64,000 nucleotides of DNA, from assembly GCF_004766055.1 (NCBI RefSeq), contig NZ_SPQR01000002.1, forward strand, positions 1 to 64,000. The letters run 5' to 3'. This document shows, piece after piece, positions 1-64,000 of the stretch; position 1 is the stretch's first letter; each line of letters opens with the position of its first letter. Made by a program: the position numbers and the translations under genes. This DNA comes from Desulfosporosinus sp. Sb-LF (lineage in GTDB: Bacteria; Bacillota; Desulfitobacteriia; Desulfitobacteriales; Desulfitobacteriaceae). The notes under the pieces are model-generated. The model made no database searches, was not told the origin of the DNA, and saw only the letters and a list, made by a program, of their open reading frames with translations.

Positions 1-429
1 GGTTGTTCCATTTGATAACGTTATATTAGCTCTGATTACTTGACCTACTGTTGGGCTTGTCACTAATGTATAGCCATCTGCTCCATCAATTACACTTACT
101 CCTGTAACTGTATCTGGGGCACATACATTATTAGTTGCAGTCCAAGTGCTTGTACCTGTGTATCCATTAACAGAAACATCAACACTGATCTTTTTGCCCA
201 TATTGTCACTTGTTACAGTATATGATGCTGTTGTTCCAAGTACTGTATCAGGACTATCTTGATAATACCATTTGTACACCGCATCGGTATTTACAGGATA
301 TGAGCCTATGGTTGTTCCATTTGATAACGTTATATTAGCTCTGATTACTTGACCTACTGTTGGGCTTGTCACTAATGTATAGCCATCTGCTCCATCAATT
401 ACACTTACTCCTGTAACTGTGTCTGGGGC
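1..429. repeat. 309-bp tandem repeat within the large CWB2 protein gene
   Basis: Bases 1-120 recur at 310-429 with a single mismatch (112 against 421). The offset of 309 bases equals 103 codons, so the reading frame is kept. Each unit encodes a module with the motifs DTVTGVSV, YTLVTSP and GQVIRANI. The first copy touches the window edge, so more units may follow. Near identity at DNA level points to recent duplication or gene conversion. Confidence 0.9.
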
Positions 430-3400
430 TGTTACTGCTGTACTGACTGTGATTGCTGATCCGGTTGACACGTTTCCAGCTGCATCGATTGCGTATACTA
501 CATAGGTTCCTGCTGTTGTAAAGTTTGCTGTACTCAGGTTCGCTGAGACTCCGGCTGTTGCTGCTGCCTTGATTCCGTTTGCGGCTAGCCCTGCTGCATC
601 AATCGCACCTGGGGTTGTGACTGTTGCCTGCGGAACTAGGTATAAGAAGCCTGCTTCATTGCTGGTAGCTGCTACATCGTCACCGATTACTACCGCGCCT
701 GCTGTTACACCCGATAATGTCGGTGCTACAGTGTCTGCTGCTTCTAAATTGAGTGTAATCTCTATCGCTCGCATTAAAGTCGTATCACTGTTTGATCTAG
801 CCACCAGTAAAAAGGTTCCTTGCCAGGCTGAATTCTGAAGCGTAATTGCTCCTGTAGAGGGATCTACACTTACCCCAGGATAAGAATTTATTAGACTCCA
901 AGTGACTCTTTCTAAAGGCATCACTCTCCCGTATTGGTCCATGACCGTCACCGTGAAATCATCTGATGTTGTCGACCCACTGGTGGGAATCCATAGGGAT
1001 GAGACTCCGCCACTGATCGTTAAACTATCTGCTCTCGCAGCACGTATTATGACATCAATGCTTATCGAAGATGCTGTTGTTGCATCTGATATCCTGGTTA
1101 CCTCTAACACTAAGGCCACTGTTGTATCTACTGATGGAATTGTGATTGCTCCGCTAGTGGTAATTACTCCAGGGTTACTTGAAGTCTTAATTGCTACTGT
1201 GAAACCAGTTGGTACTGTCGGAAGTGTAAGGTTTGATGCATCCCATTGGATTTCTGTAATCCCAGCGGCCACTTGTGCTGCTGTTTGGGCTTGTGCTGCA
1301 GGTACTACAACATTGATGCTTATTGATGATGCTGTTGTCGAATCTGATGTTCTAGTCACTTCAAGTACTAAAGCTACTGTTGTATCTACTGATGGAATTG
1401 TAATTGCTCCGCTAGTAGTAATTACTCCAATGTTACTTGAAGTCTTAATTGCTACTGTGAAACCAGTTGGTACTGTTGGAAGTGTAAGGTTCGCTACACC
1501 CTGTACTGGTGCTGCAATTGTTGTAATCCCAGCTGCCACTTGTGCTGCCGTTTGGGCTTGTGTTTGGGCTGCTGCAATAGTTATTACTTTAGTCCCAGTA
1601 ACTCCAGAAGCCGCATTGGTTGCAGTTACTGTCACAGTTCCAACTCCTGTAGCTTGTAAATAACCCGTTGATGCATCAATCACTGCTGTCCCATCTGATA
1701 AAGTAGCAACTGACCAGGTTACAGCCTTATTCGTTGCATTTGCCGGTGTTACCTCTGCTAACATCTGTAACGTTCCACCATTTACAACAGTATCTGCGAT
1801 AGCTGAACCTGTAGTAGCACTTGTAACGTTAATAGCACTTACTAAAACCGTTTGAACACTACTTGCATGAGTACCAGTGATTTCTATGCTACCGCTTGCT
1901 CCGGCTATTATAGCACTAGGAGCCACATTGGCTACTAGGTTTATAGGAGCATCGGAAGTCACAGTGCCCATAGTTCCGTTATTGGTAATAGTTGAACCCC
2001 CTGCACCCGCCGCTACATTAATGTCATTTACTGTTGCTCCTGATGCGACTGTGATTTCTACTGGAGCGTTGCAAGTTATGCTACTAACTATTGCTCCTTG
2101 ATTTACATTTATTGTCAAATTCCCGGAATTCCCATTATTCGCATTGACTGTTATTGATCCCGGACTTCCAACTATGCTGATGATTGCACCGTCATGATCA
2201 GATATAGTTAAGGTGTTACCATTCGCATATTCAGTCCATGTGCCAACTTTTACGTTGTTAATGTTTACTTTATCACTAACAACTACATGATTTTCAAATG
2301 ATGCATTTTTTGTGTCGACGGTCAAATTACCTTTAATGCTTTTAACCGCAGTTCCCGTTAAACTAGATGTTCCAGTAAGGTCATGTTGGAATAATACATT
2401 GCCTGTTAGGGCATATGCCCCAAAGTTAATGGTAAGGGAACGGGAAACAGTTATATCCATTGTTATATCGTGTGTAAATGTAATTTCGGTAATATTCGGA
2501 TCAGCTAGTGCAGCATTTAGGTCTGTTATAGTCTCTACGTATTTGTATGTTACTCCTGAATTATGGTTGCCGCCACTGCTGCTACTACCGCTACCACCAC
2601 CACCAGGCACTACTGGCACTACTGGATCAACAGGGGCTACCGGATTAACAGGGGCTACACCTGCGCGTACAACATCAGAAACCACAGACGTACCACCTAA
2701 TGCTGTTACAACACTGTTAGCGGAAAGCTTACTACTCACATACTTAGTGCCTTCATTGACTGCACCATTCGTGAGAACAATACCGGCATTGTATTTAGCA
2801 GCAAGAGGTGCCCCAGTCAAGGCGTCGATTGCTGTTTCGCCATTTGCTATGAAGACATGATCATATTTCAGAACGCTGTCAAATGCTTTAAGTACTGCAA
2901 GGTTCGTGTCGTATGCTGTGGTTCCAAACACGCGGGTTGGGCTTGGAAACTGAGCTCTGACAGCGTCACTGATCACGCCGATGCCGCCAATGACATCTGT
3001 TGTTTGCACTCCCGTATTTTCAGTCAGAAATGCTTTGACACTAGTAGGAATTGTATCTTTTTCGGTTAAGAGAATTGGCTCAGTTTGAGCAGAAGCAATC
3101 GCGGAGATAGAGAGCGCATCTTGGTTCATCCAGCCGAATGCAACAGCAGCTTTGCTTACTGGAGCTCCGAGCGCAATCATTTGTTTGGCGATATTCACGG
3201 ATGTCTGGAAACGGTCAGATCCACCAAGGGGTACAACCTTAATTCCCATGCCTGTTAACTCATCAAGAACTGCTTGGCTAATCACAGCAGTTCCACTGGT
3301 CACATAAACCGTCTTAACTTTGAGTTTATTAAGTTCAGCTTTAGTGTCAGCATTTAGTACATTTCTAGCCTCTGTCAGAAGGATTGGCGCTTTAAGGAAC

Positions 3401-3630
3401 GTAGCGAGTGGGCTAGCTGTCAGTGCATCCACCATACCATAGGAGGCTGATGATGCAAGCACTGCTGTGTCAGTCCAACCTGTTTGATCGGCAATTAGCG
3501 CAGCAGTTTGTTCAGCAGTAGCTCCACCCAAGCGAGTTGGGATTACACCATCAGCGAGCGCGTTTAACGGAATCATCGTTGCCATACTAGCAATAGCTAA
3601 TGAAACTATTACTTTCTTAGTTTTCCTCAT
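1..3630 (-). CDS. Large CWB2 surface protein with Ig-like repeats (3' end off window)
   Basis: An open frame runs from ATG at 3630 to the left edge with no stop, so at least 1210 residues are encoded. AGGAG lies 12 bases upstream. The product starts with a signal peptide (MRKTKK, then a hydrophobic stretch ending near NALA). Three CWB2 repeats follow at about residues 28-320, with DALTASPLA, APILLT and GTAVISQ motifs. Next come a Pro/Val then Gly/Ser linker (about 322-355), a beta-rich Asn/Thr/Gly stretch (about 360-590), a Big_2-type Ig domain (about 600-680) and two 86-residue units resembling atrophied Ig (aBig_2) domains. The last visible part holds 103-residue units with the DTVTGVSV motif. 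CWB2 repeats anchor proteins non-covalently to a wall polymer. The architecture suggests a long cell-surface adhesin or S-layer-associated protein; no catalytic domain is visible. It lacks the leader RNA found before the other two S-layer genes. Confidence 0.9.
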   Translation of the reverse strand, partial: MRKTKKVIVSLAIASMATMIPLNALADGVIPTRLGGATAEQTAALIADQTGWTDTAVLASSASYGMVDALTASPLATFLKAPILLTEARNVLNADTKAELNKLKVKTVYVTSGTAVISQAVLDELTGMGIKVVPLGGSDRFQTSVNIAKQMIALGAPVSKAAVAFGWMNQDALSISAIASAQTEPILLTEKDTIPTSVKAFLTENTGVQTTDVIGGIGVISDAVRAQFPSPTRVFGTTAYDTNLAVLKAFDSVLKYDHVFIANGETAIDALTGAPLAAKYNAGIVLTNGAVNEGTKYVSSKLSANSVVTALGGTSVVSDVVRAGVAPVNPVAPVDPVVPVVPGGGGSGSSSSGGNHNSGVTYKYVETITDLNAALADPNITEITFTHDITMDITVSRSLTINFGAYALTGNVLFQHDLTGTSSLTGTAVKSIKGNLTVDTKNASFENHVVVSDKVNINNVKVGTWTEYANGNTLTISDHDGAIISIVGSPGSITVNANNGNSGNLTINVNQGAIVSSITCNAPVEITVASGATVNDINVAAGAGGSTITNNGTMGTVTSDAPINLVANVAPSAIIAGASGSIEITGTHASSVQTVLVSAINVTSATTGSAIADTVVNGGTLQMLAEVTPANATNKAVTWSVATLSDGTAVIDASTGYLQATGVGTVTVTATNAASGVTGTKVITIAAAQTQAQTAAQVAAGITTIAAPVQGVANLTLPTVPTGFTVAIKTSSNIGVITTSGAITIPSVDTTVALVLEVTRTSDSTTASSISINVVVPAAQAQTAAQVAAGITEIQWDASNLTLPTVPTGFTVAIKTSSNPGVITTSGAITIPSVDTTVALVLEVTRISDATTASSISIDVIIRAARADSLTISGGVSSLWIPTSGSTTSDDFTVTVMDQYGRVMPLERVTWSLINSYPGVSVDPSTGAITLQNSAWQGTFLLVARSNSDTTLMRAIEITLNLEAADTVAPTLSGVTAGAVVIGDDVAATSNEAGFLYLVPQATVTTPGAIDAAGLAANGIKAAATAGVSANLSTANFTTAGTYVVYAIDAAGNVSTGSAITVSTAVTAPDTVTGVSVIDGADGYTLVTSPTVGQVIRANITLSNGTTIGSYPVNTDAVYKWYYQDSPDTVLGTTASYTVTSDNMGKKISVDVSVNGYTGTSTWTATNNVCAPDTVTGVSVIDGADGYTLVTSPTVGQVIRANITLSNGTT
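1053..1569. repeat. Two 258-bp tandem units encoding aBig_2-like domains
   Basis: Two units start near 1053 and 1311 and share long identical tracts. The 258-base period equals 86 codons. Each encodes LTLPTVPTGFTVAIKTSSN, then GVITTSGAITIPSVDTTVAL. That is the pattern of atrophied bacterial Ig domains: an LP motif, a Ser/Asn pair, then Val-Ile before a Gly. The divergent ends of the units are Ala/Gln-rich. Confidence 0.85.
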
Positions 3631-3754
3631 GTATTGAATTTCTCCTCTCAATGTTCGGGTCTCACTTTTCTGTATGGGAAATCATTTTTCCTTAAGTGGC
3701 ATCATTCAGTTACCTCATAAAATCAGGTTTTTAAATTTAAAATTCCTAGAGCAA

Positions 3755-4060
3755 TCAAAATAATAGTAACCCCAGAAAGGTCACTGCAGTAAACGTTCTT
3801 TTCAAAGGCCTCCAACAAGATGCTTTCCCATTGGCATCGGCGTTGGTATCTTGGCTCGGCTTTATATTGTCATAACCATAGATACTGTTTATGAGAAACC
3901 GTCTGTGCCCCGGATACCTCTGCTACCATCGTCGAAGAAAATAAACCTACAAAGTTATACATGTAGTTAATCTTCTCATAAGCAGCATTTTCATTTTTAC
4001 CGTAATATCGCTCAAATCTATTTCTTTTTCAATTCCACAGATTTGAGCAACTAAACATTC
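3755..4060 (-). pseudogene. Possible decayed coding remnant
   Basis: This lies in the 950-base gap between the large CWB2 gene and the ligase gene. On the minus strand, protein-like stretches continue one another across at least two frame changes: CGIEKEIDLSDI, then YYGKNENAAYEKINYMYNF, then FLINSIYGYDNIKPSQDTN, and a basic plus hydrophobic tail ending FTAVTFLGLLLF and a stop at 3755. The look is of the C-terminus of a broken membrane protein. I do not recognise the family. The rest of the gap (4061-4470) is AT-rich and shows nothing else. Confidence 0.3.
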
Positions 4061-4470
4061 GAACTGGTCTCCCCCTTTCTACAAGACACATTGACAACTT
4101 CAATTCGTTGTAATTGAATTCCTCGAATTCATCCAATCAATCTGGCCATGTGCTTGCCTTTTCGAGAATAGGACTTTCTTCCCACTACGAATAAGACTAA
4201 TCACTGTTTTACTAGGAAAAGAGTCCTTGAACATAGGTACTTCTATAAAAACTTTAATATACCTTTGATTGCTATTACATTTTTTCTATTATTTTCCTTT
4301 ATTTTTTGCTATTTTAGAGTAATTTTTTTCATTGTACCTTTAAATATTACAAAATTTTCACAAATACGGCCGTGCAATTCTTCCTTATGTTTAAGTCAGT
4401 TCGGCTCCATTAATACAAATAGCATTAATTTGGTTTGTAATACTACCTGTAAATGATCATTAATACGCAC

Positions 4471-4512
4471 AAAAAAAGGAGCGAACCACTGAATTTCAGT
4501 AGCTAGCTCCTT
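4471..4512 (-). terminator. Rho-independent terminator of the polysaccharide locus
   Basis: Read on the minus strand, AAGGAGC pairs with GCTCCTT around an inner ACTGAA/TTCAGT stem, followed by seven T residues. It lies 68 bases after the stop of the O-antigen-ligase-like gene, so it closes the long minus-strand locus. Confidence 0.85.
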
Positions 4513-4580
4513 CCAAATAGCTTTGAGGGAAGTTCCGCAAGGCGATTGACAGTTTATCCAATTGATTTTTTATTTTTGTA

Positions 4581-6443
4581 TTATTTCTTATCGCGAGCCA
4601 TTGTGCTAAACTCTCCCGTCGATAATTGTGAACTCAAGTTCTTGTGTTCCAACATGTGATTGATGCTAATTCCCAGTCCTAAAAGTACCCAAAACACTGG
4701 GGCTACTGAAACAATACTATCGTTGAAAAAGGCCGCACCAAGGTAACCGCAAACTGCAACAAAGATAGCTACACCTGCCCTTGAAGCAAAATCACTATAA
4801 TCATTTCTAAAATAGAGCATACTACTTCTTACGAAATAAGCAATAAACAAGGATAAGAGAGCTAGAAGGGAGATTATCCCAGTGTTTATGCCGACTTGCA
4901 AATATAAGTCATGAGGCTTATCTACCACCTGCCACATATCACCGTAATAAGCATAGAATTTTCCCATGAAATCATTCTGGGGGAAATAGATAGCAAAGGT
5001 ATCTGGTCCGTACCCTACAAATAAAGTATGCTTCAGCAAAGGAATTGATCTGGACCAGATATATCCCCGGGATGAGCCTAGTAATTCTTTGCCTTCAAAT
5101 CCCCACTTTTCTACTGGTTGGATATTGACAACTTGTCCTTTGCTATTCAATAAAGCGACTTGATTGTTGGCTAGACTAAAGTTTAATTTAAGAATGCCTT
5201 TCTCTAATTGTAGAGCATTCATATTATTAAACTTACCCAGCTTAAGCAGGTAGTCCTTGTACCTATCATCCTGCAAATCAACCTTGCCAGTACTTTGCTC
5301 AAATTTCATACCTATCGGACGGTCATCTCTATCCATAAACGTAATTTGGTCACCATTTACCGCAAACTTAAGGGTCTCGGTTGGTGTCACTAAGGTTGCT
5401 TGGTTCCCTTTGATAACTAAACCTTGAAGGAGAGAATTCGCTTTGGAATCGTCTTTCCCTGTACTTCCTGTAATCTTGGCGGCATCAGAAACTAAGGAAC
5501 CGATCCTTGAGCCTAAATATCCTTTCGACATGTAATTAAGACCAAACACTATAAGACCCAAAATCACAAACCCGCCTACAAAGTACTTCCAGTTCCTAAG
5601 TATGTACTTGTTGATCATAATCATTAAAATGACGAGTGCAATAACACCACCTAGCATACCTGCACGCGAAGTAGAGCCCAACCAGTTTACCGCCATTAAA
5701 AGAGTGAAACCGGCAAAGAACGCTTTCAGCCAACCTCTTCTGGTGAGGACAAATAAGGTGAATGACAAAGGAAAAAGCATGGCCATATAGCTACCAACAT
5801 AGTCAAGATGATAGAGCGTAGCATAAATCATATGCTTAGCAAATTGAAACTGTAATTTATCTGCCATTTGTTTATAAGCTGCAGGCAAAATCAGGTTTTT
5901 TCCGAAAGCGGATTTAAAAAAATCATACCCACCGTATTGAAACACACCAATAATGCCAATAATGATTGCTCCTGTGAACAGTGCCCCTAAAAGAACTTTG
6001 ATATGCTGTTCCTTATTCACAAGATTCATGGTGACAAATAAAACAGCCATATAGGCCAAAAGTACGTACATCCCTTCATAACGATCGACGAAACCCGTTA
6101 ACGAGATATCGGTATACTGAGAAAACTCCGTAGAAAGAATTACAAAAAAAGCATAAACTGCGATTGGAATATAATAATAGCTCCCCTTTATTCTATCGAG
6201 TCCGTAAAACATAACCACTAATGCCAAAACAACGACAGCTAAGATACTGCTAATTAAGATCCAAACCATCTTGTAATACGAGAAGAAGTCCAGATTTTCC
6301 TTCTGACCCGTCCAAAAATCAAATGATGCGCCAGTTAACGGTACAACTTTAAGATACACTATTAAGGGCACTACCGTTAGCAAAAACATTAGTGGCAACA
6401 ATAAATACCAGTTGTAATTTATGTCACTATTCTTCTTTATCAA
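4581..6443 (-). CDS. O-antigen ligase / Wzy family membrane protein
   Basis: This is a roughly 620-residue multi-spanning membrane protein of the Wzy_C (O-antigen ligase/polymerase) superfamily. Hydrophobic helices fill the N-terminal half. A large polar loop of about 150 residues, near 330-480, precedes the family motif region with GYGPDTF and PHDLYLQVGINTG. More helices follow and the C-terminus is cytoplasmic. Such proteins join or transfer lipid-linked glycans outside the membrane. I chose TTG at 6443 because AGGTGAGG sits about 6 bases upstream; the ATG at 6470 is in frame but has no ribosome site. It is the last gene of the locus, separated from rfbB by 390 bases, and may also have its own promoter. 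Whether it polymerises, ligates to wall, or glycosylates S-layer protein cannot be told from sequence. Confidence 0.85.
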   Translation of the reverse strand: MIKKNSDINYNWYLLLPLMFLLTVVPLIVYLKVVPLTGASFDFWTGQKENLDFFSYYKMVWILISSILAVVVLALVVMFYGLDRIKGSYYYIPIAVYAFFVILSTEFSQYTDISLTGFVDRYEGMYVLLAYMAVLFVTMNLVNKEQHIKVLLGALFTGAIIIGIIGVFQYGGYDFFKSAFGKNLILPAAYKQMADKLQFQFAKHMIYATLYHLDYVGSYMAMLFPLSFTLFVLTRRGWLKAFFAGFTLLMAVNWLGSTSRAGMLGGVIALVILMIMINKYILRNWKYFVGGFVILGLIVFGLNYMSKGYLGSRIGSLVSDAAKITGSTGKDDSKANSLLQGLVIKGNQATLVTPTETLKFAVNGDQITFMDRDDRPIGMKFEQSTGKVDLQDDRYKDYLLKLGKFNNMNALQLEKGILKLNFSLANNQVALLNSKGQVVNIQPVEKWGFEGKELLGSSRGYIWSRSIPLLKHTLFVGYGPDTFAIYFPQNDFMGKFYAYYGDMWQVVDKPHDLYLQVGINTGIISLLALLSLFIAYFVRSSMLYFRNDYSDFASRAGVAIFVAVCGYLGAAFFNDSIVSVAPVFWVLLGLGISINHMLEHKNLSSQLSTGEFSTMARDKK

Positions 6444-6520
6444 AAAATTCCTCACCTTCCTCAAAAACATTTAGTATATGCTGAATTCGAAAAACAAAAT
6501 GTATTATTATGGGATTTTTA

Positions 6521-6622
6521 GGATGTCTCTTATTCCGACTAGTTTCCTTTGTAAATTCCGCTAAAGATCGGAAACCCTCGGTACTCCGCGACAAAGCTAG
6601 CGTGAACAAGAGATGCCCCGCC
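6521..6622. repeat. Imperfect inverted repeat upstream of the ligase gene
   Basis: Arms at about 6521-6553 and 6588-6622 resemble each other as reverse complements (TCTCTT, then TTC, then CTAG), giving a roughly 100-base foldable element in the gap after rfbB. An open frame covers it, but no protein family is recognisable. It could be a leader structure or a relic of a miniature element. Confidence 0.35.
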
Positions 6623-6642
6623 CAGAAACAAAGCATTTCTTA

Positions 6643-6669
6643 GATAAAAAGGGCCTTATCCTTTTTATC
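6643..6669. other. Short hairpin in the rfbB-ligase gap
   Basis: GATAAAAAGG and CCTTTTTATC form a perfect 10-base stem around a 7-base loop. The stem is mostly A/T. It could act as a weak terminator or attenuator between rfbB and the downstream ligase gene. Confidence 0.4.
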
Positions 6670-6831
6670 AGTTCTTTCTCCCATCGCGTTCTATGGACCA
6701 AAGACGTATCGCAATCTTATCTAATTCTAGGTGGGGGCTATTGAACACTTATGAATATTTAACATTCAGAGTGCTCCTTTTTTTTAAAAAGGAAATTCAG
6801 TCATTCCAAGGTCTTAAAGTATGAACCTACC

Positions 6832-7875
6832 TCAATACATTTTGCTATAGTAATTTAAATATTCGCCAGACGTTACCTTTGCCAACCATTCTTCGTTATC
6901 TAGATACCACTGAATTGTTTCACCAATACCCTGCTCAAAAGTATAAGAAGGACACCAGCCCAGTTGCGTGGTAATCTTAGTGTTATCAATGGCATATCGC
7001 CTGTCATGACCTGGCCTATCCTCTACAAAAGTGATCAAAGTCTCCGGCTTATGCAAATTTTCTAGAATCAATTTCACTATTTCGATGTTTGCTTTCTCAT
7101 TATTACCACCAATATTATAGACTTCTCCTATTGCACCTTTGTGTAGCACTGAATCAATGCCGCGACAATGGTCTTTCACATGAAGCCAATCGCGAATTTG
7201 CAGGCCATCACCGTAAACCGGCAGGCTTTTATTATGATTGCTGTTGTTGATTATCAGTGGAATCAACTTTTCTGGAAATTGATAAGGGCCATAATTATTA
7301 GAACATCGAGTAATATTTACTGGCAGTCCAAAAGTTTCGTGATATGCGCGCACTACCATATCCGCACTCGCCTTAGATGCCGAATAAGGACTGTTCGGGG
7401 AAAGTGGCGTTTTTTCAGTAAATATTCCCTCTTTTCCGAGCGAACCGTAAACTTCATCTGTTGAAACCTGCAAAAATTTAAAACCCGTTTTGAATTCTCG
7501 GTTGTACTTATCGCCAGGCTTTAGCTTCCAATGATCTTTTGCAACATCCAAAAGTGTTTGCGTTCCAATAATATTAGTTGTTAAAAAAACCTCTGGATCC
7601 GTAATGCTTCGATCCACATGAGACTCCGCTGCAAAGTTAACAACTGTATCAATGCTGTATTTTGAAAACAGTTGCCTAACCATTTCTCTGTCACGTATAT
7701 CTCCCTTGACAAAAGTATATCGAAAATCCTCTTCGAGATCTTTAAGGTTTTCTAAATTTCCTGCATAGGTTAACGCATCTAAATTAATAATATAATAATT
7801 GTAATTTTCAAGAATATACTTTACAAAATTAGAACCAATAAAGCCCGCGCCGCCAGTTACTAAAATATTTTTCAT
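6832..7875 (-). CDS. rfbB: dTDP-glucose 4,6-dehydratase
   Basis: This cytoplasmic NAD-dependent enzyme converts dTDP-glucose to dTDP-4-keto-6-deoxyglucose. At 347 residues it has the usual family length. The Rossmann motif [10 protein letters not shown] is at residues 8-17. The catalytic STDEVYG region and the YSASK (Tyr-x3-Lys) motif follow, with [11 protein letters not shown] and [10 protein letters not shown] in the substrate half. The start ATG overlaps the rfbA stop as ATGA, with AGAGG upstream, so the two are translationally coupled. The next steps to rhamnose (rfbC, rfbD) are not in the window. A 2,3-dehydratase and two reductases lie just upstream in the same transcript, so the product is likely diverted to a dideoxysugar. 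Confidence 0.96.
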
Positions 7876-8744
7876 CGTCTTTCCTCTACTATCTGAATTA
7901 GGTATTTTCCATAGTCTGTTTTCATCATCGGCTGCGCCAATTCTAGGAGCTTTTCTCTCGAAATATAGCCCATCCTATAGGCAATTTCCTCAATGCAAGA
8001 CACAAATAGCCCCTGTCTCTTCTGAACAATAGAAACAAAATTTGAGGCTTCCAACAATCCCTCGTGAGTGCCCGTATCTAGCCACGCCATTCCACGACCA
8101 AATAGTTCCACCCTCAACTTCTGACGTTTTAGGTATTCGTTGTTAACGGAAGTAATCTCCAGCTCACCTCGGCTTGAGGGTTTGATTTGCTTTGAAAATT
8201 CAATTACATTATTATCATAAAAATATAGTCCTGGGACAACATAGCTGGATTTCGGATGGGCTGGTTTCTCTTCCAGAGATAACACATTCCAGTTTCTATC
8301 AAATTCAACTACGCCAAAATCTATCGGGTTAGGTACATTATAACCAAATATGATTGCGCCTTCCTCTAATTGGGCAGCTTTTTGCAGTACTGCTGAAAAT
8401 CCTCTTCCATGAAAGATATTATCTCCTAAAACTAGCGCAACTTTATCCCCACCAATAAAGTTTTCGCCGATAATAAATGCCTCCGCTAGCCCATTTGGCT
8501 CTGCCTGCACTGCATAGGAAAGGGCCAAACCGATCTGACTGCCGTCTCCCAATAGTTGCTCAAAATCAGGCAAGTCCCTCACCGTTGAAATGATTAGTAT
8601 CTCTCTAATTCCTGCGAGCATCAGAGTTGAGAGCGGATAATAAATCATAGGTTTATCATAAATCGGAAGAACTTGTTTCGAAATTGATTTTGTGATCGGA
8701 TACAGTCTTGTACCTGATCCACCCGCCAAAATAATACCCTTCAT
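7872..8744 (-). CDS. rfbA: Glucose-1-phosphate thymidylyltransferase
   Basis: The enzyme activates glucose-1-phosphate with dTTP to give dTDP-glucose, the entry step for dTDP-sugars. The 290-residue protein starts [16 protein letters not shown], the nucleotidyltransferase signature. It also has [27 protein letters not shown] and the [16 protein letters not shown] motif, all typical of RmlA. GAGAGG lies 7 bases before the ATG. It sits between an SDR reductase gene (25-base gap) and rfbB (4-base overlap) in one minus-strand transcript. Confidence 0.96.
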
Positions 8745-8769
8745 AAAAAGGCCTCTCTCTTTTCATTAA

Positions 8770-9684
8770 TTATTCAGGTTTAAGCACGGAGATCCATTCT
8801 TCGAAACTACGCTGATAGGAGTACTTTAAAATGCTGTCTAGTTTGCTGGAATCAAAAACGGTATCACCAGACTCCAACTTTTCAGCCATTTCGGGCCAGG
8901 GAACAAAATTCACAGAAACATTATATTTCTCGGCAATTTGTCTAGCAACCTGTTCTATACTCAACTCGTCTGCGCCGCCAATATTAAAAACTTCTCCCTC
9001 GCAGCGGTCCTCAAGTGCTCCCATAAGCAGAATGCAGCATAAGTCATCTATATGAGTAAATGTACGTTTCTGGCGTCCATGGCCATAAATATTGATATCT
9101 AACCCGCGTACAGCTCGGCTGATAAAAAATTCAACTGTACCATAAGAATTTGTATTTGCTACCGCGGTACCGTAGGGAAGGCAAATTCTGAAAACGCTGT
9201 ATCTAACCCCAAACATATCATGATACATTTTCAGGTATTGTTCACAGCTGAACTTATTGAGAGCGTAAATAGTTTTAAATTCCTTAGGCGCGTTTTCCAC
9301 CAACCGATGGTTACTGCCTTGGTAGAGAAGTCTGGTGGAAGGTAATATAATCTTTGCGTTTGATTTCTTTTGTCGGTAAATCGTTAACAGATTTAGAAGA
9401 AATTTTTCGTTAACATCAATAAAGGATTCATAATCGTCAAATCCTTGTGAGGTGCCTGTTCTTCCAGAGAATAAAAAAATCAAGTCACAGTCAAAGACAA
9501 TGCTATCCAGAGATGTTTTCGACAATAGGTCAATCTTTTTATAATTTTCGTACCCATCAAACTGATAATCATCCCGATCATACAGATACAGTATATATTT
9601 TGAGCTATCCAGAAATCTGAGCAGATTCCTGGCAATATAACTATTGGCCCCTATCACCACTATTTTTATTGAAATGTCGTTCAT
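8770..9684 (-). CDS. NAD-dependent epimerase/dehydratase, probable dTDP-sugar 4-ketoreductase
   Basis: This is a 304-residue extended SDR protein. A glycine-rich nucleotide site (VVIGANSYIARNLL) is near the N-terminus. STRLLYQG, the catalytic YALNK (Tyr-x3-Lys) and GHGRQKRTFTHIDD follow. I start it at ATG 9684, two bases after the upstream stop, with GGAGAGGGAG as ribosome site; a longer in-frame start would overlap the previous gene. Family membership is clear but substrate is not. Its place beside a 2,3-dehydratase and a Gfo/Idh/MocA reductase suggests the last 4-keto reduction of a dTDP-2,6-dideoxyhexose. A 4-epimerase role is the main alternative. Confidence 0.85.
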   Translation of the reverse strand: MNDISIKIVVIGANSYIARNLLRFLDSSKYILYLYDRDDYQFDGYENYKKIDLLSKTSLDSIVFDCDLIFLFSGRTGTSQGFDDYESFIDVNEKFLLNLLTIYRQKKSNAKIILPSTRLLYQGSNHRLVENAPKEFKTIYALNKFSCEQYLKMYHDMFGVRYSVFRICLPYGTAVANTNSYGTVEFFISRAVRGLDINIYGHGRQKRTFTHIDDLCCILLMGALEDRCEGEVFNIGGADELSIEQVARQIAEKYNVSVNFVPWPEMAEKLESGDTVFDSSKLDSILKYSYQRSFEEWISVLKPE

Positions 9685-9685
9685 T

Positions 9686-10672
9686 TTAAATCTCCCTCTC
9701 CGCGTGATCACGGATCGTTTCAACCAACTTGGCCTGTAGCATCAAAGCTTGCGCCATTTCTTTCTGAAGCTCTTCATCTTTCGTTGCTTGACCAAACAAC
9801 TCAATTGAGCGTCTAAAGTGATTGTCGGCAGGAAGTTTAATCTCTGTTTTTCCTTCTGCAGTTTCTATAGTTACAACTGGCTGCAGACCTGAAGGGGCGG
9901 TAAAAATCCGGTTAGTATAAAGCTTTCCACTACTGCCAAAGGCTTCTAAATTGCATTGATAATAGCAATCCATACCAAAAGCTCCCTGTAACACAAGACC
10001 CGCCGAGTTTTCAAAAGTCGCATTACCAAACATATCCACATTATAATCTGCCAAATGATTAGTTTTCGCAGCGCGAACTTGAATTGTGTTCCCTAAAAGG
10101 AGAGTAGCCAGTTTAACTACGTAACCCCCAGCATCCAACAGCGCACCGCCGCCCAATGCGTCGTTATAGCGAAAATCGTTTTTTGTCCGTAATGGAAAGC
10201 CAAAATGAGCCCTTAATAACCTGATATCTCCAATTTTACCGTCCTTTAGCATGTTTCGAATCGCCGCCATCTGGGAATGGTATTGAAACATATAATTTTC
10301 CTGTAAAACCAATCCATTCTTCGAAGCTATGGTCACGAGTTCTGCGCTCTGCTTATAACTAACCGTTGACGGCTTCTCTACAAAAACATGCTTGCCCTTC
10401 TCTAAAGCATTCTTTGCCCATTGATAATGCAGAGCGGGGGGAAGTGGAATATAAACCGCATCCACTTGGGGGCTTTCCAAAAGCTCATCATAGCTATCAA
10501 AAACGGGTACGTTGAAATTCTTTGCAAAGCTCTTTCTTTTTTCGGTGCTAAGGCTCGCAACTCCTCCACATTGGTAAGTTGGATTTTCTAATAATGCAGG
10601 AAGAAACATTCTATAGGCAATGTCTGCACCGCCTAATACTCCAATATTTATAATTCTCACCTCTCTGGACAC
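9686..10672 (-). CDS. Gfo/Idh/MocA oxidoreductase, probable dTDP-sugar 3-ketoreductase
   Basis: At 328 residues, it has an N-terminal Rossmann domain (IGVLGGADIAYRMFLPAL) and the family motif EKPSTVSYKQSAELV with the catalytic-type Glu-Lys-Pro. A C-terminal alpha/beta substrate domain contains GGALLDAGGYVV. Members such as OleW reduce the 3-keto group made by NDP-hexose 2,3-dehydratases, and the neighbouring dehydratase makes that role likely here. The start is uncertain. GTG at 10672 lacks a good ribosome site, while AGAGAGGTGAG occurs just downstream, so the true start may be a few codons later. Confidence 0.88.
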   Translation of the reverse strand: MSREVRIINIGVLGGADIAYRMFLPALLENPTYQCGGVASLSTEKRKSFAKNFNVPVFDSYDELLESPQVDAVYIPLPPALHYQWAKNALEKGKHVFVEKPSTVSYKQSAELVTIASKNGLVLQENYMFQYHSQMAAIRNMLKDGKIGDIRLLRAHFGFPLRTKNDFRYNDALGGGALLDAGGYVVKLATLLLGNTIQVRAAKTNHLADYNVDMFGNATFENSAGLVLQGAFGMDCYYQCNLEAFGSSGKLYTNRIFTAPSGLQPVVTIETAEGKTEIKLPADNHFRRSIELFGQATKDEELQKEMAQALMLQAKLVETIRDHAEREI

Positions 10673-10707
10673 GTAATTGGCAACTACGATTTCTAAGTAA
10701 TTAAACT

Positions 10708-12099
10708 TTAGACTTCTAACAGGGCCAGTAGATTTCTAAGCTGTATATTCACACAATTATTAACTTGAATGAGCATATTTAAAGCATAGTAATCCGCCCA
10801 AAAATATCCATCCGGTAACAAAGGCACAGCATGCTTATCTATTTCCAAAATAATGTTGTCATTTTGTTCGTGATAAAAGCGGCCTCCTTCTTCCGATAAA
10901 ATCACTTGATACCGGATATTCTCTATCTCCCTTTTTTTATCTAGAAATAGACGATCAATTACGTTCATCTTGTCTAGACGGTCTGTTGATTCCATCTGCA
11001 CAGTCGGGCCGAGCTCAATTTTATCGAAGCAACCTACCTCAGACCTTGCTCTAACAAGAAATTTTTCGACTCCATTATCATTGCAAACAAACAGTCCAAA
11101 GGTTGCCATACCCGTTGCTTCAAATAGTGGTTGTGTCCATTCTTTAACTTCTCGTCCCTCGATAGAAATATTACAAAATACAACTTTAAAAGGATAATCA
11201 TGTTGGCATACATACTCCTGGCCTCTCATATCCCATGTTGTTAAAGCATCCAGTGGTACTAGTTTTATCCTGCTTTCCTCAAACATTTTGTAGTTGTTAA
11301 TATAATGATAGATTTCAGGTAACGCTTCACTGCAGTTTCCTTCAAACACGGAGCGAAATAAAACTTCATTTCGGAAAAGTGTTCTCATTCGTTTCATTTC
11401 CCAGTCGGAAAAACGATGTGTACAAAACGGAATGCAAGAAATTACTGTACGGGTATCCATATTCACTAAATTGTCATGCTTCATCAATTCTTTAAGCTGG
11501 CCGAGTGTCATCCATTTGTGGCTTGGTAATACCTCAACCTCATCGTCAACCTTAATCATGACATTACGATTACGTTTTTTTAAAAAGCGTGAAGACTGCT
11601 CAGATTGAATTTGGTCTACAATTACGTCATGATTCGCAGTGTGAATAAAATACTCCAAATAAGCAGGCTGAGCTCCTCCGTGCTTGCGAGTAAAATTACT
11701 TTTTGTTGCTTGAATTGTTGGCGATAACTGGATTTTGTTTATATTCCCCGGTTCAATTTTTGCTTGCATCAAAAAATTCAGAACCCCGTTGATCTCTTTG
11801 CAAAGGATTCCCAAAAAACCGATTTCGTCCTGAAGGATCACAGGTTGCTCAAAAATAACTGTGTCTCCCTTGGAACAAATCAAACCTTTAATTTGAAAAA
11901 AACTTTGATTTTTATTAACAATAATACCCTCTTTTTGATCGTAAAACCAAAAGTCGCTCTCTTCCAGTGCAACTTTTTGAATACTCATGGCAATCTCTTG
12001 GTTACGCTGACGGACCCATTCCAAAATATTCTCAGTCGTATTCACATTACCAGCAATATTCGCCCATGACTCTACTATTTGGATAATTGTTTTATTCAT
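10708..12099 (-). CDS. NDP-hexose 2,3-dehydratase family protein
   Basis: The 463-residue protein is built from two related halves, as usual for this family. LMQAKIEPGNINKIQLSPT (about residue 110) is echoed by LVRARSEVGCFDKIELGPT (about residue 345), and VLPSHKWMTLGQL by a similar PLLPDGYFWADYYAL. Other family-like motifs are FLKKRNRNVMI and RFYHEQNDNIILEI. Characterised members (the OleV, TylX3 and EryBVI type) act on dTDP-4-keto-6-deoxyglucose, removing the 2-hydroxyl to give a 3,4-diketo sugar that a reductase then traps. AAAGG precedes the ATG by 9 bases. The gene is followed by that reductase type after 35 bases. This is the key gene for reading the locus as a deoxysugar pathway. Confidence 0.88.
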   Translation of the reverse strand: MNKTIIQIVESWANIAGNVNTTENILEWVRQRNQEIAMSIQKVALEESDFWFYDQKEGIIVNKNQSFFQIKGLICSKGDTVIFEQPVILQDEIGFLGILCKEINGVLNFLMQAKIEPGNINKIQLSPTIQATKSNFTRKHGGAQPAYLEYFIHTANHDVIVDQIQSEQSSRFLKKRNRNVMIKVDDEVEVLPSHKWMTLGQLKELMKHDNLVNMDTRTVISCIPFCTHRFSDWEMKRMRTLFRNEVLFRSVFEGNCSEALPEIYHYINNYKMFEESRIKLVPLDALTTWDMRGQEYVCQHDYPFKVVFCNISIEGREVKEWTQPLFEATGMATFGLFVCNDNGVEKFLVRARSEVGCFDKIELGPTVQMESTDRLDKMNVIDRLFLDKKREIENIRYQVILSEEGGRFYHEQNDNIILEIDKHAVPLLPDGYFWADYYALNMLIQVNNCVNIQLRNLLALLEV

Positions 12100-12117
12100 T
12101 AGAAGATACCTTTCAGT

Positions 12118-12681
12118 TTATTTATCTTTTTCTGGCCTATACAATATGAAAGCTATCGGTACTGCTATCATAATATAAATTTCAACTAATAAATCTGGCC
12201 GTGTTAAAGGCCTAAATCTTTTTTCAGCACCCCAATGCCAAGTGAACTTTTCCCAGTCGGTATCCTTATAGAGGTTAACTGTTTCCTTAACCTCGCCAAA
12301 TTGGATATCCACTTTCCCGGAACCTCGCTGCTTCACAAATTCGATATCTAGGCTTTCTAATGCTTTTAGGTTCACAATAATTCCAGCTGGTGAATTGGTA
12401 TCATAACACACCAAGAGATCACCATCTCTTTTCCAAGGTGTTTCTAATGGTATCGCCCTTAGGTCTACCTTATTATTGGCGTTCGTTGTAATTGAGACAA
12501 TGCGCACCTCTGTACCGAAAGATGCGTAATCCTTTGTGTCAGTGGCAATAATTTTTACTTGTTGATCCTGTACGTTCTTGACCATAAAAATAGGATGCAG
12601 CCAAGTCACGGTACTCAAGAATGTTATAATTAATGAAAGAATGGCAATATATAAGATCTTCAATAACTTAATTTGTCTCAT
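12118..12681 (-). CDS. Hypothetical membrane protein with two end helices
   Basis: The 187-residue protein is not recognised. One hydrophobic helix lies at about residues 9-29 and another at about 164-182, with about 130 polar, beta-rich residues between them that should face outside. The basic tail YRPEKDK follows the second helix. GGGAGA lies 6 bases before the ATG, and the start overlaps the upstream GT2-GT4 gene by 14 bases, so the pair is coupled. The outer domain (aromatic DWEKFTWHWG near residue 140) could bind a carbohydrate or help a membrane glycosyltransferase. That is a guess from context. Confidence 0.7.
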   Translation of the reverse strand: MRQIKLLKILYIAILSLIITFLSTVTWLHPIFMVKNVQDQQVKIIATDTKDYASFGTEVRIVSITTNANNKVDLRAIPLETPWKRDGDLLVCYDTNSPAGIIVNLKALESLDIEFVKQRGSGKVDIQFGEVKETVNLYKDTDWEKFTWHWGAEKRFRPLTRPDLLVEIYIMIAVPIAFILYRPEKDK

Positions 12682-15049
12682 AACTTTCTCCCGCTTTATC
12701 TCGGAATAAATTCCTCATCTTACAGAGTATTTTACCAGTCCGAGAATAATCCATAAAATGTCGGTACTTCTGTATAATTTTCCAAGTACGCATATTGTAA
12801 ATCTCCTCCAAGCGAGCCTCTGCTTCCGATAAATTCAGAAAATGTGAACTCTCTGTTCGTTGCCCCCGCACACACTGTTGTTCATAGAGCTTTCTATACC
12901 ATTCACGTGCAGCCCAAACTTCTTCGCTTTCTTGATCTTTCCCTACATACTCTGTAAAAAGCGTAATATAGTCTTTCACGATCTCCGATACGGTCGCTAA
13001 ATGCTCTGCCATTTCCCGCCTCTTCTCCAAGGCATGTTTATCATAGATAAGGGATTCAAATAATCTTTCTATAGAAAAAATCGTTTTCTCCATGGAAAAA
13101 GAATCTCCTATTTTGCGGAAGCAGGCTCTGCTCATCTGTCCATAAGTATCTTTGTCTGACAAAATTTTCTCAATCGCATCCGCATAATCCTTCACTTCTA
13201 ACTCTGGGAAGTCTCGACTGTCAAAATGCTCCGATTCTGATTGCCTGCACGGGATAAGCTTCCCCGTTTCATCCGTTACCAACTCGTACTGGCTTCCTAC
13301 ATTCCCACTGACCACCGGTTTTCCCATTTGCATCGCATCAAAAGTAGTGATTGCAATTCCCTCTTTAATAGAGCAAATCAGCAAAATGTCACACGCCTTA
13401 TAATAAGGCCGTATCTCTTCCTGCCGCCCCACACAATACACAGTATTTTCCAGATGTTCAGTGATGATTTTATTCTTAAATTCATCAAACTGATAACCGT
13501 CCCCCACAACCAAGAAAGCAATGTTTTCGATGCGTTTACGCGCTTCCTTTGCAATTTCCAACATCAAAAATGGACGCTTTTCTGGCGCAATACGGCACAA
13601 ATACAACACGGTGGGGCGACTTTCATCGATCCCGCATTTAATCTTTAAGCCCTCGCAACTTATCACGTTGGGATTCATATATTCTTGGTCAACCCCTGTA
13701 TAAATTGTCTTCACTTTTTTGCTACTCTTACCATATTTATTTATCATAATGCCTCTTGAATGCTCATTGGTGGTCACAGTTTTATCCAAAACACAATCGG
13801 TCACCCGAGAGATACGAGCATAGCCACCGGCTCTCCAAAAATCCATATCCGCATGAATGCAGTCGACAATCGCAATTTCTGGAAATTCCTTACGGAGCCA
13901 CGGCAGTATGTAATATGAATAGTATGAATTCACTATATAAATAACGTCAATTTCCCTTGATTTAATAAAATAGCTGACAAACTCGGCGAAATTCTGTACG
14001 TCTAAAAAATTCGGAAGCTCGAAAATATCCGTCACATACTCCTCAAAGCGTTGCCTCCAATCGCTTTCTCCTGATTCAGTTGTCAATATGCTCATTTCGA
14101 ATTTGCTTTTATCAATTCTACGCACGACCTCTAAATTAAATAAAGACGCGCCGCCCATTGCCATCCATGGAATCAGCATCATCACATGGATTTTATTATG
14201 ATGCTGATAAAGCTTTCTGTTCCATTCGGACAATACTGGTCTACTGAATAAATTCACTTTGTTATGTCGGGGATATTGTATGGCGCGAATACTCGTGTCA
14301 ACAGTAGCTGCAGCGGCATCAATCAAACGCCTTGACTTATGGGCAACTTCAGCATCCGTCAGCACCTTAGACAGAACTCCGTCATCCAACCTTCGATACC
14401 AAAAACCATAAAGCTTCACATGTACCGGATATCTGCTTTTACCCATTAGTCTAAGCCAGGCACACCAATCCTCATTATAATTTCTTTCAGATTCATCATA
14501 GAACCCAATTTTCTCAAAATGATCTTTGCGAATAGCAGCCGTACAAACCAGCACATTTTCATGCTTCATTCCTTCTGGGGAAAAATCTTTTCTCCAAATA
14601 TATTCCTGATTCTGAAAACCTACACAATCTGTATAACTCCATGTTGCATCCGGATTGAAATAAAGTCCAAAATAAAGGCACTCTAAAAAAGTCGGGACAA
14701 TCAAGTCATCTCCGTCTAGGGGAATTACGATATTAGTACACGCGTGTTTAATTCCCATATTACGGGCAGTTGCAATCCCACCATTGTCTTTGTGGTAGAC
14801 TTTGATGCGGGATTCCTTCTTTGCAAAGGTTTCAAGAATTTTAATATCTTCCTCACTAGTACTCCCGTCATCCACAATAATCCACTCAAAATATGGAAAA
14901 GTTTGATTCATCACACAGTTAAATGTTTGTTCAAAATACTTTCCTGCATTATAATATGGAGTAATCAAACTCACAAGCGGTTCACCGGAACAGTCTATAT
15001 CCCTGTTTAGAAGCTGCTTTCCAGGCTTTTTCGAGAAATCAAACTGCAT
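12668..15049 (-). CDS. Bifunctional GT2-GT4 glycosyltransferase
   Basis: A 793-residue cytoplasmic fusion. Residues about 25-250 are a GT2 domain with SLITPYYNAGKYFEQTF, WIIVDDGS and the LDGDD metal-site motif. Residues about 270-650 are a GT4 (GT-B) domain with LIPWMAMGGA, VLYLCRIAPEKRP, VVGDGYQF and the nucleotide-sugar site EGIAITTFDAMQMGKPVV. A helical tail of about 130 residues follows. Such fusions add two successive sugars to a lipid-linked chain. The start ATG follows GAGGG by about 9 bases. It is a close paralogue of the gene at 16590-18827, and a pyruvyltransferase gene separates the two. Confidence 0.9.
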   Translation of the reverse strand: MQFDFSKKPGKQLLNRDIDCSGEPLVSLITPYYNAGKYFEQTFNCVMNQTFPYFEWIIVDDGSTSEEDIKILETFAKKESRIKVYHKDNGGIATARNMGIKHACTNIVIPLDGDDLIVPTFLECLYFGLYFNPDATWSYTDCVGFQNQEYIWRKDFSPEGMKHENVLVCTAAIRKDHFEKIGFYDESERNYNEDWCAWLRLMGKSRYPVHVKLYGFWYRRLDDGVLSKVLTDAEVAHKSRRLIDAAAATVDTSIRAIQYPRHNKVNLFSRPVLSEWNRKLYQHHNKIHVMMLIPWMAMGGASLFNLEVVRRIDKSKFEMSILTTESGESDWRQRFEEYVTDIFELPNFLDVQNFAEFVSYFIKSREIDVIYIVNSYYSYYILPWLRKEFPEIAIVDCIHADMDFWRAGGYARISRVTDCVLDKTVTTNEHSRGIMINKYGKSSKKVKTIYTGVDQEYMNPNVISCEGLKIKCGIDESRPTVLYLCRIAPEKRPFLMLEIAKEARKRIENIAFLVVGDGYQFDEFKNKIITEHLENTVYCVGRQEEIRPYYKACDILLICSIKEGIAITTFDAMQMGKPVVSGNVGSQYELVTDETGKLIPCRQSESEHFDSRDFPELEVKDYADAIEKILSDKDTYGQMSRACFRKIGDSFSMEKTIFSIERLFESLIYDKHALEKRREMAEHLATVSEIVKDYITLFTEYVGKDQESEEVWAAREWYRKLYEQQCVRGQRTESSHFLNLSEAEARLEEIYNMRTWKIIQKYRHFMDYSRTGKILCKMRNLFRDKAGESYETN

Positions 15050-15073
15050 ACTTTAACCCTCACAATTTATTTT

Positions 15074-16573
15074 CTAAATTTCATATCTCTTTAATTTAAT
15101 AATCTTTTTTACCAAACTATCGTTTTTAATACGATTAAATTTATATTCGACCTTGACGAGTTTGTTCTTAAGTTCTGCGATCTCTTCTTCCTCTCGGGAA
15201 ATAAGTATTTCTTGTTTTTCACGAAGGGTCTTTTCCATATTCCACTGTTTTTCCAACCATTCTTTATCCTTTAAGACCTGACTTAAATAGATATCCTTTT
15301 CTTCGCATAATGATTTCTGTGCATTCCACTGTTCTTCCAACCACTCTTTATCCTTTAAGACCTGACTTAAATAGATATCCTTTTCTTCGCGTAATGACTT
15401 TTGAGCATTCCACTGCTCTTCTAGCCATTTTTTGGCACGTTCCAACTCATTAATCCAATCTTTCAGTGAAGATATGGCAATTGTCTTTTTCTCATCCTCT
15501 TTTTGATAATTGTCGACTTGTTCGAGCAACCATTTCTTTTCATTCATGAGTTCATGAATATACTTTACATTATTGTCAATTACAGACTGATATTTATTGG
15601 TCCCTCCCGCAATTATACTTTTTTGCCACGAAGCTTTTTCCAGCCAAAATGATTTAAAATCAATAATCTCTGGTAGGCTCTTATCAATGAGAGATACCAT
15701 CTTCACACTATTGACAAATCGCTCGCACTTTTCAATTAAAGCTTTTCTAGTTGATAAATAATCTTCCTTATTGGGAAGCGGACTCGCAAAATCATAATAA
15801 TAGACATCATCCATAAACTTCTGCTTTGACGTATAATTCAAAAAAGGCAAGAAGTTAGAAAAGCGGTCCGAATTGACATTCTGATTAATCAGTAGAACCG
15901 GCGTGCCCAATGCTAAGCAAGGGAGTGCACAGTGCAGTCTCGACGTAACAACGCAAGCTGCTCCTTGATATAAGTTCAGAAGAGCTTGTACTCTCTCAAA
16001 ACGTGTTTCCCATGAAATCGGATGCTTATTATAGTTCACTGTTTGACTGATCATTTTTATTTCTCTATCTTTTACGCAAGCTTTTACTTTACCTGCGATC
16101 TCATCATCTACATCTACTAGGCATATATAATTACCCTGAACAATCTCGGGATTCCTTGACAAGGTTAAGGTTAAACAACCCGATAAGTAACTAGATATCT
16201 GTTTTTCCTTCAGTAATTGAAGGGTACTATCATCCCGACAGCCTACCGGTCCATAGTTCTTTAGATATTCCTTTCCCATTCCTTCCAAAAAATTTGATCC
16301 TATCCCTAAATAATCGGAATAGTCTACGTTCGAAAAATGTATAGACAGCAAAAGTGGATAAATGTATGGTGACGGTGGCCAATTATATCTCCTATACATA
16401 TACCATGCATTCATTATTGTTGCAATTTGTTCTCTCTTTTCTGGTACAAACAAGTCCAAACTTTCGCGATCAATCATGTAGTCCACCTGAGGCAAAAAGC
16501 GCTTAGCCGCAAACGACTGAATATCATCCCCAATATTCGTAGTTTCCTGAAAAACAAGTAATCCGTATTTCAT
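15074..16573 (-). CDS. Polysaccharide pyruvyltransferase-family protein with coiled-coil tail
   Basis: The 499-residue protein begins MKYGLLVFQETTNIGDDIQS. A GT-B-like pyruvyltransferase domain (PF04230 type) spans about residues 1-280, with VTSRLHCALPCLALGTPVLL containing the conserved Ser-Arg-x-His. Residues about 330-480 form a charged coiled coil that includes two near-identical 28-residue repeats. Family members transfer pyruvate to hexoses, making acidic ketals, though some homologues are glycosyltransferases. GGGAGA lies 9 bases before the ATG. It sits between two GT2-GT4 fusion genes, so it may work in a complex with them, the coiled coil acting as ruler or scaffold. If it is a true pyruvyltransferase, the polymer carries negative charge. 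Confidence 0.82.
   Translation of the reverse strand: MKYGLLVFQETTNIGDDIQSFAAKRFLPQVDYMIDRESLDLFVPEKREQIATIMNAWYMYRRYNWPPSPYIYPLLLSIHFSNVDYSDYLGIGSNFLEGMGKEYLKNYGPVGCRDDSTLQLLKEKQISSYLSGCLTLTLSRNPEIVQGNYICLVDVDDEIAGKVKACVKDREIKMISQTVNYNKHPISWETRFERVQALLNLYQGAACVVTSRLHCALPCLALGTPVLLINQNVNSDRFSNFLPFLNYTSKQKFMDDVYYYDFASPLPNKEDYLSTRKALIEKCERFVNSVKMVSLIDKSLPEIIDFKSFWLEKASWQKSIIAGGTNKYQSVIDNNVKYIHELMNEKKWLLEQVDNYQKEDEKKTIAISSLKDWINELERAKKWLEEQWNAQKSLREEKDIYLSQVLKDKEWLEEQWNAQKSLCEEKDIYLSQVLKDKEWLEKQWNMEKTLREKQEILISREEEEIAELKNKLVKVEYKFNRIKNDSLVKKIIKLKRYEI
15239..15440. repeat. 84-bp tandem repeat encoding coiled-coil heptads
   Basis: Two full 84-base units (from about 15239 and 15323) and a partial third unit encode KEWLEEQWNAQKSL-type segments. 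A 46-base tract at 15261-15306 is identical to 15345-15390. The 28-residue period is exactly four heptads, so unit gain or loss would keep the coil in register. Confidence 0.85.
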
Positions 16574-16589
16574 AATTCGTTGTCTCCCA

Positions 16590-18827
16590 TTAAAACATTT
16601 TATTTAACTTCAGTTTAAATGCCAATTTTATTATTCTGGAACCCCATTTTGAATTTGCAAGCCGCATCAATTCATTTTTCGCATCCGAGCCATAGCTGTT
16701 TTTATTAATATTTTCATGTTTTTCTACCTCACTAAAAACTGTCAAATAGTCATTTACAAATGAATCGAGTCGTTTTAGCTCGTCTGAACGTTCATCTCTT
16801 CTAGCTATCATTTCTGGATTTTTAACCAAATTTTTAAATTCCTTCTCAAGTGTCTTAATCATTAATTTTGTAGAAAAACCTTCTTTAATCTTCTGTTGAC
16901 ATGCAATGCTCATCCGAAGATACCTGGGTTTATTTTCCAACACTTCCCTTATAGCATTGACATAATCCAATACCTCTTCCTCAGGAAAATTTCTACTATC
17001 AAAATCTATTTCTTCATTCTGTCTGAACGGAATCAACATGCCTGTTTCTTCATTCACCAACTCATATTGGCTACCAACATCAGCACTAACCACGGGCTTA
17101 CCCATTTGCATGGAGTCAAATGTCACGATCGATAGCCCTTCTTTCAAAGAACAGATCAAGGAAAGATCACATGCCTTATAATAAGGACGAATATCCTCTT
17201 GTCTACCTGCACAGTATACAGTATCACTCAAGTTATACCTTTGAATATGTTGCTGGAACTCCTTGAACTGACGACCATCACCAACTACCAAAAAGGCGAT
17301 GCTAGGAATCTTTTTTCGTGTCTCCCTCGCAATTTCAAGCATAAGAAACGGTCTTTTTTCTGGTTCGATACGGCACAAGTAGAGAACTGTCGGACGACTT
17401 TCTATAATACCGTACCGAGCTTTTATGCCCTCGTCGGAAACAAGGTCGGGATTAAAGTATTCCTCATCAACACCAGTATAAATCACCTGTGTTTTTTCCT
17501 TGGATTTCCCGTATTTATTTAACATGATATTTCTTGTGTACTCATTGGTAATAAAAGTTTCATCAATGACGTAGTCTACCGCAGCAGAGAGTCTCGTATA
17601 ACCGCCACTCCTCCAAAACTCCAGATCTGCATGAATGCAATCTACAATTGCTACCTTCGGAAATTCCTTTCTAATCCACGGCAGCAAATAATAGCCGTAA
17701 TATGAATTGCTAAGAAAAATCAAATCTATTTCCCTCGACTTTATAAAATAGCTGACAAACTCAGCGTAATTTTCGACGTCCAAAAAGTTCGGAAGCTCGA
17801 AAATATCGGTTACATATTCCTCAAACCGTTGCCGCCAAAAGCCGTCACCTCGAACCGTGGTGAGAATACTGATTTCGAAGCGTGATCTGTCCAAATTTCG
17901 CACTACATCCAAATTAAACAGGTCTGCTCCTCCCATTTCCAACCACGGAATTAGAAACATAACATGAATTTTGCAATGTTCCTGAAATACCTTTTGCTGT
18001 TTATGGAAAACTATCGGTGCACGAAACATATTAACGCTACTGTTATAGGGATATTCTTTCGCAGTCACTGGCACTTTAACAGTAGCGGCGGCTTGTGCAA
18101 TCAGCTTCTTATTCTGTTGAACGATTTCATCATTATTGAGCACTTCCGACAGCACTCCGTTGTCTTGCCTCCGATACCAAAATCCATATTGACGGATATG
18201 AACCGGATATTTCCCCAAGCCCAGCAACTTCAGCCATGCGAACCAGTCTTCATTATATTGTTTCGCGCATTCTGAGTAAAAGCCGATTTCCTCGAAATCT
18301 TTCTTTCGGATTGCAGCACAACATACTAGTATATTTTCGCGTTTCATCACGTCAGAGGAAAAATCTTTTCTCCATAGATATTGTTGTCCCTGAAAACCAA
18401 GACAGTCGGTATAGCTCCAAGATGCGTGAGGATTAAAATACAGTCCAAAATATAAAAGTTCTAGATATGTGGGTATAATGAGGTCATCCGCATCCAAAGG
18501 CACCACTATATCCGTCGTACTTTTTTGAACTCCTAAATTTCGAGCGGAGGCGATCCCACCGTTATTCTTACGGTAAACCTGAATGCGATTGTCCAACTCA
18601 GAAAACTTCATTAATAATGAAATATCCTCCTCGTTTGTACTCCCATCATCCACAATGATCCACTCAAAGAACGGAAAAGTCTGACTAACAACACTGTAAA
18701 AGGTTTGCTCAAGATATTTTCCTGCATTGTAATACGGAGTAATCAAACTGAGCAAAGGGGTACCCTTCGTATTCAGATTTCGATTGAGACAGATTTTTCC
18801 TGGTTCTTTTGTAAAATCAAAGGCCAT
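16590..18827 (-). CDS. Bifunctional GT2-GT4 glycosyltransferase (paralogue)
   Basis: A 745-residue fusion with the same layout as the product of 12668-15049. The GT2 domain has SLITPYYNAGKYLEQTF, IIVDDGS and PLDADD. The GT4 domain has LIPWLEMGGADLFNL, VLYLCRIEPEKRP and EGLSIVTFDSMQMGKPVV. The helical tail is shorter. I start it at ATG 18827 (MAFDFTKEPGK): GGGAGGAAA lies 6 bases upstream and the N-terminus then matches the paralogue, whereas an in-frame start 24 bases earlier lacks a ribosome site. It begins the GT part of the transcript just after the ABC exporter genes. The pair likely arose by duplication and may add different disaccharides. Confidence 0.9.
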   Translation of the reverse strand: MAFDFTKEPGKICLNRNLNTKGTPLLSLITPYYNAGKYLEQTFYSVVSQTFPFFEWIIVDDGSTNEEDISLLMKFSELDNRIQVYRKNNGGIASARNLGVQKSTTDIVVPLDADDLIIPTYLELLYFGLYFNPHASWSYTDCLGFQGQQYLWRKDFSSDVMKRENILVCCAAIRKKDFEEIGFYSECAKQYNEDWFAWLKLLGLGKYPVHIRQYGFWYRRQDNGVLSEVLNNDEIVQQNKKLIAQAAATVKVPVTAKEYPYNSSVNMFRAPIVFHKQQKVFQEHCKIHVMFLIPWLEMGGADLFNLDVVRNLDRSRFEISILTTVRGDGFWRQRFEEYVTDIFELPNFLDVENYAEFVSYFIKSREIDLIFLSNSYYGYYLLPWIRKEFPKVAIVDCIHADLEFWRSGGYTRLSAAVDYVIDETFITNEYTRNIMLNKYGKSKEKTQVIYTGVDEEYFNPDLVSDEGIKARYGIIESRPTVLYLCRIEPEKRPFLMLEIARETRKKIPSIAFLVVGDGRQFKEFQQHIQRYNLSDTVYCAGRQEDIRPYYKACDLSLICSLKEGLSIVTFDSMQMGKPVVSADVGSQYELVNEETGMLIPFRQNEEIDFDSRNFPEEEVLDYVNAIREVLENKPRYLRMSIACQQKIKEGFSTKLMIKTLEKEFKNLVKNPEMIARRDERSDELKRLDSFVNDYLTVFSEVEKHENINKNSYGSDAKNELMRLANSKWGSRIIKLAFKLKLNKMF

Positions 18828-18874
18828 GCTTTTCCTCCCATTTTTCAACAAACGTTATGCTGTTAGAACCACTT

Positions 18875-19606
18875 CTACTCTTCCATGTACTTTTTACAAA
18901 CCACATCAACCATATCGTTCATTACTATCCGTCCTTTTTCCAACCAAATAACTCTTGTACATAATTCTCGAACCTGCTTAATGGAATGGGACACAAACAA
19001 GACTGTCGCACCGTTTCCAATTATTTCGTTCATGCGCTTCTGACATTTTTCCTGAAATTTATAATCTCCGACACCAAGGATTTCATCTACAATTAAAATA
19101 TCTGGCAAACTTGCGGTTGCAATAGCAAACCCCAAACGAGCCACCATACCAGAGGAATAGTTCTTTAAAGGTGAATCAACGAAATCCCATAATTCTGAGA
19201 AATCCATGATTCCTTCAAACATTCCTCTTATTTGACGTCTGCTATATCCAAGCACAGTGCCATTTAAAAAAATATTTTCTCGGGCCGATAAATCCATGTC
19301 AAACCCGGCACCTAATTCAATTAGCGGTGCTACCGTGCCATAAATGCTCACAGCACCCTTTGTTGGTTTCATGATCTGCGCAATTAGTTTCAACAAAGTA
19401 CTTTTACCGGAACCATTTAGTCCAACAATTCCAACCGCCTCTCCTTTTTTCACATTAAAAGTAACATCCCTTAACGCCCAAAATTCTTCAAACATCAGCT
19501 GCCTTTTTAATAACTTTACCACGTATTCTTTTATATTATCGACGCGCTCGGAGCTCCGATTATACATCATGGAAACACGGTCGACTTCTATCATATTCCC
19601 CTCCAT
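18875..19606 (-). CDS. Polysaccharide ABC exporter, ATP-binding protein (Wzt/TagH type)
   Basis: This 243-residue ATPase pairs with the permease encoded just upstream. Walker A is GLNGSGKST (residues 62-70), the signature is YSSGM (150-154), and Walker B is ILIVDE with Glu175. The switch His is in FVSHS. The N-terminal segment before Walker A and ELGAGFDMDLSARENI are typical of the polysaccharide/teichoic acid exporter subfamily. It ends right after the nucleotide-binding domain, so it lacks the C-terminal carbohydrate-binding domain of some Wzt proteins. Export therefore probably does not depend on a chain-end cap recognised by this subunit. GGAGGAGG lies 6 bases before the start. Confidence 0.95.
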   Translation of the reverse strand: MEGNMIEVDRVSMMYNRSSERVDNIKEYVVKLLKRQLMFEEFWALRDVTFNVKKGEAVGIVGLNGSGKSTLLKLIAQIMKPTKGAVSIYGTVAPLIELGAGFDMDLSARENIFLNGTVLGYSRRQIRGMFEGIMDFSELWDFVDSPLKNYSSGMVARLGFAIATASLPDILIVDEILGVGDYKFQEKCQKRMNEIIGNGATVLFVSHSIKQVRELCTRVIWLEKGRIVMNDMVDVVCKKYMEE

Positions 19607-19618
19607 AGTCGCCTCCTC

Positions 19619-20404
19619 CTAAATATATAAAATAAATTTATCCTGATTGCGGTAGAAAACAAATAATCCAACAATTAAGAAGCCCACACCTATCCCAAAA
19701 CAAGTGAGGTTCTCCCCCATTGAAGGAACCATATTATATAGTACGACATTTCGCAGATACGTAATAAAGTACACCATAGGATTTATTTTTAAAACGATAT
19801 CAAGCTTTCCTTGCAACATGGATATCGGATAAAAAATCGGTGTCAAATACATCCAAGCAAGCGTAACCACACCATAGAGATGCGCGGTATCCCGAAAAAA
19901 GACCATAACCGTGGCAAGAATAAGGCCCAGACCAAGAGCAAACATAATAATATATGCCATTACTATTATTGACAATATCATTGTTACATGAAATGAAACG
20001 CCCGTAAAAACCATAACTAACATCATAGCAATATATGAGAAAAAAAGATTTACTACGCTCGATAAAACTTTTGACATTGGGAACAAATATTTAGGAATAT
20101 AAACCTTTTTAATCAAATTTCCGCTTCCAGTGATAGAATAGAGCGCGTTTGTAGTAGACTCAGCAACAAATGCAAATAAAATGTTTCCCGTAAAAAAGTA
20201 AATGGCAAAATTTTCAATGTCGAACCGGAATAGATGCGAAAACACCAATGTTATTACTGCCATCATTAGAATCGGGTTCAACAGCGTCCATAAAAGACCC
20301 AAAAACGAACGACGATACCGAATTTTGATATCTCTTACAACCAGTTCATAAAGTAAATCTTGATACTTAACAAAGCCAGAAAACATAACTTTTAATTTAA
20401 TCAT
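19619..20404 (-). CDS. Polysaccharide ABC exporter, permease (Wzm/TagG type)
   Basis: This ABC-2 permease of about 261 residues has six predicted helices. The DLLYELVVRDIKIRYRRSFLG segment before helix 1 and LAWMYLTPIFYP in the middle are both hallmarks of polysaccharide exporters. It should move an undecaprenyl-linked glycan across the membrane, powered by the ATPase encoded 12 bases downstream. ATG at 20404 is chosen; an in-frame TTG at 20419 overlaps the stop of the previous gene (TGATTG) and is an alternative. An ABC route means the chain is finished inside the cell before export. Confidence 0.94.
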   Translation of the reverse strand: MIKLKVMFSGFVKYQDLLYELVVRDIKIRYRRSFLGLLWTLLNPILMMAVITLVFSHLFRFDIENFAIYFFTGNILFAFVAESTTNALYSITGSGNLIKKVYIPKYLFPMSKVLSSVVNLFFSYIAMMLVMVFTGVSFHVTMILSIIVMAYIIMFALGLGLILATVMVFFRDTAHLYGVVTLAWMYLTPIFYPISMLQGKLDIVLKINPMVYFITYLRNVVLYNMVPSMGENLTCFGIGVGFLIVGLFVFYRNQDKFILYI

Positions 20405-20419
20405 AATTCCCAATTCCAA

Positions 20420-21226
20420 TCATTTATCTTTATAGTATACTGCTTTTAAGCTTTTCAAAAACTTAATAGGGATTAAACCTACTATTAAAGGCTTCACCGC
20501 ATAAAAGAGGCCCATAGGCATTAGCTCCAATCTACGAAACCCCTCAAATTTAACAATAAACTCATTCCAGCGATAACGGTATTTTCTACGCTGATAGGTT
20601 CCGTCATCTTCCCTAATAAAATACAGAGGCTCATTTATATTAGCGCCCTGATATCCCGCCGCATATATTCGCATAAAAAGTTCATAGTCCTCCGAGCGCA
20701 AATATGCTCTCTTTGCGTTATATCCTCCCACCCTTATTAACAGGTCTTTACGAAACATTATGGATGCATGCACGAACGGCAATGTCATCAAGAAATCTTT
20801 CTTTTGCGGACAAGAGCAAAACCAATAACTTCCGCTGTCTTCATCGGCAGAAACTTTAAAAATTCTTCCTCTCGTTCCTACAAAATCAATTTCAGGATGT
20901 TCTCTTAAAAAAAGGATTTGTTTTGCAAATCTCGCAGGATCGCAACTGTCGTCCGCGTCCTGCCTTACTATGTATTTTCCATTTGCGATTTCAATGCATC
21001 GATTCAAGCTATAGGCAAGTCCATGATTGCAGTCATTTTTCAAAAGCACAATCCTGCTGTCCTTTTCCCTATAGCGCCGGACAAGTTCAACTGTGTCATC
21101 CGCAGAACCATCATCACACATAATAAGCTCCCAATTAGAAAAAGTTTGTGCAAGAATAGCTTCTATTGCTATTCCAAGTGTTTTTTCACAATTATACAAG
21201 CCCATAACTACAGAAACCTCGACCAT
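20420..21226 (-). CDS. GT2 family glycosyltransferase
   Basis: This 268-residue GT-A enzyme has SVVMGLYNCEKTLGIAIEA at the N-terminus, WELIMCDDGSADDTVELV, the VRQDADDSC metal-site motif and the acceptor-side RSEDYELFMRI. I start it at ATG 21226 because GAGGAA lies 6 bases upstream; an in-frame GTG four codons earlier has no ribosome site. No membrane helix is clear, so it is probably a peripheral enzyme that adds one sugar to the lipid-linked chain. Donor and acceptor cannot be named. It directly precedes the exporter permease. Confidence 0.9.
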   Translation of the reverse strand: MVEVSVVMGLYNCEKTLGIAIEAILAQTFSNWELIMCDDGSADDTVELVRRYREKDSRIVLLKNDCNHGLAYSLNRCIEIANGKYIVRQDADDSCDPARFAKQILFLREHPEIDFVGTRGRIFKVSADEDSGSYWFCSCPQKKDFLMTLPFVHASIMFRKDLLIRVGGYNAKRAYLRSEDYELFMRIYAAGYQGANINEPLYFIREDDGTYQRRKYRYRWNEFIVKFEGFRRLELMPMGLFYAVKPLIVGLIPIKFLKSLKAVYYKDK

Positions 21227-21455
21227 ATAGTTCCTCACTAAAATAATTATAATATTATTACGGTTTTCTGAACTTAATTGACGACCATGTTGACCTTTTA
21301 CAACTTTATTTTCGTTATGCCGTCACCATATTTATTTTTTCATACGCAACTGGTCTACAATGCAACCTCGATATATCCTCCATATAGTAATTTGGTTTGA
21401 CAGCCGTATCTCCTGCTTGGCAATTGACGTCCATCTACCTTATTTCCGAGGATCA

Positions 21456-22574
21456 TTACATGTTTTTATAATAAATAGCGCAAATCCGTTCTTTCGCCTT
21501 TTCAAGAGAATACTGCTCCGCTTTTTCAATATTCTTTATAGATATTGTCTTAAGTGTGTCCTTGGACCTAAATATGTCATACATTGCGCGTGCAAGACCT
21601 TCCGCATCCCCCGGCAAATACAGACAGTTATTTCTTTTGTCGTCAATTAACTCAATATGTCCACGTATTCGTGAAGCGACAATAGGCAAACCGCAGGCCA
21701 TTGCCTCAATAATATTTAGTGGCAAGCCCTCACTTATGGAACTGCTTACCGCCATGTCACACATCGGATAAACCTCTTCCATTCCGTCTATGTGCCCAGG
21801 AAACATAACTCTTTCTAGTATTTCGAGTTCTTCTGCGAGGGCTAAATTTTCTTTTAAAAGCAAACCGTCTCCAGGTAGTAAAAGACGTCCGCTCGGTACA
21901 TGATTTAGAAAAATCGCAAATGCTTTTAATAGCTCTCTGTGGTTTTTCCTCCTGCTCATTTCAGCAGGATATATGACTAAGAAATCATTCTCATGAATTC
22001 CGTAGCACTGCCTCATACGTCGTTTCTTAACGTTATCGTACGGTTTATAGCGTTCCAAATCAACTCCCATGCCTGGTATCAGCTCTACGTCACCCGAGCA
22101 AAGCTTGTATTTTTGAGCAAGGGCAAAATCCTCATAATTCATTGCAATTACACAATCTGTTACGCCCGCACAGATTTTCTCGGGAGGCAGGTACTTGATC
22201 CAGTTTGCAAACGGCCCACCGTTCCAAAAAAAATAACCGTGAGACGTATATATGACTCTTGTATTCCTCTTACCAGCAAGAATTATAGCTGCCCGCACTA
22301 TTGCACCTGCCAATGTAGTGTGTATACTGATGATCTCGAAGTGATTTTGCTCAAGAATATTCTTGACAGTGTTGATCGCGAGCAAATTCTTTGCACTTAA
22401 AATGTTTTTTTCAAACGCAATATCCCATTTCATATCAACATACGGAAAGCTCATGCCTCCATGCGACGCAAGGTGTACCTCAAACCCATTATCCTTGAAA
22501 AATTTCAAATACGGTATATGAAAGTTCTTTATATGGATATCATTGGAAGCACAGTACAAAACTTTTTTTTTCAT
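21456..22574 (-). CDS. GT4 family glycosyltransferase
   Basis: A 372-residue GT-B enzyme. The N-terminal acceptor domain starts KKKVLYCASNDIHIKNFHIPY and contains VIYTSHGYFFWNGGP, as in capsule/EPS enzymes of the EpsD type. The C-terminal donor domain has VIYPAEMSRRKNHRELLKAF, LLLPGDG and SISEGLPLNIIEAMACGLPIV. The gene lies between galE and a GT2 gene. The 217 to 229 bases before the next gene show no terminator. UDP-GlcNAc or UDP-galactose type donors are plausible given galE alongside, but not shown. Confidence 0.9.
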   Translation of the reverse strand: MKKKVLYCASNDIHIKNFHIPYLKFFKDNGFEVHLASHGGMSFPYVDMKWDIAFEKNILSAKNLLAINTVKNILEQNHFEIISIHTTLAGAIVRAAIILAGKRNTRVIYTSHGYFFWNGGPFANWIKYLPPEKICAGVTDCVIAMNYEDFALAQKYKLCSGDVELIPGMGVDLERYKPYDNVKKRRMRQCYGIHENDFLVIYPAEMSRRKNHRELLKAFAIFLNHVPSGRLLLPGDGLLLKENLALAEELEILERVMFPGHIDGMEEVYPMCDMAVSSSISEGLPLNIIEAMACGLPIVASRIRGHIELIDDKRNNCLYLPGDAEGLARAMYDIFRSKDTLKTISIKNIEKAEQYSLEKAKERICAIYYKNM

Positions 22575-22613
22575 TTAAACTCTCACATTCTAGTCTAAAA
22601 AGACGATACCTTC

Positions 22614-23615
22614 TTAAGGTTTTATTATTGTTTCTCGTAATAAATCCCATTTGAGTGCGTCTGCAATACCTTCGTCAATTGATTTTTCAGCCCTCCAGCC
22701 TATTAGTTTAAGGGCCGTTTCTGCATTTGCATATGCACCCGCAACATCCCCGGGACGCGCTAGAGCAATCTCCTTTTTTACTACTTTACCATATACTCGT
22801 TCGAATGCTTCCACAAGCTCAAACACCGTAACACCTTTACCTGTTCCAAGGTTCAGCACAGCGAAAGAGTTGTCAACCATTTGAAATATCTTATGTATAT
22901 TCTCGACTGCTTTGACATGAGCAATAGCCAAATCCCATACGTGAATATAGTCACGCACACCAGAGCCATCACGGGTCTCCCAGTCTACTCCAGTAATCTT
23001 GAACACTTGCTCACGTCCCAACGCCACGCTAACCAGCTTACCAAGCACATGGGACGGATTTCTAGCATAGATACCTGAACGCATCTTCATGTCTGCTCCG
23101 ATGGGGTTAAAGTAGCGCAACGCGATACTCCGCATACCGTGGGCTTGACAGAAATCCCTTAAGACTACTTCCACCATATATTTGGTACTGGCATAAGGGC
23201 TTCTTGGATTTAACGGCGAACTCTCAGTCACCATAAAATTAGGCACGTCGTCATATACCGACGCAGACGAACTGAAAACAATATTGATGCAGCCAACACC
23301 ATGCAAGTTTTTGAAAAGTTCAATGGACTTCGCTACGTTTTCCTTGTAGTAGTTATATGGACTATTCACCGAATCTGCTACATTTACTAACGCTGCGCAG
23401 TGTATTGCACAAGTAATGTCTATATTTTCGCTAAAAATCCTTGCAAGCAATTTGGCATCAGCAATATCCCCTTGATAGAATATCCGATTGCGTGTGAACT
23501 CGATTCGCCCATTTACAAGTGAATCGAGTAATACTGGCACATGTCCACTGTCCTCCAATGCCGAGGCAATTGTGCTGCCGATATATCCGGCACCTCCAGT
23601 TATGAGAATTTTCAT
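22614..23615 (-). CDS. galE: UDP-glucose 4-epimerase
   Basis: The enzyme interconverts UDP-glucose and UDP-galactose (or the N-acetyl forms), supplying the neighbouring glycosyltransferases. It has 333 residues from the chosen ATG at 23615. The Rossmann motif GGAGYIGS is at residues 7-14. FSSSASVYD carries the catalytic Ser region, and SPYASTKYMVE the Tyr-x3-Lys. ALRYFNPIGAD, then RDGSGVRDYIHVWDLA, are GalE signatures. GGAGGTGG lies 8 bases before this ATG; a longer in-frame opening reaching 23702 overlaps the preceding gene and is rejected. Confidence 0.94.
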   Translation of the reverse strand: MKILITGGAGYIGSTIASALEDSGHVPVLLDSLVNGRIEFTRNRIFYQGDIADAKLLARIFSENIDITCAIHCAALVNVADSVNSPYNYYKENVAKSIELFKNLHGVGCINIVFSSSASVYDDVPNFMVTESSPLNPRSPYASTKYMVEVVLRDFCQAHGMRSIALRYFNPIGADMKMRSGIYARNPSHVLGKLVSVALGREQVFKITGVDWETRDGSGVRDYIHVWDLAIAHVKAVENIHKIFQMVDNSFAVLNLGTGKGVTVFELVEAFERVYGKVVKKEIALARPGDVAGAYANAETALKLIGWRAEKSIDEGIADALKWDLLRETIIKP

Positions 23616-23673
23616 TAATATGCCACCTCCAGAAAATCCTTTTAATCCTTTATGCTTGATAAATCTTCCAATC

Positions 23674-25056
23674 CTACATTGCTCCTTTACCAAGTAGCAC
23701 AACAGGGACAGTCCGGAAGATTATCTTCAAGTCAAAAGCGAGTGACCAGTTATGAATATAAAAGAGGTCCATTTGAATCCGATCTTCATAACTCACGTCG
23801 TTGCGCCCACTCACTTGCCATAAACCCGTAAGACCTGGTTTCACTCTAAGGATCATCTTTCCATGTGTACCATACCTAGCGATTTCTGCTGGCACAATGG
23901 GACGAGGTCCGACAAAACTTAGGTCACCTTTTAGAATATTGAACAACTGTGGCAATTCATCCAAGCTAAGCTTTCTCAGATATTTACCCAGTAGGGTTAT
24001 TCTCGGGTCATTATCTATCTTGTAATTATCATGATAATCTTTATTGATCTCCTCATTTTCAAGCAAAGCTGCAAGTTGTTTATCCGAGTCCACAACCATG
24101 GTCCTGAACTTATAAATTCGTACTTTCTTTCCATCTAGCCCTAATCTTTCTTGGGTAAATATGACGGGTCCGACCGAACTGAGCTTTACCATTATCCAAA
24201 CAAGCACCAATAGCCAAGAGATAAGGATTATTCCGACGGCAGCCAGGATAACATCCATCACCCTTTTTAACCGTTTTGAGACACCATCAACAATTAAGTC
24301 TTGAGGTCCAAAAATAAGAATCCCTTTGTAGTTGATTGTCTTTAGGGGTATCGATAATAACCTGCTAACAGACGGTACAATATATAGTGGGATGTAATTA
24401 AGTTCGCAGTAGGCTATAAGTGGCTCTAGTTGACCAACACGTTCTTCATACACTAACATGCCCAGATCCCTTGGGCTTACTACGCGCAAAGCGCTTGCTA
24501 ATTCGAGATGATTTTTTACGATATCCTCAATTTTCATGTTTAGGGCTGTCTTTGCTACTACCCTGAGTCCCATATCTCTGGCAAGTTTCTCTAGAAGGTT
24601 ATCGGCACATGATTCGAAGCCAATAGCCACTAGTGGAAGTTTAGCCTCATCTCCCAATTTCAACTTATAAACTTTCGCCAGAAAATACCTTACTATAATA
24701 GCCAAGGAAAAATTAACCACAAAAAAGACAGTAAAATAAATCCGAGAATAGCTCACATTACGCAAGTAAAAGGACAAAACGTAAAAAAATGCAGCACTAT
24801 ATATTAGTGAGCGGAAATAAATCTGTGGCCTAACTTTTAATAACTCCGATGTCTCATAATTCCCTGATAGATATAATAAGCCCAAAAAGATAATACCAAT
24901 CATCGCTAACATTATTAAATATGCGTTTATACTTATGACTGATATATCATTCAAGAATTTCATATACCCTACTAAGAGGCCACTAATGGTATAGACCATT
25001 ATATCAGAGATAAAGAACTGGATACTTAGTCGGGCTACTCTTCCAGAGTGCAACAA
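23674..25056 (-). CDS. Polyprenyl-phosphate glycosyl-1-phosphate transferase (priming enzyme)
   Basis: A 460-residue membrane enzyme that starts polymer synthesis by moving a sugar-1-phosphate from a nucleotide sugar to undecaprenyl phosphate. Four or five N-terminal helices (residues about 10-130) and a Rossmann-like middle are followed by the catalytic Bac_transf domain: KRVMDVILAAVG, FTQERLGLDGKKVRIYKFRTM, LDELPQLFNILKGDLSFVGPR and PGLTGLWQVSGR. The start is TTG at 25056 with GGAGGT 8 bases upstream, so the non-ATG start is well supported. It is the first gene of the long locus. It resembles WbaP/WcaJ-type enzymes; the sugar is unknown. Confidence 0.94.
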   Translation of the reverse strand: MLHSGRVARLSIQFFISDIMVYTISGLLVGYMKFLNDISVISINAYLIMLAMIGIIFLGLLYLSGNYETSELLKVRPQIYFRSLIYSAAFFYVLSFYLRNVSYSRIYFTVFFVVNFSLAIIVRYFLAKVYKLKLGDEAKLPLVAIGFESCADNLLEKLARDMGLRVVAKTALNMKIEDIVKNHLELASALRVVSPRDLGMLVYEERVGQLEPLIAYCELNYIPLYIVPSVSRLLSIPLKTINYKGILIFGPQDLIVDGVSKRLKRVMDVILAAVGIILISWLLVLVWIMVKLSSVGPVIFTQERLGLDGKKVRIYKFRTMVVDSDKQLAALLENEEINKDYHDNYKIDNDPRITLLGKYLRKLSLDELPQLFNILKGDLSFVGPRPIVPAEIARYGTHGKMILRVKPGLTGLWQVSGRNDVSYEDRIQMDLFYIHNWSLAFDLKIIFRTVPVVLLGKGAM

Positions 25057-25129
25057 TTTATATAACCTCCACTGTTGTTAAAAAACTTAGCATAACTGAA
25101 TTTCTAATAGATCTTATTATTCGACGCCT

Positions 25130-25160
25130 TTCACATATATCCTTCTCTTATATATGTGAA
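25130..25160. promoter_or_regulatory. Hairpin in the 5' leader of the polysaccharide locus
   Basis: TTCACATATAT at 25130-25140 is perfectly repeated as its reverse complement at 25150-25160, about 74 bases before the TTG start of the first gene. With no T run it is not a terminator; an operator or mRNA structure is possible. The remaining gap (25057-25372) holds the GGAGGT ribosome site and no convincing promoter hexamers or gene. Confidence 0.4.
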
Positions 25161-25372
25161 TGTATGGTTATTTAAGTATATTTATGGGATTTTTGTATTA
25201 GTTTAGTCAGGAATCTAGTTTCATTCTAATCAAACGTAGACTATGCCATGTATCGGAAGAATCTTACTAAGGGCTAGGTGCTAAAAACGTCGTATCCATT
25301 AGATATAAATTTCTGATTTGGAATCGTGTATAGATGAGGGTTTCCATTGCTTAATAAATGTTTCGCCATTCA

Positions 25373-27475
25373 TTAGTCCGGAACATTTACCCTTGGATCG
25401 GGCGTATTCGATTTATATAGATCATAAAAAGATACGACAGTATGTTTTACCAACCACTTTCCATCACCGGCAAACGTGACATCATTAGACGGAAATTGAG
25501 GACTGGCGAAGTATGGGTAATAATCTTGATAGAGTACACTTCCCAAAAAACTCTTCCCAGGGTAATTTTCGGCGATATCATTGTTTAACTGTGCAAAGTA
25601 AGCCATTATACTTCCTTTTTCGTTAGCATTTAGTATTTGAACCCAATTTCCATAATCCCTAGGATCCATGATTCCATGAATGCTTATATCACTTGAGCCA
25701 GATTGATAATCATTGACTTTCCAAATGAAGTGAACACTCTTTCCGGCTATGGTCATTACACTATAAGCAGTCTTTAGGTTTTTCAAATTGCTTGTTGAGT
25801 TAAGATAGTTCAAAGGATCAGTAAGTTCTTGATTTGTCACTATCACCTCTTTGGGTAGTGTTGAGCCTTCGCGCGGCAGCTGCCCCAGTGTTTGATTAAT
25901 ATCCTGCGTTAACATGGGCTTAGCCAGATTAATAGGTATCGACAAGTATAAATTCTGTCCATTAGTCACATCTACAGTGGTCGTTCCTATTACTTCAGCC
26001 TGTTCATTCACTAACACTCCGCCACTTGTCCCTGTAGAGATTAAGGCTGAAATTTGGATATAGGATGCTCCAGCGATTATTTCCGATTTGGTGCTAATTA
26101 TTCCATCACTCATTGTGTCATCTTTGCCTGAGGGGTTTCCGATGGTATAAATTTTATCTCCTGTGCCAATCTTGTCTGAATCCCCGAGCGTAACTGGTTG
26201 TAAACCTGATGCATCTATTTTAAGCAAGGCCAAATCCTGCTTAGAATCATAAGCCAAGATCTTTGAGACATCATAGATCTTTCCATCGTTAGTTTTGACT
26301 TTTGCATTATACGCGCCTTTGATTATGTGATAATTCGTAGCAATTTTACCAGTGGAATCAATAATATACCCGCTCCCGCTCGCAATGGGTATGCCATTTG
26401 AATCGCTAACTTCAATGTTAACAATTGAAGGACTAAGCCTTTTGGCAATTTCGCTTGCAGTATAGGATAAGACCGGTGGGGTTATCTGTGAAGATGGATT
26501 TACATATTTTTGTACTAATGCCGAAGGCATAATAACTTCTCCACCAAGAATATCTATTTGCGTAATTTTACTACTCTTGGAGTTAAGATAATCTCCGGTC
26601 GTCTGATTATAGTCATAATCGATAAGCAAAATTGGCGCAGCGCAACTAGCAGCATAAGCACTTCCTGCTAGAGCATCTGCAAAGCCGTTTCCTGTCGCAA
26701 GAAAGATTTTACTCAAATCGAAGTTACTATTAAATCTATCTACCAGAGCAACATTTCGAACGTACTTATCACCTCCAGTTATTCTTTCAACATTAGCAAA
26801 TTGGGTTGATACAGACTCATTGATTTGCGCCGCAGTACCCACTAAGTATGTATGAGATATGTTACTTGAATTCAGATAACTTTTAATACTATTTGTCAAA
26901 TGATCACTAGGCACTAATATAATAGGTGCATTCTTTTGTGCGGCTATTGGGGAGATTGATAAGGCATCTGCATAATCATCACCGCTAACCACGGATAATT
27001 CTTGCACGTCTCCTAGCTCTTTAGCAATTTCTATAGCGGTATCATACCTATCTTCTCCTGCCAAACGTGTTACATTGATCCCAAGATCTTTTACTTGGTT
27101 TTCAACGGTCAAGGATACCACTGCAGTTCCGCCCACTAAATACACGCTCTTTACTTTAAGATCTTGCATAGTTTTCCTTGTTATGGGTGTTAAAATCTGA
27201 GCTTCCGTCAGTAAGATAGGGGCATTGTACTTTTTGGCTAAAGGTGCTGCGGCTATTGCATCCGGGAAATTTTCTCCATAGGCCAAAATTGCATAATCAG
27301 ACTGTGGCCAGCCTTCTTTGGCGATATCCGAAGAAGTATCATACTGGTTATAACCTGATATGCGATGAGTCAAGGTTGAGGCGATAACATTGCGAGCAAA
27401 CGCCATCTGAAAGATAACTGCGAAAATTATCAGCAGAAGCGATGTATATTTCCATATAAACCGATGATCTTTCAT
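25373..27475 (-). CDS. CWB2-anchored trypsin-like serine protease
   Basis: A 700-residue exported protein. It has a signal helix (residues 10-27), three CWB2 repeats at about 35-325 (APILLTE, VYLVGGTAVVS, DRYDTAIEIA) and an HtrA-type protease domain at about 340-530. The likely triad is His383 (ATNYHII), Asp414 (KQDLALLKI) and Ser484 (TGTSGGVLV). The usual GNSGGP around Ser is altered to GTSGGV, but the Ser is kept. No PDZ domain follows; instead about 150 residues of unknown fold form the C-terminus. It probably processes or degrades surface proteins at the wall. TAAGGA precedes the ATG. It is a single gene between the polysaccharide locus and the exporter operon. Confidence 0.92.
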   Translation of the reverse strand: MKDHRFIWKYTSLLLIIFAVIFQMAFARNVIASTLTHRISGYNQYDTSSDIAKEGWPQSDYAILAYGENFPDAIAAAPLAKKYNAPILLTEAQILTPITRKTMQDLKVKSVYLVGGTAVVSLTVENQVKDLGINVTRLAGEDRYDTAIEIAKELGDVQELSVVSGDDYADALSISPIAAQKNAPIILVPSDHLTNSIKSYLNSSNISHTYLVGTAAQINESVSTQFANVERITGGDKYVRNVALVDRFNSNFDLSKIFLATGNGFADALAGSAYAASCAAPILLIDYDYNQTTGDYLNSKSSKITQIDILGGEVIMPSALVQKYVNPSSQITPPVLSYTASEIAKRLSPSIVNIEVSDSNGIPIASGSGYIIDSTGKIATNYHIIKGAYNAKVKTNDGKIYDVSKILAYDSKQDLALLKIDASGLQPVTLGDSDKIGTGDKIYTIGNPSGKDDTMSDGIISTKSEIIAGASYIQISALISTGTSGGVLVNEQAEVIGTTTVDVTNGQNLYLSIPINLAKPMLTQDINQTLGQLPREGSTLPKEVIVTNQELTDPLNYLNSTSNLKNLKTAYSVMTIAGKSVHFIWKVNDYQSGSSDISIHGIMDPRDYGNWVQILNANEKGSIMAYFAQLNNDIAENYPGKSFLGSVLYQDYYPYFASPQFPSNDVTFAGDGKWLVKHTVVSFYDLYKSNTPDPRVNVPD

Positions 27476-27589
27476 ATTTAGATAATCCTTATTTAAGATA
27501 AGACAGCCCTCCCGTGTAATCTCTACTATTTTATAGTTTCTACGTTATTCCTAATTTTCCTCTTTTACTCTTTTGGGAAAAGTTATTTC

Positions 27590-27639
27590 AAAAAGTCAAA
27601 GACAAAGACCCAGAAGAGTCATTTCCCTCTGAGTCTTTG
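27590..27639 (-). terminator. Terminator after the ABC-2 permease gene
   Basis: On the minus strand CAAAGACTCAGA pairs with TCTGGGTCTTTG (one wobble) and is followed by a T-rich run. It lies 26 bases after the permease stop and ends the TetR-HlyD-permease operon. Confidence 0.75.
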
Positions 27640-27664
27640 AGTTACCCAATATATAATTGTATTA

Positions 27665-28846
27665 TTATAAACAGTTCTTTGGAGCCTCTACTACAAGTTG
27701 CAGCGTTTCCTTTTTGAGCTGGCGGTGAAAAAGCAGCACGGCCACCGGGAGAAAGATTGCTGACATCGTTAGCACCGTGTAAAGGTTAGGCAAGACCTGG
27801 TTTAAATTAATACCCATTAAGGCTACATCCCTGACTTCCGAGACAAAATATGTAAGTGGGAGAACACTGGAAAGGATCTGTACTGAATGAGGCATCGCCT
27901 GAAGGGGCCAAGTAAACCCTGAAACCAGGAAGGAAGGTACCGCGATTAGCATCGCTATTTGAGTGGCTTCAAGTTCATTCTTACAAATGATCGAAAGTAG
28001 AACTCCCAAGGACATTATGGTTAAGAGGAAGGCGGCAAGAAGAATTTCAAACGTCAAGATACTCCCGTGGAATGGAACCTGGAAATAGTTAAAGCAGAGA
28101 TAATAGACCAAATTCGCGCTCAACATATTAATGAAGAAATGGACCGTTAATTTACCCAAGACCACCTCAAATGCATTATAATGGGTCAGTTCTTTGATCG
28201 TCCCTAACTCTCTTTCTCTAGTTAAGGCAGTCGCCACATAAAGTAATGCAATCTGCTGGGCTACTGTACCGGCCAAACCTAACAACAAGAAGTTCGTATA
28301 GTTGAAGGTTGGGTTATACCACACCCTGAGTGCATATCGGATAGGTATTGCAGCTGGTACGGCTTTACCAGGAAGAAGGTTGTTCGCATTTTCAAGGCTC
28401 TTTATGCTTGCCCCGGCAGAAAAGGTGCCAACAATTTCGTTGGCGGCAGAAAGGACTGCATTACTGAAAAGCATATTCGTACCGTTTACGACCACCAAAA
28501 CCGTGCTGCCTTCCCCCGTTTTCACCTTCGCATCGAGATCTTCAGGTATCACGATGCCTGCCGTTATCTCGCGATTTTCCATCATTGAACGCATCTTAGC
28601 TTCGTTCATAACTTCTCCGACGACTTGAAACTTTTCAGAATCCTTAAACCCTTGCGTGATGGCCCGACTACTGGCTGTTTTATTATAGTCCAGTACTACT
28701 GTTTTAATGTTTTTTACGGCATGGTAGGAATACATTACCCCAAAAATAGTGATATAGAGTAGAGGAATAAAGCACATGACAATCATCATCCTCTTGTTTC
28801 CAATAATATACTTAATCTCCCGTAAAGCTATTTTCAGAATGCCCAT
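27665..28846 (-). CDS. ABC-2 type transporter permease
   Basis: The 393-residue membrane protein has the layout of YhgE/YbhR/YbhS-type permeases. One N-terminal helix (about 20-40) is followed by a large outer domain (about 50-180), then five helices from about 185 to 375 with LALAGTVAQQIALL-like and FLVSGFTWPLQAMP segments. RERELGTIKELTHYNAFEVVLGKL is the conserved cytoplasmic loop. AAGGAG lies 8 bases before the ATG. It follows the HlyD-like gene by 17 bases. Such permeases need an ATPase and none is encoded nearby, so it must borrow one encoded elsewhere. A drug or lipid efflux role is inferred from the TetR neighbour. Confidence 0.9.
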   Translation of the reverse strand: MGILKIALREIKYIIGNKRMMIVMCFIPLLYITIFGVMYSYHAVKNIKTVVLDYNKTASSRAITQGFKDSEKFQVVGEVMNEAKMRSMMENREITAGIVIPEDLDAKVKTGEGSTVLVVVNGTNMLFSNAVLSAANEIVGTFSAGASIKSLENANNLLPGKAVPAAIPIRYALRVWYNPTFNYTNFLLLGLAGTVAQQIALLYVATALTRERELGTIKELTHYNAFEVVLGKLTVHFFINMLSANLVYYLCFNYFQVPFHGSILTFEILLAAFLLTIMSLGVLLSIICKNELEATQIAMLIAVPSFLVSGFTWPLQAMPHSVQILSSVLPLTYFVSEVRDVALMGINLNQVLPNLYTVLTMSAIFLPVAVLLFHRQLKKETLQLVVEAPKNCL

Positions 28847-28863
28847 TTTAAAGACTCCTTACC

Positions 28864-29895
28864 TTAATTAAATTTCACACTAACCTCCATACCCGGACGC
28901 AAGTCTGGTGAATTTACCTGGATTTTTATATTATAGGAGACGATATCTTTCTCTCCCCTATCATTGGTAGCTCGTGACGTTGCAAATTCCGGTTTACGGC
29001 TTATATCCACAATCTTACCAATGAGTTTTTTATCCTTCTGACTTGATATATAGATGGAAACTTCCTGATCCAACTTCAGTCTGGCCAACATACTTTCACT
29101 TACCTTGACATTAACCCAGTTATCCAAGTAATTCGTAACACTCAGCAGAGGTAAACCCTGGGAAACCATCTCACCTTCTTTTACATTAAGTGACGTCACC
29201 GTCCCATCACAAGGGGCTTTGATTTGAGTCTCGGCAACGTTATTTTGGATTTCCTTCAATTGCCCTTCTGCCGCCTCCTTCGCGGCCTGCGCCCTCTGAA
29301 TGTCAGCTTCGTACACATTCAGCTGAGTGCGTGTCGCCTGAGCCATTTCTAAGTCTGCTGTTGCTGCCTCTATGCCAACCAAGGATAATTTGTATTTGTT
29401 TTCCACTCCATCCATATCCTGATCTGAAATAGCCTTCGCAGTATGTAGTTCTTGCATCCGTTGATAGGTCTTAGTCGCTAATTCCGAATCCGTTTTTGCC
29501 TTCCCAACGCCTACTTCAGCCTTTTGAATTGTGGCTGAGGTCGTTCTATCAGTGGCTTCTCGCGCAGCAGTTGCTTTAACTATGTCCCCTTGAGTAGCTT
29601 TTACCGCAGCCAGAACCTGTTCTTCCTTAGCTTTAAGATCGCTATCATCAATCTTAGCCATTATTTCCCCGGCCTTAACCTGTTGACCCTCCTTAACAAT
29701 CAATTTGACGACTCGTCCTGGAATTTTCGTATTAATACTTACCTCTTGTGCTTCCACATTTCCCGTAAGATCTGTCTTAATTTCTTCACCATTCGCCATC
29801 GCAGTACTTGTCGGCAGAACATAATTACAACCGGTGAGCAGTGTTATCAGGATCATTGGAGCGACTAACCTCGTTATGTTTCGTAGATAGTTCAA
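28864..29895 (-). CDS. HlyD-family efflux adaptor, lipoprotein
   Basis: A 343-residue periplasmic-adaptor-like protein with a lipoprotein signal whose Cys is residue 23 (LLTGC). The biotinyl-lipoyl half motifs are GRVVKLIVKEGQQVKAGEIM and the matching GTVTSLNVKEGEMVSQGLPL. They flank an alpha-helical hairpin of about 130 Ala/Glu/Lys-rich residues, and a beta-barrel part follows. The start is TTG at 29895, with GGGGAGG 7 bases upstream and the TetR stop only two bases before it. It should link the ABC-2 permease to the outside face; in a Gram-positive envelope the lipid anchor holds it to the membrane. Confidence 0.92.
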   Translation of the reverse strand: MNYLRNITRLVAPMILITLLTGCNYVLPTSTAMANGEEIKTDLTGNVEAQEVSINTKIPGRVVKLIVKEGQQVKAGEIMAKIDDSDLKAKEEQVLAAVKATQGDIVKATAAREATDRTTSATIQKAEVGVGKAKTDSELATKTYQRMQELHTAKAISDQDMDGVENKYKLSLVGIEAATADLEMAQATRTQLNVYEADIQRAQAAKEAAEGQLKEIQNNVAETQIKAPCDGTVTSLNVKEGEMVSQGLPLLSVTNYLDNWVNVKVSESMLARLKLDQEVSIYISSQKDKKLIGKIVDISRKPEFATSRATNDRGEKDIVSYNIKIQVNSPDLRPGMEVSVKFN

Positions 29896-29897
29896 TT

Positions 29898-30566
29898 TTA
29901 TTCCTCCCCATGTTTGATAATGCCGTTACAAATAAGATCCACAATGTGCTTGAAGCGTTCTTCAAGCATAGCGGGGGACAACAAATCCTCTAACCAGTAA
30001 GTCTTAAGTGTCTCCCTACGCGAAAAATAACCTAAGCATACTGCATTAATACTCACCAGAAGATGACGTATATCTAGATTATCACGCAAAACACCCGTGC
30101 GTTGGCCCTCCGTCAAGATTCCCCGGAGCATAGGCTCCGCGAGATCTAGAAATTGCGGAAGAACTTTGTTAGAATATTTTTGATCATTTAAGGCCTCCCA
30201 ACTTACGAGACGTACAAACTCGTCATGCTCAGCTAAGAAGTAAAAGTATTCTCGAACCACTTGCATGATTACTTTTTGAGGGTTCGTTCCTGGCTGAATA
30301 ACGCATGTTCCTATCGTGTAAAGTTTGTTATAGTTATGACGAAGCACTTCTAAATATAGATTTTCTTTACTCTCAAAGTAATGATAGATCATTCGCTTGT
30401 TAATGTGTGCAGCACTAGCTATCTCATCCACTCTCGAACCGTCGAGTCCTTTTTTTGCGAAAATTGATGTCGCCGCCATGAGAATTCGTAATTTGCTGTC
30501 CTCAGAGCGAGAGAGTTCGCGGTCCCTTTCGGGATCACTTAAATGTGTTGATTTGCCTTTCACCAC
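29898..30566 (-). CDS. TetR family transcriptional regulator
   Basis: A 222-residue DNA-binding protein. The N-terminal helix-turn-helix spans about residues 45-66 (DEIASAAHINKRMIYHYF), with the TetR motif YHYFESKENLYLEVL, and a helical ligand domain follows. The start is GTG at 30566 with AAAGGGG upstream. It is the first gene of an operon with the efflux adaptor and permease. A long palindrome 65 bases upstream of its start is the likely operator, suggesting autoregulation and substrate-induced expression. Confidence 0.93.
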   Translation of the reverse strand: MVKGKSTHLSDPERDRELSRSEDSKLRILMAATSIFAKKGLDGSRVDEIASAAHINKRMIYHYFESKENLYLEVLRHNYNKLYTIGTCVIQPGTNPQKVIMQVVREYFYFLAEHDEFVRLVSWEALNDQKYSNKVLPQFLDLAEPMLRGILTEGQRTGVLRDNLDIRHLLVSINAVCLGYFSRRETLKTYWLEDLLSPAMLEERFKHIVDLICNGIIKHGEE

Positions 30567-30583
30567 TTCTTCACCCCTTTACT

Positions 30584-30674
30584 ACAACTGAATAAGTTGT
30601 ATATTATTTGTAGAAATTTTTCCACGAAGTCTTTTACCAAGTAAGTAACTAGTTAGTTACTTACTTGGTAAAAG
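30584..30674. promoter_or_regulatory. Palindromic operator region of the TetR operon
   Basis: The 44-base segment 30631-30674 is an almost perfect palindrome (arms of 21 bases around CTTTTACCAAGTAAGTAACT). A second small palindrome, ACAACT-5-AGTTGT, lies at 30584-30600. No T run follows on either strand, so it is not a terminator. The AGTTACTTACTT-type symmetry is what TetR regulators bind. The rest of the gap (30675-30959) shows no gene and no clear terminator for the S-layer gene to its right. Confidence 0.65.
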
Positions 30675-30959
30675 AAAAGAGAGTTTTAACCCTCTTAATC
30701 CCTTAATCTCTAAGTATCTTACTGAGAATACTATCACACCTTTTAGTAGTAGCAACTATATACGGTGTATGCCTTCCTTACGTTTTCCTACGCGTTTTTA
30801 AGTTATCGCTCGTGGAAGGTCCAATTCACAGAAAGATGTTTGAACGGTTATTCATTACGGTTTCTAATATACTTTCTTTTATCTAAGTTGTCAATTGTTT
30901 TTTTGAATCTTTCAACAATAGGCATTGCTTTTGTACCATTTTGATTACCCGCTATTAGC

Positions 30960-33900
30960 TTAATTGGTGACAGTAATCTTAATGGTTTTTACTAATCCAT
31001 TAGTCGAAATACCACTAAGTGTAATCGTATCATTAACATGTGGAGCTACAGCGATCCTATTAGTACTCGGATCTAATTTAAAGGTGCTAGTACCGTCGAG
31101 ATTGGTTCCTGTAGATGTAACTTCTACGATTTGAGCTAAAGGAGCAGCTTTCGTACCATACTGATCTACTGTTAAGAAATATAGTACTCCTCGGCCTACA
31201 CTACTTCCAGCTACATCCATTCTTGCCATAATTGTACCAGGTTGCAGATACCGAACGCTAACGTTAGCTTGATCGCCTGCATCATTTAGTGTAACACCCG
31301 GCATGAAGGTACCTACAGCAGCAACAATAGCCAGAGCTTTTGGTACTTCAGTTGAAGATTTAATAGGTGTCGTTAATGCATGTACTAAACCATCAGCACC
31401 CCGAAACGTTACATTTAAGGTAGTGCTTGATGTTGTCATATTATTTGCTAACGTTTTTGCAGCAACATATACACTCTGATAATCAACTCCGGAAGCAGGA
31501 ATAACATCGTAAGTTCCATCAGATTTAACTGTACTAGCAATAAAGTCTGAACTATCAATATTTGCTCCGATTATTGGAGTTCCTGCTAATATTACTTTTG
31601 ATCCACTTCCTGTTTTACCATAAACGTATGGATTACCAGCAAAAGCAGTGGTTCTTTTAGTTATTGCTCCAGAAGTAGTAACATCAGCGTATATAGGTTT
31701 TGCTACTGTATCCATTGAGTAATCTTTAATATCAGTATTTTTAAGAATTGAGAATGTCACTGATTTCGAATCAATCACGGTATATGGGTGAGCGTCAGTG
31801 CCATCATGTATAACACCATTCACAGTACCCTCAAGTGTATTAACCAATCTGAACGTAACTGTTCCCGTCCCTCCTAGGGCTTCTAAGCCATCTTTTGCTG
31901 TAATCTTAATACCATTTGCGCCAAATGCTATAGGTTCTTTAGTTACCGTATCCTTTTTATCTTTATCAGTTCCACTTACTGCAATAGCGCCAGAAGTAGT
32001 TGCTAGAATTTCATAATTATAAGCTGGGGCACTTCCAACAGCAATACCCTTAGCTTTGCCTACCATGTCGAAAACTCTTCCATATTGATCTTTAACTTGG
32101 AAACCACCATAGTTGTATCCAAAGTCTACGCTTTGATTTGAAGCACTTTGCATGTTACTTAACAATATCTTGGAGTCTAAATATAACGTGTCAGCTTTGG
32201 CATACTTCTGAATGTTTATAGTTAGGGTGCTGTATTTGCCAGTTGTTGTCGTTGCTGTTATAACTTGTTGTCCGTCTGTTGCAAATCCATTTCCGTCTTG
32301 ACCAGCTAATAAACTAGCAGTTCCATCAGTATTTTCAAAAAGCTTCGCGTTACTTATAGTAAGATTGTTAGTTTTTAAATCAACATATTTTGTTAGTGCC
32401 ACTCCATTTTGATCTAATGCCGTGAATGGAATTGCTTTTCCTTCATTAACAGCAATACTATTCGATGGAGACATTAAGGTAAATGTATTTACTGATGATG
32501 CTTTCTTTAAGGTTGTATTGATTGATGAAGTTTTTCCGGTCCAAGTCATGGCAGTAATTACTGTTGGCATATCCATCGTAAGAGCATTACTAGATGTATT
32601 ATTAGCAATTACTTTAATGACTGCTTTTGTAGAATCACTTGGATCTTCTTCAACAGTAGCTGTTACATTTGAGTTTGAAGTGGTTAACACATTACCATTA
32701 CCGGCATTATCGGAATGTAATATTAATCCACCCTTAATCAAATCATAGTTCGTTGTAGGATTACCACTGATATCCGTTGCAGTATAGCTTGCATAGAATT
32801 CACTAGTATCTCCATCAGTTAAAACTTTACCCTCGGCATTTGTTAAAGCACCAAGTTTGAAATCACTTAATGTTCCAATTTGTGTTGATGTCGTTAATGT
32901 AGCACTCACCGAAACTCCAGTAGTTGAATCATAGCCAGTTATTACCACTGTCGCAAACTGCATTAGATTCTGAACATTTGAGTCTAACGTGAGCAACCCA
33001 TCTTTTGCCGTAACCGTACCGACACCACTTTGGAATGTTAAACTATTAGCAAGAGCCCCGGCTGTAATATCGTTTCCATATTGATCTAATACATTATAGG
33101 TTGCATATCCAGTCTGAGTACTAATACCACCTGAAGTAGTGGTGCTAACAACCCCTAATTTAGTTGAAGTGATATTTATTGAAGCAATCTTTTGTTGGAC
33201 TACTGCTACCGTTGAACTTCCAAGATCCGTTGCGTCATTCTTCACAGCAACTGTATACGTTCCTTCTGGAAAATTTACCGAGTTAGTCAAGGTAGCTTCA
33301 GTCTTAGCAGCATTCCAAGTCGCGTTTACAGTCACAGGAGTTAATATGTTCATAACTGTAAATTTAACTTTTGAAGTATCAGCAGGTGCTTGGTTAAAAA
33401 CTACTTTGAAGTCACTAGAGCTAATAGAACTTACGGATGTTACTGACAAAGCGCCAGCAGGTGGTGTAACTACGCCAGTAGCAACCCCACTACGGACAGT
33501 CTCAGGAACAACAGCTGTACCACCAAGAGCAGTGACAACACTGTCAGAAGCGAGTTTACTGTACACGAAAGTAGCTGCAGCAGGAACGGTTCCGTCTGTG
33601 AGGACGATAGCTGATTTAGTTTGGGCTGCAAGTGGTGCACCTGCGAGAGCATCAATACCAGTTACGCCGTTAGCCACATAGACATTGCCATAGGTAAGGG
33701 AAGAGTTGAAGTCTTGGATAACTTGATTGTTGGTATCATAAGCCGAGGTACCAGCATGACGGGTTGCGCCAGGAAGTGCCTCTTTTACAGCATCGCTGAT
33801 GACGCCTGTTCCGCCGATAACATCGGAAGAAGTGATTCCTGGGTTGGCGGCTATGTAAGCTGAAACGCTTGCAGAAAGTGCCCCTTTGTCTGTTAAGAGA

Positions 33901-34442
33901 ATTGGCTCATTAGCAGCAGAAGCGACAGCTGCGATGGAGAGCGCATCTTGCAAGCCGTTAGCAACTGCAACTTTGGTTACGCCAGTCATTCTTTTAGCAA
34001 TATTAACGGAGGTTGCAGAACGGTCTACTCCCCCAAGGGGAACAACTGTGGTACCCATTTTGGAGATTTGATCGAGAACTGCTTGGCTAATAACAGCCGT
34101 TCCACTGGTAACATAAACAGTCTTAACAGCGAGTTTAGTGAGTTCGGCTTCGGTGTCAGCGTCGAGTGTGTTTCCAGCTCCAGTTAGAAGGATAGGAGCT
34201 TTCAAGTAAGAAGCGAGTGGGGCAGCCGTGAGAGCATCCACCATACCATAGGAAGCTGATGAAGCCAGAATTGCTGTGCCAGTCCAACCTGTTTGATCTG
34301 CTATTGCAACTGCAGTTCGAGCTGCAGTTGTACCTGCCAACCTAGTTGGAACTGTACCAGCAGCAAGTACATTAAATGGAACCATTGACAACGCCATACC
34401 AACCATAGCTAATGATGCTAAGGCTTTTTTAGTTTTTTTCAT
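30960..34442 (-). CDS. S-layer-like protein with three CWB2 repeats
   Basis: An 1160-residue secreted protein. It has a signal peptide (MKKTKKALASLAMVG, cleavage near VLAAG) and three CWB2 repeats at about residues 32-325 (DALTAAPLAS, APILLTG, TVYVTSGTAVISQ). About 830 Thr/Ser/Asn-rich beta residues follow with Ig-like segments, for example SVSSISSSDFKVVFNQAP and YATYNVLDQYGNDIT. Cysteine is absent, as usual in S-layer proteins. GAGAGGAG lies 10 bases before the ATG. A long structured leader RNA precedes it. It is paralogous over its whole length to the protein of 36289-39774. It is likely a major surface-lattice protein held by a wall polymer. Confidence 0.92.
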   Translation of the reverse strand: MKKTKKALASLAMVGMALSMVPFNVLAAGTVPTRLAGTTAARTAVAIADQTGWTGTAILASSASYGMVDALTAAPLASYLKAPILLTGAGNTLDADTEAELTKLAVKTVYVTSGTAVISQAVLDQISKMGTTVVPLGGVDRSATSVNIAKRMTGVTKVAVANGLQDALSIAAVASAANEPILLTDKGALSASVSAYIAANPGITSSDVIGGTGVISDAVKEALPGATRHAGTSAYDTNNQVIQDFNSSLTYGNVYVANGVTGIDALAGAPLAAQTKSAIVLTDGTVPAAATFVYSKLASDSVVTALGGTAVVPETVRSGVATGVVTPPAGALSVTSVSSISSSDFKVVFNQAPADTSKVKFTVMNILTPVTVNATWNAAKTEATLTNSVNFPEGTYTVAVKNDATDLGSSTVAVVQQKIASINITSTKLGVVSTTTSGGISTQTGYATYNVLDQYGNDITAGALANSLTFQSGVGTVTAKDGLLTLDSNVQNLMQFATVVITGYDSTTGVSVSATLTTSTQIGTLSDFKLGALTNAEGKVLTDGDTSEFYASYTATDISGNPTTNYDLIKGGLILHSDNAGNGNVLTTSNSNVTATVEEDPSDSTKAVIKVIANNTSSNALTMDMPTVITAMTWTGKTSSINTTLKKASSVNTFTLMSPSNSIAVNEGKAIPFTALDQNGVALTKYVDLKTNNLTISNAKLFENTDGTASLLAGQDGNGFATDGQQVITATTTTGKYSTLTINIQKYAKADTLYLDSKILLSNMQSASNQSVDFGYNYGGFQVKDQYGRVFDMVGKAKGIAVGSAPAYNYEILATTSGAIAVSGTDKDKKDTVTKEPIAFGANGIKITAKDGLEALGGTGTVTFRLVNTLEGTVNGVIHDGTDAHPYTVIDSKSVTFSILKNTDIKDYSMDTVAKPIYADVTTSGAITKRTTAFAGNPYVYGKTGSGSKVILAGTPIIGANIDSSDFIASTVKSDGTYDVIPASGVDYQSVYVAAKTLANNMTTSSTTLNVTFRGADGLVHALTTPIKSSTEVPKALAIVAAVGTFMPGVTLNDAGDQANVSVRYLQPGTIMARMDVAGSSVGRGVLYFLTVDQYGTKAAPLAQIVEVTSTGTNLDGTSTFKLDPSTNRIAVAPHVNDTITLSGISTNGLVKTIKITVTN

Positions 34443-34510
34443 TAATGAATATCTCCTCTCAATTTAGATCACTTTCATTTTTTGGGGTGAATTTGATCTT
34501 TTTTTCTCGG

Positions 34511-34650
34511 CCTAGGACGTCCTGTAGTCGTCCACCACCCCCTTAAATTACTTAATATTCCGTCTATTATGAGCAGTATTCAAAAAAGCCACCGGATTTT
34601 ATGGAAGCGTCCTCCCAAAAATGCAGATTCATTTTCCTCCGGTGGTACGC
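34511..34650 (-). ncRNA. Structured leader RNA of the first S-layer gene
   Basis: The minus-strand leader folds into a P1 stem (CCACCGGA at 34645-34638 with TCCGGTGG at 34596-34589). P1 encloses a variable hairpin (AAAATG/CATTTT) and a second hairpin with the conserved block GGAGGACGCTTCC. About 45 bases on, AAGGGGGTG leads to a GGACG/CGTCC hairpin ending CCTAG. The same arrangement precedes the second S-layer gene with compensating base changes. I cannot match it to a riboswitch class known to me. It ends about 70 bases before the start codon. Confidence 0.6.
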
Positions 34651-35144
34651 TATATCTTTGAAAACTATGCATCTGATTCTAGTGCTAATTTTGTTGATAT
34701 CCAACATGTGGATTAGTCTACTAAGATCTTCTTCATATGTTATTCTACGTCTATTTGTTTTATCCTTCTGAATATTCATAATATATATTTAATTTTGTCT
34801 ATTTAATTATTCAGTTTTCATAATTCATCTTTTAGTCGAGGTTAGTTTAGAACCCCCTCGTCCAGGGTAAAGAAGAATTGAGCGGATAAAGCCCAACAAC
34901 TCTATAATATAGAGGTCAACTTCCTCCTGATTTACGCAAAGAACAGGCTACCCAATATGCTGTAGATATGATTGAGTTGACTTGCCGAGACACCTGAATT
35001 AAAGGAGTACTGCTGATGCTGCAGTGTATGTTACGAAGCAAAGGCCTGATCCAGAGTTGCCGAACTACTGTCGGACCAATCATTGACGGTAGAACAACAA
35101 CCAGTTGTCGATCAGGTTCAACAATCTGCATAGATTAACATAGC
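34651..35144. other. Intergenic stretch before the S-layer leader
   Basis: AT-rich sequence that should hold the promoter of the S-layer gene on the minus strand, although no consensus hexamer pair is convincing. A 70-codon minus-strand frame enters the leader RNA and another lies at 34916-35131; neither has a recognisable family. Short protein-like stretches on the plus strand (for example LRKEQATQYAVDMIEL) are cut by stops and may be coding debris. Confidence 0.3.
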
Positions 35145-35176
35145 AAATCCCTCCTACCTTAATGGTAGGAGGGATA
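35145..35176 (-). terminator. Terminator after the small Ig-domain protein gene
   Basis: ATCCCTCCTACC and its perfect complement GGTAGGAGGGAT form a 12-base stem with a 5-base loop, 50 bases after the stop at 35226. The T run is short. Confidence 0.7.
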
Positions 35177-35225
35177 ACATCTTTGACCCCTAAATTAGAG
35201 ATCAAATTGATTAATTAATAAACTT

Positions 35226-35948
35226 TTAATTTACCTTTCTGAATACATAATTATAGGAATTACTGGATTCACTGAAAGTGGGATTAATGAAATTACTCTG
35301 ATTACTAAAATAACTGGAATTACCAGTAATATAGGAAATACCCATATTGTAAATTTCTAAACGATTCTTATTTAATACAAAATTGTAATCTTTAGCCTCA
35401 CTGGAATTTACTATTCTAATCCAGTTGGGATTACTGAATGAATAATTATCTTTATAAATAGTAGTATATCCATCGCGCAATTCAGTTTCTTCTAATGTAC
35501 CATCATTATGAAATTCCAGGGTATATCTTTCATCAGAAGTCTTCCATGTCCCTAAAATGTCTTGTTGCACTTGTTGAATTGTCGAAATAGCAACCGGATT
35601 CACATCTGCAACTGTAACTGTAGCTATTGCTTTAACTGTAACCGATTCAGCAATTGTACCAATAACAATAAAAGTTTCTGCACTTGTTCGTCGACTTAAT
35701 TCCATGGTCGCCCAATTGACATTAACCATTTTAGTTGTCCCATCACTCATTGTAGCAATCACTGTACCAGGTAAAACCGGAGCAGTTCCGGCTGTAGTAG
35801 TTACATTAACAACACTCACATGGCTTACTGTAATAACCTGTCCTTGATCCGGTTCTTGTATTGTTGTGCTAGTCGCAGCTAATGTCGATAACGCAGATGA
35901 TAATGTGATTAAGATAATTAGAAAAAAAGACATTAATATCTTCTTCAT
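35226..35948 (-). CDS. Secreted protein with a bacterial Ig-like domain
   Basis: A 240-residue protein with a signal peptide (MKKILMSFFLIILITLSSAL). A Big_4-like Ig domain is at about residues 45-115 (VLPGTVIATMSDGTTKMVNV, then a VTVKAIATVTV strand). A C-terminal lipocalin-like beta domain from about 128 contains ILGTWKTSDERYTLEFHNDG. That second motif is typical of small exported proteins with a GTW start and a strand pattern, often of unknown role. GGGGAAA lies 8 bases before the ATG. It sits alone between two S-layer genes on the same strand and has its own terminator. It may modify or accompany the S-layer, but nothing in the sequence proves this. Confidence 0.8.
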   Translation of the reverse strand: MKKILMSFFLIILITLSSALSTLAATSTTIQEPDQGQVITVSHVSVVNVTTTAGTAPVLPGTVIATMSDGTTKMVNVNWATMELSRRTSAETFIVIGTIAESVTVKAIATVTVADVNPVAISTIQQVQQDILGTWKTSDERYTLEFHNDGTLEETELRDGYTTIYKDNYSFSNPNWIRIVNSSEAKDYNFVLNKNRLEIYNMGISYITGNSSYFSNQSNFINPTFSESSNSYNYVFRKVN

Positions 35949-36205
35949 TAAAATCGTTTCCCCTTTTTCAATTTATAAATATAACATACACCACCAACCA
36001 GTAAGGACGATAAAGCAAATACAGAAGAGCGAATAAGGACTAGGTGGTATATTTTCTGATTTGCAATCATGGTCATCAAGCTGCGAATTACTATTCTGTG
36101 AGGTGTTAATTATTTTATGTATTGCCCTCTGCTGACCGGAAACGAAAAGAGTGCATTGTGTCTAAATTGTATAGGAGTTGTACCCCGAGGGAAGGAGCTG
36201 AGCAG

Positions 36206-36241
36206 AAAAACGGGGAGGACAATTATAAAACTGTCCTCCCC
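36206..36241 (-). terminator. Terminator after the second S-layer gene
   Basis: On the minus strand GGGGAGGACA and TGTCCTCCCC pair perfectly around a 10-base AT loop and are followed by GTTTTT. It lies 48 bases after the S-layer stop. The rest of the gap (35949-36205) contains the ribosome site of the upstream small gene and an ATACCACC/GGTGGTGTAT inverted repeat near its leader, with no gene. Confidence 0.9.
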
Positions 36242-36288
36242 TACTACGGTATTTAGTTATTCATACAGTTTAAATGTTGTTGCGACTA

Positions 36289-39200
36289 TTAGCTTAATGG
36301 AGCGGTGACAATAATCTTAATGGTTTTTACTAATCCGTTAGAGCTAACACCACTAAGTGTAATTACATCACCAACTTGTGGAGCAGCACTGCTGATCCTG
36401 AAGTCTGAACCTACAGCAAAGTCAGAGGCTGTTCCATCTGCGTGGGTCTTGGAAACAACTATGAGCTGAGATAAAGGAGCAGCTTTCGAACCATACTGAT
36501 CTATGGCCCTGATATAAAGTCCTAATGAGCGATTAGCGTTAGATCCACTTGTATCTGTTCTAGCAAGAAGTTTTCCAGTAGAAAGATAGGTTTGACTAAC
36601 GTGAGCAACGTCTCCTACGTCATTGAGTGTAACACCCGGCATGAAGGTGTTTACAGCAGCTTGGATTTTAGTAGGTACTGATGACGCAGTTGAAGACGTA
36701 ACAGGTGTTGTTACTGAATGTACTAAACCATCAGCACCCATAATCGTTACACTTAAGGTAGTGCTTGATGTTGTCACATTATCGCCTAATGTTTTGGCAT
36801 ACACAGCTACATTCTTATAGCCAAATGGTGAGTAGCTGCTCGCATCAGTGACAACAAAGTCAGAACTATCAACATTTGCGGCAAGTACTGAACCGTCTGC
36901 TAATACTACTTTTGATCCACTTGCTGATTTACCATAAACGTATGGATTAGCAGCATAGTCATCGAGTCTGCCAAAGTCGGTTCTGGCAGCTATAGCTCCA
37001 GAAGTAGTAGAAGTAGAAGCGTCAGCAAAGATTGGTTTTGCTACTGTATCCATTGTGTAATCTTTAATATCAGTATTTTTCAGGACTTGGATTGTTACTG
37101 ATTTCGAATCAATTACAGTATACGGATCTGCTACAGTACCAGCATGACCATCAAGTGTATTAACCAACTTGAAGGTAACTGTTCCTGTCCCTCCCGTTGT
37201 TGTTAAACCACTATTTGCTTGAATTCTAATACCATTTGCACCATAAGCGATTGGAGCACCGTTTGTGACTGTTTCAGTACGATCATTACCAACTACGCTA
37301 ACAGCTCCCGAAGTAGTTGCTAGAACTTCATAATTATAAGCTGGGGTACTATTAATTGCTGCGCCTGCAGCTTTACCTACCATGTCAAAAACTCGTCCAT
37401 ATTGATCTTTTACAGTGAAACCGCCATAGTTCCAACCAAAGTCAACGCCTTGACTTGAACCACTTTGCATGTTAGATAACAATACCGAGGAGTCTAAAGC
37501 TAATTCGTCAGCTTTGGCATACTTCTGAATATTGAGAGTTAAAGAGCTGTACTTACCGGTTGTTGTTGTTGCAGTGATAACTTGTTGTCCGTCATTTGCA
37601 AATCCAGTACCGTCGTCTTTTCCAGCTATCAAAGTAGCAGTTCCATCGGTATTTTCGGTGAGATACGCGTTAGATATAGTGAGGTCAGCTGTCTTTAAAT
37701 CGGAATATTTGGTGAGTGCCACTCCATTTTGATCCAATGCTGTAAATGGAATTGCTTTTCCTTCGTTAACAGCAATGCTATACGATGGAGACATTAGCGT
37801 AAATGTATCTACCTTTGACGCTTTCTTCAAGGTTGTATTGAGCGAGGAAGTTTTTCCGGTCCAAGTCATGGCAGTGATAACTGTCGGCATATCCATCGTA
37901 AGAGAATTGCCAGAATTACTTGCAACTACTTTAATGACCGCTTTTGAAGAATCACTTGGATCCTTTTCAACAGTAGCTGTTACATATGAATTTGATGTGG
38001 TTAGAAGATTATCATTGCCACTATTATCAGAATGTAAGATTAAGCCACCGTAAATCATATCATAATTGTTTGTAGGATTTCCACTGATATCTGTAGCGGT
38101 AAAGCTAGCATAGAATTCACTGGTATCTCCATCAGTTAAAACTTTACCATCAACATTTGTTAAAGCACCAAATTGGAAATCACTTAATGTTCCAATTTGT
38201 GTTGATGTCGTCAATGTAGCACTCACTGAAACACCAGAAGTTGAATCATATCCAGTTATTACTACTGTAGCAAACTGCATCAGATTCTGAACGTTTGAGT
38301 CTAATGTGAGTAATCCATCTTTTGCTTCAACTGTACCAACACCACTTTGGAATGTTAAACTATTAGCAAGAGCTCCAGTTGTAATATCATTTCCATATTG
38401 ATCCAATACATTGTAAGTTGCATATCCGGTTTGTTTCGTGGCACCAGCTACAGTAGTGCTAACAACCCCTAATTTGGTTGAAGTGATATTAATCGAAGCA
38501 ATTTTTTGTTGAACTACAGCAACTGTTGAAGTTCCAAGATCCGTTGTGTCATTCTTAACACCAACTGTATAGGTTGCTTCTGGAAAATTTGCTGAGTTAG
38601 TCAAGATAGCTTCAGTCTTAGCCGCATTCCAAGTTGCTGTTACAGTTACAGGAGTTGTTCCGGTTTTAACATCAAATGTAACCTTTGAAGTATCAGCAGG
38701 CGCTTGGTTAAACACTACTTTGAAGTCTGTAGCGCTAACAGCACTTACAGAAGTAACTGACAAGTTACCAGTAGGTGGTGTAACTACTCCGCTAACAACA
38801 CCAGCACGTACAGTTTCAGGGACAACAGCTGAACCACCGAGAGCAGTAACAACACTGTCAGCAGCGAGTTTGCCGTGTACGAAAGAAGCCGCAGCAGGAA
38901 CTGTTCCGTTTGTGAGCACGATAGCTGATTTAGAAGCAGCTGCGAGTGGTGCACCAGCAAGAGCATCAATACCGGTCACGCCACTAGCAACGTATACATT
39001 GCCATATGTGAGTGAAGAGCTGAAGTCTTGGATAACTTGGTTATTGGTGTCATAAGCCGTGTTGCCAGCATGACGGGTTGCGTTAGGCAATGCTGCTTTA
39101 ACAGCTTCACTGATAACGCCCGTTCCACCAATAACATCGGAGGATGTAATACTAGCGTTAGCAGCCAAGAAAGCTTTTACGCTAGCAGGAACTGCATCTT

Positions 39201-39774
39201 TCTCAGTTAAGAGTATAGGGGAATTGGAAGCAGAAGCGATTGATGCGATCGAGAGTGCGTCTTGGTTCAACCAGCCATAAGCAACAGCTACTTTGGATAC
39301 TGGAGCGCCGAGAGCAACCATTTTCTTAGCGATATTTACGGAAGTTTCGAAGCGATCAGCACCGCCGAGGGACTCAACAGCGATACCCATACCTGTCAAT
39401 TGGTCAAGCACTGCTTGGCTGATGACAGCTGATCCGCTGGTTACATATACTTTCTTAACATTTAGTTTGGTGAGCTCAGCTTTGGTGTCAGCATTTAATA
39501 CTGCTCCAGGCTCTTGCAAAAGGATAGGAGCTTTTAAGAAAGTAGCGAGTGGTCCAGATGTCAATGCATCAACCATACCGTAAGATGCTGAAGATGCGAG
39601 GATTGCTGTGCCGGTCCAGCCTGTTTGTTCAGCAATGGCTACTGCAGTTTGTGCAGCAGTTCCACCAGCAATACGAGTAGGAACTGTACCAGCTGCAAAT
39701 GCATTAAAAGGAATTGAAGTTAGAGCCATACTTGCGATAGCTAAAGAAGCTAAGGCTTTTTTAGTTTTTTTCAT
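36289..39774 (-). CDS. S-layer-like protein with three CWB2 repeats (paralogue)
   Basis: This 1161-residue protein starts at ATG 39774 (MKKTKKALASLAIAS), with GAGAGGAG about 11 bases upstream; an in-frame TTG seven codons earlier overlaps that site and is rejected. It has a signal peptide ending near AFAAG. CWB2 repeats follow at about 30-325 (DALTSGPLAT, APILLQE, KVYVTSGSAVISQ), then a long Thr/Ser-rich beta region. Over most of its length it matches the other S-layer protein, for example FQSGVGTV and NTDIKDYTMDTVAKPI, and diverges most near 980-1100. No Cys is present. The two tandem genes look like a duplication whose copies may be used alternately or form a mixed lattice. Confidence 0.92.
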   Translation of the reverse strand: MKKTKKALASLAIASMALTSIPFNAFAAGTVPTRIAGGTAAQTAVAIAEQTGWTGTAILASSASYGMVDALTSGPLATFLKAPILLQEPGAVLNADTKAELTKLNVKKVYVTSGSAVISQAVLDQLTGMGIAVESLGGADRFETSVNIAKKMVALGAPVSKVAVAYGWLNQDALSIASIASASNSPILLTEKDAVPASVKAFLAANASITSSDVIGGTGVISEAVKAALPNATRHAGNTAYDTNNQVIQDFSSSLTYGNVYVASGVTGIDALAGAPLAAASKSAIVLTNGTVPAAASFVHGKLAADSVVTALGGSAVVPETVRAGVVSGVVTPPTGNLSVTSVSAVSATDFKVVFNQAPADTSKVTFDVKTGTTPVTVTATWNAAKTEAILTNSANFPEATYTVGVKNDTTDLGTSTVAVVQQKIASINITSTKLGVVSTTVAGATKQTGYATYNVLDQYGNDITTGALANSLTFQSGVGTVEAKDGLLTLDSNVQNLMQFATVVITGYDSTSGVSVSATLTTSTQIGTLSDFQFGALTNVDGKVLTDGDTSEFYASFTATDISGNPTNNYDMIYGGLILHSDNSGNDNLLTTSNSYVTATVEKDPSDSSKAVIKVVASNSGNSLTMDMPTVITAMTWTGKTSSLNTTLKKASKVDTFTLMSPSYSIAVNEGKAIPFTALDQNGVALTKYSDLKTADLTISNAYLTENTDGTATLIAGKDDGTGFANDGQQVITATTTTGKYSSLTLNIQKYAKADELALDSSVLLSNMQSGSSQGVDFGWNYGGFTVKDQYGRVFDMVGKAAGAAINSTPAYNYEVLATTSGAVSVVGNDRTETVTNGAPIAYGANGIRIQANSGLTTTGGTGTVTFKLVNTLDGHAGTVADPYTVIDSKSVTIQVLKNTDIKDYTMDTVAKPIFADASTSTTSGAIAARTDFGRLDDYAANPYVYGKSASGSKVVLADGSVLAANVDSSDFVVTDASSYSPFGYKNVAVYAKTLGDNVTTSSTTLSVTIMGADGLVHSVTTPVTSSTASSVPTKIQAAVNTFMPGVTLNDVGDVAHVSQTYLSTGKLLARTDTSGSNANRSLGLYIRAIDQYGSKAAPLSQLIVVSKTHADGTASDFAVGSDFRISSAAPQVGDVITLSGVSSNGLVKTIKIIVTAPLS

Positions 39775-39831
39775 GTAGTAAATTTCTCCTCTCAACTTTT
39801 GGATCTCTTTGGTGAACTTTTTCTCTTTTTT

Positions 39832-39973
39832 CTAGGACGTTTTTGAGTCGTCCCTCACCCCCTTAAAATGTGTAGCACAATCTTTAGACATTGCGCAATA
39901 TCTAAAAGTATTCCGCAGGATATAGTGGGAGCGTCCCCCCTAAGGATGACTTGGTCATCCCTCCTGTGGCGTA
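39832..39973 (-). ncRNA. Structured leader RNA of the second S-layer gene
   Basis: This has the same plan as the leader at 34511-34650. P1 pairs CCACAGGA (39969-39962) with TCCTGCGG (39920-39913). The variable hairpin is GGATGAC/GTCATCC, and the conserved hairpin is GGGGGGACGCTCCC. A strong TTTAGA-ATTGCGCAAT hairpin follows, then AAGGGGGTG and a GGACG/CGTCC hairpin ending CCTAG. One P1 pair changes from C-G to A-T, and the variable hairpin differs in sequence yet keeps its pairing, which supports a real fold. Confidence 0.6.
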
Positions 39974-40367
39974 CCCTTTAGAACCGCATAAGAATGAGGA
40001 ACCCATAAAAAAGGGTCTGTATTGGCTATATGTATTCTACATAATAGTCAATATTCCTGCTCACTGTCCGATTTTTTTTTATAAAGACCTTTAAGGGATT
40101 TATTGCAATCGGACAGGTTCCCATCGATACTTTTCTAGTTTACACTAAAACCTACTAGTTTTCCACCTTTTAGTCAATATTATACCGACTTCAAATGGAA
40201 TAATTGAAGTATAGCACAATGATTGAACCTAAATGTTAATATTTTGTGGGCTTTCAATTTACAAGTTGTTAAACTTTCTTTTGAAAAGCTCATAGAATTG
40301 AATAACTAGTACTGCACAAATTTAGCACGAAATGCGTTTGGAATCAATGCCCAGTTTTTAGAACATG
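39974..40367. other. Promoter-side gap between S-layer leader and amidase gene
   Basis: AT-rich, no gene. On the minus strand TTGACT occurs about 75 bases upstream of the leader fold and may be the -35 part of the S-layer promoter; no good -10 at standard spacing was seen. No terminator for the amidase gene was found. Confidence 0.35.
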
Positions 40368-41951
40368 CTAATAGCCTTTATATTTCAGGACTCCTCTGTA
40401 GATGCCGAGCGCTGCTTTTTGTTGGAAATCTGGAGATCCTAAGAGGGTTTCTTCAGTCGGGTTAGATATGAAACCGATTTCTACCAAGACTGCGGGCATC
40501 TTTGTGTTCTTGATCACGTAGAAGGCTGCGTCCTTTGTGCCACGGCTGGGTAAGGATATCACTTTTACTAACTCGCTCTGGATGCTATCCGCTAGGTTCT
40601 TCGACTGGGTAGTCACTGGACTAGCCGAACTATAGTAGGTCGTTGTCCCACTTGCTTCCGGATTGCTGAACGAATCGTTGTGTAGGCTGATATAGAGATC
40701 CGCCTTTAGGTCGTTCGCGATTTTGGTGCGAGCCTGAAGGTCCGATAGCTCTGAATACGTTCCGGTTACGGGCGAGATATCCGTGCTACGCGTCAAGACG
40801 ACTCGTGCCCCAGCCGAGCGCAATAATCCTGCAAGATCGAGGCCCACAGCCAAGGTATTGTTTTTTTCATAGGTCCCTTTTGCCCCAATCGCGCCTGTGT
40901 CAGGTCCCCCGTGCCCGGGGTCTACGACAACGGTTACTCCTGCTAAGAGGTAGGAAGGCTGTACGTCTCCTTGGATCATGGCCTTGACTTGATCTGTAAT
41001 AACCGCCAAGCCTCCGACGATCACCACATTCATAGGACTTTCGGTTGGTCTAGACAATACGGAGTAAGTTGATCCCGGCAAGGTTGATGTTTGAGCCATG
41101 ACGATTTGGGCTTGTTGCTTGGCTGCTAGCCCTCCCGCTGCGAGTGCATCGGGGAAGTTCTCGCCAGTGACAAGGTACGTCGTTTGAGCAGGCAAGGCAT
41201 CCATGGCAAATTCATAGACAGCTGCTGCGGTCTCATAGCGGTCATTCCCGGCAATCCGTTGAACACTGTTCAAGCCGCTCAGTATCGTACTGGATACTAC
41301 TGCTTCTCCCCCGACGACGATGGTGTCGAGATCTCCTTTTTGCTGTAGACTGTTAAGCTCTTGTTGAGTCGAGGCAGGCATCTTCTTGGCATTAGTCAGA
41401 AGAATTGGGGTCTCTGTCACCCCCGCATAAGCTGATATCGCAAGGGCATCCGGAAATTGTTCTCCATTGGCCAGGATGACTTGCCCCTTAGTTCCGACAC
41501 GTTCGGCTACCTTTTGGGCTGTTTCATATTGGTCATACCCTGCAATGCGTTCTGGTTTGCCTAGTCCCGCGTTTTGGATATCCGCCTCAACTTTTGGGCT
41601 TAAGGCTACTTCCCCACCTAAAAGGATAACTTGCTGTGCGCCCAACCGTTTAATTTCTTCCATTACTTTCGCATCAACTCCCCCTGCTGGGGTGAGGAGA
41701 ATAGGGGCGTCCAATTGATGGGAAAGGGGCGCTGCAACGAGAGCATCTGGAAAATGATCGCAATTGGCCAATAAGACAGTATTTGCATGCTGCCACCCTG
41801 TTTTAGAAACTTCGATGGCAGTATCTATTTGACGCTCTCCGGATATCCTTGACGTCTCTAAGGCTAAGGGAGAAGCGTTCGCAGGATTCTGTAATCCCAA
41901 CCAAAATACTAAGACCAATATTCCGATGAGTCCCCATTTTAAATTTGCCAC
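40368..41951 (-). CDS. CWB2-anchored N-acetylmuramoyl-L-alanine amidase
   Basis: A 527-residue exported enzyme that cleaves the amide bond between muramic acid and the stem peptide. A signal peptide (about 1-26) is followed by three CWB2 repeats (about 33-330: APILLTPAGG, VILLGGEVALS, ENFPDALAAGGLA). An Amidase_3 domain spans about 338-525. Zinc ligands are likely His347 (DPGHGG), Glu362 and His424 (SLHND), with Glu491 (VEIGF) as catalytic base. The start is GTG at 41951 with GGGAGGGG 8 bases upstream. A terminator separates it from the subtilase gene upstream, so it has its own promoter. It resembles the LytC/CwlB type, with anchor repeats N-terminal. Confidence 0.95.
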   Translation of the reverse strand: MANLKWGLIGILVLVFWLGLQNPANASPLALETSRISGERQIDTAIEVSKTGWQHANTVLLANCDHFPDALVAAPLSHQLDAPILLTPAGGVDAKVMEEIKRLGAQQVILLGGEVALSPKVEADIQNAGLGKPERIAGYDQYETAQKVAERVGTKGQVILANGEQFPDALAISAYAGVTETPILLTNAKKMPASTQQELNSLQQKGDLDTIVVGGEAVVSSTILSGLNSVQRIAGNDRYETAAAVYEFAMDALPAQTTYLVTGENFPDALAAGGLAAKQQAQIVMAQTSTLPGSTYSVLSRPTESPMNVVIVGGLAVITDQVKAMIQGDVQPSYLLAGVTVVVDPGHGGPDTGAIGAKGTYEKNNTLAVGLDLAGLLRSAGARVVLTRSTDISPVTGTYSELSDLQARTKIANDLKADLYISLHNDSFSNPEASGTTTYYSSASPVTTQSKNLADSIQSELVKVISLPSRGTKDAAFYVIKNTKMPAVLVEIGFISNPTEETLLGSPDFQQKAALGIYRGVLKYKGY

Positions 41952-42014
41952 ACTGTAATCCCCTCCCTAAACTTGATGCCTTATAAAATTCGACATAATT
42001 CCCTGATGTCCTGC

Positions 42015-42039
42015 CAAAAAGAAAAGGGACTTTCGTCCC
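42015..42039 (-). terminator. Terminator after the subtilase gene
   Basis: GGGAC-GAAA-GTCCC, a 5-base stem with a GNRA-type loop, is followed on the minus strand by TTTTCTTTTT. It lies just after the subtilase stop at 42046. Confidence 0.85.
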
Positions 42040-42045
42040 AATCTA

Positions 42046-44634
42046 TTATTGAACCCAGCTTTCTACGGTCTGTACGACGTTTTCCGGCAGTGCTAAAACA
42101 CCGCCAAACTCCTCCACCTGCTTTCCTTGCCAAGAATTTAAGAGTGTGGCCAAACTAGAAGGAATATCAGAGTTCGTCGGAACTAAGACGACCATTGTTC
42201 CGTAGAAGGCGGCCCGGACGGCTCCAGTGAGGGCATCTGGGTAATTCTCTCCTGTTGCCATTTCTAGTTTGGCTGATATAGGAGGATAGGTTTTTAAGAC
42301 GGCGGCCGCGGTGTCGTAAGCTGTCTCCCCGCTAATCCGGTTGGGGGAGGGAAGGCTGTTCATTACGTTAGCGCCTACCACAGCTGTCCCTCCGATGACG
42401 ATGGTTTGGGTTACATTGAGCTCCCTTAGAACAGTTTGGGCATCTTCAGATAATGTTGAAGGTTCTGTGAGTAAAATGGGGATACCCTGGCGAGCAGCCC
42501 AAGCTGATATGACTAAAGCGTCCTGAAAGTAACGCACGCTGGCCACGATGGCCTTTCCTTTGGTACCGAGTTCTCGGGCAATCGCTACTGCTGTCCCTTC
42601 TGCTGTGTAACCGGACAGACGTTTGACGTCATACTTCTGCCGAAGTTCTGCTTCAATCGTCCCAGACAGGGCAGCTGTGCCCCCAAGGAGATAAACAGTC
42701 TTGGGAGCTAGTCTGACTAGCTCCGCTCGAACCTCCTCCGTGAGTCCTGAGCTTGGAGAGAGTAAAATCGGGGCTTGCAATTTATAGGCCAGAGGGGCTC
42801 CTGCCAGAGCATCTGGGAACTGATTGGCTTGGGCGAGAATCACAGTATCTGCTCCGGTTGTAAAGGTTGCTTGCGAGATCTTGACGGCAGTCCCCTCAGC
42901 CGTAACCCCCGCAAAGCGGTTACCCACTGTCATTGATTGAGGGGTCCCTACCGCATAGATTCCACCTTTATAAAGGCCAAGCCTGGCTTCACCATTGATG
43001 ATATCTCCACCCAATGAGATCCAACGCGAACCATCCCAACGATAGACATTAGCTGTCGCTCCAGAGTCCGTTTTAAGTGAGGAATCGTTCAAGGTCAAGG
43101 AAAGCATTTTTTGTGGAGCGGCACTTCCCCAGTCGATCTGAAAGGCTGAAGTTAAGAAGTTGGCACCGTTTGGTAAACTGGCAGGGGATTGGATTGTTTG
43201 TGCAGAGACGTTGGTGGAGCTGTCAAACGCCTGTTCAGGGATCGTTAAGGCCAGCTGGGTTGTGCCCGCTGTGGCTTGAACAATTCCACCCAGTTCATTG
43301 ACTGAAGCCGAGGATGGTAACTTATCTAGCGTTTTATTAGCGAGAGTTAAGGCTAGTTTCACGTCCACAAGTCCGTAACCGTAGCTATCGTCTCGTCCTT
43401 GAGAGCCTAAATCTTTTACCCCCGCTTCAAGGACCTGAATAACTTGATCTCTGGACCAATCCGGGTGCCGACTCCATATTAGGGCAGCTTCTCCCGACAC
43501 AAACGGAGCGGCCATGGAGGTCCCGCTCGCATCAGCGTATCCTGCGCCCGTGGTTTTGCTCCACCAGTCACTGGTGATGGAGTCCCCAGGGGCGGCTAGA
43601 TCAACTTCTGGGCCTGAGACGGAGTAATCTGCCACGTTGTTGTTTTTGTCAGTTGCTGCCACGGCCAGAACATCTGGGTTGGAGGCTGGGTAGCTCACCC
43701 CGGGATTCCCTTCCGTCTGAGGGTCATAATTTCCTGCGGCCGCGACCAATAAGCACCCCTTATTATAGGCATAAGCAATAGCTTCCCCTAAAATATCCGA
43801 GGGTGCCGAACCATTCTCCAAGCCAATGCTAAGATTGATAATCTGTGCTCCATGATCTGTAGCCCAGACAATTCCGTCGGCAATAGCGTCGTCATAGCCT
43901 TCCCCCACGGAATCCATGACCTTGATTGGCATAATCTTGGCCTTGTACGCTACTCCGACTATTCCAGCATTGTTTCGTTCTGCGGCAGCGATCCCGGATA
44001 CGTGGGTTCCGTGTCCATTATTATCCTGATTCGCGCCCAGGGCTTCACTCTTGGTAATGGAATTATAGCCAGGGACTAAATTATCCTTTAAATCCGGGTG
44101 TTGAAGAGCGACCCCCGTATCGACCACAGCAATGGTTATTCCCTGACCGGTAGCCCCTATGTCCCAGGCTGCTTGAACGTTGCCGTTGACTATTGACCAT
44201 TGGTCTTGGAAAAGGGGATCCTTCGGAGTAGTTGATTCGGGTGAGGGTATCGTTGAGACTGAAGTTGAAACAGAAGTGGTGGTTGTTGCTTTTGTTGCTA
44301 TAGTGCGTCGATAGTTTTGCTCTGCCCCCAAAATTCCAGGGGTACTCTTCAGTTCTGCTATGACCTGTAGCACGTTATTAGATTCCTTGAATTCTAAGGT
44401 CGCATAATGAAGCGGCCCCCGACGCACAACGTTTGCCCCTAAGTCGTGAGCCACGTTGTCGACATCAACCCCGGGGGCTAAGGAAACGATGACTTGAAAG
44501 AGTTGGGATTGGGGTTGAGCTAACACCGGTGGAGCTAGCCCAATGTTTAGAACCACCATCCCCATAATCACCCAGGAAACTATCCTAATTTTGGTCTGAT
44601 CCATTAATTTTCTTCTAATAGACATCTCTTTCAC
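42046..44634 (-). CDS. CWB2-anchored subtilisin-like serine protease
   Basis: An 862-residue exported S8 peptidase. It has a signal helix (about 17-38), an I9-type propeptide (about 45-110), a Thr/Ser linker, and a catalytic domain (about 140-440). The triad is Asp172 (AVVDTGV), His208 (NGHGTHVSG) and Ser373 (GTSMAAP), with Asn302 (AAAGN) for the oxyanion. A beta domain (about 450-565) is followed by three C-terminal CWB2 repeats (about 570-862: APILLSP, TVYLLGGTAALS, TIVIGGTAVVG). The N-terminus is uncertain: GTG 44634 and two later ATGs are possible. It likely processes surface proteins. It is divergent from the GH18 gene across a 298-base gap. Confidence 0.94.
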   Translation of the reverse strand: MKEMSIRRKLMDQTKIRIVSWVIMGMVVLNIGLAPPVLAQPQSQLFQVIVSLAPGVDVDNVAHDLGANVVRRGPLHYATLEFKESNNVLQVIAELKSTPGILGAEQNYRRTIATKATTTTSVSTSVSTIPSPESTTPKDPLFQDQWSIVNGNVQAAWDIGATGQGITIAVVDTGVALQHPDLKDNLVPGYNSITKSEALGANQDNNGHGTHVSGIAAAERNNAGIVGVAYKAKIMPIKVMDSVGEGYDDAIADGIVWATDHGAQIINLSIGLENGSAPSDILGEAIAYAYNKGCLLVAAAGNYDPQTEGNPGVSYPASNPDVLAVAATDKNNNVADYSVSGPEVDLAAPGDSITSDWWSKTTGAGYADASGTSMAAPFVSGEAALIWSRHPDWSRDQVIQVLEAGVKDLGSQGRDDSYGYGLVDVKLALTLANKTLDKLPSSASVNELGGIVQATAGTTQLALTIPEQAFDSSTNVSAQTIQSPASLPNGANFLTSAFQIDWGSAAPQKMLSLTLNDSSLKTDSGATANVYRWDGSRWISLGGDIINGEARLGLYKGGIYAVGTPQSMTVGNRFAGVTAEGTAVKISQATFTTGADTVILAQANQFPDALAGAPLAYKLQAPILLSPSSGLTEEVRAELVRLAPKTVYLLGGTAALSGTIEAELRQKYDVKRLSGYTAEGTAVAIARELGTKGKAIVASVRYFQDALVISAWAARQGIPILLTEPSTLSEDAQTVLRELNVTQTIVIGGTAVVGANVMNSLPSPNRISGETAYDTAAAVLKTYPPISAKLEMATGENYPDALTGAVRAAFYGTMVVLVPTNSDIPSSLATLLNSWQGKQVEEFGGVLALPENVVQTVESWVQ

Positions 44635-44932
44635 GTCACTTTCGTTGGGTCTTTTCTGTCACTTTGTTCGAATCCTTAGATTTTTTTCTTTAGATATGCC
44701 TTTGAGAAATTCCATACAATGTCATTCGACAATTAATGCCATTTTCCCTCCCTATTTGTGCCTGCATAAATGTGAAGATCTTATGGGCACGGTTTACTGT
44801 ATGAATTTGGAAGCTATCATGGGGAGGATTTCGACTCTTTAAAAAGAATATCTTAGGAATAAACTCCAAGTCTGGTTAGATAGCGATATGAATGTTTTAG
44901 CTAAATGAAAAATTAAAAACTGGAGGTTATTA
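44635..44932. promoter_or_regulatory. Divergent promoter region (subtilase / GH18)
   Basis: The 298-base gap separates genes reading outward on both strands, so it should carry both promoters. The GH18 side ends with CTGGAGG 7 bases before the ATG. I saw no convincing -35/-10 pair or operator; a plus-strand 65-codon frame here has no family resemblance. Confidence 0.4.
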
Positions 44933-46930
44933 ATGAACGTTTTAACTAAAAAGACTCTGAGTATTATCTGTGGTCTAGCCATTCTAGTTAGTGTTATACA
45001 CTTCCAACCGCTCAGTGTACAAGCAGATCCCAGCGAATCTGTAACAAACCGTATTTATGGAAATACGCAATATGATACAGCCGTAGAGATTTCTAAAAAA
45101 GGTTGGGATAATGCGCCTGTCGCGGTGCTAGCGACCGGAGGAAACTTTCCAGATGCTCTCACCGGAACTGTTCTAGCGCATAAAGTAAATGGACCCTTAC
45201 TGCTCACTGAATCGGATCATTTAACTCCCACTGTTTCCGAAGAACTCAAACGGCTCGGTACGCAAGAAGTGTACCTCCTGGGCGGGACAGCCGCCTTGAA
45301 TGATGGGATCGAGCAGGCGCTCAAAGATCAAGGGATCTTGCCTCGGCGTCTTGCAGGCTGGGACCAGTATGGAACAGCCGCCACCATTGCTGGGAGGGCC
45401 ACCCCGAGCTCTACTCAGGCTTTCTTAGTCAATGGCGAACATTTTGCGGATGCTCTGAGTATCTCGTCTTATGCGGCTGCCCAAGGAATTCCTATTTTAC
45501 TCACACGGAGTGATTCGCTGCCGACAGAAACCGCTACGGCCCTCACCCAAATGGGGGTTCAGAACGTGACGCTAATTGGCGGTACGGCCGTGATTAAGGA
45601 CACCATTGAAGAACAGCTTAGCAAACTGCCTCAGCCTATTAAGGTTACCGCGAGATATGCAGGATACGATCAATACGAAACTAACACGACCGTTTTAAAT
45701 CAATTAGCATTTGAGACTTCTAAAGTTTATGTAGCGACGGGAGAAAACTTCCCGGATGCCCTTGCAGGTGCTGCTCTGGCTGCTAAGGACAAGGCGCCGA
45801 TTGTTTTGTTACCCCATGCGCAATTAAGTGCGTCAACAACGACTTATCTCAATCTTCAACGAGCCTCCGGCTCAGCCTTTACTATTTTTGGGGGGTGGGG
45901 CATTATCAACTATAAACTAGAAAGTATTGTTCGCACTGGGGTTATTCAATCACGAATTTCCCTCCAATATACCCAAGGTAGTACTCAGGGAATGCTTAAC
46001 CAGGTTCAATCCATTCCTACACCGGCTACGGATTACGCCGACATTATTGCCCCAAGCTGGTTATATCTTGATGATACCGCAGATGGGAATGTAACTGGGG
46101 GCTGGGATTCGAGCACTGGTGATTACGCCAAGCTCACAGCGGCTGCTCATTCCCGCAACTTAAAAGTCCTTCCGGTTATTCAATCTACTTGGGCAAGTCC
46201 CAAAACCGTAGATACTGTACTTGCCTCCGATCCTGCTCGTGCTAAACTAGAAAGCCAACTCATCGAGCGAATCCAAAGCACAAACTCAGACGGCATCGTG
46301 ATCGATTTTGAACTGATGAGCAATGCTACAGGGCCCTATCTCACCCAGTTCATGAAAGAACTATACGCTCAACTTCATCCCTTGAATAAGTTAGTCATCG
46401 AAGCCGTTATGTCTAGAACTGGTTCAGAGACTTGGTACGATGAGTTTGACTACCATGCCTTGAGCCAATATGTTGATTACTTGCACATTATGACCTATGA
46501 TTACAGCAAATCAATTCCAGGGCCTCTCGCCCCACTGACTTGGATGGAAAAAGTACTAAGCTATACACGTGGACAAGGGGTAGACATGCATAAGGTTCTA
46601 CTGGGAATCCCTTACTATGGGAATGACTGGTGGACAACTAACACGGGGGCTAATCCGACTTATGAACGACGCGCGGGCGGGATGGCTGAACTTTTGGCCT
46701 TAGCCAATGGGCCAGTGCAACGGGATTCATCGCAGGTACCTTACTTCAATTACACCGATTCAATAGGTACTCACACCGTCTATTTCGACGATGCGCAAAG
46801 CTGGAATGCCAAATTATCATTGCTCAATCAATATAGCCTTGGCGGAGTCGGAGCATGGTCCCTGAATTGGACTCAGAACCCTGTAAGCGCAAGTGCGATC
46901 TTCCCGCTTTTGAAGCAGTACTTGAGATAA
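44933..46930 (+). CDS. CWB2-anchored glycoside hydrolase family 18 protein
   Basis: A 665-residue exported protein with a signal peptide (about 1-31). Three CWB2 repeats follow at about 36-335 (ALTGTVLAHK, GPLLLTE, EVYLLGGTAAL). A GH18 TIM barrel spans about 345-665. The catalytic motif DGIVIDFE is at residues 453-460, with Glu460 as acid; the first Asp of the usual DxxDxDxE is kept, while the third is shifted to Ile-Asp-Phe-Glu. YLHIMTYDYS and LLGIPYYGNDWW are also typical. It resembles the catalytic part of YaaH/SleL-type spore-cortex or wall N-acetylglucosaminidases, so peptidoglycan is a more likely target than chitin. CTGGAGG precedes the ATG. Confidence 0.94.
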   Translation: MNVLTKKTLSIICGLAILVSVIHFQPLSVQADPSESVTNRIYGNTQYDTAVEISKKGWDNAPVAVLATGGNFPDALTGTVLAHKVNGPLLLTESDHLTPTVSEELKRLGTQEVYLLGGTAALNDGIEQALKDQGILPRRLAGWDQYGTAATIAGRATPSSTQAFLVNGEHFADALSISSYAAAQGIPILLTRSDSLPTETATALTQMGVQNVTLIGGTAVIKDTIEEQLSKLPQPIKVTARYAGYDQYETNTTVLNQLAFETSKVYVATGENFPDALAGAALAAKDKAPIVLLPHAQLSASTTTYLNLQRASGSAFTIFGGWGIINYKLESIVRTGVIQSRISLQYTQGSTQGMLNQVQSIPTPATDYADIIAPSWLYLDDTADGNVTGGWDSSTGDYAKLTAAAHSRNLKVLPVIQSTWASPKTVDTVLASDPARAKLESQLIERIQSTNSDGIVIDFELMSNATGPYLTQFMKELYAQLHPLNKLVIEAVMSRTGSETWYDEFDYHALSQYVDYLHIMTYDYSKSIPGPLAPLTWMEKVLSYTRGQGVDMHKVLLGIPYYGNDWWTTNTGANPTYERRAGGMAELLALANGPVQRDSSQVPYFNYTDSIGTHTVYFDDAQSWNAKLSLLNQYSLGGVGAWSLNWTQNPVSASAIFPLLKQYLR

Positions 46931-46985
46931 AAGCTTCAACTTCTCCTTTTCATCAATCTCAGGTCTTTCAATAAAAGTGAAAACT

Positions 46986-47040
46986 AATTAGGGAAGTCGT
47001 TCACTGACTAAAATAGCAGTGAACGACTTCCCTAATTTTG
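46986..47040 (+). terminator. Terminator after the GH18 gene
   Basis: Arms of 21 bases, AATTAGGGAAGTCGTTCACT and its exact complement, pair around a 10-base loop at 46986-47037 and run into TTTTG. It lies 55 bases after the stop. Confidence 0.85.
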
Positions 47041-47116
47041 CTCTAATATTCATCCATCAACCAGAACTTTGTTAGGGTTTTATGTTAACAACATCTAGGA
47101 TAATGATCTCTTAGGC

Positions 47117-47144
47117 TTGCTTATAAACCCTCAGATTGTATAAT
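47117..47144 (+). promoter_or_regulatory. Sigma-A type promoter for the SMR/GNAT genes
   Basis: TTGCTT (47117-47122) and a consensus TATAAT (47139-47144) are separated by 16 bases, placing the transcript start near 47151, only about 20 bases before the next gene. Confidence 0.65.
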
Positions 47145-47169
47145 ATTATGAAAGCTAAAATAGAGAATT

Positions 47170-47529
47170 ATGAGGTGGCCTTTTTTGTTAGTATTACTGA
47201 CGATTTTTAATTCCGTACTCATGGTGACGGGGCAAACTCTTTGGAAGCTTGGAGCCACGGGCAAGGAGATTCATAGCTTGGGTCAGCTCCTCCGCCTTTT
47301 TCTCAGCCCTTTTGTCCTTGCCGGCCTCATGGTATACGCATTTGCCTCTGTCCTATGGATTTATATTTTAAATAAAGGCGAATTGAGCTATGTTTACCCG
47401 ATTCAGAGTACCGCTTTTATTTTTGCGCTTATTATTGGTACTACAATCTTCAAAGAACATCTGACTCCCACGAAGGTCATCGGGGTCTTAGTGATTTGCC
47501 TTGGGGTTATCATTATCACACGAAAGTAG
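47170..47529 (+). CDS. Small EamA/SMR-type membrane transporter
   Basis: A 119-residue protein with four hydrophobic helices (about 5-22, 40-65, 75-95, 100-117). KGELSYVYPIQSTAFIFALI and the final LGVIIITRK are characteristic of small multidrug resistance/EamA half-transporters, including ArnE/ArnF-like undecaprenyl-phosphate-sugar flippase subunits. It should work as a dimer. The ATG at 47170 has a weak ribosome site; an in-frame TTG at 47185 follows AGGTGG by 6 bases and could be the true start. The downstream GNAT gene follows at once. A GT2 and an ArnT-like gene nearby favour a lipid-sugar flipping role over drug efflux. Confidence 0.85.
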   Translation: MRWPFLLVLLTIFNSVLMVTGQTLWKLGATGKEIHSLGQLLRLFLSPFVLAGLMVYAFASVLWIYILNKGELSYVYPIQSTAFIFALIIGTTIFKEHLTPTKVIGVLVICLGVIIITRK

Positions 47530-47537
47530 GCTGCATA

Positions 47538-48605
47538 ATGTGGAAAGCCGTTAAATATTTGCCTGAGAATTTAGCAGAAACAATCGATATGGCGCGAGAG
47601 TATTACGGAGAATCCTGGATTTCCGACACCAGTTACTTGAAATGGCAGTATGAAGCCAATCCGGCTGGCCCGGCGATGATCCAATTGGCCCGAGATGTGA
47701 AAGCGGATCAGCTTGCCGGCCAATATGTCGTGATTCCGATGCGTTTCAAAGCCTATGACAAAACGTTTAACGGAATCCTCTCCTTAAACACTCTTACTCG
47801 CCAAATCTTCACTGGTCAAGGGATTTTCACTGGATTAGCAAAAACCGTCTATCAGGACTGCGCCGAACAAGGGATGGAGTTTTGTTATGGATTTCCCAAT
47901 CCGAATTCCTACCCAGGATTCACGAAAAAGCTAGGCTTTACCGACCTCGGGAGTGTCCCACTCTTGCTCAGGCCTTTAAATACCAAGGCTTTGGCCACAC
48001 AAAAATTCGGTTCCTTAATTGGATCTTTGGTGCTTCCATTCCAGCTCTTTTATAACGTTAAAGACCGCTTTGATGACCGCTATGAAGTTTATCCGCTCAC
48101 CGCCTTCGATCTCTCCGCTGTAGATGTCTTCTGGGCTAAACTACAACACAAATACCCGATCATGGGAATCCGAGATGCTGCCTATCTCCGCTGGCGGTAT
48201 TTCGAGAATCCCTATCGAGACTACCAAATCTACGGCATTCATAAAAAAAACAGCTCAGAGCTTAGCGGTTATATAGTGGGACGATGCACTGAAGTGGAAG
48301 GTATGGCTTCTGGTATGATCGTCGACTTTCTAGTTGATCCAAACGTTACCGACGCAGGGAACTTACTCATTAATCGTCTCTTACGCTTTTTTGTTGATAA
48401 CAACATGGATTTGGCTGGTTCGCTGATGCTGCCCCACACTGAAGAATCTCATATTCTCAAAGCCAATGGGTTCTTCACCTGTCCCAAGGCCTTAGAACCG
48501 CAGCCCTTCCCAGTTATTTACCGTAGGCTCATACCTCAAGAGGAAGATCCATTCCTTCAACTCAATCACTGGTTCTTAACCATGGGTGATTACGATGCTA
48601 TTTAG
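47538..48605 (+). CDS. GNAT-like acyltransferase
   Basis: A 355-residue protein with two acetyltransferase-fold (GNAT) halves. The first (about 15-165) shows VVIPMRFKAYDKTFNGILSL and FTGQGIFTGLAKTVY, a motif like the acyl-CoA-binding loop (Q/R-x-x-G-x-G/A). It continues with YGFPNPNSYPGFTKKLGF. The second half contains IMGIRDAAYLRWRYFENPY. ATG at 47538, nine bases after the previous stop, is chosen; a longer opening overlaps the transporter gene. Proteins of this layout occur in polysaccharide loci, where some acylate sugars or link amino acids. Substrate here is unknown. No membrane helix is seen. Confidence 0.8.
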   Translation: MWKAVKYLPENLAETIDMAREYYGESWISDTSYLKWQYEANPAGPAMIQLARDVKADQLAGQYVVIPMRFKAYDKTFNGILSLNTLTRQIFTGQGIFTGLAKTVYQDCAEQGMEFCYGFPNPNSYPGFTKKLGFTDLGSVPLLLRPLNTKALATQKFGSLIGSLVLPFQLFYNVKDRFDDRYEVYPLTAFDLSAVDVFWAKLQHKYPIMGIRDAAYLRWRYFENPYRDYQIYGIHKKNSSELSGYIVGRCTEVEGMASGMIVDFLVDPNVTDAGNLLINRLLRFFVDNNMDLAGSLMLPHTEESHILKANGFFTCPKALEPQPFPVIYRRLIPQEEDPFLQLNHWFLTMGDYDAI

Positions 48606-48759
48606 CTCTAAAGAAGCTCCTTAATCACAGTTTTGTCCTCTAAAGTGATCTCGTAAAAATTTTACTTCATAATCAACCATTACAGATGAAGATTAAATAA
48701 TTCGTTTGAGAAATTATGTAATAAAAAATTGTTCAGGTGACGAAAGCAGGGTTCAGGCT

Positions 48760-49584
48760 ATGAAGAATATATTAACCATCGACTTAGAAGAATGGTTTCA
48801 TGCCAATTATCATGATGATGTATTTGATCCCCAAAAAACGTATGAAGTGCGCATTGTCCAAAACACCGAACGTCTTTTAGCCCTCTTTTCCGAACATAAA
48901 GCTAAAGCAACCTTCTTCGTCCTTGGCTACGTTGCAGAACAACACCCCCAGCTGATCCGCAAAATTGCAGCAGCAGGACATGAAATTGCTACCCATGGGT
49001 ATGCTCATCAGCTTGTTTACCAACAAACCCCAGCGGTGTTTAAAGAAGATGTTAGTCAGGCCAAAAAACGCGTTGAAGATATCATCGGCAAAAGCGTCAA
49101 AGGATACAGGGCCCCTTCTTGGTCCATCACATCAAAGTCTCTCTGGGCCTGGGATATTCTTGAGGACTTAGGATTTGTCTACGATGCCAGCGTCTTTCCG
49201 ATCGAAACGTATCTTTATGGCCTGCCCTCTTCTCCCCGTTTTCCCTACCACCCTCAATACAATGGAAGGACCCTAAACCTTCTTGAAGTTCCTTCCTCGA
49301 CCGTGCAAATCTTAAATAAGAATATTCCTTTTGCCGGCGGCTTTTATTTCCGTGCACTACCCTATGCTATGATCGCGCAGTGCATCAAAACGGTAAATAA
49401 AGAAGGCCACCCGGCCATCGTCTACCTCCACCCCCGTGAGATCGACCCCGGCCAGCCTCGTCTCACCCTCAGTCTAAAAGAAAGTCTTATCCATTACTAC
49501 GGGATTAGCGGGTGCGAGCAGAAGTTGATACGCATCTTAAAAAAGTTCGAGTTTACTTCCATTGAGGAGTACTATGGGCTTTAG
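48760..49584 (+). CDS. Polysaccharide deacetylase (NodB/XrtA-locus type)
   Basis: A 274-residue carbohydrate esterase 4 enzyme. It has the catalytic motif TIDLEEWFH near the N-terminus (Asp as base and metal ligand), ATFFVLGYVAE and HEIATHGYAHQ with the His-x3-His zinc site. GYRAPSWSIT and HPREIDPGQPRL follow. The short N-terminus and the C-terminal extension with HPREID match the DUF3473-containing deacetylases often found with EPS/exosortase loci; no exosortase is seen here. No signal peptide is visible, so it may act on lipid-linked sugars inside the cell. I start it at ATG 48760 (MKNILTIDLEEW); an upstream in-frame start adds 18 residues unlike the family. Confidence 0.92.
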   Translation: MKNILTIDLEEWFHANYHDDVFDPQKTYEVRIVQNTERLLALFSEHKAKATFFVLGYVAEQHPQLIRKIAAAGHEIATHGYAHQLVYQQTPAVFKEDVSQAKKRVEDIIGKSVKGYRAPSWSITSKSLWAWDILEDLGFVYDASVFPIETYLYGLPSSPRFPYHPQYNGRTLNLLEVPSSTVQILNKNIPFAGGFYFRALPYAMIAQCIKTVNKEGHPAIVYLHPREIDPGQPRLTLSLKESLIHYYGISGCEQKLIRILKKFEFTSIEEYYGL

Positions 49585-49655
49585 AGTTCTACCATCGTGC
49601 CACATTGGAAATTCTGCTGATCAAGACTTTAGACTATACAATTAGGAATAATATT

Positions 49656-49704
49656 AATTAACACGAGACCGTAGGATTTTTACCCCTACGGTCTCGTGTT
49701 AATT
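49656..49704. terminator. Bidirectional terminator between convergent genes
   Basis: AATTAACACGAGACCGTAGG and its perfect complement form a 20-base stem with a 9-base loop. It sits between the deacetylase gene (plus) and the GT2 gene (minus), so it can serve both. Confidence 0.8.
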
Positions 49705-49782
49705 CAAAGTGTTTTATCTATAGATTTTAAGCATTGCGGCGTAACGTGCAGACGCGTGCAGAAAAGCACTCCTCCCCTCGTT

Positions 49783-50490
49783 CTACTCCGGCCAAATCCT
49801 ACTCATCATCGAATTAAGAATAATCGCCAAGCTGACCTTAAACATATAATACCCGCTCTTAAACGGGGTGATCGACGAATTGCCGGACAACCGTGCATCC
49901 ATTTCCACTGAAACTTCCATCACCCGCAACCCATTCTTAACCAAGGTTACGATTGAATCCGGTTCCGGATAATCTGTAGAATAATGGGTGGACACTACCC
50001 TCAACGCCTTTTGGTTATAGGCTCGGAATCCTGAGGTAGGGTCCGTATAAGTTTTGCGAACGACAGACTGAATTGTTTTACTTAGGATATAAATCCCTAG
50101 GCGCCGAGGTAAAGCCGATTTGTACGATGTTTTTGCTAAAAAGCGTGATCCAATCGTAACATCCGCTTTCCCAAGAAGTATCGGGTCAATCAACTTCTTG
50201 ATTTCTTCTGCTCGGTGTTGCCCATCCCCATCCACTTGTAAAGCCACGTCATAATGATTCTTCACAGCATAAAGAAACCCGGTTTGGACAGCTCCTCCAA
50301 TACCCAGGTTCACGGGCAAAGAAATTACCTTCGCTCCCTGTCTACGAGCAACCTCAGCTGTTTGATCGGTTGACCCGTCGTCAATCACGAGCACATCAAG
50401 CCAAGGAGACGTGGTTTTTAGATTTCTGACCACCGAGCCGATATTTTCAGCCTCATTTAAGGCCGGAACGATCGCTAAAGTTCGTTTCAT
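49783..50490 (-). CDS. GT2 glycosyltransferase, polyprenyl-phosphate hexose synthase type
   Basis: A 235-residue GT-A enzyme resembling dolichol/undecaprenyl-phosphate mannosyl- or glucosyltransferases: LAIVPALNEAENIGSVV, VLVIDDGSTDQTAEVARRQGA, LPVNLGIGGAVQTGF and the metal-site QVDGDGQH. It ends without membrane helices, as in the short DPM1 class. The start ATG lies inside the last 38 bases of the DUF2304 gene, so the two are coupled. It probably makes a polyprenyl-phosphate sugar used by the ArnT-like transferase encoded just upstream. Confidence 0.9.
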   Translation of the reverse strand: MKRTLAIVPALNEAENIGSVVRNLKTTSPWLDVLVIDDGSTDQTAEVARRQGAKVISLPVNLGIGGAVQTGFLYAVKNHYDVALQVDGDGQHRAEEIKKLIDPILLGKADVTIGSRFLAKTSYKSALPRRLGIYILSKTIQSVVRKTYTDPTSGFRAYNQKALRVVSTHYSTDYPEPDSIVTLVKNGLRVMEVSVEMDARLSGNSSITPFKSGYYMFKVSLAIILNSMMSRIWPE

Positions 50491-50860
50491 AGTGTTTCGT
50501 TAAACCGTCCTTACCCAAGAATTCCATCACTTTTATTTCATCTTCGAGAAGAGCAATCCGTTGTATTAAGACCCGATTGTTTGAACTCAACTTCGAAATT
50601 GCTAGGGAAAAATGAATGCATAAAACAAACACTAAAGCCCCAAAAACTACAAAAAGTGCTGAAGGGGCATAATAAATCCCCATTAAGCCTGCTAGGTACT
50701 CAATCCCATTTCTCCAAAGAGAAAAGAAGATCATGCCTAAACCCGATACAATCCAGATGAGAGAGTATTCAACTGCCAAGCGCCTCCTTCGAACTTGCTC
50801 CACGACAAATCCTGTGACAATTAGGCTGGTTATAAGAGCGGCTATCTGAATACGCGACAT
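50453..50860 (-). CDS. DUF2304 membrane protein
   Basis: A 135-residue protein with three hydrophobic helices (about 5-22, 33-52, 65-88) and a C-terminal helical tail rich in Leu/Glu/Lys (about 90-125). EYSLIWIVSGLGMIFFSLW is the recognisable core of DUF2304. Such proteins are regularly encoded next to GT2 enzymes, and the tail may tether the soluble GT2 to the membrane. It starts directly after the stop of the ArnT-like gene and overlaps the GT2 gene by 38 bases, so these three form one transcript. Confidence 0.85.
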   Translation of the reverse strand: MSRIQIAALITSLIVTGFVVEQVRRRRLAVEYSLIWIVSGLGMIFFSLWRNGIEYLAGLMGIYYAPSALFVVFGALVFVLCIHFSLAISKLSSNNRVLIQRIALLEDEIKVMEFLGKDGLTKHYETNFSDRSGLK

Positions 50861-52246
50861 CTATACCCTTCTTCCTGTTCGGAGATTCGCTTTTGAAAGT
50901 TTTTCTATTCCTTCGAGGGCAATAACCAATACCAAGGACCCTAAGAGAATCAGCGCAGGCATCACCGGCAGACGGTAGCGAGCGCCGGAAACCACCGTAA
51001 TCATGGACACAACAAAGCTATAATAAACGGTAAACAGCAATAGAAAGCTGTATTTTTTCAGACGAAAGAAACTAAGAAGCACACCAGCAAGCCCTAACAG
51101 GAGATACCCTTTATCGAGCGAATACCCCTTCATCTTGTAGGCTTGGCCGTCAGCGGGAGTCACTGGTTGCCAGAACAGGTTTATTTCTTTATCCAACGTG
51201 CGCTGCAGAAACAGCACGGGGTGTCGAAGAATATAAGTTTCTGCCAGTTGTTTATAGTCCTTTTCTTGTTCCGGAATCGGCAGTTTTTCAATACGGGCTT
51301 TCACATCGGGGTCATAGCTCGGTTGGGTAAAATAGAAATAGCTGTTCGTCACTGTCAAAGGATTGTTCCCTAGGTAAAATTCATAAGAACCGTAATTGGA
51401 CACCGCAATAAATTGATGATATTTGAACGCGTTACGAATCCACCAAGGACTCATAACCAGAATCGTCATCAATACGATGATGCTGAAATCTCTGATTGCC
51501 GTTTTTAAATGCCAGCGTTTCATCCACAGGATCCAAATTCCCAAGACCGGGAAATAAAGTAAGAGTAACGGGCGAACGAGATTCGAAATTCCGATCGCAG
51601 CTCCTAATATCAAGAGGGTCTGGAGCTTAGGCTTTTCGATCTGTTTGGAATAACAGGCCGAAAGATAAAGAAACAGTGTGATCGTAAAAATGTAGGTAGT
51701 TTCTGTAAGAACGTACATCCCCCAAAAAGCATACAAAGGGTATCCCAGAGTCAACCCATAGGGGATCCAAGCATACTTCTTGCCAAATAGGATTTCTCCT
51801 GTCTTATAAGCTAGTACCGCACTGGCCGCTCCAAGTGTGGCGTGCAGAACAGCAATCACCATTCCATAGCTTTTGAATCCAAAGATCCCATAGATTAAGG
51901 CTAAGAGCAAGGGATAAATCGGCCCAACCACATACTCGCGGGTCTGAGCCACCTCCCTCACGACACCGTCAGCCCCCTGTACGAAATTCGCGGTATTCAC
52001 GAGACCTCGCCCTTGAAGAAAATTCTCGGCAATGTTGGAGTAGTGTAGTCCATCCGGAGAAATAAGATAGTGCACACTATACGATTTGATATAAAGCAGC
52101 TCTATACCCAAGGCGATAAGAAACAAGAGTCCTGTAATCCACAGCCCTGTTCGAGGTTCGATGTTCGAGGCACGAGATTCGAATTCTAGTGCTTTTTTAT
52201 ACTGTTTATCCAATGATGTCCATCCTTCGTTCATTTTTAAGAGCAC
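50861..52246 (-). CDS. ArnT/GT39-like membrane glycosyltransferase
   Basis: A 461-residue protein with about 11 hydrophobic helices. The first outer loop has YLISPDGLHYSNIAENFLQGRG, with the acidic residue that marks GT-C enzymes, and YVVGPIYPLLLALIYGIFG follows. Members use polyprenyl-phosphate sugars outside the membrane to glycosylate lipids, polymers or proteins. The GT2 and DUF2304 genes follow immediately, giving a plausible donor. GTG at 52246 is the outermost start, with no good ribosome site; an ATG five codons later is as likely. The first 35 residues are polar and encoded by short GTTCGA-type repeats, so they may be a recent addition. Confidence 0.88.
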   Translation of the reverse strand: MLLKMNEGWTSLDKQYKKALEFESRASNIEPRTGLWITGLLFLIALGIELLYIKSYSVHYLISPDGLHYSNIAENFLQGRGLVNTANFVQGADGVVREVAQTREYVVGPIYPLLLALIYGIFGFKSYGMVIAVLHATLGAASAVLAYKTGEILFGKKYAWIPYGLTLGYPLYAFWGMYVLTETTYIFTITLFLYLSACYSKQIEKPKLQTLLILGAAIGISNLVRPLLLLYFPVLGIWILWMKRWHLKTAIRDFSIIVLMTILVMSPWWIRNAFKYHQFIAVSNYGSYEFYLGNNPLTVTNSYFYFTQPSYDPDVKARIEKLPIPEQEKDYKQLAETYILRHPVLFLQRTLDKEINLFWQPVTPADGQAYKMKGYSLDKGYLLLGLAGVLLSFFRLKKYSFLLLFTVYYSFVVSMITVVSGARYRLPVMPALILLGSLVLVIALEGIEKLSKANLRTGRRV

Positions 52247-52301
52247 AGAGCCACTAGAAACCGATTTGAACTAATTAAGCTAATAAATACGATGCTGAAA
52301 A

Positions 52302-54635
52302 TTACTTTGTTAGTAATTCACTAATCAACGTTTCATTAGCAGTACCGATGACCCCAGTTCCCCCTAAAACATACATTTTAGTCGTCTTGCCACACAGACT
52401 CCCTAGATAAGTTTTTGTATCGTCATTTAAGCCGTCTTTAGGTATTAAAAGCATTGGGCTCCCCGTTAAAGCAGCAAAAGCACCCCCGGATAAACCATCT
52501 GGGAAGTTTTCCCCCGTGACAATGACGATTGACGTGGGATCCTGATCAAAATGCTTAACAATTTGTAACATCGTATCATATTTTGTATTTCCAGCCAAGC
52601 GCAGCGGCCCGTAGCTCTCCAGAGCGCCACCTTTGCTGTCAAACGCAGTCGATATGGCAAATTTCCCACCGACGACGATCGTCTTAGTCACCGAGAAATC
52701 TTTCAGTATTCTTTGGGTGGAGTCAGGCAATGTGTTCTTTTCTGTGAGCAAGATAGGAATCCCCAGAGTAGCTGCCGGAGCAGACGCTGATAGGGCATCA
52801 GGAAAACTGGTACTGGAAGCAAGAATTACCTGAGTACTTGGACCCATCTTCCTTGCAATCTCTGCTGCAGTATCGGCGGCTGTGTCCCCGGAAATTCGCT
52901 CAAAGGGCAGATTTGCTGCTGTAAGCGCATTTGTGACTGTCTTTTTGATAGCGCCCTCTCCCCCAATGACATAAACCTTGCTCCCCGAGCCAAGGCGTTT
53001 CATTTCTTGCAAAACGGCAGTGTCGAGCTGATAAGGTGATGTCAAGAGCAAGGGCGCTTTAAGTTTCTTGGCTAGTGGGGCGGCTGCTAAGGCATCCTGA
53101 AAACGATCTACCCGAGCAAGGAGCACAACGGGGGAAGAGTTGTCGGCCCAACCCGCCTGGGAGATGTTGATCGCTGTGTCCTCTGCTCGTATCCCTGATA
53201 GACGTATGATACTCGGGACCACTGGTTGAGGTGTTGGCGTAGGAGTCGGAGTCGGAGTCGGAGTTGGTATTGGTGTCGGCACTGGATCGGGATTCGAGAC
53301 GGCTCCATTAGTTTTTTGATATCCGATTTTAGCCCGTTCTGTGAGTGTAGCATCCAACATTGGCCCTTGTTGAACTATCAAATAGTCCTTTGCAGCATTC
53401 GCGTTTGAGGAGTCTGTGCCCAAAAGCGCTAATTTATCCGCTTCATCTAAAAGCTTGTTATAAACCCCAAGTAGGCCTTTTTTAGCCTTTTCCCCAAGGT
53501 CCCCATTCAAACTCTCGCCTTGAAGAATCGTAGAATAATCTTGAACAGCGCTCTTGAGAGAGGGTCCTGTTCCGTCAAGGGCCAACTTATCTGCTTCTGC
53601 TAAGAGCTTGCCCGAGGCACTCAGATAGCCAGTGTTAGCCCGTCCTGAGATGCTAGCATCCAAACTCGGCCCCTGCAGAACGGTCCAGTAGTATTTAGCC
53701 GCAGTTGCGTATGAAGAATCTTTACTCTCACATGCCAAAGTGTCCGCTTCAGCTAGGAGTTTACCATAGGAACTAAGGATTTTCTGCGAGAGAATCGTCT
53801 TATCAGTCACTAAAGGGCTACTATAAGCTGTTATATAAAATCCTAAGGCATAATACGAACCCCAACGTGCATAGTTGTACCAGTAATCTCCATTAGCGGC
53901 ATCTGCGCTGGGACCTCCGCCGGAGGAAATCAGCGAACTTTCATTGATCACCAGATCCCCTAAATGAACCGAAGTCGGCGTACTCCAGCAACTAGCGAGA
54001 CTGGGAGGATTTACAGGAGGTAAAAGGGATTTCGAAAGCTTTGTGGCTCCAGGTGCGAAGGTAATTGCGCTATTGTATTTCTGCCCCATAAGGCTAAAGA
54101 CTGAATCTTGATAAGCGGATTTACCCGTAATGAAATTCGGGTTATTCCTGGAATCCCAGCTATTATAGCCCCACACGGCAAAATACCAGTTTTCCAAAAC
54201 GTTGCGATCCCCGTTTCCAATCTTGGGGTAAGCTCGCCACTTTTGGTTAAGCATCTGGCAACCCACTTCGATATTATAATCTATATCGTTTTTTAGTCTC
54301 TCGATTGTCGCCGTGTCAGTGGAATTATAAGAGGAGATCTGCATTATCCCAATCCCTATACCGTCACGCCCGATTAGGGGCTTATCGGTTAAGGGGAGTC
54401 CTGTCGTCGCATCTAGTTCATATTGCTTCCACCCGCTCTCCATCCAGACAATGGCTTTTAGGAGTACCGGAGGTATGTTGTACTTATTGGCCATATCCTC
54501 TAGCTTTTTACTTATCTCTGTATAGTAAGCCTTTTGATCAAAGGCAGCCATAACTGGTCTAGCCGGGATTAGCTGCATTAAGATGAGTCCAATGATCAAT
54601 ACTGTGATGATTTTATTGTAGTAATGTGTCCTCAT
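52302..54635 (-). CDS. CWB2-anchored lytic transglycosylase
   Basis: A 777-residue exported protein starting at ATG 54635 (MRTHYYNKIITVLIIG), a typical signal peptide; a start 48 bases earlier adds a polar N-terminus and is rejected. A lysozyme-like SLT domain follows (about 35-200) with catalytic Glu66 in WMESGW and GIGIMQISSYN. Three 51-residue repeats (about 292-443, KLLAEAD motif), a Thr-Pro linker and three C-terminal CWB2 repeats (about 470-777: APLLLTS, KVYVIGGEGAI, TIVVGGKFAIS) complete it. It should cleave glycan strands in the wall. The gap to the next gene (55 bases) shows no terminator, so some read-through into the ArnT-like gene is likely. Confidence 0.92.
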   Translation of the reverse strand: MRTHYYNKIITVLIIGLILMQLIPARPVMAAFDQKAYYTEISKKLEDMANKYNIPPVLLKAIVWMESGWKQYELDATTGLPLTDKPLIGRDGIGIGIMQISSYNSTDTATIERLKNDIDYNIEVGCQMLNQKWRAYPKIGNGDRNVLENWYFAVWGYNSWDSRNNPNFITGKSAYQDSVFSLMGQKYNSAITFAPGATKLSKSLLPPVNPPSLASCWSTPTSVHLGDLVINESSLISSGGGPSADAANGDYWYNYARWGSYYALGFYITAYSSPLVTDKTILSQKILSSYGKLLAEADTLACESKDSSYATAAKYYWTVLQGPSLDASISGRANTGYLSASGKLLAEADKLALDGTGPSLKSAVQDYSTILQGESLNGDLGEKAKKGLLGVYNKLLDEADKLALLGTDSSNANAAKDYLIVQQGPMLDATLTERAKIGYQKTNGAVSNPDPVPTPIPTPTPTPTPTPTPQPVVPSIIRLSGIRAEDTAINISQAGWADNSSPVVLLARVDRFQDALAAAPLAKKLKAPLLLTSPYQLDTAVLQEMKRLGSGSKVYVIGGEGAIKKTVTNALTAANLPFERISGDTAADTAAEIARKMGPSTQVILASSTSFPDALSASAPAATLGIPILLTEKNTLPDSTQRILKDFSVTKTIVVGGKFAISTAFDSKGGALESYGPLRLAGNTKYDTMLQIVKHFDQDPTSIVIVTGENFPDGLSGGAFAALTGSPMLLIPKDGLNDDTKTYLGSLCGKTTKMYVLGGTGVIGTANETLISELLTK
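53226..53280. repeat. Thr-Pro linker repeat
   Basis: Six-base direct repeats (plus strand GGAGTC/GGTGTC) encode a PTPTPTPTPTPTP linker between the 51-residue repeats and the CWB2 domains. Such repeats can slip and change linker length. Confidence 0.7.
53307..53762. repeat. Three 153-bp tandem units in the transglycosylase gene
   Basis: Units of 51, 51 and 50 codons each begin KLLAEAD or KLLDEAD and contain a YxxxLQGxSL-like segment. Their sequences are diverged, so the duplication is old. They form a helical repeat spacer between the enzyme and the wall anchor. Confidence 0.75.
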
Positions 54636-54748
54636 ACTTCCTAACTCTTCCTTTCTGTACCCTAAGTCATAGACTATATCCATTCCTTATTCGACACGTT
54701 AGGAAAGAATCCTTCTCAAAAACTATTCATAGACCTCCACGAAACTAC

Positions 54749-54793
54749 AAAAGCCCCTCTAAGTTAACCCTAAAGGGCTACCTAGAGAAGCTA
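54749..54793 (-). terminator. Terminator of the dlt operon
   Basis: On the minus strand, GCTTCTCTA-type and TAGAGGGGC arms enclose an inner AGCCCT/AGGGTT stem, followed by TTTT. It is 26 bases after the dltB stop. Confidence 0.75.
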
Positions 54794-54818
54794 TTTTAGA
54801 ACCATGACTTTACTGAAG

Positions 54819-55991
54819 TTACCCTAATCTTCCAGAGAAAATCAAGAAACCGAACATGACAAAATGCAAAGTAACTACGATGGCGAACAGATCCCACACC
54901 GGTCCCTTTCCCCAAAACTTCCAGGTTCTGTTCTTGCGATCCAGAAAGTCAAAGCCAATCATAAGCCCTGCATGATAGAGTCCATATAAGATGTAACGGA
55001 GTTGGGTTCCGTGCCATACTCCCATGACGCCAAAAAGCAGGAAATATCCCACGTAAGAAGCTGTATAGCGGTTTCGAAAGCGCTTTTTCTTGGCTGAATC
55101 GAGGACAAAGCGCATATAGATGTAATCCCGGAACCAAAACGATAGCGAGATATGCCAGCGATTCCAAAAATCCTTAATATTTTTCGAAATGAACGGTCTG
55201 TCAAAATTCTCGGGGGTTTTGATGCCTAAGAGATAGCTGACACCAATGGCAAAGGCACTATACCCTGCAAAGTCAAAGAAGAGATAAAGACTATAGGCGT
55301 ACATGTATTGAAGCGTTGGCCGGAATCCAAAGGCATGATTCAGCGGGTCAAGCCCTATCTTGTTGATTAGATAGGCGAGAATAAATTTATACAGAAAGCC
55401 ACGGAAAATGTAGTCCATTCCATGAGCGGCTAATTCTCCGTATTCCTGCCGTGTGAGGGATTTATCGAGATCCGTGACGAAACGTCGGTAGCGGTCGATC
55501 GGACCGGATGAAAGAGTAGGGAAAAAGAGAACAAAACTGATGAAATCCAATAAATGAACGTCTTTAATCAACCCATCGCGGATTTCTATAATGATCCCTA
55601 CCGTACGGAAGGTTAAATACGAGATTCCTATAAAACCGATCACAGTTTGCCAAAACCCCAGAGCTATAACACTGGGGTTTAATTTCACACCCACCAGCGG
55701 CAAAATTGATAAGAAAATCATTAGATAAAAGACATCGGCTCGATTTTTTCCGAGAGGTCTCGTCCTATAGTGCAAATAAAAGCGTACTATGATCCATTGA
55801 AACAGGAGATAACCCGCAATCTGATAGAGCACGCTCAGTGGACGCGCGATGAAGAGAAGCATACCCAGCGTGGAAAGGAAGACCCATACGGCTCGAACTC
55901 TACCTGAAAATCCCAAGATTCCAAGTAAGACTGCAGGTACTAGCGGAATAAGTAAATATAAGAAGTAAGAGAAGTCCTCATAAGGCGTCAT
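54819..55991 (-). CDS. dltB: MBOAT D-alanyl transfer protein
   Basis: The 390-residue, multi-helix membrane O-acyltransferase moves D-alanine from the carrier protein across the membrane for transfer to the wall polymer. FFPTLSSGPIDRYRRF, FYLFFDFAGYSAFAIG-like helices, NFDRPFISKNIKDFWNRWHISLS and GVMGVWHGTQ, with the catalytic His, are all present. The start overlaps the dltA stop (TAATG), so the two are coupled. It is the last gene of the operon before a terminator. Confidence 0.96.
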   Translation of the reverse strand: MTPYEDFSYFLYLLIPLVPAVLLGILGFSGRVRAVWVFLSTLGMLLFIARPLSVLYQIAGYLLFQWIIVRFYLHYRTRPLGKNRADVFYLMIFLSILPLVGVKLNPSVIALGFWQTVIGFIGISYLTFRTVGIIIEIRDGLIKDVHLLDFISFVLFFPTLSSGPIDRYRRFVTDLDKSLTRQEYGELAAHGMDYIFRGFLYKFILAYLINKIGLDPLNHAFGFRPTLQYMYAYSLYLFFDFAGYSAFAIGVSYLLGIKTPENFDRPFISKNIKDFWNRWHISLSFWFRDYIYMRFVLDSAKKKRFRNRYTASYVGYFLLFGVMGVWHGTQLRYILYGLYHAGLMIGFDFLDRKNRTWKFWGKGPVWDLFAIVVTLHFVMFGFLIFSGRLG

Positions 55992-57586
55992 TATTGCCCT
56001 CCTAATAAAGCACGTCGATCCACCTTACCATTTGGAGTCATAGGCATTTTCCCCAGGAACTTAAACCGGCGCGGGATCATGTACTCCGGCAGGTGTTCGC
56101 GCAAATCCTCCCGCAGGGCAAGAACTGCCTGGAATTCATCCCCCACAGGCGTCATACCCACCGTGATAAAGGCCTGCAAATAGTCTACTTTACCCCGGCG
56201 CTCAATGGGTAAAACCACGGCATTATCGACCATCGGGATTCGTCTGAGATTTTCCTCAATTTCTCCTAATTCGATCCGGTAGCCATGGAGTTTAACTTGA
56301 AAATCCAACCTGCCTTGGTAGAAGAGGAGCCCGTCTTTAAGCAGCCCGGCATCCCCCGTCCGGTAAGCATTCCAAGTCACGCCTTGGTCTTGCCAGTTAA
56401 AAAAGGCCTTCGCTGTTTGCTCTAAATTGTTAAGGTAACCCACACTGACGTTGGGACCTGCGATTATCAGTTCCCCCACTTCTCCCTCTAACAACGCCTC
56501 AGGTCTTTGGGGCAAAATCCCTTTCCCAGAGGCAATCGCTGCAGTAAGTTGATCGGAATCACAGATCAGGACCATAGCATCTGGTTTAACCCGTCCCACC
56601 GGAAGTGGATTGAACGCCTTCAGAATGTCCGGGGTAATCGTTAGAGTGGTTACCGCCACCGTGGCCTCGGTCGGCCCGTAGAGATTCTCCACTTTGGCTC
56701 GTGGAAATCGTTGAGTAAGCTTAGTCGCACAATCATGAGTCAGGATTTCTCCACAGAAGAGAAACCGCTTGACCCTTGGCAGAAGGGTATCCTTAAAACT
56801 GGGATCCATCAGACACACTTCGGCAAACGAAGGGGTTGATACCCAGTGACTGATCCCAGAAGCATCCAAGGAGGCGAAGAGCTTTTTAGAGTTGGCAATT
56901 TGGTCCTTGTCCACACTCCAAAGTGTCCCCCCCGTGCTTAAGGACATATATAAATCCATTACCGAAAGGTCAAAGGAAAACGGGGCTTGATTGAGAAAAA
57001 CCTCGTTACATTCCTCAGGTTCGTAGGTTGAGTTGACCCAATTGAGGAAACTTTCTAGGGCGCGCAAAGTAATTTGAACCCCTTTAGGCACGCCGGTACT
57101 GCCGGAGGTATAGATAATATAGTACACTTCATCAAGCTGCACATGCCAATTAGAAAGCGGAACCTCCAAACGATATCCATTAAGAATACTGTCCGGCCCA
57201 CCTAGAGAAATCATTTCTTCGATAATAACCCCGGTGAAGGCAATCCCTTCAGGAACATGTTGCGGGGAAAGGATAACCCGTGCACCGGAAGCCTCAGTGA
57301 TTTGCCGAAGACGCTCCGTCGGCACGGACGAATCCACAGGTATATAGGGATGGCCTGCTTTGATACAGGCAATAAATAACACCAGCATTTCATTTTCTTT
57401 ATGTCCATATACGACGATCGGCGTTTGACGGACTATACTATGTCTTTGATTCATCTCGTGAAGCCAAAGCGCCGCAGAATTAGACTCACTTTCCAAGGCC
57501 GCATAGGTTAAAACGGTATCTGCATGTCGATGTGCCACTCGTTCTGGACATATTATGGCCCAATCATGGAGTTTTTCACTAAGCAT
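55991..57586 (-). CDS. dltA: D-alanine--carrier protein ligase
   Basis: A 531-residue cytoplasmic adenylating enzyme that activates D-alanine with ATP and loads it on DltC. It has YYIIYTSGSTGVPKGVQ (the AMP-binding P-loop), NLYGPTEATVAVT, YRTGDAGLLKDGLLFYQGR and, near the end, MPMTPNGKVDRRAL with the catalytic Lys. A GGGGAA ribosome site lies 9-10 bases before the ATG. It lies between dltX and dltB. The length is usual for the family. Confidence 0.96.
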   Translation of the reverse strand: MLSEKLHDWAIICPERVAHRHADTVLTYAALESESNSAALWLHEMNQRHSIVRQTPIVVYGHKENEMLVLFIACIKAGHPYIPVDSSVPTERLRQITEASGARVILSPQHVPEGIAFTGVIIEEMISLGGPDSILNGYRLEVPLSNWHVQLDEVYYIIYTSGSTGVPKGVQITLRALESFLNWVNSTYEPEECNEVFLNQAPFSFDLSVMDLYMSLSTGGTLWSVDKDQIANSKKLFASLDASGISHWVSTPSFAEVCLMDPSFKDTLLPRVKRFLFCGEILTHDCATKLTQRFPRAKVENLYGPTEATVAVTTLTITPDILKAFNPLPVGRVKPDAMVLICDSDQLTAAIASGKGILPQRPEALLEGEVGELIIAGPNVSVGYLNNLEQTAKAFFNWQDQGVTWNAYRTGDAGLLKDGLLFYQGRLDFQVKLHGYRIELGEIEENLRRIPMVDNAVVLPIERRGKVDYLQAFITVGMTPVGDEFQAVLALREDLREHLPEYMIPRRFKFLGKMPMTPNGKVDRRALLGGQ

Positions 57587-57607
57587 AAAAACACATTCCC
57601 CATTTGC

Positions 57608-57775
57608 CTAAAAGTTATTGTAAATAAACGGAGCCGGGATATGCTGTTTCTGTACAAAATAGAGAATAAACAACCCCAGCAAGATAAGGTAGTAATAGGC
57701 AACTCGACTCAACCAAGTAAGGGTTGAACTCCATTTCTTAGGCCCCCTCGTGATAAAATCGGTCCAGTGCTTCAT
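57608..57775 (-). CDS. dltX: DltX small membrane protein
   Basis: A 55-codon frame starts at ATG 57775 inside the 3' end of dltD and ends at 57608, 21 bases before dltA. It encodes MKHWTDFITRGPKKW, one hydrophobic helix (VAYYYLILLGLFILYFV) and the C-terminal FIYNNF. DltX proteins have one helix and a conserved FIYNxF-like end, so identity is well supported although the protein is tiny. The exact start is less sure: in-frame TTG codons lie further in. Known DltX is needed for D-alanylation, probably at the DltB/DltD site. Confidence 0.85.
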   Translation of the reverse strand: MKHWTDFITRGPKKWSSTLTWLSRVAYYYLILLGLFILYFVQKQHIPAPFIYNNF

Positions 57776-58952
57776 CGACATTCACCCATCCTTTCCACCC
57801 CAAGTGCATAGTATCCTGCAAGAAGTAGGAATCATATTCATGGTCTCCGAAATTTGCAACTTCAAAGCCCGTGTCCCTGACCAGCTTCTCGATTCGTTCA
57901 TAATACGCTTTACGTTCCTCTATCGGAAACCCAGTATAGTCATACCAAAGTCCATTGACTGGCACAATAATGAACATCGGATGGGCTTTAGTCTCTTGGA
58001 GTAACTTCAATAAGAGTTCTAGATCTTGATATTCGGGAGACGGATAGAATCCCGCCTTTGCAGCTGAACCCCTGTTCTCGGCGAGCTTAGGTTTTACATT
58101 CGCTGCATAGTAGGCATCCAATATATTAAACCGATTATGGGCCATTGTTTTTCCCTGCCCGGCTGCTTTATTTTTCAGTTCTAGCCACGAAGAAAGCGGC
58201 GGCGCCGTTGTAGTAGCATTAATCGCAGAACCTCTCTCATCGATCAGCCGTGTATAGGCGATGGTCCTTAGCGCGTCTTGGACTTCAAGCGCCGCCATCT
58301 CAACCCTTCCCTTACCTGCTAATCTCACGCTCTGGAATGTCGAGGTCTGGCCTGCAAGTAAGCTTTGACTAAGAAGCGCATGTAAAGTAGGCTCCTCATC
58401 AAAGGCCCCGGGAAAAGCCAAGAGACGTTTTATCAATTGATTTTTAGTCTGTGCGGACAAAGATAAGTTAAAAAACATCCGGTAGGCGTGCAGCGGAGAA
58501 AAATTCTGTTTAAAGTACGCCAGGCCAATTCCTTCTGGAGTAAACCACTGCGCTGAAAGTATAATAGCAATTTTTTTATCTTTAAGGGACTGTCCCAGAG
58601 CAGCCATATTTAAAGCATGGATGATGTCCTGAGTCCCCCCTCTTCCCACAAGAAAAGGGGCAAACCCGGTGGGTTCTCCCTCAAAAAGACGTGACGGGTG
58701 AAATTCTGAGACGGATGAAAACTCCGAAGATCCATAAATCGGGAGAATATCCGGCGATTCCATGGCTTTTTCCTGCAAGATCGTGCCCTGATAAGTTACA
58801 GGAGTCTGTGAGCCGCCGATGGTTTGGGTAACGCCTGGTTTAAGCCAAAAATGGCCTACAACCAGTTGGGTCAGTGAGCTCATCCAAACTATAGTTAGCG
58901 CGAAAAGAATAATGGCAATAAGCATTGGCCCTAGACGACGTCGAATGATCAT
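57738..58952 (-). CDS. dltD: D-alanyl-lipoteichoic acid biosynthesis protein DltD
   Basis: A 404-residue protein with one N-terminal helix (about 7-30) and an outer domain. LPIYGSSEFS carries the family Gly-x-Ser nucleophile, and PFLVGRGGTQDIIHALNMAALG and SAQWFTPEGI follow. The C-terminus has YFLQDTMHLGWKGW with the Asp-x-x-His pair. It acts outside the membrane in the last transfer of D-alanine. Its ATG overlaps the dltC stop by one base, and its last bases overlap dltX. Confidence 0.95.
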   Translation of the reverse strand: MIIRRRLGPMLIAIILFALTIVWMSSLTQLVVGHFWLKPGVTQTIGGSQTPVTYQGTILQEKAMESPDILPIYGSSEFSSVSEFHPSRLFEGEPTGFAPFLVGRGGTQDIIHALNMAALGQSLKDKKIAIILSAQWFTPEGIGLAYFKQNFSPLHAYRMFFNLSLSAQTKNQLIKRLLAFPGAFDEEPTLHALLSQSLLAGQTSTFQSVRLAGKGRVEMAALEVQDALRTIAYTRLIDERGSAINATTTAPPLSSWLELKNKAAGQGKTMAHNRFNILDAYYAANVKPKLAENRGSAAKAGFYPSPEYQDLELLLKLLQETKAHPMFIIVPVNGLWYDYTGFPIEERKAYYERIEKLVRDTGFEVANFGDHEYDSYFLQDTMHLGWKGWVNVDEALDRFYHEGA

Positions 58953-59188
58953 TAAGCCCTACGCTCTTCCAGGTACGCAATGATTTTATTGGCGGTGTCC
59001 CATTCCTCACGTTCCATTTCTGTTGGAGCCACTTCAATGTCGAGCTGCTCGTGAATAGCCACAAATAATTCAATGATTCCAAAGGAATCGAGCAATCCAT
59101 TCTTGAACAATTCTAGATCCGGGTTCCGCTCTATTTCATCCGTACCACAAATATCGGTTAGAATATCAAGGATTTTCCCTCTTATCAC
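58952..59188 (-). CDS. dltC: D-alanine carrier protein
   Basis: A 78-residue acyl-carrier-like protein with the phosphopantetheine site DSFG (Ser35) after LFKNGLL. It is acidic overall and of family length. The start is GTG at 59188, with GAGGAGGAG about 7 bases upstream. It is the first gene of the operon (C-D-X-A-B), whereas the common Bacilli order is X-A-B-C-D. Confidence 0.95.
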   Translation of the reverse strand: MIRGKILDILTDICGTDEIERNPDLELFKNGLLDSFGIIELFVAIHEQLDIEVAPTEMEREEWDTANKIIAYLEERRA

Positions 59189-59411
59189 GTTTTCTCCTCC
59201 TCTCTTGATGCAAGTTGGCGTGCATGTAAAGACGTTCTTGAGTTGCGTTTTAACTTGTTCACGGTCCGTCCCATTCTATTCGACAGAAAGGAAAATAGTT
59301 CCTGCCCAGATTTACGAAATAGCATAACCTAAAATTGGATATTTTACCCTCTTTGCTTTAATGTTTCATATTAATTGTACTAAGCAATGGCATGGGGGCC
59401 TGAATAATATT
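59189..59411. promoter_or_regulatory. Upstream region of the dlt operon
   Basis: This 223-base part of the gap holds the dltC ribosome site and should contain the operon promoter on the minus strand. TTGCTT and AT-rich hexamers occur near 59380, but spacing to a -10 is not convincing. No gene was found. Confidence 0.35.
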
Positions 59412-59453
59412 AAAAAGCCTCCCCAGTTACCCCATAAGGTAACCCGGGGAAGC
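59412..59453 (-). terminator. Terminator after the acyltransferase gene
   Basis: GCTTCCCC-GGGTTACC and GGTAAC-TGGGGAGGC form a long GC-rich stem followed on the minus strand by TTTTTAATA, 48 bases after the acyltransferase stop. It separates the second polysaccharide locus from dlt. Confidence 0.9.
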
Positions 59454-59500
59454 TAGTTCGGCCAAGACACCAAAGACAAGAAATCCGTTGATTCTAACCC

Positions 59501-60502
59501 TCAACCTGAAATTCCTTCTCCCCAGGCATCTTCTCGATTCATGCGTTGGCTGCGCGAGAATAACTTAAGCGATAACATCATGCCCTTTTTCAGTAACAGG
59601 CTTGATCCTACCAAGACTGCGATATAGAGACAAAGAGAAAGCACTTTGTTTGGGAAAACATAGGGGAGGTTGAGCTTGTACATAAAAACGGCCTCAAGTA
59701 AATAAATCTCATAGGAAATTGAACCAATAAACCGCAGTAGCCGTGAATAAAGGCCACACCGCTCCAAAAGGATCATCAAGGATATCGTCGCTGCGGAGAA
59801 GGCGAAATTAGAGAGCATGTAAGGGCCTAACCCTAGGCCATTGTCTTTAAGGTTTATGATATAAAATCCCAAGCCTACAATTCCAAATAAGCCAAGCCCA
59901 AGGTTTACGGTTTTATCACTTAAACGTGGATAACGGACGAGGGCGAAGAGTGCTCCCAGCGGGAACATAATAGCGTGAAGGCCCCATTGCCAATAAACGA
60001 GTTCTGTGAAGTTTACCCTCGAATGATAGCGGAAAAGATAGGCTAACCCAAACAATAGCCCCACTCTCAGAATATTAGGGAGCTTAAGACTAAATATTAC
60101 ATAGTAAATTAGGTACCACATCAGGATAAAGGTGATATACCACATCGTCGCATCCATTGTGAGTTGAAAATCGAAGCCTATTAATGAAAGTACGATTGTC
60201 TTTATGGGATACATTTTGCCCTTGAAAAAATAATCAACCATAAACCAGAGCATGGTCACTAGAGAATACGGAAGCAACACGGCGCGCAAACGCCGCACGA
60301 GGAAGCCCTTATCTATTCCATTTTTTAAAAAGGATGTTGTCAATCCATAGCCCGAGAGGACTAAGAAAATGGCAACGCCCTGAGCTCCTAGGTAACCAAA
60401 GGCCAAGCTCGAGCAATTTATGAATTTTGTCACAAAAAGATGTCCTAAAACAACCAAAAGGATTGCAATTCCTTTTAATTGTTCCGTCGATTGTTTATTC
60501 AT
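59501..60502 (-). CDS. Acyltransferase family 3 membrane protein
   Basis: A 333-residue protein with about ten helices, starting with the typical KGIAILLVVLGHLFV (the His used for acyl transfer) and then AIFLVLSGYGLTTSF. RLRAVLLPYSLVTMLWF follows. OafA-like members add acetyl or other acyl groups to surface sugars. ATG at 60502 directly follows the stop of the sugar transferase gene, with AAAGG about 14 bases upstream, so it is the last gene of its transcript before a strong terminator. Confidence 0.9.
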   Translation of the reverse strand: MNKQSTEQLKGIAILLVVLGHLFVTKFINCSSLAFGYLGAQGVAIFLVLSGYGLTTSFLKNGIDKGFLVRRLRAVLLPYSLVTMLWFMVDYFFKGKMYPIKTIVLSLIGFDFQLTMDATMWYITFILMWYLIYYVIFSLKLPNILRVGLLFGLAYLFRYHSRVNFTELVYWQWGLHAIMFPLGALFALVRYPRLSDKTVNLGLGLFGIVGLGFYIINLKDNGLGLGPYMLSNFAFSAATISLMILLERCGLYSRLLRFIGSISYEIYLLEAVFMYKLNLPYVFPNKVLSLCLYIAVLVGSSLLLKKGMMLSLKLFSRSQRMNREDAWGEGISG

Positions 60503-61159
60503 CTAGTACGCGCCTTTACCGGAGAATACGACAGAGAAAGTTTTCCATAGGATCACTAGATCTAACCAGAAATCCCAACGTCTGACGTATTCGACATCAT
60601 AAGCCAGCGTTTCCCCCAAGGTTAACTCACTCCGTCCGTTCACCTGAGCTAATCCAGTAACTCCAGGCAAGACATTAAGACGAAGGCGTTGTTCCGGTGT
60701 GTAGTGTTTGGCAATATCCGGGACTTCAGGGCGAGGCCCTACAAGGCTCATATTCCCAAGAAGAATATTAAGGAGCTGTGGCAATTCGTCCAAACTGGTT
60801 TTACGCAAAAACTTCCCACTGCGTGTTATCCGAGGATCATCCTTCTCTTGGAAAACGAAGTTTTCTAGGTCCGTCACTTTTTTCAGTTTTGACTTCATTA
60901 AATCATCGGCATTCTGAATCATCGTGCGGAACTTATATATGGTATAGGGCTTGCCTCCGCGTCCCACACGTGTTTGTGTGAAAATGGCCGATCCCGAAGA
61001 ATCCATGCGAATCCACAGGACAATGAAAAGCCACAGCGGAGATACGATCACAAGGAGAACAGCGGCAACTAAAAGATCAAGCAACCGTTTCGAAACAAGT
61101 TGCCACTGAGGATATTCAAGTTCTTTACTTTCTGAGAATACAGTAGATCTCTGACCCAT
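60503..61159 (-). CDS. Sugar transferase (undecaprenyl-phosphate priming, short form)
   Basis: A 218-residue protein with one N-terminal helix (about 28-50) and the Bac_transf catalytic domain: [42 protein letters not shown] and [15 protein letters not shown]. It is the compact WcaJ/EpsL/PglC type, without the long multi-helix N-terminus of the protein at 23674-25056. AAAGGAGAT lies 7 bases before the ATG. It starts a second lipid-linked glycan and so marks this as a separate locus. Confidence 0.94.
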
Positions 61160-61281
61160 CCGTTTATCTCCTTTCCGTCACTAAGCTTGCGTTCACCTCG
61201 TAAAAGAAGGGGGTCGTTCACAACAAATGTATGACTTGCGTAAGCAGTAGCCAAACTTCGTCTCAAACAACCCCCCCGTTC

Positions 61282-62442
61282 TTACTTGCGTGAACGCTCC
61301 ACAATTCGCTTCACAGCTTCAATGACATCTTCAGTATCTTGCTTACTCATCTTCGGATAAAGCGGCAAGGATATAATACGTTCAAACGTCGTTTCCGCTT
61401 GTGGAAAGTCCCCTTTTTTGAAATCAAAGGTATCTCTATAGTAGGGGTGCATTGGTACGGGGATGAAGTGCACACTCGTTCCAATTTGTTCCTTCTTTAA
61501 TTCTTCAATAAACTCCGTTCGGTCTATGGATAGTTTCTCCAGATTTAGTTTCAAGATATACAAGTGCCAGGCATGGCGAGCATATTCTTTTTCGACTGGA
61601 ATTTCTAGCTCGGGCATTTTGCCAAACTCTTCGTTGAATCGTTCGGCTATTTCTTGACGGATCCCCTGCATGCGATCGAGCTTAGCAAGCTGAGTTATAC
61701 CGAGAGATGCTTGGATATCAGACATATTATATTTAAACCCGGGATAAAGAATTTCATAGTACCATGAACCCGAGGCCGAATAGCGGTTCCAAGCGTTCCG
61801 ACTCATACCGTGTGTACACATAATTCTTATTTTCTCAGCTAGGACATCATCGTTCGTAGTGACCATCCCACCTTCTCCGGTCGCCAAGTTTTTCGTGGCG
61901 TAGAAGGAAAATGCCGTTGCATTTGCGATCGAGCCGATTAATTTCCCTTTGTACTGAGTATAAACGGCATGGGCCGCATCCTCAAGGACAAAGAGGTTGT
62001 GTTCCCGGGCTATGTCCATAATCTCATCCATTTCACAAGGATGACCGGCCACATGCACTGGAATAATCGCCTTGGTACGGGGGGTTATCTTTTTACGAAT
62101 TTCGTTTACATCAATGTTCATGGTAATAGGATCGATGTCTGCGAAGACCGGTGTTGCCCCAGTATGAATGATCACATTCGCTGAAGCCGCAAAGGTCATC
62201 GGTGTCGTGATCACTTCATCTCCTTCACCCAGTCCGGCAGCGACCAGTGAGAGGTGTAACCCTGCTGTACAAGAGTTCACAGCAATTGCATGTTTAGCTC
62301 CGACATACTCTGCAAACTTTGTTTCAAACAGATTGGTTTTAGGTCCTTTTGCAATCCAATTTGATTTAAGACTATCCACCACTTCGGCTATGTCGTCCTC
62401 TTCAATGAGAGGCAACCCGTAGGTTAAGAATTCTTTACGCAT
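61282..62442 (-). CDS. DegT/DnrJ/EryC1/StrS aminotransferase
   Basis: A 386-residue PLP enzyme that converts a keto sugar nucleotide to an amino sugar. NSCTAGLHLSL, EDAAHAV and FYATKNLATGEGG (PLP Lys184) are the family landmarks. AGGAG precedes ATG 62442; an earlier in-frame opening to 62532 overlaps the GT4 gene. It resembles UDP-4-amino sugar aminotransferases (the PglE/PseC/ArnB type). Its keto-sugar source (a 4,6-dehydratase) is not in the visible part of this locus, although a dTDP-4-keto sugar could come from rfbB. Confidence 0.9.
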   Translation of the reverse strand: MRKEFLTYGLPLIEEDDIAEVVDSLKSNWIAKGPKTNLFETKFAEYVGAKHAIAVNSCTAGLHLSLVAAGLGEGDEVITTPMTFAASANVIIHTGATPVFADIDPITMNIDVNEIRKKITPRTKAIIPVHVAGHPCEMDEIMDIAREHNLFVLEDAAHAVYTQYKGKLIGSIANATAFSFYATKNLATGEGGMVTTNDDVLAEKIRIMCTHGMSRNAWNRYSASGSWYYEILYPGFKYNMSDIQASLGITQLAKLDRMQGIRQEIAERFNEEFGKMPELEIPVEKEYARHAWHLYILKLNLEKLSIDRTEFIEELKKEQIGTSVHFIPVPMHPYYRDTFDFKKGDFPQAETTFERIISLPLYPKMSKQDTEDVIEAVKRIVERSRK

Positions 62443-62497
62443 AAGATTATATACTCCTTTCAAACATTCAGATGCTACTACTCTTGCTTCGAAGCCT

Positions 62498-63601
62498 TCA
62501 ATTATGAGAATGGAGCACTCGTTCATAGACAAGTTCCATTTGGGTTACATTTTTTTGCCAGTCATAGTGTTTAAGCACATGCGATCTTCCGCGTTGACCC
62601 ATCGTATCCCTCAGGGTGGGATTTTCGATTAGACGCTCCATAACCTTGCCTAACTCGGAGATATTTTCGGAAGGGAAAAGAAAACCGGTTTCGCCCTCTA
62701 CGATAACCTCCGTTAGTCCTCCAACTCTGCTGGCAATCACCGGTCGGGCACAGGCCGATCCTTCTACCGCAGTCACGCCAAAACTTTCTTCACGGGAAGG
62801 GACAACCACCACATCGACACTTCGATAGAAATCAGCGACGTTCGTATTGGGAAGTCGCCCCAACCACTCAACATATTCGTTAACACACAACTTTTTTGAT
62901 AAATCCTCCAGTGTGTTTCGTTCTGGACCGTCCCCGGCGATCCGAAGAAGTGTCTGAGGAAAACGATCATGTACCAGGGCAAATGCCTTTATCAAAAGAT
63001 CTAACCCATACACTTGATGAAGGCCTTTAGCTACTCCGAACACAACGGGAGCCTCTAGTCCACCGCTTTTCGGATAGGCGCACTCCCCAGGGCCATTTTC
63101 CCCTTGCGAGGGAGAAAAACGAGTCATATCTACTCCAAACGGAATGATTTCAACGGCTTGTTCGGTACCAATATAACGGTGCATTTCCTGTGCCATAATG
63201 TTGCTGCTCGAACACAATACGTCCGCATGACCCAGAATCCATTTTAACAGACTTTGATGTAAAAAAGAAATTCGGGGGAAAGAAAAAATGTCACTGCCCC
63301 AGGCGGAAATGACGAGCGGATGCCTACGAGCCAAGGCTCCGAGCAGTCCAAAGCTCGTCGCGTAGTGGGCATGGATCAAATCCGGTCGAATCTCTTTGAT
63401 CTTTTTCCTTACCCATGCCTGACGTAATATCGCATCCGCCTTTCCTCCGGCCAAACGGGGAATCACATGAACCTTGACATGAGGAAATTCAGCGGGCAGA
63501 AAACTTAGGATATCTATCTCCCACCCTCGTTCTGACAGAGCAATGGCCCATTTCTCTGTGTGAGTGCTGGCTGCATTGGCTAATAAGCAAAGTTTAGCCA
63601 T
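62498..63601 (-). CDS. GT4 family glycosyltransferase
   Basis: A 367-residue GT-B enzyme. MAKLCLLANAASTHTEKWA at the N-terminus, LIHAHYATSFGLLGALAR and WGSDIF in the acceptor half, and VGGLTEVIVEGETGFLFP with PSREESFGVTAVEGSACARPVI in the donor half are typical. GGGAGG lies 6 bases before the ATG, which overlaps the stop of the O-antigen ligase gene by 8 bases. Related enzymes work on undecaprenyl-linked di- and trisaccharides. The sugar is unknown. Confidence 0.92.
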   Translation of the reverse strand: MAKLCLLANAASTHTEKWAIALSERGWEIDILSFLPAEFPHVKVHVIPRLAGGKADAILRQAWVRKKIKEIRPDLIHAHYATSFGLLGALARRHPLVISAWGSDIFSFPRISFLHQSLLKWILGHADVLCSSSNIMAQEMHRYIGTEQAVEIIPFGVDMTRFSPSQGENGPGECAYPKSGGLEAPVVFGVAKGLHQVYGLDLLIKAFALVHDRFPQTLLRIAGDGPERNTLEDLSKKLCVNEYVEWLGRLPNTNVADFYRSVDVVVVPSREESFGVTAVEGSACARPVIASRVGGLTEVIVEGETGFLFPSENISELGKVMERLIENPTLRDTMGQRGRSHVLKHYDWQKNVTQMELVYERVLHSHN

Positions 63602-64000
63602 CCCAGTCCTCCCCCCATGGCTTCCACTGAATAGCTAGGCTCAATCCCCAAAAGGCCCAAACCATAGGGTCTTCAAAAAACCGACCTTCCCCCTGGGAAC
63701 TGAGCCAAACTACGAACACACTAATCAACACTACTTGTGCAAAAGCGTTCATTTGATTCGTCACTCGCAAATTCATACCCGTTAAAAGAAGAAGAAAAGA
63801 AGCCATGCCGATAACCCCTAAAATCCCCATCTCAGCAGCCACCGTAACCAGGCTGGTATGTGATCGAGTGACTGCATCACTCCAAGGCACAAGATAATGG
63901 TACGGATTTTCCAAGGCCCACTGAAAGTTTCCCAACCCGACTCCCGTCAGTGGGTGTTCGATAAACATAGCCCAACCGCCCTTTAGCAGGTGTTGACGCT
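63594..64000 (-). CDS. O-antigen ligase family protein (5' end off window)
   Basis: The frame is open from the right edge to the stop at 63594, so only the C-terminal 135 residues are seen. HPLTGVGLGNFQWAL and RSHTSLVTVAAEMGILGV are the Wzy_C landmark, the latter including the conserved His near the helix start. Two more helices follow. It belongs to the same family as the ligase at 4581-6443, consistent with two separate glycan systems in this window. It is coupled to the GT4 gene by an 8-base overlap. Confidence 0.85.
   Translation of the reverse strand, partial: RQHLLKGGWAMFIEHPLTGVGLGNFQWALENPYHYLVPWSDAVTRSHTSLVTVAAEMGILGVIGMASFLLLLTGMNLRVTNQMNAFAQVVLISVFVVWLSSQGEGRFFEDPMVWAFWGLSLAIQWKPWGEDWDG

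What the first reader, a model, noticed from the sequence alone, without database searches (positions are those of the whole stretch)
15074..16573. Pyruvyltransferase-like enzyme with an expandable heptad-register coiled coil
The C-terminal third carries an 84-base tandem repeat, with a 46-base identical tract, encoding exactly four heptads per unit. Coiled-coil extensions act as chain-length rulers in some polymer synthases (such as WbdD with WbdA). An expandable coil on an enzyme in an ABC-exported glycan locus, where the exporter ATPase lacks its own chain-end-binding domain, raises the idea that this protein measures or terminates the chain.
Basis: inference. Interest (0 to 1): 0.5.

Follow-up and report, generated by a model that had tools for sequence, protein, structure and literature searches.

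The report
Sugar-capping enzyme on repeat-built stalk
A bacterial surface-sugar locus encodes a probable pyruvate-adding enzyme with a long helical tail built from copied 28-residue units; the tail may act as a spacer or measuring rod for the sugar chain, but nothing here shows that it measures anything.

Summary
The gene at 15074-16573(-) and its 84-base tandem repeat are real. Residues 13-230 match PF04230 (E 7.5e-17); the model's best VIA match is the pyruvyltransferase Pvg1p (Z 14.6), and the motifs reported for WbbZ are present. The last third is predicted helical, ending in a short basic amphipathic helix. The gene and its neighbours (two GTs, ABC permease, ATPase without an end-binding domain, two dual GTs) recur in two Clostridia MAGs at 28-58% identity. 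There the tail has five KxW positions 28 residues apart; in the window the spacings are 35, 28, 28. Most other close relatives have tails of 87-105 residues. So the tail varies by units whose length is a multiple of seven. The 'heptad register' is weaker than claimed: inside the window's units it is not significant. The ruler idea is open: in Klebsiella O1, which also has a CBM-less exporter and a pyruvyltransferase, the cap does not set length (PMC11231755 passages). Best reading: a membrane-anchored, stalk-mounted pyruvyltransferase acting before export; a length ruler is possible (about 0.25).

The parts
15074..16573 (-). PF04230 pyruvyltransferase-family protein, 499 aa, with helical repeat tail
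   Evidence: ORF; Pfam E 7.5e-17; AF2 mean pLDDT 66.5
15884..16537 (-). catalytic GT-B-like domain (aa 13-230); NxGD (N13,G15,D16), RxxxT (R113,T117), R212-L213-H214
   Evidence: motifs from PMC10629545 section 9; invariant in the 4 rows of A1 and present in all 13 close homologues
15125..15484 (-). long helix aa 364-483 (about 18 nm if a single straight helix)
   Evidence: AF2 secondary structure, low pLDDT over much of it; length arithmetic
15350..15433 (-). 28-aa unit 1 (aa 381-408)
15266..15349 (-). 28-aa unit 2 (aa 409-436), young duplicate of unit 1 (75 of 84 bases identical)
15182..15265 (-). 28-aa unit 3 (aa 437-464), diverged (49 of 84 bases identical to unit 2)
15239..15421 (-). 84-base tandem array as called by TRF (2.2 copies)
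15080..15118 (-). C-terminal basic amphipathic helix aa 486-498, possible membrane anchor
   Evidence: AF2 helix; SLVKKIIKLKR moment rank 7 of 489 in the protein
16590..18851 (-). dual glycosyltransferase (GT2 + GT4 domains), GTa
12668..15049 (-). dual glycosyltransferase GTb, 62% identical to GTa
18875..19606 (-). ABC exporter ATPase, 243 aa, no C-terminal carbohydrate-binding domain hit
   Evidence: Pfam (E up to 0.01); NCBIfam's first three rows are two teichoic-acid export ATPases (TagH type) and galactan Wzt NF050108 (244 positions), each below its cut-off
19619..20419 (-). ABC-2 permease
   Evidence: PF01061
20420..21238 (-). GT2 glycosyltransferase
21456..22574 (-). glycosyltransferase of the conserved block (28-29% identity to the MAG counterparts); GT4-like by reading, not scanned against Pfam
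6832..12099 (-). NDP-sugar genes: RmlA/RmlB-like (named from sequence, recalled), epimerase-like, Gfo/Idh-like, NDP-hexose 2,3-dehydratase

Best explanation
The protein is a cytoplasmic pyruvyltransferase-family enzyme (Pvg1p/WbbZ-like GT-B fold) that most likely adds a PEP-derived pyruvyl group to the glycan made by the neighbouring dual glycosyltransferases before ABC export. Its C-terminal third is an extended, probably oligomeric alpha-helical stalk ending in a basic amphipathic helix that binds the membrane, so the active site sits at the end of a spacer of roughly 20 nm. The spacer evolves by adding units of 28 residues (one spacing of 35), multiples of seven that keep the helix face. 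Shown here: family, best fold match, motifs, unit duplication, synteny; predicted: helix and amphipathic end. Inferred: activity, oligomer, membrane binding, position of pyruvylation. That spacer length sets glycan length is possible (my estimate 0.25) but not shown.
For: PF04230 E 7.5e-17. VIA top row Pvg1p 5ax7 Z 14.6, rmsd 3.9, 249 aligned; WbbZ 6x1l Z 12.0, rmsd 4.4, 213 aligned. NxGD, RxxxT and RLH conserved in 13 of 13 close homologues, matching the WbbZ motifs in PMC10629545 (section 9). Helices 306-358, 364-483, 486-498. Units 28 aa apart in 3 of 3 proteins from GT-GT2-permease-ATPase-dualGT loci. All spacings counted are multiples of 7: 35, 28, 28 in the window and 28 four times in each MAG (the two MAGs are not independent). 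5 of 7 changed codons between the young copies are synonymous (P 0.013). Basic C-termini: net charge of the last 20 residues at least +3 in 11 of 13 close homologues, against 3 of 18 window ORFs, this gene among the 18.
Against: Other GT-B enzymes and UDP-GlcNAc 2-epimerases score Z 11-13, close behind Pvg1p and around 6x1l, and Foldseek's first row is a 2-epimerase, so fold alone does not fix the reaction. AF2 confidence is low in the tail (10-residue means 38-71) and the five models differ (mean pLDDT 66.5 to 41.8). Heptad pattern within the window's units is not significant and the plain coil score of the window's tail is reached by 21 of 200 shuffles. No oligomer could be modelled. The C-terminal moment ranks only 7 of 489, and in the two MAG proteins the best late 11-mer ends 15-16 residues before the C-terminus. 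G522 lacks a basic end (net -2).
Confidence: 0.6

Rival explanations
1. Chain-length ruler as in WbdD (an extension of the best reading, not exclusive of it): the cap stops elongation and the stalk sets how long a chain must be to reach the active site, so each added 28-residue unit (about 4.2 nm) lengthens the polymer by a step.
For: Same order of parts as WbdD: N-terminal capping domain, coil, C-terminal amphipathic helix. Stalk about 18-23 nm if straight against the ~20 nm reported for WbdD (PMC5082667 passages). WbbZ addition shortens O1 polymer in vitro in a PEP-dependent way (PMC10629545 passages). Number of 28-residue positions conserved (5 and 5) between two MAG species whose cores are 82% identical.
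Against: ATPase lacks the CBM that reads the cap in the terminated systems described in PMC11231755. In the CBM-less O1 system the pyruvyl cap is not required for length. A homologue beside an ABC exporter has a 97-residue tail. No glycan data.
Confidence: 0.25
2. Scaffold: the tail is an oligomerisation and docking rod that ties the enzyme to the dual GTs or the exporter; its length is loosely constrained and the repeats drift.
For: Homologues have the same core with tails of 87-105 residues, 178-213 residues, or a GT4 fused in. Tails of G1196, the paralogue G084_p and G083 show no clear similarity to the window's coil (467, 194 and 58 of 1000 shuffles as good). Trp/Tyr-rich units are poor canonical coil.
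Against: Exact 28-residue spacing in two lineages and an unchanged number of units between the two MAG species suggest the length matters. The G522 tail does resemble the window's coil (1 of 1000 shuffles, 7 of 1000 heptad-keeping).
Confidence: 0.35
3. Repeat polymorphism without function: recent replication slippage in a permissive helical tail of a decorating pyruvyltransferase.
For: One young duplication; the 46-nt tract lies in one part of the unit; tail length varies among homologues.
Against: 5 of 7 changed codons between the copies are synonymous; 28-residue units also occur in the two MAG proteins.
Confidence: 0.2

Closest known systems
WbbZ, Klebsiella pneumoniae O1 pyruvyltransferase (PDB 6x1l; PMC10629545)
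   Same: Core with NxGD, RxxxS/T and H motifs; works with a dual-GT polymerase and a CBM-less ABC exporter
   Different: The 6x1l chain in the structure library has 260 residues and the passages read mention no repeat stalk on it; too distant for a hit in the PDB sequence search
WbdD, E. coli O9a chain terminator (PMC3482155, PMC5082667; passages)
   Same: N-terminal capping domain, C-terminal extended coil, C-terminal membrane-interacting end
   Different: Kinase/methyltransferase instead of a pyruvyltransferase core; exporter with CBM; trimer and ruler role shown by experiment
Pvg1p, S. pombe pyruvyltransferase (PDB 5ax7)
   Same: Best structural match of the core by VIA (Z 14.6)
   Different: Yeast enzyme acting on N-linked glycans; no such stalk in the 333-residue chain
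K. pneumoniae ORF7-O4 and ORF6-O7 terminators (PMC11231755, passages)
   Same: Capping domain followed by a coil in ABC-exported glycan loci
   Different: Kdo transferase and methyltransferase-kinase; O4 exporter with predicted CBM

Membership tests
PF04230 polysaccharide pyruvyl transferase | profile match above the curated cut-off | tested here: met
   62.6 bits against cut-off 25.3
PF04230 polysaccharide pyruvyl transferase | NxGD, Rxxx(S/T) and H motifs as listed for WbbZ | tested here: met
   N13/G15/D16, R113/T117, H214 (motif list)
PF04230 polysaccharide pyruvyl transferase | PEP-dependent pyruvyl transfer | not testable with these tools
   biochemical assay needed
WbdD-type coil-ruler terminator | extended coiled coil C-terminal to the capping domain | tested here: inconclusive
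   Helices 306-358 and 364-483 predicted at low confidence; coil score high only in parts of 351-489, matrix recalled, 21 of 200 shuffles as good with the plain matrix; heptads in the units not significant
WbdD-type coil-ruler terminator | C-terminal membrane-associated amphipathic helix | tested here: inconclusive
   Basic amphipathic helix 486-498 predicted; membrane binding not testable
WbdD-type coil-ruler terminator | exporter ATPase with carbohydrate-binding module | tested here: not met
   243-aa ATPase with no such domain hit at E up to 0.01; 245, 246 and 251 aa in three relatives, likewise at E up to 0.001
WbdD-type coil-ruler terminator | coil length sets chain length | not testable with these tools
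   needs mutants and glycan sizing
WbdD-type coil-ruler terminator | recruits the polymerase at the C-terminus | not testable with these tools
   no complex prediction or binding assay available

The most novel reading that the evidence does not exclude
A Gram-positive-type, CBM-less ABC glycan pathway in which a pyruvyl cap is placed by an enzyme on a stalk whose length, and so the glycan's length, is reset in 28-residue steps by tandem duplication: a genetically adjustable ruler that works without an end-reading exporter.
Probability: 0.2. Interest if true: 0.7.

Novelty: new variant of a known kind. Interest (0 to 1): 0.4.

Why it matters
Coil rulers are established in Gram-negative O-antigen assembly with end-reading exporters (PMC11231755, PMC5082667, passages). 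A pyruvyltransferase core on a unit-built stalk beside an exporter without that domain would show either that the ruler works without the checkpoint or that such stalks serve another purpose. PMC10629545 notes that pyruvate-based chain termination has candidates but no validating biochemistry yet (passage); this gene is a further candidate, with discrete units that can be counted.

Tried and rejected
A widely shared coil module on other enzymes: I expected one from memory. The coil profile A2 matched only the window's gene in 82 class genomes (E up to 0.01) and only the known G084 gene in 397 genomes of the MAG family (E up to 1e-4), so I dropped this. The coil alone found nothing else in its own genome at E up to 10.

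Mobile-element origin: no phage match, no relative confirmed in viral contigs, two plasmid matches to the core only (26-29% identity over 70-72%).

Solved homologues by sequence: none at E up to 0.1. A second AF2 model of the core alone came out worse (pLDDT 58.3) and was not searched.

Significance of the 46-base tract: with few differences spread over 84 bases, such a tract is not strongly unusual (my estimate, no call), so I do not use it as evidence of gene conversion.

Rows dropped: G865 (L021) was missed by my ORF filter and is not in the tail counts or the tree; four distant homologues (G684 twice, G799, G863) were left out of the '13 close homologues'. Only three papers of the listings were opened for their locus content, plus one review; and listings gave nothing further that I used.

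Full report
OBSERVATION. The ORF at 15074-16573 (minus strand, 499 aa) is present. The 84-base tandem repeat spans 15239-15421 (2.2 copies, 92% matches), two full copies are 93% identical, and the longest identical tract is 46 nt. In reading frame the units are residues 381-408, 409-436 and 437-464. Units 1 and 2 share 75 of 84 bases, with 5 synonymous and 2 non-synonymous codon changes; units 2 and 3 share 49 of 84, with 5 and 15. So one duplication is young and one older.

HEPTADS. Residues 330-484 show a hydrophobic period of 3.50 that none of 2000 shuffles reaches (1 of 2000 on the Kyte-Doolittle scale). This is inflated by repetition. When the 28-residue repeat is kept and positions are permuted, 976 of 5000 permutations do as well in the window, and 200 and 402 of 5000 in the two MAG orthologues. 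The unrepeated part 330-380 is clearly heptad-like (1 of 5000), while 437-484 (819 of 5000) and unit 381-408 alone (1074 of 5000) are not. A COILS-type score, with a matrix I recalled, gives P >= 0.5 to 82 residues within 351-489 (107 with Trp scored as Tyr, with 0 at 406-434), and P below 0.005 in the catalytic part; its mean over the tail is reached by 21 of 200 shuffles with the plain matrix and 2 of 200 with Trp as Tyr (L004: 3 and 0; L006: 2 and 2). The tail is therefore probably a long helix that is coiled-coil at both ends, with Trp/Tyr-rich, less canonical units between.

THE ENZYME. Pfam gives PF04230 at residues 13-230 (62.6 bits, cut-off 25.3); NCBIfam gives nothing. It is the only PF04230 gene found in its genome. 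The AF2 model (4-row alignment A1, mean pLDDT 66.5, five models 66.5 to 41.8) has a GT-B-like core and helices 306-358, 364-483 and 486-498. Foldseek ranks a UDP-GlcNAc 2-epimerase first, Pvg1p second and the WbbZ entry 6x1l third; VIA-align puts Pvg1p first (Z 14.6, rmsd 3.9, 249 aligned) and 6x1l at Z 12.0 (rmsd 4.4, 213 aligned), among 2-epimerases and other GT-B enzymes at 11-13. NxGD, RxxxT and H, the motifs listed for WbbZ in PMC10629545 (section 9 read), are at N13/G15/D16, R113/T117 and H214.

THE LOCUS. On the same strand lie two dual GTs (62% identical to each other), an ABC permease, a 243-aa ATPase without an end-binding domain, and a GT2; a further GT; NDP-sugar genes including a 2,3-dehydratase; a PF02397 initiating transferase (23674-25056) and a PF04932 ligase/polymerase-like protein (4581-6470). 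The ATPase resembles teichoic-acid export ATPases and the galactan exporter ATPase NF050108 without reaching their cut-offs.

RELATIVES. Nothing matched in the 59 other genomes (28 of the same genus, E up to 0.001), the 81 others of the class (E up to 1e-5) or the 397 others of the phylum (alignment query, E up to 1e-20); these sets overlap. The adjacent dual GT GTa likewise has no match at E up to 1e-60 in the 81 other class genomes (at most 13 candidates scored per genome). The genome-contig scan, by six strict peptide patterns, found three relatives: L004 and L006 (uncultured Eubacterium MAGs) and L005 (a Lachnospiraceae MAG). In L023 and L024, wider stretches of the genomes of L006 and L004, the order GT, GT2, permease, ATPase, dual GT, dual GT, PF04230 protein is kept at 28-29, 41, 46-47, 56-58, 39-45 (56 over one 177-aa fragment) and 37% identity, except that the window has the PF04230 gene between its two dual GTs. 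The patchy distribution suggests horizontal transfer (inference); G+C over 4-24 kb of the window is 0.376-0.422 against 0.433-0.520 at 40-64 kb, a weak sign. Further searches with the core matched 4 of 397, 8 of 13 and 2 of 391 genomes at E up to 1e-20.

TAIL EVOLUTION. In the two MAG proteins KxW-type positions recur every 28 residues (5 positions each); in the window the spacings are 35, 28, 28. The MAG cores are 82% identical to each other and 47% to the window. Of the four full units of L004, three match the same-numbered unit of L006 best and the fourth ties, so the count has been stable there. Similarity between the window coil and the MAG coils exceeds plain shuffles (0 of 1000 for both) and, less clearly, heptad-keeping shuffles (23 and 3 of 1000); without unit 2 the figures are 0 and 4, and 10 and 26. 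G1196, the paralogue G084_p and the G083 tail show no such similarity in the full comparison (467, 194, 58 of 1000), but the G522 tail does (1 of 1000; 7 of 1000 heptad-keeping). Of 13 close homologues, 3 have the long unit-built tail (178-213 residues after F286), 9 have 87-105 residues and 1 is fused to a GT4. G1196, beside an ABC permease and ATPase, has 97. In a tree of the cores the window's protein branches outside the group of MAG ABC proteins, G083 and the paralogues (support 82/83 for that group; several long branches flagged), so the unit-built tail is either old and lost in some lines, or gained more than once. I cannot tell which.

MECHANISM. Compared with WbdD (passages of PMC3482155, PMC5082667, PMC11231755), the order of parts is the same and the scale similar (about 18-23 nm if straight). 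But the terminated systems described there have a CBM on the exporter that reads the cap, and this locus does not. The Klebsiella O1 system combines a dual-GT polymerase, a pyruvyltransferase and a CBM-less exporter; there the cap is not needed for chain length (PMC11231755 passages), although WbbZ shortens the polymer in vitro (PMC10629545 passages). I therefore commit to a stalk-mounted pyruvyltransferase acting before export, and give the length-ruler reading about 0.25.

LITERATURE. A search for pyruvyltransferase with coiled-coil, ABC transporter, polysaccharide and terminat- found 3 papers holding all terms (two of them opened); 'polysaccharide pyruvyl transferase' + 'coiled coil' + 'tandem repeat' found none, and a six-term Firmicutes/Wzt/coil search none. 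I found no description of this arrangement in those searches or in the passages read; subscription journals are mostly not covered, the WbdD ruler paper (PMC4650267) and the Glycobiology 2019 survey of terminators were not held.

Noticed in passing
window 12668-15049 and 16590-18851: The two dual glycosyltransferases are 62% identical to each other but only 41-45% to those of the MAG loci, and the two in G082 are 51% identical to each other: the pair seems to have been duplicated or homogenised separately in each lineage.
   Followed up: partly
window 6832-12099: Genes for an NDP-2,6-dideoxyhexose-like sugar (NDP-hexose 2,3-dehydratase PF03559 at 10708-12099, with RmlA/RmlB-like neighbours) in a surface-glycan locus; pathway assignment recalled.
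   Followed up: no
window 12118-12681: 187-aa protein with no Pfam or NCBIfam hit at the limits used and hydrophobic segments near both ends, next to the dual GT.
   Followed up: no
window 25373-41951: Four proteins with cell-wall-binding CWB2 repeats (PF04122), one joined to a trypsin-like protease and one to an amidase, beside the glycan locus.
   Followed up: no
L005 5983-8556: Fusion of the same pyruvyltransferase core with a GT4 and a different C-terminal tail in one 857-aa protein.
   Followed up: partly
L031 6526-7731, L032 6705-7913: A second, short-tailed paralogue of the enzyme: a match of this kind was found in 8 of the 13 genomes of the MAG genus (tail length measured in 7 of the 8). 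In the two stretches read it lies between an epimerase-like gene and a 1230-aa protein, near a nucleotidyltransferase-like gene (name recalled).
   Followed up: no
L023 13321-15621: The second dual GT is split into two ORFs (177 and 566 aa) in this MAG.
   Followed up: no
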